From contig NW_003149773.1 in the NCBI RefSeq assembly GCF_000003605.2, positions 18,809-82,808 on the forward strand: a stretch of 64,000 nt of DNA, given 5' to 3'. Shown piece by piece: positions 1 through 64,000 of the stretch. Position 1 is the first letter of the stretch. Every line of letters begins with the position of its first letter. The position numbers and the translations under genes are program-made. This DNA comes from Saccoglossus kowalevskii (Eukaryota > Hemichordata > Enteropneusta > Harrimaniidae). A model generated the notes under the pieces. That model saw nothing but the letters and a program-made list of their open reading frames with translations. It was not told where the DNA came from and made no database searches.

Positions 1-206
1 TCTTAATGATAAAAAAACAAATATTTACTGAATATTCAATAGCATAATAAATTATTCTGGCTTTCTCCTGAAATCTTGAAATCTAGCTTACAAGGCCCCT
101 AAAAGAAAGAAAGTCGTACAAACAACAAAATGCACATATGAAAATGGTAATCATGTCAATCATGAGAAATCGAAGCTGTTGAACCCTTCTTCCTCATGGT
201 GTAAAA
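1..206. other. 3' flank of the receptor gene
   Basis: AT-rich sequence beyond the stop codon at 207-209. It presumably includes the start of the 3' UTR of the minus-strand receptor gene. I see no clear canonical polyadenylation signal on the minus strand within these bases, so the transcript may run out of the window. Confidence 0.4.
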
Positions 207-3200
207 TTATGTTACAAATGCATCATCGTTATTTTCTTTTATATCCAAAGTCGTTATTAAATGTTCACCAGTGTCATCATAAACTTTTAGATGACAACTT
301 AAGTTTAATGTCTGAACACTACATGTGGCCTCGGGTTGATCTTTGTAAGTTGAGTCAACTATGAGGAAAGTAGCTGATGGACAGGGTCCAATTCCATTGC
401 ACTGCTGCCATATCGCCACATTCGGTATCACCTGCAAAAGGAAAGTTAGAGATAGCATAGTCAATGCACGTAATTAGTTAATCGACGGTAGAATTTTACT
501 GACAAGGTAAACGTACCTTTCCTGTGCCATCCAACGTTCTATGTCCATCACATAGCTTCTCCATTTTTATATTTAGCCCTTTCCCATTTTTACTGAGAAC
601 AAATCCACTGTCATTGCCAATTTTCTTTCCACGCAGTGCTAACTCTTTGACATTTACGAGCTGGAAAACAAATAAATCATCTTAAATAGTTAATTACCCG
701 ACTTATATATATATGCATTAGAGTGCATTCATTTTTACATTTTTTTGTCTGAAATAAATTGGGCGCCATGGTCGGAATCGTTTTCTGAATAGTTCTCATG
801 GTGAAGACAATTCTACATGGTGATAAAAGGTTAACATAGAATATATCGTAATAGATAGTCTACTTTGTGGTATTTTGACAAATGTTTTTGGAGGTTAGTA
901 GGTTCTACATGTTATTAGGTTCTAAATGTGACCCCTTCTTTTAGTTTGGAAATACCACAATGGTTTGCCATTTGTATTTCCGAGCGTTGTGCCATATTAT
1001 GAATGCATTATATCATTGAACATGTATAGTTGATCAGGGTCTGACCCGATTGCCATTACGTTTCTACAGCATTATATATTTACCTCCAGATCGGCAGCAG
1101 TGTCTCTCCATACTCTGACTCTCAGTTTTGAAGATGCAATGTTCAAACGAGTGATAAATGCTCCAATTCTAAATTTCATTTGGTTGACGTCACAGATAAC
1201 AGTGTACATGCTAAGAGTATCAATGAATGAAATGGAATCTTCACCCTGTGAAATGCAAAATACGCGTCCTTTCTCACTTACATTGTACCAGTGTGTTGAG
1301 TGCTTCATATCGGTATCACTCGCCCATAGTTTAAGTTTACCAGGTGTGACACCCGCACCCAAATTGTGCTTCACTGATAGAAGAATATTTTTTCGGAACT
1401 TCCGACCATGTGGGCCAATTCTGATAACAGGGGACAATGCTGTTTCATTGGCTCCTAGCCGGTGGTATTCACGATCAACTAGTGACACAGAAATGTGAAT
1501 ATTTTGAGGTTCGTCGTCCTCTGATAAAGCTCCGGGCGGGATGAACAAGTTGATTCCAGACAGTTCGATACTTAGATGACCTCCTTCATAGTTGAACTGC
1601 CCCGCTGCGAATGTGTTTGTGGTGAAGTTGGTAGATGACAATACCGACCTGTCTGGAAGTTGATTAACAATGTTGTTAAATTGTGCTATACATGATAAGT
1701 CATACGCATGATCCTCCTTCCAGTTGTACACTTCCGATGGGCACTGCAGAGACAAGGGACTCTCGGCCCTATCATTCTTAGGCAGTGGCAAATGTATGTC
1801 CACAACTGTTTGTTTTTGAGCACCAGATTCAAGTGGAAGTGCCATTATTCCAGATTCCCCTCGATCCAATAAAATATCATCATAAGGTACCGAACTGCCA
1901 CTTTTGTTATTAGCACAATCTTCAAAAACTGTTTCAAAGGGCATGGTACTTTTATTTCGAGACGGCACAAAGCCAGAACCTATTCCACTATCAATAGCCA
2001 TTGCTGGAGACTTCATATTAGTACGGTGTTTCAAGGAGGTAATGGGATTTGAACGTTCTGCATTCAGTTTTTCTATTGTATCCGTTGGGGCAATTTGCGA
2101 TATGTCATTTTGAGTACTCTGGTGTTTAGATGACTGGCGTGTACTGTGTTCCAATACGCTATTTAGAGACACAGGGTGTGGCACATCATCACTTTTCGTG
2201 CACTGTACACAGTTTAGACAACGCAGAAACAGAAATAATACCACAGATAAGACCACCAAACCGATGGGAAATAAAATCAATATAAACTGTGTAATTTCTA
2301 ATGCAGTATCTATGGTGCCATGCGGCTCGGCAAATCGAATAAAAAACAAACGTTGCACTCTTTCCAGACAACTAATACCAGCAATCAGAACAAGCAAAAC
2401 CAATGACAATATTTGCATATGATTAGTTCGTTTACTATAAAATGGCTGCAAAACAGCGTGGACACAGACCAAAATTGCACAGATACTGACCATCACCAGC
2501 GATTGCAGGAACGCATTCAAAATATAAACATTGCACCAGACTAACACCAGCTTAGTGAATAGGAATACACTTTCCCAGTATCGTGATCCGACTTTAAAAG
2601 GTGACTGTAAAACCTCCAAAATAGGGTAACTGTGACCATTATCGTCCATTTTAATGTAATCCTTTGATGTCTTACCATGTGCGCAATAATAGCAGTACAA
2701 CCAAACAGGAATGAATGGTAAAGGAAAGATACATGCAAGAAGGTACTGGGAAACGCCGATGTATTTCTTCTCGAGTAGATATGCACCCAAAGAAACAACA
2801 ACACAAAAGGGGAATAATGCAGTGAACACATAAACAACAGAAGTATACCACACCCATTCCCAGGATTCGACAGTCGGGTCATACGTTGTTTCAGGTTTAT
2901 TATTTATCTCTGTGGTGTGAATTCGCTTGAGCAAGCGTTTCAACAATACCACATAACCCAAGATAAGTATCTGCATATATGCCTTTGTAATACGACTATT
3001 AAATCTTGAGACTTTCCTCGGACATTTCGTACATCGGATTGAACATTCTCTGCATACGACAGAGCCAAATACGTATTTGGAACCAACGATAACCCACAAA
3101 AATAACAGTAATTCATATTGCCACGAATTGAGAAATACCTTGCTGTTATTGTCTACACATGTAGTTAGGAATGGAGGAACCATTTGAAAATTGAACAGCT

Positions 3201-6200
3201 TAACGACAAAGATTTGGACGCTTGAAATATGTGATCGCGGAAAGGAGGTGTCCTCCACAATTAGAAGATCCACTACTTGGTAAAACAAGAACACAATCTT
3301 AACATAGTCATCAGATGACTGCCATGGCAGGCCATGTTCCCGTAGCCACGGTCTTTTGTATTCATCGTTTTTAATACTTGGTTCACTAGAATGGCTTGGA
3401 GATATGTCACCGCCGTCATCGTCTGAATCATTTTTCTTTTCACTTTTTATTTTCATGATATATGTCTGATATATGAACTCTGTCAGTTCCGATTTGAATA
3501 GTAGGAACAAGTAAAACAATAGAACTCCTAGAATAAGAAGGATTATCTGCCAGATAGCCTGTTCCTTTGAGCAATCTGAAATGTGAACGCACGCAGTCGA
3601 ACCAAGAACATTGTAGTACTCATCTTTGCATCTTCTGCATAGAATTCCCGTGCGATTTCTTGGACACGAGTTGAAGGATGGACATTCGTGCTGGTCGTGG
3701 TTATCACAGCAATATCCAGAAGGACATGGCTGGAATATTGCTTTGCTTATCAGCGATGTATTGTCTTGGTAACCCCACTGGCCTGGTCTGGCGTGGACAT
3801 GTGCATGTTCACAATCTCCTCCTTTCGGGCATGGTAAACAGTCTATGGGGTACACTTCCCATCCCGAACTGTAGCCGTGATCGAAGCTGTAGGTTGATTT
3901 TGAACAAGGTATGCAATTAAAAGATGAAATGGTTCCGCCATTCTTGCAAACGCTGTCTATAGCTATGTTATAGCCAGAGTCACATCTAATGAGTGTCTCA
4001 CTGTCGATGGTATAGTTTAGTTTAGCACTGATGAACACAGCTGTAATGTTTGTCAGAGATGCTGATGTCACTATAAAACTGGAGTTTGATATGTCTATTA
4101 TGTTGGATATGGAAAAAAGCAACTCCCCGTTCTGTGATGAAGATTGATCACCCTGTACTCTGGTTTCAAAAGAACTGTCAATAATCTCTAGTATTTTAGT
4201 GTCAATATCGTTGTAGACAGAGCCACCGAGAAACGTGGCGTTGTTATCAACCATCGTTACGTTAAGGAATGTGACATGGCCTCCATTAAGGTAAATACCA
4301 CCGCCCTTCCCGGTTTTAAATGTATTAGATACAGAATTGTGGAGTATTGACATGTTTGAAAATATCAACTCTGAAAAGTCTGGTGTATCAGCATAAATAG
4401 CGCCTCCCATTTCCCTTGCGTTATTGTGATTAAAAATACAGTCATTAAAAAATATGTAAGAACGGATATTATAATCAATTTCCATGTTGTGTGTTTCTTT
4501 AATTACTGAAACGTATCCGTCGTCATTGGAATCCATTTCTTGAAACATATTATCCTGCAGGGACGGTGTTTGTGTTGGCATTGGCCCGTCAGTCTGCAAA
4601 GGTCCAAGATGGAGGGCGCCGCCAAGCTCATTGGCGCTTCGTGAAATTTGTACTTTGGTGGCTTCAACTGTCAAGTTCACTGAGCCGATATTTGTCAATA
4701 CTAAACTGCCATAACGTGTATTGTCTTGGAAAAAAGTATTTGATACCATCACTGAAACAGTACTATTATTTGAACTGTTTGACTTGGGTAACACTATCCT
4801 TAAACCGCCGAAATTATTCAGAAATCGGCTAATATTGATTTTCAGGCACATATTTGCATTTAGTATCACGCTCCCTGGCTCGTACCACACTGCATAGCCA
4901 TCTTGGGTATTCGAAAACACGCAGTCAAATACGTGTAAATTAACACCAATCGCAGAAATCGCACCATTGTCATATGTCAGCGCTGAAATATTGACGAACG
5001 TCAAACCAGACAGTGTTACTGAAATTGGTTTAGTGCTTGGTATTCCGTAGAACGAAAACACATTACAGCGATTTCCCCCACTAATATACGCCGGTGAATT
5101 CGTGCCTTGAATTGTAATTGATTTGTTACATGTCAGCCCGAATCCATCAAAGGATGCGCAAACTTTGTACGGGTTATTTTCACTGTTTCTGCCGTCAATC
5201 TTCAATGTGTCGCCGTACTTCAACAATAGCCATGCATACGCTATGGTTCGGCAAGAATTGTCCATACTGGTTCCGCAACCGTTATAGTCGAGACCACCAA
5301 TGGATACGAATATATCTTTCGTCAAACCGTCGCATCCTGTAGAATATATATCGTATGTTATTGTGCAGTGTGAAAACTCGCTCAATTACAGGTTTCTTTT
5401 AATTTTATTAATTGTCTGATTTAATATTTTTTAAACAAGTCAGTGATTTGGTGATGTGATGAGGATACACGATTGCTGATCATTCATTGCATATTCATAC
5501 ATAATTTAGAGTATGTATAGATTTGTGTATATAATATTAAAAAAAATAAACACCAAAACGTAAAAATGAAAATTGTGTTGAATAATTAATGTGTTTATCT
5601 GCCTAAATGACATTAGATCAGCGCTCTACGATTAGAACGTACGGTCGGTACTATGAGCTCAACTCGAGAACGAGTCAAGGTGTGGAGAATTGTGATTTTG
5701 CCAACAAAAATGACAAAAAACGGTATAATATTCGTCATTGAATAATATAAGATATAACAAGCGATATAACGTCATCACATACATTACAAATAGTAAAAAT
5801 GATGTCATCATATTTTCTGCACCAGATTTAACATTTCAAAAAAAATCAAACTTACCAGACGAATGTTTATTATATATCTGTTCGTCGCAACACATTTGTA
5901 ATTTGGAATTGTAGACGAGTATAGTTTGTATTCCACAGCATCTTCTATTTGTAATATCCAGCTCATCTGATCCCAGGAAAACGACTCCATTGCAGCACAG
6001 GTCAGTTTCTGGTCTGAATGTTTGTCTTCCGCAACACGATACACGTTCCGTATCGCCAGCATCCATGTAGTGTGGGACACCGTCACAACAGAGCTCATGC
6101 AACGGATCATAGGTGTCGTTACCACATGGCAAATCTAGACGTTCCGGAAGTGATGCAACTGTACGTTGGCTTAAATCTTGGCATGTTTCGTCGTTGGATA

Positions 6201-9200
6201 CGTTTTCCTTATCTGCAAAAAAAGTACAATTATTACATAATACAACAACATAAAACATTTTCTAACAATATAAGTCTTTATAACATTTCATTTTTCAACA
6301 AAATTTAACAATAGTCAAATGCTTACTATGCCCTATAACAACTTGTCCATTGCAGCAGGCTTCGCGGGGCGGATTGTAGACTGTACTAGCACAACAGTGG
6401 GCACGCCCATTTCGTATACGGATGATTTTTTTATTACAGCACATGTGAGTCTCGCTGGAGTACGTCCTGTGTCCACAGCATCTTGACGAAGAAGTGTTCA
6501 TGTGCAAATGCTGTCAACGGAACGAATTATGATTATGTGTTTGTATCGGCATATAGACTATGAGTAATTTTTTCTAAAGGCATTGATATGTACTAGCACA
6601 GTCTCCCAACACCTGTAGTACTAGTTTAGTCATACTTTTTCAGGTCAACTTCATTAATTTATTATTAAAGCGAGTGATTTGTGTGCCATATCCATCAATA
6701 TCATATATACAAGGCATAATTTGATACGTCGAAAATAAACTTTCAACAAACAAACAAACTGATTCGTTTAACTGATATGTGTTCGGACGAGTGTCTCCAC
6801 GTAAGATGTCCCTTCTTCAAATCACCTCTGCCACAGCTTGATTATGCATTTATGCAAATTGATAGGTCATTGATAGGGTCAAACCCGAACTATATTTAAA
6901 TATGGCGGAGTTCGCGGCAACTTTAAAACGTATTCTGAATGAATACAATTCTGATGTGGAATTAAAACCAAGTTATGGAAAGTGTATGGAAGAGAAAGAT
7001 GTAATACTTTCCTTGCCAACTGGGTATGGGCCGCCGTCTTGAATAACCGAACAACACCTGCGTATTGATATGTGGCAAATCATGGCGTAAAAAGGCGCGT
7101 GTGGCAGAGGTGTTAGCCTGCTTGCGCTATGAACTCTGGGATGGAGAATGGTGTCAGGATTGTGTAATCTTGTAAGGAGCTCTGCACTGACTCGAATGAT
7201 GACATGCTTACCCCTTTACAGCATATCTTCTTGTCAGAGTCGAATGCCTTCCCTCCGCAGCACATCACACGTCCTTTCCCGATAACAGAATGCACCCATG
7301 CCACGCCCTCGGAGTCGCTACAACATATTTCCGATGAACTTGTGATGATACGATACTGATCAGTTGTGAGAGGTCCGCAGCAGGAATGGGTGTCCGGCAT
7401 GTATGGTGTATCCCCACCTGCGCAAATTACGGGAAAAATTGTATTGCGTAAATTGTTGAACAAATAAAGTTGAGTGACGCGAAAAAAAAGATACAGGCTA
7501 GTTTTGCTAAAGCGTTGTGACTAAAGCTTTGTTTGCAAGATATTGTTAATGAATGTAATGCTGAATTTTTGAGGTATTAAGTATAACATGGTGAATATTG
7601 TGATTATTTTACCAGCTAACATTCAACTTCTCGTATATTGGCTAGTACAAAAGTCAAGTATTACATGGATTAAAAGAATGCGAAAAACAAAATGAACAAA
7701 GATCGCAGCCAGTTTTTCGATAATAGGTGTAATAAAATCGATCTCAATCAGAAATTGAATTGAAATTTAAATACTAATAAATTTAATCGTCGTATATCAA
7801 AAGAAGGTTTCAGAAGACAGAACTAAGATTTGTGATTGCAAAACATATTTTTATTACTAACTAGTAGCTTCACGGTAAGTGGCTTTCGCGGTAAGTGGGT
7901 TTCGTATTTGGGGAATCGCGCGGGGAGTAGGGCTTTGTCGCAGTAACTGGTCTTTTCTTCGCTGTTGAGAATTAAAGTTACAACTGGCACTATTCTAGGA
8001 ATACCAACCTTAGAAGCTATTAATTTGCCATTTTGATTTGTGATGTTGCTCTCAGGCTGGCAGGAGTTCCAAAATAAGATCCATGCTCTGATAATGCCCA
8101 TAGTTTCAAAAACCAAGAAACATTATCATTATGATATTATTGCAAAGGATAGTTGAATATTGTTTATTAAAATTAATAATCCCCATAACCGTTTTCCAAT
8201 ATAGATAAATTATAGTACGCAACTAATATATAACTCAGTCTCATCAATGAAATAAAGAAATATATATATATTTACATTATTAATAATGCATTGCAATACA
8301 ACTAATTAAATTGAAAGAAATTGCAATATGAAATATTGCGTCAGTAACACTTCTCAAGGGCGTATTTCGCGGTCAATATTATTTACGAAAATATTTGTTT
8401 ATAATTTTATAAATTGGCTTGGCAATTTCCACCCCAATTAGATATAATGTGTACATATTTTAATAAATAAAATTAAAGATACACTAACAAAAATGAAATA
8501 TTAATTATTGGCGATCCGCTCCATAGGATTGCCCTTATAATCACTCGTCGTTTTGTGTGTGTGATTTCCAGTGTTTTTACGTATTATTTCTTCTGTGATT
8601 TTTTTTGGTATGGCCAATTTTGCTCAAACTTGGTAGGTAGGTCACACATTCACCCTAGTTATAAGGAAAAATATGGAAAAAAAATTGGCCAACCGTAGCT
8701 CATTCTACTCAGCTTGAATGTGGGCACTAAGTTACTGTTTGAATTTTTGATATCTTTTTCATTACCGAGAAATTTGACCCCAAAGTTGGGGTAACTTTTC
8801 ACCAGCAACGGATTTTAACTTCTCTGTGATTTTTTTGGCTGGCTGATTTTGTTCATACTCACAGGTAGATCGTACCGTCATTAATTGACGAAAAATCCTG
8901 GCCCATCACTGCCATTGCAACAGGCAAAAACTGATTTTTAAAATTGTCAAGTTCGAGAGTGTGTTTTTACGTACAGTGACGCGAACAGTCAACAACTTGT
9001 TGAACAGGAAGTCCATCGTGGGCTAGTGGCATTGTTAAATTTTATAGAGTACAGGAAATGTGTCATTAAGGAATTGTTATGCATGTCAAAATCCTTTATT
9101 GGAACAGAACATGTTATATATTCACCAAAAACAACGTTGCCATGTTTCTAGGCGTACAACGAAATGGAAACAAAAGAAATCATCCGATCCAAACCACAGG

Positions 9201-12200
9201 CGCTCGACTGCCTTGCAGCCATGCCTGTGCTAGCTGTAACTTGAACTCTTTTGGTTTTCCTCAAATTCCTGATTAGTTCAATCTGAGTTTTAGTCTTGCC
9301 AGTTCCAGCTTGTCCCGTTAATAAAAAACTGTGTCCATGTATAGCCATATCTAAACTGAAGTGTTGTTGTTTATCCATTGTTATTATTGACATCAAAGCT
9401 TTACTCCACAACACTGATGAAAAGTTATTTTGAAATTTGTTGAATGCTAATAGCAAACCATTTAGCTCACAAATGACTAACTTCAAAATGGAACAAAATT
9501 CAAAATATGAAATTTGGAAAAAAAATAGAATGAATATGTGTTGCAGGTGTCAATCAGGCATCAATACATGAAAGCAGCTCAGTCAAAAACGGGTTCCTTC
9601 AATAATCTTGAACTTTCCCAAAAAAACGTTACAGTGCTGTTACAGAATGTTAGTTCTATCAGGGGGAAATCTTCGGCCTCTGGGGTTCTCCACACTTGCC
9701 AGGGGTGAATCTCGTCTCGGCTCTATGTCACGTCCCCTTGAGGTACGGGTTCGGGAAAGTCACTTATACTTTACAGTCAAATAAGACACGCACAACGAAA
9801 TACGTTTCAACTTTCGTCTTAGTCGGTCTTTTGAGCACTCTATAAGACACAGCGCCCTGGGGAAAAGTGCCCAAGACTATCGCAAGGCTGACCCAAGACT
9901 CTTTTAGACTGCGTCAAGGCTCACCCCAAGTCTCTCCAGGACTGGACTTAGACTGCGTCTATCGTGGAGTACTCGCTAAGACCATGGAACTATAGTTAGG
10001 GTTTATAGTTCCATGCTAAGACCAACTCAAAACTCTCTTTATTCATTTTCAAAACTCTAACCAATTACAAAACAGTAAAAAGACTCTAGGGCGTAACCTT
10101 CAATCATAAAGCCAATCACACTAAGTACTGAATACGTCATATCTTTTGATTAATCGTTCACTACATTAATAACTACGGATACCAACTGTCAGAAATCGTA
10201 GTCAGAATAGCGACGGTTATCTCGTAATTAGTTCCAAATCACTGAGCCACGTTCCGTCCAAAACTTCAAATAGGCCTAAACGATGACAGACATAACACAG
10301 CAATTCGCTAATAATCAGCTAATTAAGTCGGTCAACAGATACGCGTAAACTAATTCATGACAGTTCACTGGACTCTGCCTGTCATTGCATATAATGACTT
10401 TGAATGTGTACACTTAAGCTTAATAAGTACTACCAAGGTCATATACTTAAATAACTAATTGTATGCGTGTCCAATATGGCGACCAAGGGCTGAAACATTG
10501 TTATGCAAATTAGCTTTAGTTGAAAATTTGAGTTTTCCCCTCGATATCTACGTGAATTTGAAACAAAATGTTATGGGCAAGACTCAGAATACGACTGTGA
10601 CAGCCACTGAAACGCAATTGAAAGCAAATGAACACGTCAAGCAAAAAAACAAATTCGAGTCGTGGCGTAAAATGAAGGCACATACTATTTTGACTCTTCA
10701 GGGGAATGGAAATCAGTTGATTGGAGAGTGTCACAATAAGCAAGAGAGTAAATCGTTTTTATGCTATGAAAAAATGCAGACCTTGAACGTATCTTTTGGA
10801 CTTTAGTACAACTTCATTTGTGTTGATTACCTAACGTTTATAGGGTTATTTGCTGCAAGTAACGAGTAAATATTGTCATCGGTGACACGTGCCATCTACA
10901 TTATTAATATCATTATTTAATGAGTATATACGTCAAAGACACAATTACCTTGCAAATGTATTAATATTAATTCCCAATAGCTTATAAGTTTGAAAACTCC
11001 ATGCGTATTCTGAAATATATGTACATATTTTTTACGCAAAAAATATTATTTTTTATTAAACAAATTATGCCTGGGAGACCAAGACCTAGACCAAGTCATC
11101 TACTTATAGCCGTATAAATAAACAAGTATCCCTGAATATCAATATATACATATTGTATGGAATACTTGAAATCTACACAATTGGTGAAAGCTATGGATAT
11201 CTGACGCATGCGCAGGTGACGACTCCCCGATTTAATTTCACTGAAACAATGAAATAAATATGTCAGTTATTGTATTGGCACTACATGCTTATTAGTTGTT
11301 TTTATTTTGGATCGAACATATACCATTATGTGTGCTACAAAAAAAAAAGAGGTTATGTCACGATAAATTGTAATCCAATTTGTTCACAACAATACCAAAC
11401 CGATATGTTTCCGTCAAAATTACATCCGTTGATTCTTAAACAACTATCCGATGCCTATACTTACAACAACGAAGTGACGGAGTTCTTTCAATGTTATATA
11501 TTTTACCGTCACAACAAATTTCCTTCACGGGATCATAGCAACTACCACCATCGAGGGAATAACGTGGCCGGCACAGGGCACACGTAGAGCTGATTGCTGG
11601 GTTACTCGTGTTGCCCCCATGCAGCGGTACCGTTCTAAATGCCATTGCAGTTACGCTTCCTACAAAAATAAACAAAACAATAGGTCACTTGTTTATGTGT
11701 CAATGACGAGTTTTATAAAAACTCAGTTGTTATTTTTTTTCAAAATTAGCGAAGACACACTAACTTTGAAAGCGAAAGTGGTGTCGCGAAGTCTTATAGA
11801 CAAATTTATTTTTCTTAAACCGATATTAGTTGAAGAATGCTATACAGCAATATACCTTTAATTTATTTGTTGTGGGTACAGGGGGCAAGAAACTGTGGCG
11901 AAGTGCAACTAGTTATGACTGTTTTTTTTTTCGGACGACGTTGCCCGGCTTATCTATATCTTTGCGACACCATTACATGTTCATACAAACACGTGAAGCA
12001 TGGTGCGTTGCTTATCGCGTTGCCTTATGCAAACTGGCAGTTAAACTTTAAGGGCGGCCGGGTGGTCGTCGCGCAGCGCGTGTTCGAATTTCATGTAAAT
12101 AATCAATGTATTTTACACGCGTTGTATACGTCGCTATGGTGCGACGACTAACGTCCTTTAAAGCTACAATGATAACAACACACGCTAAAAACGCAAAGGC

Positions 12201-13326
12201 TCATGGATAGACGCTTGTTTGTAAACATTGAACGTCATGACCATCTGACGCATGTACAGGTGATGACTCCCCCGCTTTAATATATGGATTTGGATTTCAT
12301 AACGTTGCCACTTCGGTTNNNNNNNNNNNNNNNNNNNNNNNNNNNNNNNNNNNNNNNNNNNNNNNNNNTTCGTTCTATTGTGGGTTCATTAACCTTGAAG
12401 AACCGTAGTCGTCGTGCCGCGCCCTGTTCGATATGGGACGCATAGCGACGTATACAACACGTGTAAAATACATTGTTTATTTACATGAAATTCGAACACG
12501 CGCTGCGCGACGACCACCGCGCTTTAATATAAATTGTCGACCATGTATAAAGGGCGTGTCATTTTATAACCGGCTTCTAACATGGCTATACCCCCTCCAA
12601 TAATAAAATGTTGCATTAGATTAACTAATTAGATTAACTAATCATGTGTGTTCGTTTGTCGATCTCCTGTCAATCAAGATCAGCTGACAATACCACGTTC
12701 TAACTAACTTCTCTCAATTTATACAGAGAATATAAGTCGTGAATCCGGCGATCTGATTGGTGGAGGGCGCATAGCCATGTTATATTAGAATGCTACTTTG
12801 CTTATGGTAGCCTCGTTTTCAGCTTCAGATTTCTTTTGGGGGAATTCCCTTATTCATATCGAATACAGCTTCTAAACATCTCCTGTTGCACGTACAGAGC
12901 GCGTGATAGTACTTTATTACATGCACTGGCAGTTGTTCAACAATTATAGACATTGTGGAAGTATGGTCGATTTGCTATTGGTTAACATCTTATAGTCCAA
13001 TACCGCCAGAGAATGGTGAGTCATAAATTCTACAATGTGTTTGTGTGATTATGGGGACCACACCTGACTTCCTACGGTACAGTATTTGCTATGTTAAACC
13101 ATGGAGGTAGAAAAGTCTCTTTTCTACCTCCATGGTTAAACTGGCTGTTGACCGAATTGTATTAAAGTAATGTAACGACATAAGAACTAATCTAAAGCAG
13201 CAAAATAATACGTATACAACAACAAAGTTTGTCAGAGAATCAGCGGAGCTTACCTATGAACAGTGTATTGAGTATCCATAGAAACAGTAACTTCAATGTC
13301 ATATTGATAGAACGGTACCGCTGCAT
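207..13326 (-). CDS. Galaxin-repeat / beta-helix / multi-pass membrane receptor with cytoplasmic ZU5-UPA (8 coding exons)
   Basis: Exons in transcript order: 13326-13254, 11659-11465, 7417-7212, 6510-6327, 6212-5856, 5336-1084, 660-517, 431-207. All introns are GT-AG, the phases agree at every junction, and the total is 5637 nt (1878 aa). Residues 1-24 form a signal peptide; the second Met (residue 9) gives the better one. Residues 25-338 contain about 15 Cys-Cys pairs in CCG...YxP...CCxG repeats, as in galaxins of coral skeletons. Residues about 345-780 look like a right-handed beta-helix (pectin-lyase type). A Cys-rich stretch (about 789-932) leads to about 9-10 hydrophobic helices (933-1376), reminiscent of TRP-like polytopic proteins. 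A polar linker (1377-1580) precedes ZU5 (about 1587-1720, with an IPPGAL motif) and UPA (about 1740-1870). No death domain follows. A cell-surface receptor role is inferred. The large exon has no ATG; its open frame begins at a TTG just after an in-frame stop. The acceptor at 5337 instead continues the galaxin exons in phase 1. Joining the galaxin exons to the receptor exon is the least certain step; the ZU5-UPA end is secure. Confidence 0.78.
6823..7112 (+). mobile_element. 290-bp TIR element carrying a truncated RecQ-like helicase N-terminus
   Basis: Perfect 13-bp terminal inverted repeats (CACCTCTGCCACA at 6823-6835 and its complement at 7100-7112) bound the element. Inside, an ATG at 6902 opens a 46-codon frame. 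It ends in LPTGYG followed by PPS and a stop, where RecQ-family helicases have the Walker A sequence LPTGYGKS. The helicase start is therefore cut inside its nucleotide-binding loop and cannot work as an ATPase. The element lies wholly in the intron between exons 3 and 4 of the receptor gene. I see no obvious target duplication. Confidence 0.7.
9148..9486 (-). pseudogene. Fragment of a PIF1-like helicase (P-loop and motif Ia only)
   Basis: A 112-codon frame holds a perfect Walker A, GQAGTGKT, followed about 25 residues later by TASTGMAA. This pair is typical of PIF1-family helicases, including those in Helitron transposons. Similarity fades straight after motif Ia, and no Walker B or later helicase motifs are visible nearby, so this is a broken copy. 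It lies in a receptor-gene intron in the same orientation. A source in a Helitron or in a PIF1 host gene cannot be separated from this fragment. Confidence 0.6.
9657..10362 (+). mobile_element. Putative solo LTR, copy 1 (706 bp, 4-bp target duplication)
   Basis: Shares most of its length with 25264-25942. Both copies start TATCAGG and end CATGACA, giving a short imperfect inverted terminus (TRTCA/TGACA). This copy is flanked by GTTC on both sides (9653-9656 and 10363-10366). Size, termini and 4-bp duplication fit a Gypsy-type solo LTR, although the start is TA rather than TG. It also carries a 40-bp hairpin insertion that copy 2 lacks. Family name unknown. Confidence 0.6.
12046..12163 (+). 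mobile_element. MITE-like element, copy A (TIR near CTTTAAGGGCG)
   Basis: Starts CTTTAAGGGCG and ends CGTCCTTTAAAG, with GGTCGTC / GACGAC just inside the ends. A near-complete inverted copy lies at 12406-12530 and a third copy at 20696-20832; a partial copy is near 62119-62190. The internal sequence includes TTCGAATT and TTTACACG. No coding sequence is seen. Confidence 0.6.
12319..12368. other. Assembly gap (50 N)
   Basis: A fixed-length run of N between two inverted copies of the same MITE. A palindromic arrangement often breaks assembly, so the true distance and content are unknown. Confidence 0.95.
12406..12530 (-). mobile_element. MITE-like element, copy B, inverted relative to copy A
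   Basis: Reverse complement of the element at 12046-12163 over roughly 100 bp (GCGACG, TACAACACG, TTCGAACACG and CGACGACCACC segments match in order). Together with copy A it makes a large imperfect palindrome around the gap. Confidence 0.6.
13093..13141. repeat. Hairpin insertion flanked by 7-bp direct repeat GTTAAAC
   Basis: A perfect 16-bp hairpin stem (13100-13115 with 13119-13134) and a 3-nt loop sit exactly between two copies of GTTAAAC (13093-13099, 13135-13141). The site is in the first intron-side upstream part of the receptor gene's exon 1 neighbourhood. It is one of four such structures in the window. Confidence 0.75.
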
Positions 13327-13665
13327 TTTGGGAGTCAAAATTGTACTACTAATACACGGTGATCATGCGTTGCTTGCATGAGAGAATGTTGCATTTCTAG
13401 TTACCCGAGTTGCCTTAATGCAGATCAAACCATTATTCAGGAGGGGTTACTGGGATGTTGCAATGGTGTGCATGTTTGTTGTAATGAATGAATCATGAAT
13501 GAGACAGTTTATCTCATTGATACCTAAACTGAGAATGTATTTGAGGTAATAATTACAACATTACAATATTCTATATACATGGAAATAGAGAATTTAAATT
13601 CACGCAATTTGAACACACACCACACACGAATGAAGTAACCTTTAACATTTTCATTGGCAGTTGAA

Positions 13666-13676
13666 GGGGATTCCCC
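13666..13676 (-). promoter_or_regulatory. Candidate NF-kappaB/Rel site upstream of the receptor gene
   Basis: GGGGATTCCCC is a symmetric match to the Rel consensus GGGRNWYYCC, 340 bp upstream of the first ATG of the receptor gene. The surrounding CCCGGGGGAATCCCC (minus strand) recurs almost unchanged at 14627-14641. The binding-site role is inferred from sequence alone. Confidence 0.45.
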
Positions 13677-13753
13677 CGGGCCGATCAAGACTATCTTGCC
13701 ACTGTATGCGTAACTCGACAAATGGCGCTATATTTTACCCGCTTCAATTACAG

Positions 13754-13933
13754 TAACTGTAAAATGATTAATTTTCACTAGGTTTAAATTTCGCTGATTT
13801 ACCATTTCAGGCATATTCAGTGGGTTTTAAATTCACGGTTTTATCATTTAGATAATGTGTTCTATGCTAAATTTTACATATTCACTGGGTTTTAATTTAG
13901 GGCATTGAATGAATAATTAACCCCTTTACAGTA
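13754..13933 (-). mobile_element. MITE-like element of the TACTGTAAA family
   Basis: Bounded by ACTGTAAAATG and CTTTACAGTA. Internal phrases (TTCACT-GGTTTAAATTTCGCTGA, AATTCACGGTTTTATCATTTAGATAATG) match the element at 51728-51939 in the opposite orientation. Related elements occur at 42405 and 46366. Non-coding. Confidence 0.6.
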
Positions 13934-14394
13934 TCACATGCTGGTTAATGTTCTTATGGTCAGTTTATATTTGCAGGGTTAAGACAAAATCCTAATTCGG
14001 GGGTATGTTTTTATTGGACTGTCGCATCAAACCATTGTATATACAAAAGTCGACGAAATATATGTTATATTTAAGCATATCTAATTAACATACTTACTGT
14101 CAATGTACGGTCAGTGATTGTTCAGATTTGACAATCTCTGCTTAAACCCCTTATGCAAATATTGTTCTCAATACCTAGCATGCATCTCGATTTTATTGTA
14201 TGAATTAACATTTGTTGAGAGCAACGCTACCACTTTGAACGTGGGTATTCTAAGCCTTTATAGGCCTTTAAAATGAAGCATGCTTGTCAATTCCGGAAAA
14301 TCAAATATCAGAAAATTTTCATGAAAAAAATCCCGAATGTTATAAGAAATTCTTCTCTTCACTACAATAAAATCCCAAGCGTCGGACATGTTCT

Positions 14395-14935
14395 TCGTCT
14401 TCCACTGGATTAATCCATCTTGCACTTTGCCCCATGTTTAGGTAGAATAGCAGGTAAGTGCATGTGCATGCACTATTTACAAATTTGAAACAAGGACACA
14501 ATGTTCAAACGGCAATCTCACATTTATATATGTCGTGTCTAGGACATACATTAAATCGCAAACTTTTCTTTTCACAGGCAGTTTCACAGACGCCATTACG
14601 CCCACACCCTTGCAAAGTGAATACACCCGGGGGGAATCCCCTCACATCATGCAAATTGTGCTATAAATATAAAAAGGGGAAAACCAGCATTCCGATCTGA
14701 TAACGTATTAGTTTCAATTCATTTGCATATTACCAATTTATATTTATATGAACTGTAACCTTGAAATATACAGTATATAAATGCCCGTCGCATAATAAAC
14801 AGTCAGCTGTTGTTACACGGGGTTGCTAGACAGATGTCAACAACTCAGTACATGTACCCACTACCATACTTTCTAGAACACAATTCGTCCAATTAGATAT
14901 GTTTAGTTTATCCCTTTATTTATTCGAATATATTA
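14395..14935 (+). repeat. Segment related to 16590-17105 (copy 1), with decayed signal-exon-like start
   Basis: Shares the sequence around TGGATTA-TCCATCTTGCAC, CCCCATGTTT, GTGCTATAAATATAAAA and later parts with the second segment 2.2 kb downstream. An ATG at 14390 opens a short hydrophobic frame that ends in TTTAG just before a GTAGAA. Two bases are missing relative to the downstream copy, so the exon is probably dead here. Confidence 0.5.
14627..14669 (+). promoter_or_regulatory. kappaB-like site, octamer and TATA box cluster (copy 1)
   Basis: GGGGAATCCCC (14631-14641), a perfect POU octamer ATGCAAAT (14649-14656) and TATAAATA (14662-14669) occur in 40 bp. The arrangement resembles an inducible core promoter reading on the plus strand, with initiation expected near 14.69 kb. 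No exon following it could be recognised. Confidence 0.4.
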
Positions 14936-16568
14936 ATCATCGTTGAAAATCTGCAATTTTAATATGGCAATTAGAATGACACGTTTTATTGTTTCAACTT
15001 GTAGTACGAACAGGAGTTTATTTACGAGAAAATAAACGAGCGCCCTCGTGTGGCCAACGTTTCATAAACGTAGTTTTAGAATAAAAGTTGTGGAATTGTT
15101 AACTGTAACTTTACTACACACCCACAAAGATGTACTGATTTAGTCGAGTTACATGATATTATTTACAATAGCATTATACACGATACATGCAGTAAACTGA
15201 GCTAACATAATGCCAGTTCAGTGGCGGCCGCACCGGGGGTCGGGCGCCTACGGGGCGCAAGGGATGGTGAGCAGATCTCGCCCCATTCAAAATTACGTGC
15301 CGCCGCCTCTGCGGTTAACAAACCATAGCGGTTGCACTTGTATATGAGTACACCTGTTTACAGGCATGCGTAGATTTAGAGAAATATACGTACTTCCAGA
15401 ACTATGGGTCACATGACAAAGAGTGGTATACACAGCAAACAAAACGGGGGGGGGGGTCAGTACTGGCTAATTTGAGCAGAGATATAAGGATGTGGTAAAC
15501 TGAATGTTGATACTATTTGGATACTCATCTAATGAATGGCTCGCTCATTGACCTTCGATAGCGGCAAAGTTGATAGACTTAATTAAACCTATCGGTTCTC
15601 AGATCATACTACAAATACTGTATTAATCGAACGGTCTCTTATATTGAAAATATACCATGGATTATAGCTAAGTTTTCAAACACTACCCAAGCAAAATTAG
15701 GCAGGGAAAAATAGTGGATACATTTTAGGTTGCACACAAATCTGGTCAAAAAGAAACTGTATTGTATGGCAGGGCATAGTGGCAGTACTGAGAATAACTC
15801 TCTAGTGCACTTTGTCGTTTTTTGTAAAAAAAATAATAATGAATATAAAATGAATTTTGTTTATGTGCATCACAATAGAATTACTTTGACTAAACAAATA
15901 ATACTGAAAATAATGATCCCTCAAAATAAAGATTAACGAGACATTGTATATCTATCATGATTACATAATAAACGTTACGTTAATACCAGAAAGATCATGA
16001 TTCCAGTTTTTCCAGTATTTATCAGTGTATTCGGTGATGGTTTGATGATACTAGTAGTTTGGATTCAACTGACAGTGTCGCCCATGAGAATCATGACTCG
16101 CACTCACGACTACAATAAAAAACGAAAGTAATCACAGCATGGGCTGTTGTTTTCAATAGTCGGAAAATGTTAAAAAGCCCCATGGCGCAATTGGCCGTCA
16201 GGTCATCCCTCGGACAAACACTGGTACGGCATATGAACTACGGTATTCGCCTATATCAACGCTTTCAGATGAGGTCGAGCCCATTATTAGATTGTAGTAA
16301 AATACTGAGTACATTTTAGATAAAGTCTCAAACACAGTTTTAGCACGTTAACCAGTCGCTGGAGCACCGAGGCAGATGTCTTGATACTGATTCAATACAC
16401 CCATTTGTGGCACGTAAAGTTATAGTTTTCCACGCTGGTCTCCAATCACCAGATCACGTCGTAGAAATGGGTGACCACCAGGTAGTCATAATTAACAATA
16501 ATTCCCTGATTGAGAAGTATACGAATTATTCCCTTCATACCTCCCCCCACCAAATATTCGTAGATAAA

Positions 16569-16635
16569 ATGGCGCCGTTTCTCTGCTTCCTTCTTCGTTG
16601 GATTAGTCCATCTTGCACACACCCCATGTTTATAG
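16569..16635 (+). CDS. Candidate first exon: signal peptide or membrane anchor of the plus-strand ZU5 gene
   Basis: ATG in good context (AAAATGG) begins 22 codons, MAPFLCFLLRW... to ...PMFI, ending TTTATAG before a GTAAAG donor in phase 1. The hydrophobic core suits a signal peptide or N-terminal anchor. The next convincing plus-strand acceptor, at 21958, opens in phase 1, so the two join in frame. The exon ending FI-G|GTAA resembles the first exon of the receptor gene, which ends LFI-G|GTAAGC. The long 5.3-kb intron and lack of transcript data keep confidence low. Confidence 0.4.
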
Positions 16636-17105
16636 GTAAAGTAGCTATGGAATCCATGTATATTTTATATATATTTACAAATTGCGTAAAATGTTACATT
16701 TAACATATATGAAGTATGAAGTACATACATTAAACATGTGCGCACTCGTATCCCTGAGATTCTCACACTAACACCGTTTTAAGAATTCTATACTCCCTAT
16801 GCGAAGTGATGAAACCCGAAGGGGAATCTCCTCACAATAGTGCTATAAATATAAAAGGGAAAAACCAGAATTGTTAGTTTCGAATCATTAGCATATATCG
16901 CTGCCTGCCTTTATGTATGCCTTTATTATATATATATATAACTTTAACCGTAAAATTCACAGTATATACATGTCCGTCTCACATACCCGGGGCTGCTACC
17001 TGGCTACAGGCGTGGAAAACTAGCTTAGGGTTTAATACCATATTTTGCAGGATACAATACACCTGATTAGGTATGTCTAGTCTATTTTTATATATATTCG
17101 GCCAT
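16590..17105 (+). repeat. Segment related to 14395-14935 (copy 2)
   Basis: Second copy of the duplicated segment. It includes the candidate signal exon, a degenerate kappaB-like GGGGAATCTCC (16821-16831), and TATAAATATAAAAGGG (16844-16859). Homology to copy 1 is patchy, indicating an old duplication or insertion of related repeats. Confidence 0.5.
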
Positions 17106-19007
17106 ATAGAAACAGGAACCCAATTTTTGCATCTATTTCCCCTTTATTGATAAAACACAGTGATGTCATCGAAACGAGACAATACTCCGTGTGCAAACAT
17201 GTTGTTAATACATTCACACTTTTCCTTTTGAACCCTCGCTATCAGTATTCTACAGGAATACATCGACTCGGAAATATAAGTGTTACGCTAAAATGCTTCT
17301 TGGTCATGTATCGTATAATATGGTCAGTCGTGGAACGAATTTGCATGCATAGTGGAAATGACGCAGGTCTTTTCAATAGAAATAACCACTGGGGCTTGCA
17401 TGCTGTCATTATGAACTATGGACTGTATCTGTAAAACCGGTACATGTACGATGTGCTGAACATGAGTCTGTGATGTCGTATACCTAACAAGCCCGTGTGC
17501 CGATTTTTGAGGTACTCTCACATGCTGATGATCAATTCGCCGGCAGCCTCATCTATACCGCTAAATCATGAACCACTTTTCAGTTTGTGTATGCATCGCA
17601 TATAATAATAATTAATGACCAATTAGCTAATTGTGGTTATTTCTTTGATCGCTTTTTAATAACATTTATGTCGTCGTCAAACGAGTTGCTTTCATTTGCG
17701 TCACGGTGTTGCGTCGAACCTGCTACACATTGAGAAACAATATAACATCTTAGTTCATCTGAATATGCTTTCCGATTTATCACTGTGTGTGTCTCTGCAC
17801 ATCGTTAATTTTTGTTAAATAAAATAGTATTTGTCACTGTACGTACTGCGTTCTTTATCTTTCTGTCTCTTTGTTATTGACATGTTTGCAAATAAACTCC
17901 TAATCCTATGGTTTTCGAAGAACAATTATTCGTATACTGAGAAGATGTTTTTTTTCTATTTTCTGTTTACAGTAATATGCAAGTCGCCGAGAAGTCGCAA
18001 TGTCACATGCATTCACCATTGGGTCCAGGGAACGATTTAATAATGAATAATGTTTGCATACAATAGAGAATAAAATTGGGCAGTTGATGCGCAGTGTAAG
18101 AAAAACAAGAACACATTGTCATAATACACCACACACGCGTTACATAATCACAACACAATTTATGGAATCGACAACTAAAATGTAATAATAAATTCACATA
18201 TACATGTAGCTCACAAATTAGTGCCTTGGGTAAGTCTAAGACATGCTCAACATGCATTTAATCCCATAAGAACATTTCAAGATTTGCATGAAATATTATT
18301 GTATTTCACAATATTTTTTTACTTCGATTTCTTACGAATTTATTTCCTGTTTATTTTTATACCATCTTTTGGACTGAATTAGTTTTTTTTGTTCGATCAG
18401 CAAAATGTGTCGTTAATTAATACACACGTACGAAATCGCAGAACCAACAGCAAATAGTATTACAACATGTCTTAAACTTTGCAACTAAAAATTAAATTTG
18501 ATAAAACTATAACAGACGTTTAGTGGTTAATTTGACGGGTGAGGAGCATGACATGCAGATATTGTGAGTCAATTAATTCAACTTCTTGAAATGGACAAAC
18601 TCAAACTGGCAGACGGTAAAAATATTAGTATACGGGTTTTCTAATTCCTGGAGGTACTGCGCTTGCGCAATTTACTGGCCTGTGGTGGCATCTATAAGGC
18701 GCTTACCATTTACGAGTCTGGGGACTTTTATTTATGTTTTTAAACAAATAGGTTTCAGGATTGTTTCTAGACCAGCATTTTGCTCAGAATTTAAATATGC
18801 TAGTCAGGTGAAAATCCGCTTGGTCAGTTTTCCACGAATTTACTTCAAAAATTGACACTAGCAATTACACTATTTTGCATTGTGTCTCAGTATAATGACA
18901 ATACAGTAACATATATATACAAATATTAATTTGATGCTAAGTATAGTCAACATTGATGTTATTATTTCCCTGTTTACGTAAAATATTGACAATACATATT
19001 TGCGTGT

Positions 19008-19470
19008 TTTGACGACCTCTAACCTTGCAAATCCAAAACTCTTTTATAGTTTTATTGATTTTCAAATCGGGAAGAATCTTGAAAGCAAACATTTCTAAAT
19101 TCATCACACGAAATACGACCCTTTTCAGTGCAGTTCATCGGGTCAGCTTTTCTCTGTGCCTGGTTTGACGACCTCTGACCTTGCAAATCCAAAACTCTTT
19201 TATAGTTTTATTGATTTTCAAATCGGGAAGAATCTTTAAAGCAAACATTTCTAAATTCATCACACGAAATACGACCCTTTTCAGTGCAGTTCATCGCGTC
19301 AGCTTTTCGATGTGGTTTGACGACCTCTGACCTTGCAAATCCAAAACTCTTTTATAGTTTTATTGATTTTCAAATCGGGAAGAATCATGAAAGCAAACAT
19401 TTCTAAATTCATCACACGAAATACGACCCTTTTCAGTGCAGTTCATCGGGTCAGCTTTTCTCTGTGGTTG
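19008..19470. repeat. Tandem repeat, three units of about 154 bp
   Basis: Units start with TTTGACGACCTCT at 19008, 19163 and 19316 and are nearly identical, including the ATTTCTAAATTCATCACACG phrase. The high identity suggests recent amplification. No open frame is shared by all units. Confidence 0.85.
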
Positions 19471-20695
19471 AAAGGCCTCAACGTGACTCTTGCGTGAATG
19501 ATTTCCTGGTGTTTGTGATTCCCTATATTATCTTCTCTAGATCTTTTCTATTTTTCTGGATTCTGTATGGCTTACTTTTTGCCTCAAACCTGCCTCAGAT
19601 TTCTAACTATAACACTTTGTACTGAGTGTGTGATATCATCTATTGTCTCTTAGCAGTATCTGACTTAGTAATATTAATATATCTGATATCTGTGAGATAT
19701 ATCAGCATTGGTGGTCAGCTCCAGTGTCATGCGTACAGGTGTCATGGGAAATGGTTTACTAGTGCGTTTTACCAACCGAGATCCATTCCCATCCATTTCA
19801 CGTACTCATGGATGGATGTTACCTACAGTTAACAGATAAAGATGATATCCAGCGGGCATAATTAGGTTAATTTTTACGCAAAAAAGATTGGGCACATTTG
19901 ACCTAGAATATAAATAAATAGTTAATAAATAAGTTTGTTTGTGTACTAATTTGTTGTACATCTCCCAAAACTTTGCAGTAATTTTATGTACTCAGAGACG
20001 AGACTGTAATAAATATCAGGATCTCCAGAACCTTCAAGGATATGACTTAAATCTCCAAAATAAGCCATCTCAATAAGGAAATGACCAAAGTAGATGAACG
20101 AGCATGTATTTGTATGGCTGGACTTGCATACATATCTTCACATTAATTAGCCACCTTTAGGCCACTCATCAATGCATTCCAACCAGCCCACATTGGTGTA
20201 GGTGATGTGATAGTCACTATTTGCATGTTTTATTTGCACCAACAGTGTTGTAAGATATAGTACACCATCTTGTAAACCATATTCATCAAAGCAAGATCTT
20301 CATGGCCACTTTAAACTGGAATTAAACAAGATTACACCTTTCTTGCTGCTAACTTTGTGTTTCTTTAACTTTCTACGAAACTCCTTCAGTAATTTTTACA
20401 CAAACAGTCACATGTTGGCTTGAATACAAAAGAGGTTTAAAATTCATTGTATTGGCCCTCTCGTCCAGAGACTATAAGTAATAAAAGAAAGCCTGTACAA
20501 ACATCACAATTTACTCTGGGAGTTCCTCCATGGCTTGCCCACAAACATTTTACCTAATTCAGGCAAAATACTAAAATTGGACGATTGAGATTCCTAAAAA
20601 CAGTCTGAAATTGCGTAGTAAATCATTTGAACACCCACAGTCGTCGGTAATCATAGATTCCTTATGGAATACATGTTGTTATGAAAGAATTATTC

Positions 20696-20832
20696 TTAAA
20701 GGGCAGAGGTCGTCTCGCAGTACATGTTCTGAATTCGTGTAAAAACAAACAATGTACTTTACACGCGTTGTATACGGGACTGTGAGTCCCATGTCGAACA
20801 GGACACGGCCAGACGACCAACGCCTTTTAATA
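20696..20832 (+). mobile_element. MITE-like element, copy C
   Basis: Begins CTTAAAGGGCAGAGGTCGTC and ends GACGACCAACGCCTTTTAAT. The centre matches copies A and B (ACAATGTACTTTACACG, GTTGTATACG). Non-coding. Confidence 0.6.
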
Positions 20833-21958
20833 TATTTCTGTATTTTTTTCATTAGCCTTGCGTTCATAAATACTAGAAGTCTGATAGTTGAAATGATAAA
20901 TACATACTAATAATATGTGCCAATCATTTCACTTGAACATTTATTTTGTATTTAGGTCGAAAAGTGAAATTGAGAAGGTCATTGATGTCAAATCAGCTTT
21001 GAAATATGTAAATTTTGAAGCTAAATCTTATGTGACCCAATAATATTGGGATAGGTAAATATTTTAACAAAATTAATCATTTACATTCATATAAAACGGG
21101 GGGGGGTGGTCGAATCCATTTTTTAAAGAATGGAATAAATTACCACGAATAGTTAAAAATATTGAAACAGTGAGTTAGTGTTCTACTATTTCAAAAAAAA
21201 TGTGAACACAATTATAATACTAGATTTCCTGATAAGACTGCTTGCGCATCCCAAAATCGTCTCGCCTGTGGTGGCATATTTAGACACTGGCAGATTAATA
21301 AAGTAAATAACATTCTTACATAATCAGTAGACGTACCTATTCATGGATGTACTATTGCAGATACACATTATGCTTGGCGTTGAATGTACAAGTGATATAT
21401 TGTTCATAGATTGAACTGATGAACAAATGCGTGCTATATGTATTAAAATAGATATCCGTCGATGTATTAGGGTCTTAATGCATGCAAAACATTATTTGGA
21501 GCACATTGTTGTTTCATTGCCACACTTTAACCTGTCCCATATTTACTTTTAATGTTCATTATATAGTACAAGTTATTGCCATCAATACAAACAATAGCAC
21601 TGTGTTATAGACCATCTTCAGGTTTACATCGTGTTTCCGCCCGGTGTGTGTTTTATCTAGACAATAGAGTTAGTAACTATTTCTTGAGCAAAATGTATGT
21701 TTGTTTTTCAGTGAAACGAAGATACATCCACTCTACAACCATTGATTGCAACACACGTTAGGTTAATGATACAATTGCAATTGTTCACGGTGTTTTTTTA
21801 TTCATGTTTGTAGACACTGAATCGTCCCTCTTCAACTGTTCTAGTCATTGACCAGGTTTTATTTATGGTACAATTAGGTCAATGTGCGATGTAACTAACA
21901 CTGAACATCGCAGTCCGTGTATTACGTCTCTGAATATCCAGTTTTTCTTTACTTACAG

Positions 21959-25257
<3,299 letters not shown>

Positions 25258-25263
25258 TCCTAT

Positions 25264-25942
25264 TATCAGGGGAAAATCTTCTCCACGGGGTTCTCCACTC
25301 TGTCGGGGGGAATCTCGTCTCGTCTCTCTATCTCGTCCCCTTGAGGTACGGGATCGGGAAAGTCACTTTAACTTTACAGTCAAATAAGGCACACACAACG
25401 AAATACGTTTCAGCTCTCGTTTTAGTCGGTCAATCAAACACTCTATCAGACACAGCGCCCTGGGGGAAAAGATCCCCAAGACTCTCGCAAGGCTGAACCA
25501 AGACTCGCCCAAGACTGGACTGCCTCAAGGCTCCGTCGCCCCTGGACTCTCTCGGACTGGACTCGACTCTCCAGGACTGCCTCGACTGCGTCTATCGTGG
25601 AGTATTCGCCAAGACCAACTCAAACTCTCTTTATTCATTTTCAAAACTCTAACCAATTACAAAACAGTAAAAAGACTCTAAGGCGTAAACTTCAATCATA
25701 AAGCCAATCAAACTAAGTACTGAATACGTCATATCTTTTGATTAATCGTTCACTACATTAATAACTATGGAATACCAACTGTCAGAATCGCGACGGATAT
25801 CTCGTAATTAGTTCCAAATCACTGAGCCAAGTTCCGTCCAAAACTTCAAATAGGCCTACACGATGACAGACATAACACAGCAATTCGCTAATAATCAGTT
25901 AATTAAGTCGGTTAACAGATACGCAAAAACAAATTCATGACA
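25264..25942 (+). mobile_element. Putative solo LTR, copy 2 (679 bp, 4-bp target duplication)
   Basis: Same element as 9657-10362, same orientation, with CTAT on both sides (25260-25263 and 25943-25946). It begins 6 bp after the stop codon of the death-domain exon, so any 3' UTR and poly(A) site of that transcript must come from the LTR or from beyond it. Confidence 0.6.
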
Positions 25943-26066
25943 CTATCGTCAAATATAAAGCTGGATTCTGGGGGAACTAGTTCATTGGTTCAACCCTTAT
26001 AATTTATTGATTATATTGTGTAGGGTTTTCTGTAAAATTGTCGCAATACACATGTATTATAGATAG

Positions 26067-26820
26067 TGCCCTCTAGCGACGACGCGCTGCAATGACGTAA
26101 ATGGGTGACATTGAGGCCCGGTGGTGGCACTTCCAGAAAAAAAATGGTACGCATCCGCGTTCCTATATTCTCGGAGAAAAGGGGTTAATTTTGTTGAATA
26201 CCACGGTCCGTGAAATCGTAAAAAAAGGGGTACTTTTAAAAAAAAATAATGAAGGGGGGGGGGATGTGGCATTCAACGATCCCCGGCAACGTAATGCGTA
26301 CGTACCCGGCGAACGTACTAAGAAGAATGCCACGGTATATTAAACAGCGTGAACTTCGTAATCGGGAGGGATGATAGTAAATTGCTGCACGGTCCAGAAG
26401 GATAAGAAAAGTTATTCTTTATGACTCCTAAAATGTGCACACATATATTAGGTAAATGAATACAAGCTCCCAGATTTTGGAAAAAAGGTGTGTTTTTTAC
26501 TTTACATTTCTCCCAGATTTAGTATTAATAGGGAGTGTGTTATGAGAAATTATCAGAGAAAAGGGTATTTTTTTGAAAATGGGGAACAAGTATGGGTACC
26601 CATATACCACATGAGTGCCACCGCTGGGCATTGGGGCCGTTTAAAGCGTCGATTTCGATTTGATCTGTAGTCGTCCATGAATGAAGATTATGTTTTTGAG
26701 AGATTTTACTATATCCTGGGATGACGAACGATTACACAGCTAAATAAAGTGGTAGATTTGACGATAATGCCGTTACCAATATACGTCATTCTTATGTCAC
26801 AGAAGCGCTCTAGAGGGCGC
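26067..26820. mobile_element. DNA-transposon remnant with GCCCTCTAG termini (about 750 bp)
   Basis: Left end GTGCCCTCTAGCGAC and right end GCGCTCTAGAGGGCGC are imperfect inverted repeats. The interior has G and A homopolymers and short unrelated frames. No transposase motif is recognised. Confidence 0.45.
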
Positions 26821-28354
26821 GTTTTATATTAGTGTATTGATGAACCGAAACACAATAACAATTGGTTCAGTTCATCTCGTAGTTGATTTGCATTATTATA
26901 CAAACTCGCACGTGCCGTATTTGTTTAATTGTATACCATGAATACATGTTTTATTTCAAAGGATGTTTCAGAGGCTGAAAATTTATGGACTGGAAAACCG
27001 GCATGAGTACTTTAAATCCATTGATCGCATCGCGTATAGTTTCGGGTTGTATTTCAATGTTTGTTATTCTACGCAATACTTGTTTATACCATTCTTACTC
27101 AGGAGCTGTTTTCGTGTGCGAAAATGAACTGGTTTAACAATTCCAATATGTTGATGCATTCCAACATGATGTTAGGTGATATGATCAGATTTCGGTCTAT
27201 ATCACATTGTACAAATATGACCTCCACAAGTTAATCATCTTCCGTAATCCTTTCATCCAATATATGAATTCGTACCGGTGCTATTACATGTTTTTATTTC
27301 GTCAACTCGGTATTGTAATTGAGGTGATCGTCTTGGAATGTTTTATTTTTATTCAAAGATAGTAAAATTACGAAATATCAAAATAGAGTAAGAAATAGTT
27401 ATAGTGCAATATTGGAGTAGTTATATCACTTATATTAATAACTGCAAACATGTGTAGCAATAATGATTTGCAATTTGGAAAATGAAATGTATTTTTTGCA
27501 ATAATGAAATGCATTTTTTGCAATAATCATTTGTGGAATTCACATTTGTGATCAGATCTCTGCTGGGAGGAGATGTTTTACATAGTCTTTTATTTACTCT
27601 GCTTGTAAATTTATAATAGGAACCATTCAATACGATCTGTAAATACTTATTCAAAGAATATTCTATTATAAGAGACGGGTGTCTATGGAATTCGTATAGT
27701 AGTACTTAAATATTATTACTGTTTAGTACACGATGTTAATGTTGTCGGATGAAATTGTGTGGATATTTTTGTTATTGGTGCTGTAATTCAGTGCAATTAC
27801 TAGAATGCGCGTTTCTGATGGGTGATGCGGGTTGTCATGAAAGTGGGAACGTGCATTGTGCCAATTTTGCAGTAATTAAGCTGAGAACAATGGAATTGAT
27901 ACGCATATGCAATCGTTACGACTTGTCATCATTTCACTGGTGTGCGTTGTTTCGGGATTGGCGATGAGCCGCAATTTATTCATTCCTTCTGTTCGTGAAT
28001 GGCGCTTTCTTACTCACTGGAATTATAAGTTATGTTATTTTTAATGTATATTCATGTTCACTTATCCGTTTTGTTAAAGTGTAGTGTAGTTATTGACCAC
28101 GGTATATTATCATTATCATATTATCATTGTATTATCATTATTATTCTGTTTATGTAATTGTTTGATTCATAACCAATTATTACTATACGTGTATTGGTCT
28201 AATCATGATATTCATTTTGTTGTTCCTGTTAAAAGAAATTTAATCAAAATGCTTAATGAACTGGTGCTAAAATTGATTTACATTTCTGGATGTTTTGTAT
28301 TCATTGAGGGCGCTGTATCATAACACTTCGTGAATTACTTTTTTATTAGCATTC

Positions 28355-28398
28355 ATTTAACCAAAGACACTAGAGAAGACTAGTGTCTTTGATTTAAC
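28355..28398. repeat. Hairpin insertion flanked by 7-bp direct repeat ATTTAAC
   Basis: A perfect 12-bp stem (CAAAGACACTAG, 28362-28373, with 28380-28391) and a 6-nt loop lie exactly between two ATTTAAC copies (28355-28361 and 28392-28398). Confidence 0.8.
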
Positions 28399-28719
28399 TT
28401 TATTTGTTTTTACTTTTATTTATCCTCTACACGGTAAATATTGGATAACCGGTAGTCAAAGTAAAAATCATAATCAATTTTAAATCGATTACAAGTAAAA
28501 CGTTGAGGGATGCCCTATATTGCCATGAGAATAAACCATGAAACTTACTTAACTTACACACAGATACTTTTTTATGAAAAAAACAAAGCTACTTTATTTT
28601 TGTTTATTTATTGTAGAGAAAACTGCCCTGATCGCCTTTAACTCAAGTGTGTAATCCCAGTGATGATTATATATGATTTAAAATGTCATGCCATCCAGTG
28701 CTTCCAATGTTTCCATTTA

Positions 28720-28720
28720 A

Positions 28721-28784
<64 letters not shown>
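28720..28784. repeat. (ATT)n microsatellite
   Basis: About 21 uninterrupted ATT units in intergenic DNA. Confidence 0.95.
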
Positions 28785-30322
28785 GATATTATTAATATAA
28801 TTGTATTCATTGTAATGTATCACATTATTACATTATTATCATTATCTTTTATAGATTTATAGAGTACCAGTCTTTGTAGTGCATATGTTTACACATGACA
28901 GTCTTGATCTCGTTATTTAATGCTCATGTGCCATTAAGTTTTGAATTTGAATATGTCCGTTTTTTATTGTGTTCTCGGAAAACAAACTTTCATTTCAACC
29001 TCAGGAGTTAAAATTATTTATTTTGTTACTAACCCTGGTATTTAGTCAATTCAGTTTTATTATATTACGTAACATGCGTGGAAAACTATATATTACATTG
29101 TATATATTACAGAGCTCGCAATCAGCGTGACAACACTGCCATATGTAATCGTGACATAAAACAAAGATGACTCTTTGCTGATTGACTAAATGATTTCATA
29201 TGCTTTTTGTTAGTGAAATATATGATAAAAATATTGAAGATGCAATATGGAAAACATACATTTTGCAATAATTTTGTTCGATGCTATGCTTCAAACCTGA
29301 AATCAGATTATCATTTGTCATAGACTAAAATTATTACATTTGCAAGGAAACGCATCAGTGTTTGCTATGTGAACAAATCAAAACACCACAAAACACACTT
29401 GTATTGATTGTAATTGTGCGTATCAAACCAAACACTGTGTATACATTTTAGATAATTCCATTGATTCGTCGAACTACAATAACAGCGTGTTCATGTCATG
29501 CTAAAACACGACGTACTCATCAAACAAAAATTACATGCGCCCGTCTATATTGCATCTTTAAAAAGGAAATGTGAATAACATTGAATATATTTTAGCATGT
29601 TTAAATATTTGTATTTGAAAAAATAATCTTGGTAAAGACAATTAAGTGTGATTTAGTAACCATATCAATCGTTGCAAATCGCCATAGCACATGCGCTTTG
29701 AGTTAGCAGTACGTATATGTAACACGCGCATTTGAATTTTACATTATTTCATCAAACGTATACTGCTGTATTTGAAGCCAGAAAAACGTTTATATTTTAC
29801 GGTAACTGCATTGCTACCAAGATGAAGTACCAAACAGACTTATTTAAACATTGTCAACAATCTTTTTAAATTAACTATCCTTTTTTATTGTACGAACAGT
29901 GGAAACTTAAATAAATATATATAGAGAGATAATTTTGAGTAAATATTCTTGCTCTGTTCGATATTCCACATACGGGAGTGTGATTTATCGTAACCTTAAA
30001 TGTTTTGCAGTATTAGTACGGTAGTATAATGAACTACACAAAATACACTTTGAAATAAAGTACGTATCGGTAAATTAAAGCGCATGCGCCATTGCGTACG
30101 CAGTTCACAGTTTTCCCCTGAACGTCTACTAATAAATACTGTACTGTGCGTAAATACGACCCAGATGCCCGAAGCTTTCCATATTCCCTTGTCATGTAGG
30201 TGCGTATCCAATGCAATCGCGTCTGAAGCTATACAATGTGATTTATAATGATGTTGTCGATTTCTTTGTTACAAATTAAAATTGAATAACAAACGAGTCT
30301 GTAATGTGATGTGATATCATTT

Positions 30323-30744
30323 AGAGACGCTGAATGTTTCGAGTTACGAACATCGAGTTACAAAAATTACCACGCCAATATTTTAAGAAACACCCCCAAA
30401 TTGTAACTCGATGTTCAAATAACAGTTGACCGAACTTCGAGTTACGGGCATCATAGATTTGTTGTTTTGTTTAACTTTTTATGTTGCCCGTAACTCGGAG
30501 TTCAGTCAACTGTTAATTAAAATTCGAGTTACTAAATATTAAACAAAACATCCAATCTATGTTGCCCGTAACTCGAAGTTCTGTTAACTGTTAGTTGAAC
30601 AGGGAGTTACAAATGGGCCGAGGTTTCGCAAAAGTGGGCCTTATTTTCTAAGATATTGGTGTTGTCATTTTTGTAACTCGATGTTTTCGTAACTCGATGT
30701 TCGTAACTCGATGTCTGTAACTCGAGCAATTCAGCATCTCTGAA
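30323..30744. mobile_element. Foldback element built from GTAACTCGATGTT motifs
   Basis: Outer ends are inverted: AGAGACGCTGAATG on the left and CAGCATCTCTGA on the right. Inside, the motif GTAACTCGA(T/A)GTT or its complement occurs about ten times, concentrated at both ends. No coding capacity or clear target duplication. Confidence 0.65.
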
Positions 30745-31274
30745 TATTTGCAAAGTATCAATAAGCTAAACGAAATAAAACGTCACATATCATTGAACGT
30801 GTCTCGCATTATTGATAGAAACCAAATTTTCCTCTTAGTTTGTCAAATACCAATGTCACAAAAGAGCATAAAGTCTATTTTAGGGTTAAACGTCACGGTA
30901 ATTAGTGTCATTGTTCTTGGTCGTTGTACATTTTGGTTTCATGTTTTTTTACTTCGTTAATAACTTGATTTTTGGACCAAGACATCACAAGTTTTACCCT
31001 GGAGTAAAGTGGCAAATTCACGGCCATTAAAATGCAGCCAAGTGTCATAATTATCACATATCCAATATATTAATAACTCGGTATAATATAAAAAAGCAAA
31101 TATGCAAATTGTTAAAAATTTCATTTATTCAAAAATAGTGCAATGTGTGTGATCACATCAAGGAGATATAGACGACTAGCGATGCAGAAACTTAGAAATC
31201 CACGTCGCTCAACCTTTGAAATGGAAGCCGCTAGAATGCGGCGTGTATAAGCTATAGTTTGGATTCTGTACGCA

Positions 31275-31557
31275 TTACTCGGTAAGATTGTCAACAATGC
31301 CCGTAGTACAAACATCACTCATGACATATTGTTCATCACAGCTTTTAGATACATACTCTCCATTCTTTCCCATTAACATTTTGACCTCAGCGGAGTTTTC
31401 TTTGTCCGCGATTTCTACATAAAACTCCCCGCGGGTCGGATGTGCGATGTTCTCAACTCGGGGAGTATCTAGACACACGCCAATCGATTCGGACTCCTTA
31501 ACCGTACGAAGAAGAGACACGATCCTCTGTATGCCGCGGTCCGTGAATATTCTCTTT
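31275..31557 (-). CDS. Unrecognised terminal coding exon
   Basis: A good acceptor (CCTTTTATTAG) precedes a 93-codon open frame ending in TAA, entered in phase 2. The translation begins KRIFTDRGIQRIVSLLRTVK and ends CTTGIVDNLTE. The sequence is mixed hydrophilic with non-repetitive codon use and looks coding. I do not recognise a family. Earlier exons must lie at higher coordinates, possibly overlapping FAM181 on the other strand, but I could not find one with matching phase. Confidence 0.4.
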
Positions 31558-31604
31558 CTAATAAAAGGTGAAACTCTCAGTAAAAGAAAAAAATTGTAGC
31601 ACAC

Positions 31605-32234
31605 ATCATCCAGAAATTTAAATAAACAATTAATTCATTTGAAATTAATGGCAAATACATTATCCGATGATCAATGATGTGACTGAGATAATTTCTTGGC
31701 AAGTTTGAACATCGAAACCAAATCAACAATATTACTAGTATATCACGCATATATTTGTTTTTGTTTTATCGTGAATTTGTTGCTCGAGGTAAGTCTCATT
31801 ATTTCTTCACTATTTCACAAACACAGCTAACTTCGCTGTTTTGCGCTTATTCTAAGGGGTCCCAGTACGTCCTTTCACGCACAAACGAACTAAAGCTCCC
31901 GGGCGAATTAATAGTATCACGTCGCGTTCGCATATCGGCAATATAATAGACTCCAGTCGTCACATGCGTACGACGATCTATACATTAACCTACCACGTCC
32001 TATTAATTATTCTATTTTAATTTTGGCATTTATATCTTTTGTATCCTGGCGTACACATGCATCTTTGCTGGAGTCTTTGGGAGTACTAATCAGAAAACTT
32101 TATCAGAGCATCTATCCTACGTGATTTCTCGTGTGGCGTACTCAGTTGCTAACTTGTGTTTAGGATATTTGCGGCGTTATAAATCACAGCCGACGTTTGC
32201 TTGCCGTTTATATTTTGTCGTTGCACCCAGTGCA
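31605..32234. other. 5' region of FAM181 and upstream of the unrecognised exon
   Basis: No clear gene. The FAM181 frame remains open for 38 codons upstream of the chosen ATG (from a GTG at 32121), but no ATG occurs there, so this is treated as 5' UTR. Confidence 0.5.
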
Positions 32235-33401
32235 ATGGCCGATGGTAACATGAATTCATCGGATGTTGGGGAGTCCGAGAATCGCGAAGGAAAAATTGGC
32301 TCCGACAATAAGTTACTACAGTTTATCAACGACGCGTCGGATAACGTGAAGACCGCCCTGGAAAAACCGTGTAACACGAAGCGAAACATAAACCACCGCA
32401 AATACTTACAGAAGCAGTTAAAAACTCATCAAAACTGGCCACCGGGTGGGCAGGGGCGCAGAGTCATAACAAGGCCGTATATTCGCAGCAATTCGCGAAA
32501 AACTAAACAGAAAAAACGATTGGATTTTACGAATTATCATGGTGACAACTATACACAAGTTCTCAACAATAATAAACTCGTGAATCTATCCAACGTTATT
32601 TATTGGCAAGATAATCAGTGCAATAACGAATGTGTCCAATACCAGGAAAACGTAACAGACTACACCAATACGCTACAATCTTACTACGACGAAGGGTCCA
32701 TGTGCGATACCCGGGACGACGCCGGTTTGAACCATCACTTAGAGAACATTACCTACTTTGCTAATAACCCCCAACATCATTACGGCAATTCATTTGACTT
32801 TCACGGAAAACCCGACTGTGATGATATTCTTCGCGAAGCAAGCCCAGAAATGTGCTACACTCAACGTTGCAACAACGAAAATGGATTTTGTGAAGAAAAG
32901 TCGTACTGTCAGTATCAAGGAAAATCGGCTTCATGCGCCGATGATCTACCGTCATTGCTCGGTAATATCTGCGCCGATAATAACTATAGTATTGATGTCT
33001 CTAACTGCAAGACATACACAAATCTGGGTAACGATAACTTCGACACGGCAATGTCATGCAGCGATAGAAGTATACAACCAACAGATGAATACAGCTGCCG
33101 AGAGATTTATCGCGATGAAGTCGGTAGCCAGGCCAGTGCGTATCCATGGAAACGTCAGGGCGATACCGGGTTCGCGTGTTCAAGAGCCGACACCGGTCCA
33201 AATTTCATCGATGATCTTCAGCTCGTTCATAACGATGGAGGATATTCACCCGGTAGTGGCAGTCCCCACAGTTGTCGATATAAAGGAAAACAGAGTGCGT
33301 ACTACGCCCAAGCTTTAGACCCCGAAGAAACGGACGTTCTTTCTACGTCGACTTTGCCATCTTTTGCCATGGCATTCTCCTCTCGTTTTTGTGACTTTTA
33401 A
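32235..33401 (+). CDS. FAM181: FAM181-family protein (intronless, 388 aa)
   Basis: The start is the first ATG in the frame. Residues about 26-65 hold the family signature: LLQFINDASDNVKTALEK followed by NHRKYLQKQL, close to the vertebrate FAM181 block (LLNFVNLASSDIKxALDK ... HRKYLQKQLK). A basic stretch (RKTKQKKR) follows and could serve nuclear localisation. The remaining two-thirds is low-hydrophobicity, rich in Asn, Asp, Cys, Ser and Tyr, and appears disordered. Vertebrate FAM181A and FAM181B bind TEAD transcription factors through a separate omega-loop motif; I see no clear LPxSFF-type motif here, so TEAD binding is not supported. The single coding exon matches the vertebrate genes. An AATAAA at 33716-33721 is a candidate poly(A) signal. 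The vertebrate split into A and B paralogues cannot be applied to this gene. Confidence 0.85.
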   Translation: MADGNMNSSDVGESENREGKIGSDNKLLQFINDASDNVKTALEKPCNTKRNINHRKYLQKQLKTHQNWPPGGQGRRVITRPYIRSNSRKTKQKKRLDFTNYHGDNYTQVLNNNKLVNLSNVIYWQDNQCNNECVQYQENVTDYTNTLQSYYDEGSMCDTRDDAGLNHHLENITYFANNPQHHYGNSFDFHGKPDCDDILREASPEMCYTQRCNNENGFCEEKSYCQYQGKSASCADDLPSLLGNICADNNYSIDVSNCKTYTNLGNDNFDTAMSCSDRSIQPTDEYSCREIYRDEVGSQASAYPWKRQGDTGFACSRADTGPNFIDDLQLVHNDGGYSPGSGSPHSCRYKGKQSAYYAQALDPEETDVLSTSTLPSFAMAFSSRFCDF

Positions 33402-36400
33402 CTGTCTTAATCACCTTGGTAACATGTTATATTTACTAAATGAGTCACACAGTCAACGATTACATTCAATAATCGAGTTCTTGAAATTCTTGTATGTCTA
33501 TCCGTGTACGATCAACGTGTAGGTGAAATGCTATTAAATGAAATGATTTAATCAAACCGCTCTAAGTACAAATTTATTATACACGAGTTGAAACATGTAA
33601 ATAGTTCAACGCTAATTAGTTTTGAGTGTACTTAAAAAGAAAATGTGGTCTCTTTTTGATTGTTGTTTATATTGGTAGAAATATTGAAGTACTATTTGAG
33701 TATGATTTATCGTAAAATAAAAACATGTGTTTGTGGCTACAAACATGATAGTATTTGTTCGTTGAACCAAGTTACTAGTAAATGGAAATGCGCATGCGCC
33801 CAAGAGTTTCCTATACGTACTGGAAATTTGAAGCGCATGCACACTAGCAATTTTCAACGTTTATATTTTGTGATAAATCATCCCACATATTTTTTGTTAA
33901 ATGAAAAGTTATCCACATTATCCCTTTAATTTGAGAACAGCACGCGGAATAAAAGGAGATACAAAATATTCAAATGTTTAGACAGTTATTATCATGATAC
34001 TGCACTTCATGAATCAGGGCACAGGGTACGTACACATAGAAGATTGTTGTTTTATAGGGAATAAATCCGGTAGAATATGAAAATATTTCAGAATAATGAA
34101 CAAGCGTGAAGTATATGATGTAATTACCGGTATATATTATATGTGCACATTTTGTGAACTTAAACGTACTAATTCACTTTTCAATTTTTTCCGCGAATTT
34201 CAGAAATCCACGAACACTCGATTTCTCACAGATTTGTCGGAAACGCCAGAGTCAGCAATCAGTTAGTGGGAGGGCGCCTTTCCCAAACCACGTGGTGTGA
34301 ATTAACAAACAATAAATATGTATGGCTATTTTTGTCGCATTACTCCATTATTTTTAATGAATCAACATTTCGTAATATCGGCATTTCCTTCGAAAATGTT
34401 CCTTATATAAGCGCATATGTTATAACTTAGTACTGGACTACTAGTAACTGGACGGGTATGTGTGCCTCAGTGCTATTGATCGTTTTTGCGTTAATGCGCA
34501 TGTCTGAAATACAATGATAACATTATTCTTGATATATACTGTCGTTACGACAGACTCTCGAAAGCAAATGTCACGTTTGTTTCTAATATTCACTTCTGTA
34601 ATTTCTAACTTGATAGTGAATTTATAAAAGATGCTCAGATTGATACAAATTTGCAACAATAAACATAGTGTCCACAAAACAAAACACTCTCCGTCTCAGT
34701 CGACCTAAAGGGAATATTGTCAGTGCAAGACTCTTAGACTTGTCTTAAAACCCTGAGAAGAGTTGTCATTGCCGTATCGGCTGTGTGTTGTGCAAGTCGA
34801 TGTTCTTCGTCTCGGTGACACCAAGTATACGATTTTAACTACAGCACCGCCAAACCAACACTAATCATAATAATGTTTATATATACACAATACCACATTG
34901 TATAAACGTTACAGACATCATTTTCGTAATGACTGCATTTATGATCATTAGACGTTTAAATTGAGTGATACATGCATGTTATACGTTCATACAGTCATTT
35001 CTTTGTCCGCGTGTTTTCAATCAGGGGAAAGTTGTTTATCTAATTATATCACTGAAAATAGGGTGATCTAGTAAAAACAAAAGAGTCGGCGAACATGATA
35101 AATCGCGAGTGGGTTTTATGATAAAGTCGGGTGTTTTTTTTAATAAAATCAAATAGTTTTTTTTGTTTTTTTTCGCAATCTAATTGGATTAGCATCATTT
35201 TTTTAAACTCAGGAACAACGTAAAGCCTGTACTGATAACCGAAGCAATGAAAACAGACATTGTAATTTAATAATACTTAGATCTGTTATTGACAGAAGAT
35301 GACATGTTTCCGGAAAGAAATGCTGAATATGGCTCTGGGTTGAAATGCGGTAATTTCAAATATGACATAATGGCATAAAACCCTGAAGAATTGGGTTGTA
35401 CTTATAAGGATTATGGATGAAGTGACCGTATTTGGTACAATGACGTGAAGATAAAAAAATATGGGGCAGCGTTTTATCGCAGATACTACGTACCATCAGG
35501 GTTACTCAACACTCTGCCGTGATCTCAAAGGATTCAATCGGTCTTTAGTTTACAATAATAGTGTATATTTTCAATAGACTACTAGTACTTTGTTCAATGA
35601 CTCCCCGTGACTTTACTGAAGAGTGCACAAAAGGACGCTTTACTGTAAACGTATAATGCCGTGTATTTCACAAGTAGACGAAATGTCGGGAGCTGTGTTA
35701 ATGAAAACCGCTACTTACGGGTTGGCCATTAGACAGTCTAGAGAAGGGGGACATTGGAATTTAAAAATAAAATAAAAACGCACAATAATTTGAAAAAAAA
35801 AAAACATTCGACAGGGAGAGTTTCGGAAAAAAAATCTAAAAAAAAATCCGTCGCATGAACAAAAAAAAGCGAGAAAAATATTACAGAAACATTAAAAACA
35901 AAGAATGCTGCTCAATAGTGGGTGAAGAAAAAAATGTGCACAGTGTAGTACTGTACACAACTACACCCCTCGCAAATTTCTAATAGTCGCCCCTTACGGG
36001 GGGGGGGCGAATGTCTGATTTATTTCGCAGCTGGACGTCTTTCTCTTGAAACTACACACACTATCACACTACTCAATACTTTTAGATTTTCATTCCAATT
36101 AAATGTATTATATACAGGAATTGACCCCAATTACTGCCATTATTGGGCATATTTGTAGTCATTAGTCAGACAAGATCACCTGCCAGGCACAGTAGCGATC
36201 TGTCGAACAAAGCTGATTCAACGTGTTGCTTCGAATATGCCTTCCTTACCCCCAGCCAACCATCCCAGTGTGGCCAATGTAAAGTACACTCGGGAAGGCA
36301 AGACAAAAATAACCTGGGGTGTATTTTTTCAAATTTAACAGTATTAATTAATATACGTAATAATTGCTGAAAATAATAGTATTAATGTCGCTTGCGGGCA

Positions 36401-38884
36401 TTTAACATAATATATAACAGAAAATAATATTAAAAGTATTTTTTTTTGTTTCAAGGGTGAACACAATATTGATAAGGACACATATCAACTTTTTAGAGAA
36501 CATATCACACGAAATAACTTGTAAAGACAGCTGTCGGCAAACATTTTTGGAACAATCTCCTCATATAAATGAATATTTTTTATTGCAGCATATGTTTCAT
36601 AATAATATGTAGCCGCACATAATTTTGAGACACTTTCAGCTCAGAATCCAATGATAAATGACTCATAGATTACCATGTTAATGAGTGTTTAGCCTGTGAG
36701 AACGGCATAAAATAAAAATCATATTGTGAAATTCAGCAGAGCATCCTCCCATCTTCAGAATTGCTCAGGATAAAAAGTGTTGTTCACACACCCCCCCCCC
36801 CCTTCTGAACGTCTTCATAGATCGATAGATGATAATTATGGCGGAAAAACTGCTCGTATAAAGCAAAACAAGTTGCGTTAACAAAGAAGGCGTAAACATT
36901 TTCGCCAAATGTGATACCCATTTTTCCTTTGACTGGAGATGGAGGTTTCGATGGTGTAGCTCTATCATATATCCAGACAGTAGTATGCGTTATCACTATC
37001 AACTTAATATCGATATGCATTGCAGCCCCTCTCCGAAGAACGATCAACTATTACAGTGATGACTATTACACCAAAACTGAGAAGTTAAAATAATAATCCA
37101 CTGCAACGATTTTTTTATTTTTCTGAGATGTATTCAATAAATAATTCAACCACAGAAATCTCGATTACATATACATCCTACAGGCGGAGCAAAATTAAGG
37201 GTAAGAATTCTCCAGAAATCAAATGTCATGACAAATATTTCAGTCTGCACCTGATAACATGTTCTTTGGCGATACATAAATAAATACCGAAAAATACACA
37301 GAGAAAACAAAACAATACGGAACAGATATATATTATCTAAATATAAGACAAGTGACTAAACTTATAACATTTCTGGTGCCCAAACTTTTTTTCAGTTTCT
37401 TATATATGGTCATTTCATTGTTTCAGTTGTACATGACAGTTTAAAGAACTTTGTTCCCCTCCTTGTATTTAATAATTGTTATACCACGATCACCTTCATA
37501 AACAATTTCAAAATGAATCTAAGATCTAAATATTTGCTGCAGCACTTAACATTCGTTGATACGATCACCCTAAGGCACAGTTTGCTACGGGATTAACACG
37601 AATATGTGAAGAATTAAGTTTCATTTTATGGAAAATCGCTGATCATTATTTTTCATAATTCCCACAATGAGACAGCATCATTTCAGCTACCATTTATTTA
37701 TTCATTTGAATTTCCGATCTATTTTCAGTTATCAAAATCGCGTTCCTGGTGTTTTCCAGTGGTAATTTGTTCCTCGATACAATTATTTCTTCCGAAATAA
37801 AATAAGGTCTGAACCTTCACCGACCTGTCCCCTATGCTCGTATGGCTGTTCAAATATTCATGCATGTACACATCGTTAACGAAGTCAGCCAATCAGCATC
37901 AATGGCTGCGATGGTCGCTGACGTACAGAGAAAACCCTTCAAACATGTTTCAACCCTGAAAATGGTCAATATTCACGAGATTTGTTCGTGGGTTTGATAT
38001 CAAATAGATCGACAATACAATTTAATTAGTTTGTGCATAGACCTTAGAAAACGGTTATCCAAGATCCATGGTTTGTGCACATTTTTTCCAGAGTCAAAAT
38101 GTATAAAATTCAGATAACTTTAGTGATTTCATTGGAGTGTTTTCCCTTGTCGCATTTCGTGCTCGCGTTACAGGGAACCATTTGACATGTACACCTGGCA
38201 AACACCAATAACTGCGGTGCTTTTATAAATAAATCGTCATTGTGTAGCATGTATGCTATGGCTCTATGCGACCTATACACACCTGGCAACAGGAAATCAT
38301 GAGAAAACTACAGTTTATATTGTTCACACTGTTAATCTGTATTTTGTTTTCCATTGTAGCTTTTACTGTTTAGGCTTAACTGGAGTTGCCACTGAAATAC
38401 AATTTAGTATACTAGTTTATTATATTGACCTCACAAGTCACTTGTAAAAATTAATAAACGCAAACAGAATTTAACTGGTAAGGATATACATAATTTTAAT
38501 AATGACGAATCTTTAAGTACAGTAATTTGAATCTTGTTACGAAACAATACTGTAAAACAGTCTGAAAAAGCTTGTTATTTTATCAAATAACATTTTCTTT
38601 AAATTATCGGTATCATAAGTTATCTAAATGGTTTTTACACCAAATAATTTCATAGTAAAAATGTCAATCCATAATTGGCAAAGGTTATACAAATTAGCTG
38701 TGATAACATGTCACATGTTTTACTGATACACCTCAAACTTTGGTGCATTTAAAAAAAAAAACAGCTTTAATTATTAGCTTATCAGAAATAACTAGACAAC
38801 TTTGTGGCCGTCATATTTATATATAAATATTGAAATTGTCCTAGTGACAGAATCATTTTCATGAAAACAAAAATACAATTTAAA
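33402..38884. other. Intergenic region, no recognised gene
   Basis: AT-rich sequence with an A-rich patch (35785-35940), G and C homopolymers (about 36000 and 36790) and a GCGCATGCGC patch near 33791. A minus-strand frame at 36784-37047 runs into a poly-C tract and has no convincing splice sites. Confidence 0.5.
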
Positions 38885-41800
38885 CTAAACATCGAGGTGA
38901 CCAGTTTGGAATAACGTATATTGACTGATGAAATCATCAACAAAACTAGGATTCAAATGTTTAAGAGCTCTCCAGTATAAGTCACCAACTTTCTCTTTTT
39001 TACCTTTGGGATGAGTCAGTTCTAACTTAACATACGATAACCACAGGTCTGTGTGAAAAAAAAAAGATTATGTTGGTTAAACCAAGGACTATAGTCTTTG
39101 ATTAAACAGTGCATGTGCATAAGTAGACTACTGACATTATTTTAAGACAGCTAGATCCATTTAAATTATAAGTTGATATATTGGTTGCTTTAAACTTATA
39201 CTGGCAGTTAATATGCAAAATGTGTTTTATAATTACATGCACTTGTTTCAGTATTCCATTCAAAATATATAAAACAGTTTTTATTTTACCGCCAGTAAAT
39301 CTATTTTTCAGTTACCACAATTCACACCTTCTAAAATTTTTTTTAATTTGCACTCATTAATATTCGTTTACATACAGCCATTTTTTTTCATGTTCATTGC
39401 TGTACGGTATCAACTCAGATTTGGTGCACGTTTTACAGGAGATTTATATGTGGGAGCATATTTATGACAAGTTTTGATAGACAATTTATATATTTTACAG
39501 ACATACTTGGCTGAAAATATGTAAAAATGAAAAAAAAAACGAATGTACAAACTAACCAGTATTTGAAGCACCAAACTCTTGAATGGCAGCTTCATAACAC
39601 TTCCTTAATTTTATAATCTTTGGTTTAGCCTGGAGAAAGACAAATTTATTCATTAATACACATTTATATTTTCAGTGGGCCCATCAAGTTATAGAATTGA
39701 GATATTTACAACTTGGTACCCACATGCTACATTCATCTATTCCAGTGATCACATCAAGGTCTATTTATCATTCTTTTGTACATTAATTGCTGTGAATGCT
39801 TCAAGACTGATCATTACCTCTTGTGTTGCATATTAATTTCTGTATCACTGTACTGTCCTATGTATATGTGCAAATTTGTCTCATGTATTGTTATTTTTAT
39901 ATGTCCAATATCAATGTAAAAGTACATAGAGCTGGCAGGATTAGGGGATAATGAATGGGTATGTCAGTGCTTCTCATTTTCAACATATTACACACACAGT
40001 AAAATTGAAATGTTACAAAATCACAGGTGTTCGTATTCCAGATAGTGTTCATTGTAACTTCGAAGATATAAACAATTTTCTAATTCATGCTTTTTCTACT
40101 AAATTTCTGATGCATTTTGTTTTATTTTAATAATGTCACATTCACATGTATAGCCGTAGTACAATTGTCACAACAATGTTTCTGCTCATTCATACTTTCA
40201 AATACAGTAATCCTAAAACAGCAATGAAAATAAAAATATGGTGGCACTTAGATATTCCATCTCTCACTTATTCTGTCAATTGGGAAAACCATGAATAAGA
40301 AAATATCTATGTGGGAATTCAACTTTAAACAGAACACATTCTACGATCAGATCTAAACAGAAGCAGATAATTTCATCTGGCATTCATGAACTTGAGGCAT
40401 AACAAGCACACATTACCCGGTAGTTGTATTCATGATGAATCCAGTCATTTTATTTTGCAATTGAAAATAGTTGTACAAACCTTGCCACATTCAATTGATA
40501 TATACTTCATATAGAAATTCAAGCCAATTGGCTTTGATGCTATAAGCCTACAGAAAAATATGTGATTTTCTGTTAATTGCAAGATCTTGTGTAATTCGTG
40601 AAAGAAGCAAAGCAAATGTCTGCTGCAAAAATGGAACGATTTGTGTTCTAATACAGTAACTTTAATTTCCCTTTTTATAGTTCAATGTTAAAATGCCAAG
40701 CTTTCAGAGGGGAATACAAATGTATGTGATTGAGATACTTCAGGAGAGGGGGCAGGCACAGATCACCCAGACACAATCCTGATTGTAATGTACTTAAAGT
40801 AAGTTTCAATAATTCCCTGAACAAAATAAATTCAGCGAGCTTCTGAATATACATTTGGTGATTTTGCCACAATGAAAAGGTTAACACACACTACCGTAGC
40901 AATATGTAAACAAACAAGATGTACCAGTCTTAAATAATTAAAAAATTTTGATGACTAAGTATTTTTTACCTTTTGTATATTTCCTGACATTTCATAGTTC
41001 CACCAGAAAATGCTGCCCATTCTAAATATTTTTCCTTCATAAGTAGAGCTACTTGTTTGTGTTGAGTTATGCCATGCTGGGAAAAAACAAAGGTACCACA
41101 AACAAATCTATAATATTGGTAATCTGGACAAGTATTCAATAATAATCAATAATTTTTATATCATATTGCACAATTTTATATACATATCTAATAAATGACA
41201 TCAGAGTGTACATAAAATGTAAATTGCAAAAATGTAACTTTTTTTTTAGTTTTTGATAACCTAATAAAGTTTGTGAGGAAAACAATTCTGCAAAGTCACT
41301 GTGATCTGATGTTTTCCCATCGAGGTTTGCACTGCAACAGAATTTGACAATTTCCCTTGACTCAGGAAATTCATGGAAATTTGGCTTTTGCGAAAATAAG
41401 TGATTTACATTTTCTCGTAATCACTTCATTTAGCAAATAAATTATGAAATGTAGCATCCCTAGCATGATGGATATTGGTCACCAGTGATCCCTAGGAGTG
41501 TCATTATTTATTATCATGGTTGTGGTTAGTGCTGTTTTAGCTAGGTAAAACCTGTACCATACTTCCCAGGTCATAAGCTCAATGGGTACAATCTTAAAAA
41601 TTATTAAGATATGTGAGTAAAAAAGTGTGTTTATGAAAGAAAAATGTTTATTGGTAGTTCTTTTTTCGGAGTATGTGAGACGGCCCTGAAAAAGCTGGGT
41701 TTTTTGTGTGTATTTATCGAAAATATTCAACAATGAAGATAATGATGAAGATCTTGCCTTCGACTGAATATATTTGTTTCTCATTGTGGAAGTATTGTGG

Positions 41801-44800
41801 AAATTAGTGACAATGCAACTCGTTTCACAATGTTACTTTCCAAAAAATTAATATTCTCCAATAATCTAATGAAACAACATTGATCATTTGGATAATTTCA
41901 TGATGATTACAATATCAAAAAAACAAATCTTCATTTTTTTCTGAGGTGGTTCAGTTATATGCTCACTCCTTACTTTAAACTTAACAGCATGCAGAAATCA
42001 ATTCTATTGTATCATTTAAATACAACTTATTTTGACTAAAGACAAATCTGTGTGTCAGCACTAGCACTTGCAATTAGCACTTACAAAAAAAGTCAGGAGA
42101 GACAACAGTGACATTCAATGTTCGGAACTGTCGCCTGGCACAAAAACTTTTTTAAAAAAAAAATTTAAAAAAAATTAGACAAATCTGTCATTTACATATA
42201 TTAAGCAGATATGGTATACAACTTCAGTGAAATTGTAAATATTTACCTGAAAGACTGCTTCAACTTCATCTGGATTACAAGCCAAACACCAAGTTAATCC
42301 TAAATCCCACAGTGGTTGTGACTGCTGCAGAGTGAAATCAATATTTTGCTGAAGGTCTACAATTATGACAATCATGTGTTAGCCTTGTGTATTCCAATTT
42401 TATCTACTGTAATTTTCCCTTGTAATTTATTCTCGCTGAAGGATGATTCAGTGAAAATAAAATCCAGTGAATATAACTTTTACTTATATTTTACATTCAA
42501 CTCATTCAAAATCAGTGAAAATAAACACAAAAGGCCTTTTCATCCTTATAAGTATTTTACAGTACACTATATATTGGCTTCCAATTTATGTATTCTTTTC
42601 TCAACTGTGTGTTTCCTCATGAGGTGGGGAATCAAAATAGCGTGTCAACAAGAGGCTGGAATTGATATCATTGATACATGGTGAAATTGTATACCATTAT
42701 TTTACCTTTGATTTAACATGAGATGCAGCATAATCAAACAGGTCCATTACTTCCCCCGTTCCACTATTATCACCTGAAATCAAATTGGCAAAATTTTATG
42801 TTAAAGTGGTTTTGCATCCATCCTGGAATGAAGTACAGTTATGTTCATAATGATCATTATAATCACATATAACTAATGAACTGCATATAGCACATTGTGC
42901 ATGTCCTCTAACATAACTAACTTTGTAGGGATCCTGAACCAAAATGGAATCCCTTAAATTCAAGTTGAGCTTCTGGGTGATGTTGGTTTTCAAAAAATAA
43001 ATAAGCATGCTACTGCATTGTTGACTGCAAATGTTGTGGCCACGATTTTTTGTTTTTACACGTATCCTGTGAATAATATGTGAATTTTGGTTTACCAAAA
43101 TACAAGTACTTCAACTATAGTGAGATGTTTTTTAAGATCACTGTATCAATGTATGACTTTTTGTTGCATCAATGATGCACCAATGAATTAGCATTAAATC
43201 GTTTTGTTACAGTGTTGTGTCTATCCTCGGGGGCGGACAACCGGGCATTATCTACCACCTGGCAACCCTCGCGGTGAAAACAAAGACCAAAAACTCGCAG
43301 AAAACGGTACTTTGCGATGGTTGATGAGAGTCCCCTGAACAGTGTAACAAGATTAGCCCTACGTGTGTAACATATATGAATTTGGTTGTTCAGGATTACT
43401 TCAAAGTTGAGTTTGTGTTGTTTTCTCGAGTTTTCATCGGCTCCACCGGCGTTCCACAGCAGCGTGCACAAAGCCCATAGAAATACGTGGTACAGTGGTG
43501 CGCGTCGTAGCAACGTGGAACGTCTGTGACGTAGCTCTGCCCCCAAGGATACCTCACTAGAGTGTCAAATAAGCTGGCTGGTGAATATGATGCAAGTAAA
43601 GACCAACCAGAGAAAATACTGAACACTTGTGAGGTGAGTGATATAAACAAATTATGAGACAATCACAAGATAAAAAAAAACACTATCCTACCTAGTTTAC
43701 AATCATTGATAACTAACTGCAATCTCTGTAACCATAGTTTCACAGACTTGATATGAGATTTGGTAGCAATCTCAGCTACCTCCTTAGCTTTGTCAACCAT
43801 GCCAACTTTTATCAACACATCAACCTTGTACACACAAACAAAAAACAAGTATAATATATACCGGTATTCAATAGCAGCAATACAAACCAAGACACTGATG
43901 AGTCTTGGGAAATTTTTATTTGAAGAACTTGGGCATCTGGAGTTACTTCCAGAGTACATGCAAGAAACCAAATATCAATCAGTTGTATTATAACAATTAT
44001 CAGCATATCAACACTATCATTTACATAATGTACTTATACAGTTTAAAAGTGAACTGGCTCAATTTAATAGATTTCCATCAGGGAAAGTCAATTATAAATA
44101 GAGAGCAAATAAATAATCTACAAGTTTGTGACACACCCACTTTCTTGTTAACTTTATCTGTAAAACCTTGATTCAGGCTGCTCAAGTGAACATATGAACT
44201 TATCAATCACATTCTACTCACCCACTGTTCATAGAGTTCTTCTGATAACTGGTATTTTATACTAGAAAGCAGTTTGATTGCTCTTAAGACATGCTGTCAA
44301 GTAAATTGTATAATGAATTAACTCCCAGTTATATATTCATGCATGTATGAGAAAAAATCACAAACACCAAATGGAATTGAATCAACCATGAGCAACCAAA
44401 ATGCCACATTGAAACGTGTTACAACGTAAGAAACAAGCAGAATTTTTGTTGTACTCTGCTAACTTTCTGTATGGCAAACTCCCAGTATGCAATGTGATAA
44501 ACATAAACTCCCATCATGCATCGGGATAAACATTCAATTGACCATTGTAAGATGAACCGGGCATGAGCAGTACTTTTTTTTATCTGAGCTGTTTAGTATG
44601 TCTTTTATGGGGTAATAAATTTGAATTTGTTTACCAATAGTATTGAGTTTGTACTTTAGTAACGCTAGTGCTAACAAAAATCAAACTAGTCTACAATATG
44701 GTCGGATTTTACTGTGGCAGATTTTAATCATATTCGTGTTGCGTATAACAACGCTCTTAGAATTATATGTAATGTTTCTCGTTCTCTTAATAGTATAACA

Positions 44801-47800
44801 GAGACTTTCGCCAGACTTCATGTTGATGAGTAAGAACTCTGTTTTAATCAATTTATTATCTAGTGATACTTTCTTTAAATCACGTACTATGGCAAATGTG
44901 GCGTGGTCGATTATATTTAAGGCATATCGTGTAATTTGTTAATATTTTTTTTTTTCTTACTTTTTATATGGGCTTGTCCTGAAATAAAAAATAATAATAA
45001 TAATATAAACAAGGAAGAAAGAACAATCATACCTGGTTACAAAGGTGTTCTGATTGTCCCTCTCTTATTCTTTCCAAGCAAGTTTCTGCATAAAGAGTCC
45101 ACATTTTTCTTGTTGGTAATTTCTTCACAGCTTTGTCAAACACACCATAGCATTTTTGTTCCATTTGTAACACAGCTAAATCTAAATAACAGAATCAGAA
45201 ATTGTCGTCATTTGACAATTAATTTACACTAATAAAATTCTACTTGTTCTCTAGATAATTACAGTACATTAATTAATTTCAAATTTTAACTGAACCCAAA
45301 AACAGCATGCATATTTTCATTTAATACCAATTGAGGGCGCTACATGCAAAGATATCTAGATTAATTTCTCGTAATTCAATTTGAGGGCGCTGTATACACA
45401 AACATACCTGGATCCATCTCTCGATGCCTGGCATCAGCTATAACCTTCTCCTCATGTACAAGATGTCTTCTTGCTAATGCATTCCATGTTAACTCATTCT
45501 CTGGGTGATCTTTCTTGAGACTGCATTAAAACAACAAATATTCACATAATAAATATGCACATATTTTAATTATTTCGGTCCCTTAGCTCCAATTATCTCC
45601 AATGTGTTTTTTCATCAAGTTACATCTCCCACTTTGTATGTAAGTACGTTCCTGATACCTAATTTTGCTATATATAATATGTTAGTTATACATGTACTTA
45701 TGTTGTCCAAGAATAACATCTGTCATTAACCTAAGTCATATTTGAATCACCTACATGCACTTCTATTGGGGATCCCTAAAATCCATGTGAATATATAAAA
45801 TAACAATACACTCATTCTTTCACTGGGAAAATCTGTGAATTTATTACTCAGTTTCATATTATACTCAAATGTCAAAACACTGAAAACAAATTACCAGTGA
45901 AAATTAATGTGTTCACAGTTTTTTTTTTTAACGCATTGAATGCCATAGTTTTCTAAATTCACAAAATTAGACCCACACAAATTTTTTTCGATTATTTCAA
46001 ATTTAGATCAACATCTGTAGCCAAAAAGAAATTATGTCAAACCTCACAATTGTGATTTCCATTAGAAGAGCGCATTGGATTGTGGGAAAATCAATCTGTG
46101 CAGCGTGACAACCACCGCCCTTTAAGATTTTACGCAATGATCAATCAACTTCCTTGCTTTTTATTAGAAGTGTCACTTACTCATTGTATATTTCATTTTG
46201 AACATCTTGAGTAAAGTCAAACTCCCTGGAGATTGGTAGAAGTGAAAATCTAAATTCTATATCATCTATAAAGAAAAAAGAAAAAAGTCTTGAATGGGAG
46301 AGAGATATATAGAAGCAATACAATGATTATATATGCTTGTGAAATATTTTAAATATAATTAGTGATACTGTAAAATATTTTATTTTCGCTTGGAATTCAT
46401 TTTCGCTATTTTCGCTGAAGGAATGATTCAGTGAAAATAAAATCTAGCGAATATACCTTTTTTCCTATCTTTTACATTCAACTCGCCAAAAATCAGTGTA
46501 AATAAATTCCTTACAAAACACCTAAAAAGTCTTTTCAACAAAAATTAATTCCAGTGAAAATAAAGTATTTTACAGTAGCTTAAGCACTTCTGAACAATCA
46601 ATGTTTTGGGTTAAATTCATATGGCATTCACAAGTCATAAATATTCACAAGCGATGTGAGTATCATGACTTTTAATCTGGATTTGACTTTGGAACAAGAT
46701 GCTTAAAAAAATGTTGGTGACAAGTTATCATTTGAAGTAATATTTGGTGATTGTGATTTGGGTTATTGACTGCCCTGGTTGAATGAATACATTGGACAAA
46801 TCAAGCAAAGCAAGTATGGCATAGGGTAAATCAAATAGTGATTTTATGCAAAAAATAAAAGTTGAAGAATAAAATAATCTTCTTATTTAAAGATTAAAAC
46901 TGTAAATTTACCTGGCATGGATTGAATAGCTTTTTTATAAACTACTATAGCAGCTTTGCCTTGCATTAATTCATCCTCGACAATGCTCGTCTCAACAGAC
47001 TGTGAAAAAAAATACTTGTTTTAACAACAATTCAAGGTTTGTCAAAGGGTATCGTAATACATCAGTGTGATACAAACAGTAAACATGTTATGACAAAAAA
47101 GTGGGATTCTGCTATATGGATACCTACCGACCACAGACCACATGGGAATTGTTAAACTGTGTTACCTAAAGTATATGAATATTAATATTTGCCTGTGTTA
47201 AAGGGTCATTCAACAGTGTTTGTTCTTATTAATTAAAGTCAACATTAGTGTTGAATCATAGGACCAAGAAGAAAACGACGAGCAAATATTTTGAAGAATC
47301 AAACAACAAGTCGTTGTCAATGACACGTCCCCGTTCCGTTCATATTTGAGTGACATATACATTCAAAGCAGCAACAATATGGATGTTGAACTGCATTCAG
47401 TAAAACAAAATAGCCACCAGTCAGCCATTTTCAACACAATCCAAAAAAAAATTTAAACTAAATTTGCCCACGCATGACATAGATTCAGTTCTGATATGGT
47501 GAAAATGTGCAATTTTTGTGAATTTTTGACCTTAAAAGGACTGGCCCAAATGCACAGGCATATGTATGATATAATGTATGATGTGTTTGTGAAGTTTGAA
47601 CTTGATCTGTCCGAGATATGCATCGAAAACTAAATTCTTTAAAACAAAATGGCCGCCAGGTGGTCATTTTGAACTTGATCCGAAGAAAAATTGGTATGCA
47701 TCAAGCTTATATTATGTTTAATATATGCACTAAATCTGAACAAAATCCATCCATGCATGACTGAGATCCGGTTCTGGAATTGTGAAAATACGTGATTTTG

Positions 47801-50800
47801 ATGCATTTTCGGCCTTAAAATGGCCATCATTCAGCTATTGTTAAGCGGATCATGAAACAAATGCACATATCTATTTGTGACATGATGTACCATGTGTGTG
47901 TGAAGTTTGAACTTGATCAATCCAGACATGTCTCGGATACGGATNNNNNNNNNNNNNNNNNNNNNNNNNNNNNNNNNNNNNNNNNNNNNNNNNNGACATG
48001 TCTCGGATACGGATCCAGAACTGAATTCTTTAAAACAAAATGGCCGCCAGTCGGCCATTTCGAACATGATCCGAAAAAAAAAAGACGTGCATCAAGGTCC
48101 TATTATGTTTAATGTATGTACTAAATTTGAACAAAATCCGTCTATGCATAACTGAGATCCAGGTTCGGAATGGTGAAAATGTGCGATTTTGAAGCATTTT
48201 CGGCCTTAAAATGCCCGCTATTCGGCTATTGTTAATCGGATCATGAAAAAAATGCATGTGCATATGTCCCATATAATGTGTGATGTATGAGTGAAGATTG
48301 AACTTAATCGGTCCATGCATGTTCGAGATACAGGTGATCACAGACGCACGGACGCACACAGGGCAAAACATAAGTCCCCGTTTTCGGACTACGTCCGAAC
48401 GGGGACTAAAAACAATTCTGTGATCAGTCACAATTTTACAAAAATCTGCCAAATAATTGTGGTCAAAGCGGAAAAACTACCAGTATGGAGTTTTTATGGT
48501 ACATGAAGTACCGGTACAAATGGCAGACAGTCAGCCATATTGCATTGTAAAAGATGTTTTTGCATATGTAAACCATTCCAATCCTCAATCAAGTTTGTTT
48601 GAATAGTATAGAAACAAACATACTGGTACTATAGGGGGTTTACTGTCCATATCAACACTAACATGTAGCCATGCAACAATATGTACCAGGTATTATAAAA
48701 TTACAACTACTCTGAACTGAATTCATGAAATGGACATTCTAAGACATTGACTTAAGAGCTTACCTTTACATCTTGCAGTATATGCCATCTTTTTCTTAGC
48801 TGAAATAGAAAAATAATATGCTATCATTTGTCTCTGTATCAATGCATCAGAATCAATGATCAACATTTCCAAATATCTGAAGTGAAAATAAGTGAACTTG
48901 CCTTGTCTGCATTCATAAGTTCTAATCTGAAATACTGAAAATGAAACAGAAATTGACATTTTGGATTTAAGTTATTTCATGTACAAAATGTATTGATCAA
49001 ATCACATAATAATTTAATTTAATGACTCCCAGTCTATCTTGTTAGCTTTGCTATCTTTGAATTTGCCATAAATATTTCTGCAAATATTTTCTAATATTTT
49101 TTTTTCAAATTTTGGACCAGATGAGCATAAATCCCCATTAGCTACAAATGATTTAAAGTTGTGAAAAAAATATACTGGTAGAATCGAGCACTGACAATGT
49201 AGTATCAATTTGGTATTACAGTTGTAGTTGATCAGTACAATCACATAGAAATGGTACATGTACGCCAAAGGACTCCATGCATAATCTCTAGGTCAAATTC
49301 AATACAGCACGATAGAAATTGCATAAACTGACAAAATGTAGTGATTAATAACCACACATACAGACACTAGTATAAATACCATACAAAATAACCAAATGGC
49401 TACCAGTCAGCCATTTTGGTTGAGTCTTAAAAAAAAAAGCCTGATGTGCATCTGTTCTCAGTATGTATGATCATGATAAAAAGTTATTGAAATCATCTGG
49501 CTGTGTCTGAAAAAATGTTCCTGTTATATTTATGGCTGCAATTTTATGATTTAAGACAAAACAGCAAACAATTTGACAAATTTGATAAAACACAAGCATT
49601 TCATTTTATTTTTTTTACTTACCTCAGCCCAAAGTTTTCTGGATTCAGGATGAAATCTCAGTGCTCTGAGTAACAGACCTCTAGCACTATCTGGCGAGTT
49701 GTGATCTTCCATTTCAAACTTAGCAGCCATAATCCATAAACCTACCAATCAAATACATGTGAAATTGCATAGTTTTAAAGATAAAAGCAAACTGAGCAAA
49801 TTAATTCATTCAATACTAGTAACTTGCATTTCCTGAAGACACAAATCTAAGTTGACGTTTTTTGTTTCCTAAAACTTCAACTTCTGACAATCCCTCTATT
49901 GGTACCATATTTATTTTTGTTGTATGTTCTCAAATGTAGGCATTGTGGACTATAAATTACGGCACATTTACAACAACAGCATATTTAGCCTGACAGATTC
50001 AACTCAAATGCATGTTTTTTTTTTAGCTGCAATTACAATGAACAACAAAAATGTATAAAATTGTAAATGCATTAATTTCAATTTCAAAAATGTTAGGTTA
50101 AATTTATGTGAACATGTAAAGTTTCAACATAGATCATTGTTCCTCTGGTAAATTAATGAATTTAAACCCAGTGAATATATACTCAAAATATCAAACAATG
50201 GTCATTTTAATACCAGGAAAAAAATAATACTTTTACAGTTTTTGAGAGTACAAGCTTATTAATTTCAGCTGAATGAATACCAACAGTGTCCCTACCAACA
50301 ACATTAGAATGTATCTTGACAAGCTTTGCAAATATTTTACTTAGTGCTGCACGTCTATTCTGTAAATAAAACAAAGAAAATAATAAGCCCGCAATTGAAT
50401 AATTAAACAATGTATCAATACTTGTCACACCATTCAAGATTTTTTATTACAGTTGCATTCCAATTACATGTTATCTCATCAAAATGTCATGATTATCCAT
50501 ATATTCTGATATTGCCATAATAATTAGTTATTAAATATTTAGTGTTCTGATAATTGAAACTAATAATGATAACAGCATAATTTATACAATTAAAAATATT
50601 ACCGTACTTCCCCGAGTATAAGCCCAGGGGCCTGAACATGTAAAATCGGGAAAATTTGGGGGTGGGCTTATACTCGAGGACCACCTCAGAAAAAATAATT
50701 TTTTGGTGGTTTTAAAATTGTAAAAATCTTCCCAACCTCTAAAAATTACCAAATTACATTTTTTGTTCACAGCACTCGTCTCGGAGAAATATTATCGTAC

Positions 50801-53800
50801 GTCTTTTTAAGGACAAAATGCGTCACTGATTCCCAGGACACTTTTTAAAATACACATATTTTATTACAATACGGTTTACATACCGTCTGAATTTACGGTG
50901 CAAAAATGGGTAGGGTCTGTAGGAAAACGATCGAAGGCAAGATCTTTATCATTATCTTCGTTGTGGAATGTTTTTGATCGTACGGAAACTCTTGATACAA
51001 GGCTATTTCCGCCATGGTGTTTTTCATCATGATTTGACCTGAACTAACTTCCTTTGATCTAACAGGTCACGTCTTTCGTTAACCAATGAAAATGCTGTGT
51101 CGTACAGACGAAGTTTCCCAATTATGGACAAAGTAATTTTTTTAACGCAATGCAGAAGTGAATTACCGCGATGTTGAAATGCGACCTGTTAACACTGATT
51201 TTGACAAAAAACAGGTGAATATTTTTCCTAAAAGCTGTTGATCTGCAATTTTTGAAAGATAAACTGACAGCTGCCAACAAGTCATGTCAAAGAATACTAG
51301 TACTTTGCTCGTTTACACCCCAGTCACGATATGGACACGATTCTCTGGAAAAGTAAAACGATGACCAGGTTTCACGACGTGACGATCACATTTTTGGTGT
51401 TTGAAAACATACTATTAAAAAGAAATATGGATTATTTCAGTATTGCAACATCGGTGTTCATCTCGAGTGAATAACAGAATAGAAAAGGTGCAAACTATGT
51501 CCTGTGCGTTTGCCCGCCATGCACTCTGAAATTACTAGTAATTCAAGTTTTCTCGTAAAAGCTGGAACCAAACAATGAAATACAATTTTTACATGCATAT
51601 TTTAATAAATGTCATTGACACCAGGTAAAAACACCTTGGGCCTATATTCGAGGATGCCCTCAACTAGTTAAATGTCCAAAAACAGAGGGGTGGGCTTATA
51701 CTCTGTATAATAAAAATACTATGTAAATACTGTAAAGGGGGTAATTATTCACTGTGTTTTAATTTAGCTTATTTCGCTGACTGGAAAAATGCGCTAAATT
51801 AAAACACAGTGAATATGTAAAATTTAGCATAGAACACATTATCTAAATGACGAAACCGTGAATTTAAAACCCACTGAATATGCCTGAAATGGTAAATCAG
51901 TGAAATTTAAACCCAGTGAAAATTAGTCATTTTACAGTAATTATTTTTGTAATTCAGGAAGCGACATATTTCCTTTGAGTGTAATTCATTACATGACACT
52001 TTGAAGTACCTGGTAACTCATTACATAATGTAGGAGTTAAAATGTCACTTACCCATTTCTTACAGAATTGAATATATGACATCCACAACTTGATGTCATC
52101 ATTGTAATGGCTACATGCTCTCTAAGTGAGAAATTAAAAAGACGCAAAGTTTTGGTAACATTTAAAAATAAGATCTATCGGTATTTGTTTTTTTAAATAA
52201 TTTGACATATGAGTATCTGGTAGCCTAGGACTTTTGTGGAGTTTCACTTCTAAATACCTATGTCCAAGTATGACTGTAATACATCTCGGGCCCAAAAAAA
52301 TAGGTTTTGAAACCTGTGCTTGACATTTTTGTTGTTGCAATTTTGGACACAGGTAAATTTTGCCACCTAAGGTTGAATGGGAAACTTTTTGTTTTTTAGT
52401 ATACAACATCATGTTGTGGTACTAAATAATCTTAATACAAAAAACAAAAATAAATTTTCAATTTTCCCTAGAACAAGAAACACTTTTTTTTGCCAATGTA
52501 CGTTAGAGCACACACACATTGGCAAGTTTTAATAGTCCAGGTGACGATTTCACCATCATCAGCAATCAACATATAATTGAAGAGGTTTATATGCACAACA
52601 CTTTCATTCAACCGACCAACGGTTTATCAGTAGATGCTGTGCCTTTGAGTTGAAGTGCACATAGTAAGAAGAAATGTACATAGATTCTAGGAAGCTGGGT
52701 GACTTGCATTAAGGGCTGAGTAGCATAGTTGGTTATATGACTATGATATTGTCAGTGACTTGTAAGCCCATTGGGCTGGGTGACAGATTTTTATTTTCAA
52801 GCTATGTATTTATTGAATATTTTCTTATTGTCAAACGTCACTTTAATAAATACAACCGATACTACTACTATATGACTATGATATTGTCATCTTATACAAA
52901 TTCTGTTACCTTGAACAAGTTGATCACTCTTTGCACAATGCTGTATTCAATTTCTTCCTTCTTGAAGAAATAGCCAATTCTCTGTGGAATTATAAGGGAA
53001 CAGTATGCAGTATTAGAAATCATTTTACATAAATCTCCATCATGAGTTAATGCTGGAAGCTGATAACACAGGTGTATAAAATAATTTAGTTTTTCTTAAA
53101 AGTCATATTTGCACTTAATCAAAATGTTTTTGTACTCGTTCCAACATTTAAAATTTCTCTTTTATAGAGACAAACCACATCACCAACATTGAATGTGTTC
53201 CATATTATTTGTCACTTTCACCATAACAGAAAGATAATTTTGGTTCAAGTATTACTTTATGCTTATTAAACTACTCACCTTTCTTCTTTTAGTGACTAGG
53301 GATAATAAATTAATTTCATACTGAAACAAAATAATAACAATAATAAATATATGTAGTCTATCAGATTATAACTGTGCATGATTTCCATGTTTGTAAGTGT
53401 TTGAAATTCAATAATAGAACACAAGCCTTGGACTTGGTTTTTAAAAACAGCTGGCAGGCTACAGGGATTTTTCTAGAAAAAAACTGCAAGAGGTGGAGCA
53501 CTGCAATTCATCGGTGCCACCAAGTGGGGTAGATAGGGTTCTCCCGACCAGGGTGTAGAGTTTTTGATAATTCTAAGTTAAAATGAAGCATTCTATGGCT
53601 TCCTTGGGCCAAAATTACTATCAGACAGGTCACAGTTGAAGACTGTGGCTCCATGTGATCCCTGGTCAATCAGAATTTTATGGTTGCAAGAGGATCTGCT
53701 CCCCAGGGTAAGGGGGCGTATAACCATGGCATAAGGGCGCTGCGCCCCTGTTCCCTTGTTTAAACAAATCCCTGGGCTAGAAATGGCTCTCCTGAACACC

Positions 53801-54868
53801 ATGTTTTGATATCTGTTGATAAAACAATCGCAATCACTATTAACAGTGCTCATAGTCGTGTGATCTTGATTTGATTAGATATTTAAACCTGGTAACCAGT
53901 TGATTCAGTTTTGGGACAGGATCACAGGTCTTCTAGTGCCAGATGGCTAACCATGTTCAAGTTTTGTTTAAGACAATTCCAATGCCAAATTTTGTGGAGG
54001 AACTAAAACACTCTGTACCTACTAACTAATGTCAAGTGTACCTGAATATATCTGAGAAAATCTTCTTTTTCTTTTGACTTCCTTGCAAGCTTGTATTCAT
54101 GACCCCTCACTCTCTTCACAATAGCCCTTGAAATTATGAAGTACAATATTAGATGGAAATCCAAGAGCAGACATGTTCCATTGTAATAAATTTGTAATTG
54201 TAATAAATTAAGAAATAATGAAATTAAGCTTGGAAAGGTTTACAACTGATTCATGAAATACTGAAGAACGTATAAGGAATTATATGTGAAGTGTTTTTTT
54301 TTTGTTTTTTTCCAAGTATTTTATTGCAATATAAATGATGTTAAGTTAATATTTACACTTTCTCCAATTCTATCATATCTATATAGAGCCACTGGGCATT
54401 TTTATTTTTTTATTTTTGTCACACACATCATAGGACTTTATTGTACTGTGTAGAGTCTACGCCACGCCACTGTAATTGTTTTACACAAAATACTCCATCA
54501 CAGTCGGCAGTTATCTCATGGAGAGCTTCTGCAACTCAAAAAGAAGACTTTCTATTGCAGTAAATATCGTTAACACCATGGACGTATACAAACATTTCAT
54601 CAATACTGGTTATTTATTTGTGACGAATCATAGTTATCTACTCCGGTAATTCAATTCTGACAGAGACGTGACAGGAGACAGAAAAATGATAATTTCAAGC
54701 TTGATATCACTTCCGGTTTGGAAACAATATTGAAACCACTCATTACAAATACAACAATAACTGTCGTGACGCTTACTTTATCTCGGCTTTGTTAAACAAT
54801 CCTACTCTTTCGAGTTGTTCCAGTTCAGTGAGCCTTTCTTCAAGACGTTGTTGTACAAATTCTGCCAT
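38885..54868 (-). CDS. UTP6: U3 snoRNA-associated protein 6 (SSU processome, HAT repeats), 21 exons
   Basis: Exons: 54868-54777, 54126-54042, 53320-53279, 52981-52910, 52121-52053, 50359-50296, 49741-49623, 48934-48902, 48799-48764, 46999-46912, 46265-46181, 45520-45408, 45175-45033, 44293-44222, 43824-43692, 42773-42706, 42324-42247, 41076-40970, 40547-40481, 39629-39557, 39048-38885. The phases all agree and give 600 aa; human UTP6 is 597. The N-terminus (MAEFVQQRLEERLTELEQLE) and many blocks (FCKKW, LWIMAAKFEMED, LRALRFHPE, DLWLSYVKLEL) are orthologous. UTP6 is built of half-a-TPR (HAT) repeats and belongs to the UTP-B part of the small-subunit processome, needed for 18S rRNA maturation in the nucleolus. 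Intron 8 uses a GC donor (AAG|GCAAGT). Exon 17 has an alternative upstream in-frame acceptor adding eight codons; the shorter form matches the human length. Confidence 0.97.
39077..39107. repeat. Hairpin insertion flanked by 6-bp direct repeat TTAAAC
   Basis: A short near-perfect palindrome (CAAGGACTA/TAGTCTTTG, one mismatch) lies between TTAAAC at 39077-39082 and 39102-39107. It is 29 bp upstream (transcript sense) of the final UTP6 exon, within the intron. Confidence 0.6.
42405..42564 (+). mobile_element. MITE-like element of the TACTGTAAAATA family
   Basis: Ends TACTGT and TATTTTACAGTA. It shares CGCTGAAGGATGATTCAGTGAAAATAAAATC with the copy at 46366-46577. It lies in a UTP6 intron. Confidence 0.6.
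44700..45015 (+). mobile_element. 3' end of a LINE (reverse-transcriptase ORF tail)
   Basis: A short plus-strand frame reads VAYNNALRIICNVSRS, the conserved YNNALR tail found at the end of many CR1- and jockey-like RT proteins. It is followed by a stop, a short 3' UTR and an (AAT)n tail ending near 45006. The insertion is antisense to UTP6 and ends about 25 bp from exon 13. Confidence 0.6.
46366..46577 (+). mobile_element. MITE-like element of the TACTGTAAAATA family
   Basis: Terminal inverted repeats TACTGTAAAATATTTTATTTTC and its near-complement ending TATTTTACAGTA. It lies in a UTP6 intron and is about 210 bp with no coding frame. Confidence 0.7.
47390..48415. repeat. Tandemly arranged repeat (about 320-390-bp units) with terminal hairpin
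   Basis: Units share AAAACAAAATGGCCGCCAG, TTGAACTTGATC, CATGACTGAGATCC and GGCCTTAAAATG phrases; boundaries fall near 47636 and 48025. The block ends in a strong hairpin (AGTCCCCGTT...AACGGGGACT, 48372-48406). A similar but diverged copy lies around 63130-63420. It sits in the UTP6 intron between exons 9 and 10. Confidence 0.6.
47945..47994. other. Assembly gap (50 N), probably false
   Basis: The 20 bases before the gap (47925-47944) are identical to the 20 bases after it (47995-48014). The two contig ends probably overlap, so the gap may not represent missing sequence. Confidence 0.85.
50598..51717. mobile_element. DNA-transposon-like element with GAGTATAAGCCCA termini (about 1.1 kb)
   Basis: Left end TTACCGTACTTCCCCGAGTATAAGCCCA; right end contains TGGGCTTATACTC in inverted orientation, with more GGGCTTATACTCGAGGA-like copies just inside each end. 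Non-autonomous; no transposase recognised. Lies in a UTP6 intron. Confidence 0.55.
51728..51939 (+). mobile_element. MITE-like element of the TACTGTAAA family
   Basis: Begins TACTGTAAAGGGGGTAATTATTCACTG and ends TCATTTTACAGTA. It is the inverted relative of 13754-13933. The interior also contains an inverted GTGTTTTAATTTAGC / GCTAAATTAAAACAC pair. Confidence 0.65.
52755..52868 (+). mobile_element. 114-bp retroposed LINE/SINE tail with 21-bp target duplication
   Basis: Flanked by identical 21-bp copies of TATATGACTATGATATTGTCA (52734-52754 and 52869-52889). The insert ends in ACTACTAC after AATAAATACAACCGAT, typical of a 5'-truncated retroelement 3' end with a short simple-repeat tail. It lies 21 bp from UTP6 exon 4. 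Confidence 0.8.
53458..53782. mobile_element. Possible repeat element with CAGGGATT termini
   Basis: Left CTACAGGGATTTTTCTAG and right CAAATCCCTGGGCTAG are imperfect inverted ends around about 320 bp in a UTP6 intron. No coding capacity is evident. Confidence 0.35.
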
Positions 54869-55183
54869 GTCTGTTGTATTTTCCTAACCAGCATTTGATT
54901 CAAATGTATGTTGCAGACTACGAAACACATGGACAGTTTCTTTACTGCGCATGCGCAGTTCAATCAAAAAGGATGTTGGTGTATTCTCGTTTACCAGAAT
55001 AATTGTTGTGCCAGATTTGGATTATTTGTATAATATAAACCACAGCGTACTCAGATAATTGATTTTGTCTGGAATTGTGCTGACTGCACACAGAAAACTT
55101 GTATTTTGTATCGGAGTCAACTGTAGGTCATCACGTGAAACCGAGGCTTAGGATTCCAAAACGAGGCGTTGTTAGATACCATA
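54869..55183. promoter_or_regulatory. Bidirectional UTP6/DNAAF5 promoter
   Basis: The start codons of UTP6 (minus) and DNAAF5 (plus) are only 315 bp apart. The interval contains a perfect NRF1 palindrome TGCGCATGCGCA (54946-54957), 78 bp upstream of the UTP6 ATG, and an E-box TCACGTGA (55131-55138), 46 bp upstream of the DNAAF5 ATG. No TATA box is seen. This fits a shared promoter of broadly expressed genes; the NRF1 role is inferred. Confidence 0.7.
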
Positions 55184-58100
55184 ATGGCGTCCCAAGAAGA
55201 GATTGCTGCCAAAGCTGCTGACGTTTTACAAGGAATTGCAAGGCAAATCAACTGCCTTTCCGATGATAACAGAACCACTAGGCGACGTGGCATTGATGGA
55301 ATTCGCAAGGCAACTCTAGGAAAGGAACCACCACTGGAGAAAGAAATTCTCAAAGAAGTCCTCAATCACATCGTAAAATCCATTTTGAAATGTTTCAGTG
55401 ATCCTGTTGAAAAATGCCGTGAGTTAGCCATACACTTTATTGGTGACTATATCACAAGCGTTGATAATTTCGAAGATATTCTGCCGTACCTCATACCAAC
55501 ACTTGTACAGAGGCTAGGCTGTAAGGAAATCGTGGAAAATGCCGAAGAACTGCGACTGACTTTGGTGGAGTTATTAACCAAAATTGTTGAGATTTGTAAG
55601 AAAAATGTTGCCCCCTATTTAGATGACATGATCCAAATTCTCCAGAAAACTATTGTTGATCCATATCCGGAAGTGAAAAAACAAAGTTGTAAATGCACCT
55701 CTCTGTTAGCCAAGACAATTCCTGAACATTTCCACTTGCTGTCTGAATCGCTGATTGCCCCCCTGCTTCTGACAGTCAGTCACCAACATTCCAAAGTTCG
55801 CGTCGCTTGTATCAACACTATAGGTGATGTTCTGCAATACGGTAGTCCCAAACCAATGGAGAATGTCATTCCGCACCTAACACAACGTTTTTTTGACCAA
55901 GCACCAACAGTCAGAGTTGCTGTAACTGACGTAGTTGGGCACTGGCTGTTGGATTTTATTGATCGTTACTCGTTCCATTCAAAGCTGATTCCACTTCTGC
56001 TTGGTAGTGTTAGCGATGAATTGCCAGAAATACAAAATCAGGTATGTACCGGTAATTATGTAATGAAGGTAACCCTGCTGGCAAAAGGAATGCAAACCAG
56101 TGGAAGAAGTTTTTCCAAAGCGTCTTGGTGAATAGTATATTTGTTTTGAGCAGTTAGTGAAAAATGGCATGTTCTGTTACTTTTCTCTTGGTGTCTTTAC
56201 TTACATGTAACCATGGAAGTAAGGAGGCATCCATGATGGCATAACCCTAAACTCACTAGGTATCTGTCATTCATCAACAAATCCACAGTACATCTAACAA
56301 CACTTCTCTAATACTGGTGTTAAACCTTATCAGCATCCAGGAAATTAGTCATAAAAGTGACTGAAACTGCACAGCCATCTAAACACTTGTATAATCACAG
56401 ATACTAGAAAACTATACTGTGTTAATTAATTGAAATCCTATGAAGCAGATATTGATGGAAAAAGTAATGCCTGAATTCAAACTGCTTCTAAATGCTTTTC
56501 TATGTAAACACATTTCACTGTTAGTACGCAGGGGTAGTACCGGTAGTGTAAAATAAACAGAACAAATTTTTAAATGTTCTCAACAACAGCTTGACAAGAA
56601 TCATTTTGATTGGTAATAAAATTGATGTGTTCAAACACGTCATCTAAAATAACCCTGTTAACACGTTTGTCACATTCATTGTCTTTTTAGGCAAAACAAT
56701 TGTGGAAGGATGTTGGTGCTAAATATCAAGATGAAAACGAAGAAGAACTGAAAAAACAAATTGATTTTGGTGGTCCTGATCCAGCACTACCACCAGGAGA
56801 AGGTGAAAATGAATCAATGATTATGTCAGAGTATGTTTATGTGATATATACATATACATACCGGTAATATTAACTCATTATACCACATTAAAAACTGTCA
56901 TTAACTTACACTGCTCAACCAAGTTTTCATGTGAGATGGAAGGCATCATCGTCACTTTCATACACCCAAGGAATAATTTTTCTACTACCATATAATCCTC
57001 TATTACAAGCGCATCTCAAATAGAAGTGCACTCAGACCCAGAACTGCGCTTATAGTATATTTGTCATAATAAATACTGTGTGATGTATATATTTTTTTGT
57101 TAATCTCGTGGCTACATTTACTTAGTGTACCTCCATCTATTTTTGTCATTCAAGATGAACGTCCTGGTCTTGGATGCCGAATTCTAGTGTATCGAAACCT
57201 TATCAAGATTCTGCCCGGTATAGTGAATGACCTCTCAGATTGGACGGTATCTAACCGAGTCATGTCCTCCAAGTTACTGTGCGTGTTGTTACTTAATGCT
57301 GAAGACCATGTGACCCAACACCTGGCTGCCTTGTTAACTGGGCTATATAAGGCTTGTGGTGACGATGAACAACAGGTGGTTGAAAGGGTATGTTCAGTCT
57401 GTACCTCTGAGTTAATAATAGTTGGATATTGTTGTAATGCAGTTTAAATTATTTAAATCAGTGTATTGTCAGTAGTGCATGTGCTCACAAGAATGACAGA
57501 GATGTGTCCATTGTCATTATGCATGTACAATGAATGTGATTTTTGGTTCATGTGATGCACTTCTAATAAAGCGTATGCATCAGATTCCTGTTTATAGTTT
57601 CTTTTTAGTGTTATTTTCCTGTGACAGTATCGGTAGCCACTTCAAGATTGACACTGTAAATCATGTCTTTTTAGCCTGGTGTATTAGCTAATTTGCCTAA
57701 TCTGTAATTTTGCTAATTCAAGATGTAGCTGATTTAAAAGAAAGTATATTCACACAATGAATGAGATTGTTGGCTTTTTAGCTGAATCAAGATTTTGTTA
57801 ATTCATGTATTGAGTCAAATTCAATGTGTTTTGCTCTACATGTATTTAATAGATCCCTTGTAACAAGTAAGCAAGCATACAAAGGTGAAATAAAAATATT
57901 CCCATTCATTGTGCATGTACGTTTGAAATGCATGCATTGGAGCTTTTCTTAATGTTCTTTAAAAACAAACAAAGAGCTAAATTTTCATAAGAAATAAGTT
58001 CAATATTTATGAGAATTTTATGAGAAAAAAAAAACATTGACCGAGAGCTTTTTGGGTATTTGCATATTTTGAAATCCTTTGTTTATAGACATACTGGTTA

Positions 58101-61100
58101 TATCTGTTCTCATAGGTGATCAAGTCAGCAGAGTTAACAGGATGGTTTGTGAAACCTGAAATCTATTGTAATCTTGTCTTACCCACACTGAAATCTTCCC
58201 AGAATGCAAATGTTCTTACTATATTTGCCGCTTTGATTAGAGGCACTCCGCCTGGTGTATTGCAGTCACGGTTACATGAGATATGTGATACACTAGCTGA
58301 ACCGGATGTATGCAGAGCTGCTGAGGTGAGTCTCAGAATTGCTATTGAGTCAATAATACTTTAAAATTGTATCCCTACTTTATGTCACACACTTCCTACT
58401 GATTAAGGACAGCAGGCACCAGCACATGGAAGTAATAGAAACCCATACCCCTAAAGGCCTCTGATCAGATTTCTCACAAGAATTTGTGATTTTTTATCTC
58501 GTACAAACTCCATCACTCCATTGAATAGTATTCTGGACATTCTTACGAATATTATCAAATCAGCAAAAGTTTCCCAAACCGGTTCATCTACGTGCATACA
58601 TACAATGTGTTGAATCAATTTGAATCTACATTGGCAATCTCATACTCTCAGTTGTTGGGAATGTAAGAATTATTCGTCTGACACTAAAACTTAAATGATT
58701 TATCTTAAATGATTCAGTAATGACAGTCAGTCTTTTAAAAATCACCATTCTTGTTTTGTTTTTCTTTTCTAAGATGAAGTATCTTTATCAAGTCCTGGCT
58801 TGCACTGACGCTGTTATCAGTAAATGTGGTGAAGACTGCAAAGAATATAGTTTACAGTTGTTCACTGTATTGCTGACTGTCTTGGCAATGACTAACAATA
58901 TAGATCTTATGGATGAGGTAAGTTTTTTCATGTTACAGTAGCAATCATAATCTGAATGTAAATGTGCATATTATTTGCATATTATTTTGCACATGTATAT
59001 GAATTTATTTCCACTTCACTCACAGGTCAAAGTAACTTTGAAAAAATTATCTGAAGTTCAAGGTCTTGGTGATTCGTACGAGTTATATCATCAGCACACT
59101 AAGCAAGTACTTGATAGTTTGAAGGGTAGTTATGAACAGTGGACTAACTACTCCACAGAAAGACTAATTTTTGATACATTACTCACTGAAGCAGGTAAGC
59201 ATAACGTATATAAATAACACTTGAATCTTGATGGAAATGTGTATATGCATGTTGTCTGTTAATATCATTCTATAACATTCTAGGTATGATAAGGCATGAT
59301 ATGAGTGTAAACTATCAACCTGAGCCATCACAATATATTGTTTCCCAATTGCTTGGAGGTTAACCTGAAAGTATACACAGAGGAAGTCTGGCAATTAAAT
59401 CTACTTGTGCACCACAGAAATTGATGCAATTCTGTACTGCCCGAGTGCTTACTTCGCGATATTCTCATGATAACCATGTTCTGATTGTAGTTGCAATTAT
59501 AGTCACAACATCTCAACATAGATTCATGCCACCATGGCGTTATTTTTTTTCATGTCAAATGATACATTGTTGCTGCACTCATTTTCGATGCGAGATTTAT
59601 ACTAAATATGTTAAATTCTTTTTACTCATAGTATTCATTTCAATGATAATGTACATGTCTATTCCATTTTTACCCTTCCCACTGCAGGTCCTGTTGTTGG
59701 TGAGCATCTCGATGAGGTCATACCAATGCTTAAAACCAACTTGCGTCCCGAGAAAGACCCTGAATTACGACTCAAGTTATTCTCACTGCTTTCTAGACTG
59801 GTAACCAACGCTAGCTATACTCTCAACTCGCAGGAGAGGTTTGGTGACTTTGTAATCGTTGTAGTCAAGGATATGATCATACCTAACTGTGTGTGGCATG
59901 CTGGCAGGACTTCGGCGGCCGTCAGGACTATTACAGTGTCCTGCCTCTGGGCACTGTTCCAGAGTGAACTACTTACTGATGTGAAGGTACATATTGTATG
60001 CATTATTGTGACAGAATTGGTAAAAATGCATTACGTGTGAATGTCTTTTCCACATAATTGAATATTATTTGTTACCATGGTTATCAGTCATTTGTTTTGA
60101 AGTATCAACCACGTAGATATTCATCTATTAGAAGCACTTCTGTAATTGCATTGATTGTATACTGGATTATTATTTGTTTGGCTGTACAGCCATAGCTAAT
60201 ACTGCAAATATGTCAAAATATTTCATAATAACGACCCCCTTATGGGGAGTCAAAGTGAAGACAACTCCTTTGTCTTGAGCACCACAGTGAAGTATTCATG
60301 GTTGCAATTTTCTGTGAGTCACAAATATGTGCATTTAAGTTTGATCAGTACAGATTCATGAATGCCTATCATCTTGTTGTTCAAACAACTACATGTAATC
60401 TATGTATTGTTTCTCATTGTCATAAAAAAAGGGGAGTACCTGCCTATTTGTGAAGTGGTTTCAGTATTTTTCTCCGTTCAAATACATGGGCAATAGAACA
60501 TGTTCTCTCTAGAATCTCCCATTGATCAATCTTAATATGGCTTACAGTATTCATGATTTTTTGTTTTTTCAACTTAGTTTATAATTCTGAATTATGGCAT
60601 TATCAGCCTAACTAAAACTTTGCACATGTCCGTATTTCTACTTGTAATATTATCAAACCACATGCCTGTATTTCTATTTCTAGCTTAACCCAATACTAGA
60701 TGACCTTGTGACTCAGCTAGTTTCTTTACTGGAAGATGACGTAAGAACCACTCGTCTGGTCACCTGCAGAGTTCTGCAGAAACTTCTTACACTCTGCAAG
60801 CATTCATTTGATCCTGAGAGATTGCATAAAATGTACATGGAGCTGCTCAAGAGAATGGATGATAGTAACGATGAAGTGAGAGTAGCCACGGCGAGGACCT
60901 TCTCGGCATACTTCAACTGCTTCCAGTCGGACTATGATGCTAGTTTTTACAGGGCACACCTTGAAGAAATGTACAAAGGTTTACTGGTACATCTTGATGA
61001 TCCAGATCCCATTATACAGGATGCAGTCTTTGGTATGTTTTCTTATTTAATGATAATGAATCTTTTACATTATTGTATTGTACTAATTAATTTTCTGAAT

Positions 61101-61754
61101 TATGTTTATGTTATTCTTGAAAAACCTGTATTTTTGGATATGAACAATTTGGCAGTAAAAAAGTAATAATCTAAACAGTGCACAATGTAAAACTTCAAGC
61201 CTATTTTACACATTTTAATCAGAGGGTTGAGTAGTTGCATTTGAATTTTAGTAAACATTAATTGTTATTAACACGTTGATAATGGCAACAGTGTAATCCA
61301 GCTGGGTACTCCCTGTACAAGATAGTTTTTCATCTTGAAACTAATTGGATTGAGTTGTGTTTTATTCTAGTATAGCTTTTAAAATACCAGTGTGTGTATG
61401 CATGAATACACTTTCTAATTGTCATATCTGAATCTGATATGGTACTCCTTATTTGTACTCCTGAGTTGGAATGATGCTGTCTCCTATGACTTCACTTCAC
61501 ATTATCACAAGCTCTCCAATGTGTACAAGTAATTTGTATTATATTTGTGATATATATACATTCTACTGGTCTATTATATGCATAATTATATTTTTATATT
61601 TTATATTATTGTTTCAGATGTTCTAAAACAAGCAGCCTCCATATGTCCAGCCATGTTACAGAGACAAATTGATGACGTCAAGCATAAACACCGAATTCCC
61701 AAATATTGTAATCATCTATCAGAACATATCAACACTCTACAGTCATCGTCATGA
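55184..61754 (+). CDS. DNAAF5: Dynein axonemal assembly factor 5 (HEATR2), 9 exons
   Basis: Exons: 55184-56041, 56691-56830, 57126-57387, 58116-58325, 58774-58917, 59026-59194, 59688-59986, 60684-61032, 61618-61754. Every intron is GT-AG, all phases agree, and the product is 855 aa, the same length as the human protein. Orthology is clear along the length: SESLIAPLLLTVSHQHSKVRVA, DRYSFHSKLIPLLLGS, LLLNAEDHVTQHL, WHAGRTSAAVRT, ELLKRMDD, LLVHLDDP and a KHKHR segment near the C-terminus. The protein is an all-helical HEAT-repeat scaffold. It acts in the cytoplasm in folding and preassembly of outer and inner dynein arms for motile cilia; human mutations cause primary ciliary dyskinesia. The start ATG (MASQEE) was chosen because upstream codons in the frame give only a TTG. 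Confidence 0.97.
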
Positions 61755-64000
61755 CAACACTTTCTGAGAATTATTACGTAACATTTTTAGATCATTCACA
61801 GAGAGCTGTACTCGTTGAGTAATTTTCTGCAGCTAATTAATTTAATTGAGGTGTGAGAAACATGTTTAATATGTTTGTAGTGTTTTATTTGAATATCGCA
61901 TATGATAATACTTTATCTATACATACCATGTGTAGAAGATCTGCTATAGATTGACAATATGTAGTCACGGCTTGTATTATAACAGTCATGAAATATGTAG
62001 TAGCTGGAGGCAGGTAACAGGTTTTTTGCACCTTTGGAGATGTGTACTACCAGTAGATGCTATGGTTGATTTTTCATTATTACAGAACATTTGTCACTTC
62101 ATGTGGTTTTCAATAAGGGTCCTATGCGACATGTACAACACGTATAAAAAAAACCCACTGTTTATTTACACAATTTGAACAAGCAAATGATTGTAGTGTT
62201 TTAAATGATCAAAATTTACACAAATTCCATAATGTGTACTTTTACAACTGCTGCTATTTTGAAATATGTTCAAATAGTATTAAAGTGTTACCTGTGCTGG
62301 TTATGTGTAAGCAGTGAAAAGTAACTACTGTTTTGTGAAAGTCTTCGCTGCATTCACTTGCATGTTGTCAACTATACATCCCTATCTTTCTGGTAAAATC
62401 ATGGTACTGATCAATCCTAACATGGCAACATACAGTAACAGTAAATTATGGGATGGCAGTATATTCATTTCTGTGATTATGTTATTGTTTTAATTATGTG
62501 TATATATGCAAATAATCTTGTGAGTTTTTATGACAGACATATTCAATGTTTAATAAGATGGCAACATACATTAGTCAACCCTTGTAAATTTTTCACCTTT
62601 TGCCCACAATTAGGGTTTTTTCGCAATTAATTTGATTAAAATTCGATGTAGGTCTAGGTCTAGACTCCAATATTTTTTTTTTATTTTTATTGTTATTCAA
62701 AAAATATAAAATTTAAAAAAAAAATTTGAGCCAGGACCTACTGTAAATTTTTTTTTAATAGAAATGGTGAATTTTTGGTTCTTAATTATTCAAAAAGAAT
62801 GGGTGCGACTTTTATTAGGGTTGCGTCTTCTAATACAGATTTTACGGTACATTGCATTTTAATCTGATTGGGTTCTTTCCATGTGTGTATTCATTTGACA
62901 GTCACATTTTTGTTTCAAACTTGATACTTTAGTTGATTCCTGATAGTAGACATATTTTTTTCTAGATCAGATTAAAAAGAAAGTCAGACTGGTCATTTAT
63001 GCTCAAATTCTGAATATTGGAACTGCATAATGGCTAATTGAGACACATTTGGTTCATTCTTATTCTTATTTTGGCTCAAAAATGCAATCTCTTCAAACTG
63101 GTAATTGTGTTGTTGCACACAAATCCAGATTTGATTTGTATCTTCAATCCAAGATGTCTGACAGGCAGCCATTTTGACTGACTGACGAATATAATAAATT
63201 TCACGAAAAAATGGTACATATGGATTGACCTCCCTTTTCTGTGCATGCGAACATCCATATCCACACATTATACACGTGTTGGACATATGCACATGCATTA
63301 TTCTTCATTCAAGATAGCTGAATGGCAGCCATTTTTAAGCCAAAAATGCATCAAAATCGTATGTTTTACCATTCCGGAACCTGATCTCCGTCGTGCATGA
63401 ACAGATTCTGTTCAAACTTGGCCTTTTCATTAAACCTTTCACCATAGATGTGAAACACACAAAATGGAGCACCATTTATTTGTCATAAGTATAAGAAAAA
63501 AGTGGGCTGCGACATTCTTAAACAAGCAGCCTCTCGGCTGAGATAGCTCCGCTGTTAGCACTGTACATTTCAATTAAAGAACAGAAGATATCATTAGAAA
63601 ATGAACAATATGCATAGTATCAATGCAATGGGACTTGCTGTTGTCAACAAGAATTCAAAAATATCATTTTTCACTATAAATGATTGTGGTTTTTAACAAG
63701 AAGTCGAAAATATCACTTTTTACCAAAAATGATAAAAATATTCATCAAAATTAGAGAATTGAAGATATCATTACAAAATGGACAAATCTGAGAGAGGTCC
63801 ACATGTAGTGTAGTACCTATATATGTAATATCAAAGCAATTGGACTTGCGGTTTTTAACAAGAAGTCAAAAATATCACTTTTTACCAAAAATGACAAAAA
63901 TATTCACCAAAATTAGAGAATTAAAGATATCATTACAAAATGAACAAATCTGAGAGAGGTCCACATGTAGTACCTATATATGTAATATCAAAGCAATTTG
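61755..64000. other. 3' flank of DNAAF5 and repeat-rich intergenic DNA
   Basis: No gene is seen. A fragment of the GGTCGTC MITE family lies near 62119-62190, A/T homopolymers near 62670-62760, and a diverged inverted copy of the 47-48 kb repeat near 63130-63420. Confidence 0.5.
63577..64000. repeat. Tandem repeat of about 162-bp units, running off the window
   Basis: Phrases such as GTTTTTAACAAGAAGTC, ACTTTTTACCAAAAATGA and CTGAGAGAGGTCCACATGTAG recur with about 162-bp spacing (for example 63688 and 63850). At least two and a half units are present, the first more diverged. Confidence 0.75.

Follow-up and report, generated by a model that had tools for sequence, protein, structure and literature searches.

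We favour, with moderate confidence, a single gene on the minus strand of the 64,000-nucleotide stretch of Saccoglossus kowalevskii DNA analysed here (the window), which would encode a multi-pass plasma-membrane receptor with a galaxin head gained by exon shuffling and a ZU5-UPA tail. The mitochondrial code points to a hemichordate; the cox1 stretch that was aligned contains neither AGA nor AGG. Splice-site and frame analysis joined eight exons between positions 13326 and 207 into one predicted protein of 1,878 residues; all features of this gene described below lie on the minus strand. In the predicted gene model, the joined reading frame of 5,637 nt has its sole stop at its end, and all seven introns are bounded by GT-AG with predicted phases compatible throughout. 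The predicted domain order is signal peptide, galaxin repeats, beta-helix-like region, Cys-rich region, approximately 10-11 hydrophobic segments and ZU5-UPA. The preliminary description of this DNA had proposed that five small exons with the Cys-Cys pairs join in phase to a 4.25-kb exon and that motifs are restored across introns. The GT-AG borders and the one open frame bear out the joining, and the CC at residues 89-90, completed over the exon 2/3 intron, exemplifies the restoration.

The galaxin head

Galaxins are secreted proteins tied to coral and sponge skeletons. The galaxin part of the predicted protein extends over exon 2 (11465-11659), exon 3 (7212-7417), exon 4 (6327-6510) and exon 5 (5856-6212). 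The joined galaxin exons matched the Galaxin_repeat family PF24748 with an E value of 1.2e-37 (129.2 bits versus a cut-off of 28). When searched singly, exons 4 and 5 passed the cut-off (5.7e-11 and 2.1e-14), and exon 3 fell slightly under it (7.8e-6; 26.3 bits, cut-off 28). The frame of exon 2 alone gave no match in Pfam. The earlier count of 15 Cys-Cys pairs was confirmed: all 15 lie within residues 73-328. When the same residues were shuffled 20,000 times, the number of pairs averaged 3.8 and never exceeded 12. A sixteenth CC (881) is found in the Cys-rich region.

The spacing of the pairs is 11-19 residues in 13 of 14 gaps and 49 in the remaining one, and nine of the 14 fall in the 10-15 range quoted for calcarins. 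Single Cys residues in the first 360 positions are found at 51, 54, 65, 230, 249, 340 and 359, those at 65, 230, 249 and 340 being near block ends. Repeated di-cysteines and single Cys near block ends are shared with galaxins and calcarins (PF24748, PTHR34490), as described in the available excerpt of PMC12419799. Galaxins and calcarins are, according to excerpts of PMC4890752 and PMC12419799, secreted proteins, whereas the array here fronts a predicted multi-pass membrane protein. Because of this predicted continuation into the membrane region, we regard the galaxin domain as present but do not file the protein as a galaxin. Sponges are reported in the same excerpt (PMC12419799) to have larger multi-domain galaxin-like proteins, in which a signal peptide occurs along with FN3 and laminin EGF domains.

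The exon 5/6 junction and the paralogous copies

Exon 1 (13254-13326), which carries the start codon and the predicted signal peptide MQRYRSINMTLKLLFLWILNTLFI and ends in phase 1, was recovered by a scan for a hydrophobic start followed by a phase-1 GTRAG donor, which yields one locus in a 25-kb control. Exon 1 is the sole such locus in 11660-16000; a weaker candidate from the same scan lies farther out at 16183-16108. Exon 6 (1084-5336) is one exon of 4,253 bp reaching from the beta-helix-like region to the first half of UPA. Given the base composition, the chance probability of its 1,417 open codons is log10 P = -44.

Two adjacent genes could give the same arrangement if a secreted galaxin gene (exons 1-5) lay next to a beta-helix/TM/ZU5-UPA gene that starts from a first exon of its own; the junction would then be an artefact of prediction. 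We consider this improbable. The preliminary description had named a signal-peptide exon of the 5336-1084 exon's own as evidence against one gene, and the scan found none with a consensus phase-1 GTRAG donor in introns 1-5. Moreover, the frame of exon 6 lacks a start codon until residue 363, which already lies in the helix region, and the strong exon 5 donor, G|GTAAGT, fits the phase-1 acceptor of exon 6, whose place and phase are identical in another copy of the gene on C4189. On the other hand, two hydrophobic ORFs in intron 5 (starts 5811/5808 and 5738) reach non-consensus phase-1 GT sites, which would permit a separate, weakly spliced start there; when any GT donor is counted, the intron holds nine candidates in 519 bp versus three in a 5-kb control. 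Intron 5 also contains three poly(A)-like hexamers (at 5425, 5409 and 5403; at least three occur in 96 of 500 shuffles). Since read-through of exon 5 leads to a stop near 5836, these hexamers could allow a secreted galaxin-only product. A stand-alone galaxin gene is present on C286 (a 532-aa exon; PF24748 2.5e-79), which likewise suits two genes. Galaxin matches on C3485 were rejected, as the one long frame seen on it consists of a simple tandem repeat that lacks CC pairs.

Genome searches revealed two further copies of the gene, a tandem copy on C3983 and the C4189 copy. The tandem copy (C3983:10914-3488) is decayed but repeats the galaxin-helix-TM-ZU5-UPA order, which argues against two genes. 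Its exon 2 counterpart includes a 62% identical stretch with the T|GTAAGT donor kept, and its exon 3 acceptor is also kept. It provides no working example, because its matches contain frame stops (11, 3 and 3 in three of the five, and one more in its exon 2), exon 5 was not found and the helix is partly lost. A signal-peptide exon of its own was not identified in it, one candidate lying 6.8 kb away. Joint duplication of two adjacent genes would leave the same trace as the tandem copy, so that the two-gene arrangement could have been copied in one event. The earlier proposal of one gene in the stated order thus gains from the splice phases, from exon 6, with neither a start nor a consensus signal-peptide exon, and from the order in the tandem copy, although it stands as a prediction.

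The C4189 copy contains one phase-1 signal-peptide candidate in the 4.9 kb before the helix exon, and a search of C4189:26178-46177 with a local profile gave no galaxin match with an E value of 1 or below; this layout with no detected galaxin would also be expected of two separate genes. The galaxin exons of the gene in the window form three 1-1 phase cassettes, namely exon 2 (1-1), exons 3 (1-0) and 4 (0-1) together, and exon 5 (1-1), and exon shuffling is accordingly the simplest history for them. Together with the C4189 sister copy, in which galaxin was not detected, the exon phases suggest that the head is an exchangeable exon block added to the gene. The galaxin array may have been placed on an older receptor by shuffling into a phase-1 signal-peptide intron. 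The locus is a clean candidate for exon shuffling of class 1-1, and a sister copy with no detected galaxin persists in the same genome.

Because exons 2, 3 and 4 together, 5, and 2-5 as a whole are all 1-1 in phase, a galaxin-skipping isoform would keep the frame. The locus might hence give several products: the galaxin-headed receptor, a galaxin-less receptor in which exon 1 is spliced directly to exon 6, and possibly a secreted galaxin through retention of intron 5. The compatible phases of exons 1 and 6 (1 to 1) and the layout of the C4189 sister fit such products, whose existence we rate as unlikely; they are predicted, and would add to the galaxin-headed receptor rather than replace it.

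Both other copies carry frame breaks, two together with one N gap in the C4189 copy, as might be expected if the gene in the window were itself decaying or unexpressed. This is very improbable, since all 1,878 codons are open and all splice sites are GT-AG. For 236 codons of the ZU5 exon, comparison with the tandem copy gave dN 0.279 and dS 1.92, the latter near saturation, with a dN/dS of ~0.15 that also speaks against decay, measured against a copy that is itself decayed. In blastn, the gene region matched the tandem copy in the exon 6 stretches 1071-1728 and 3263-3348 and in several interspersed repeats; the first stretch extends slightly beyond the exon 6 end.

The beta-helix-like, Cys-rich and membrane regions

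The beta-helix-like region (residues 340-790; 3982-5334) contains 13 N-glycosylation sequons and shows 30% alignment with the C4189 copy. Chlam_PMP (PF02415) scored 13.6-14.5 bits on it, below the cut-off of 20.6, and 27.1 bits, above the cut-off, on the C4189 paralogue; a PDB profile search gave no meaningful match for the region. The beta-helix of the preliminary description passes the Pfam cut-off only in the C4189 paralogue and falls below it in this copy. The Cys-rich membrane-proximal region (residues 791-930; 3562-3981) matched DUF7630 weakly (E 0.041, below cut-off). Hydropathy and alignment with the two paralogues delimit a multi-pass membrane region of approximately 10-11 hydrophobic segments (residues 931-1378; 2218-3561), which is followed by a linker of ~200 residues (1603-2217), presumed cytosolic and partly common to the tandem copy.

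The membrane region gave nothing above the Pfam cut-off in any of the three copies, and by sequence it matched no solved structure in the PDB. A profile of it searched against viral and prokaryote contigs confirmed no relative. AlphaFold without an alignment reached a pLDDT of 47.6 for the membrane region and 34.6 for the helix region; both models were too poor for comparison with structure libraries. The signal peptide, the Cys- and sequon-rich front and the many hydrophobic segments are consistent with the surface receptor proposed earlier, with a topology that is predicted. A layout of helix, Cys-rich region and multi-pass region is probably common in unnamed animal and protist gene models, and the predicted protein would share these three parts with Chlamydia-PMP-type beta-helix multi-pass proteins. 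We know of no such protein with galaxin repeats and ZU5-UPA.

The ZU5-UPA tail and the proposed receptor

The ZU5 domain (1363-1602) matched PF00791 (2e-14 and 2.7e-15). A seven-row ZU5-UPA profile matched UNC5B 3g5b (E 2.3e-22, positions 9-183 of 184), which substantiates the earlier ZU5-UPA assignment. The first half of UPA occupies the end of exon 6 (1084-1362), where profile positions through 183 align to this structure. Exon 7 (517-660) carries the middle of UPA, the UNC5B alignment reaching query residue 227 within it, and exon 8 (207-431) carries the stop codon and the presumptive UPA end, assigned from its position and with partial counterparts in both paralogues. Exons 7 and 8 therefore carry UPA as the preliminary description held for its two UPA exons, but UPA already begins within exon 6. 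UPA alone gave no Pfam match and PDB matches at chance level only.

UNC5 netrin receptors have Ig and TSP domains and a single membrane pass. Their C-terminal end, like that of the predicted protein, has a ZU5 domain with UPA after it. In contrast, the protein described here has a galaxin/beta-helix front and approximately 10-11 hydrophobic segments, and its frame stops directly after UPA; Pfam found neither Ig nor thrombospondin domains in it. UNC5B carries a death domain after UPA (excerpt of PMC8897508). Here the stop codon in exon 8 (207-209) leaves no death domain, and inspection by eye of the minus-strand ORFs listed for C3983:10001-20000, all at least 60 aa long, revealed no death-like ORF.

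The ZU5-UPA module is also shared with PIDD and with CARD8 and NLRP1 (FIIND), of which the latter two cleave themselves at an SF/S motif (excerpt of PMC3210808). This motif has no counterpart in residues 1570-1878, where no FS pair occurs, and release by CARD8/NLRP1-type cleavage is therefore unlikely; the site aligned by eye to the SF/S position reads TLS. TRADD-N proteins with a UPA-Zu5 module provide a further case of unusual animal partners of ZU5-UPA (PMC8195603). They differ as proteins of apoptosis and immunity, and the available excerpt of that paper mentions neither galaxin nor this layout.

The absence of an FS pair would also suit an ankyrin-like cytoskeletal anchor, in which the membrane part were a channel or adhesion bundle and the protein tied matrix to cortex without signalling. 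The same profile does match ankyrin-2 (9.4e-12), ankyrin-1 and ZO-1. However, UNC5B is the best match with the longest aligned stretch, against 54-178 as the best stretch of ankyrin-2. The lack of a Pfam family above cut-off or a PDB sequence match for the membrane region speaks neither for nor against the channel part. We regard such an anchor as doubtful.

Judged from its sequence, the protein is likely a receptor in the membrane that serves to sense matrix or to anchor it. As the preliminary description proposed, it may sense matrix or microbes and may signal through ZU5-UPA. In the receptor that we favour, the galaxin array would form a disulfide-laddered outer head, which together with the sequon-rich beta-helix may bind surface polymers or the extracellular matrix. 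The Cys-rich collar and the membrane bundle would then relay this binding to the ZU5-UPA tail, which could recruit partners or the cytoskeleton via UPA without a death domain. Such recruitment is proposed by analogy, because UNC5B UPA acts alone in assays: it is sufficient, and the death domain dispensable, in a VEGFR2 assay and an LRP6 assay (excerpts of PMC5123080 and PMC8897508). More tentatively, the protein might represent a new receptor class, combining a galaxin/beta-helix head, a many-pass bundle and a death-domain-less ZU5-UPA, in which an exchangeable 1-1 head re-aims an older receptor to galaxin-type or mineral-associated matrix. In the papers searched, galaxin and ZU5 were nowhere mentioned together. 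As the front of a membrane protein with an UNC5-type tail, the galaxin domain would gain a cell-surface role in an animal, with a direct handle for finding its binding target. A phase-0 GT at the position of the exon 6/7 border was present in all seven ZU5-UPA sequences compared, their ends having been picked by eye.

The predicted gene and its domain order

Eight exons were predicted on the minus strand of the window from 13326 to 207: exon 1 for a signal peptide (13326-13254), exons 2-5 for galaxin repeats (11659-11465, 7417-7212, 6510-6327 and 6212-5856), exon 6 (5336-1084) and exons 7 and 8 (660-517 and 431-207). All seven introns are GT-AG, with five GTAAGN donors, one GTACGT and, at exon 6, GTAAAT. 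The 15 Cys-Cys pairs and in-phase joins reported in the preliminary description were confirmed, the joined exons giving one frame of 1,878 residues whose sole stop is terminal. This frame reads as a signal peptide (residues about 1-28, by eye), a di-cysteine array (73-328), a beta-helix-like region (340-790), a Cys-rich region (791-930), hydrophobic segments found by hydropathy (within 933-1374), a linker, ZU5 (about 1584-1663, by Pfam) and UPA, from after ZU5 to the C-terminal end. The predicted exons and the order galaxin, beta-helix-like region, Cys-rich region, multi-pass region and ZU5-UPA, as first described, are shown by computation. An open frame of 1,417 codons has a chance of ~10^-44 under the local base composition, and none of 20,000 shuffles held more than 12 di-cysteines (mean 3.8), against the 15 observed. 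In Pfam, Galaxin_repeat (PF24748) was matched by exons 4 and 5 singly, by exon 3 alone slightly below the cut-off and not by exon 2 alone; the joined galaxin exons reached E 1.2e-37, and ZU5 2e-14.

Galaxin repeats are described in PMC12419799 as carrying di-cysteines flanked by single cysteines, a pattern that the array broadly follows. The first cysteine encoded by exon 6, Cys340, follows the final di-cysteine by 12 residues and may act as a cap to the array over the exon 5/6 junction, but a galaxin-less copy on contig C4189 also has a cysteine at the equivalent position. The helix assignment rests on that same copy, which scored 27.1 bits for Chlam_PMP (cut-off 20.6) and aligns with the window helix at 30% identity. 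The membrane region contains about 10-11 hydrophobic segments by hydropathy; no Pfam family was found above cut-off, nor any match to solved structures by sequence or relative among viral and prokaryote sequences. Of the N-glycosylation sequons, 13 fall in the helix region, four in the galaxin region and two each in the Cys-rich and membrane regions, with another seven in the stretch presumed to be cytosolic. In the proposed mechanism, the galaxin/helix head would lie outside the cell and bind matrix or surface polymers, and the ZU5-UPA tail would lie inside and bring in partners through UPA.

One gene or two

Judged from the sequence, a single gene for a galaxin-headed multi-pass membrane receptor is the reading that we moderately favor. 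The earliest in-frame start of exon 6 is at residue 363, within the helix region, and an upstream exon is therefore required. Exon 5 ends in G|GTAAGT and exon 6 begins with GATGC, phase 1 on both sides. A scan for signal-peptide exons, in which a start codon had to be followed by hydrophobic residues and a GTRAG donor in phase 1 (one locus in a 25-kb control), returned only exon 1 in 11660-16000 and none in introns 1-5; a second, weaker candidate lies far upstream, at 16183-16108. These observations count against the alternative that the galaxin exons and exon 6 onward are separate genes, which we consider improbable. Once any GT was accepted as donor, however, two hydrophobic ORFs in intron 5 gave nine candidates, versus three in a 5-kb control. 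Also in favor of two genes, intron 5 has three poly(A)-like hexamers (5425, 5409 and 5403), a count reached in 96 of 500 shuffles, and exon 5 read through into it meets a stop near 5836. The intron 5 candidates and hexamers slightly raise the two-gene reading and slightly lower that of one gene. A secreted galaxin by-product and a weakly spliced separate start for exon 6 in intron 5 are both possible.

Copies in the genome and origin of the galaxin exons

The window corresponds to C3983:18809-82808 of a 572-Mb assembly. This genome was searched with exon 6 and with the Cys-rich/membrane exon of the C4189 copy as protein queries; since only the best candidates were scored, counts are lower bounds. 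At least three copies were found, the window copy included, and other matches of exon 6 were confined to its ZU5-containing end. A tandem copy lies downstream on the same strand (10914-3488 of the window's contig, C3983), with galaxin exons 2, 3 and 4 followed by helix, Cys-rich, membrane, ZU5 and UPA regions in the window order, and with the donor of exon 2 and the acceptor of exon 3 both kept in place and phase. It is broken: three of five matches carry 11, 3 and 3 stops, exon 2 carries a stop, the helix is partly lost, exon 5 was not found and the single signal-peptide candidate is 6.8 kb from exon 2. Between the window and tandem copies, 236 codons of the ZU5 exon give a dN of 0.279 and a dS that, at 1.92, is close to saturation. 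The C4189 copy extends from C4189:36264 to about 28.75 kb. Its signal-peptide candidate (36264-36204), the single one in 4.9 kb scanned, fits in phase the helix exon, which starts at 34272 with a phase-1 acceptor as in the window copy; in C4189:26178-46177 there was no match at E 1 to a local galaxin profile. In this copy the frame breaks twice and there is an N gap; decay or assembly error may account for these.

Phase-1 introns flank exon 2, exons 3 and 4 together, and exon 5 on each side. Because of these 1-1 cassette phases and the galaxin-free C4189 layout, the simplest account would be insertion of galaxin cassettes into an older helix/TM/ZU5-UPA gene, at its phase-1 signal-peptide intron; alternatively, galaxin may have been lost from the C4189 copy. 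Since the phases match, a predicted isoform splicing exon 1 directly to exon 6 is possible.

Intron 2 holds a PIF1-like helicase fragment (9151-9549, minus strand; Pfam 2.3e-6), probably a mobile-element remnant. An adjoining repeat (9654-10368) recurs at about 85% identity in two places on C3983, one of them within the tandem copy, between its galaxin exons 2 and 3. The genome also has a stand-alone galaxin gene, at C286:644072-652431 (minus strand), in which a 532-aa exon carries 30 di-cysteines (PF24748, 2.5e-79). Upstream of the C4189 copy and pointing away from it is a plus-strand ZU5-UPA exon (C4189:39139-43167; Pfam 4.7e-12); the ORF after it matches the death domain weakly, below cut-off (E 0.15).

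The ZU5-UPA tail and other observations

A profile of seven hand-trimmed ZU5-UPA rows from this genome, taken from the ZU5 places among 32 matches, scored best against UNC5B (2.3e-22; positions 9-183 of 184), followed by ZO-1 (6.4e-18) and ankyrin-2 (9.4e-12); the window sequence alone aligned with UNC5B as far as query residue 227, inside exon 7. On its own, UPA matched nothing in Pfam and nothing above chance level in PDB, so the assignment of its second half rests on position and paralogues. All seven sequences, whose exon ends were chosen by eye, have a phase-0 GT at the exon 6/7 position (GTAA in five, GTAG and GTTG in one each). The gene stops at 207-209 without a death domain after UPA. 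The death domain of UNC5B was dispensable, and its UPA sufficient, in a VEGFR2 assay and in LRP6 binding (PMC5123080 and PMC8897508). CARD8 and NLRP1 cleave themselves at an SF/S motif (PMC3210808). Such cleavage is unlikely in the window protein, because residues 1570-1878 contain no FS pair and, in an alignment by eye, TLS stands at the site. In the same alignment, HFT occupies this site in three of the seven sequences (C4415, C4188 and the plus-strand C4189 exon).

The full texts searched, which cover only a minority of subscription papers, contained no co-mention of galaxin with ZU5 or of ZU5 with pectin lyase; the one paper there that connects galaxin with transmembrane receptors and domain architecture concerns coral skeletons, and two papers mention galaxin together with hemichordates. 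Larger multi-domain galaxin-like proteins are known in sponges (PMC12419799), and UPA-Zu5 modules fused to TRADD-N domains in animals (PMC8195603). Databases such as nr may already hold a gene model for the locus without a name.

Elsewhere on the plus strand of the window, 55142-61166 contains part of a gene for dynein axonemal assembly factor 5 in several exons (TPR_DNAAF5, 1.9e-114), with further HEAT repeats at 60687, and ORFs of 375 and 463 codons (21937-23064 and 32010-33401) had no Pfam match at E 0.01. The code of the 17,037-bp mitochondrial contig would fit a hemichordate: in a cox1 stretch, ATA corresponds to Ile at five of seven sites and Val at two, AAA to Lys at its one site and TGA to Trp at four of five; the mitochondrial tRNA-Lys anticodon is TTT.
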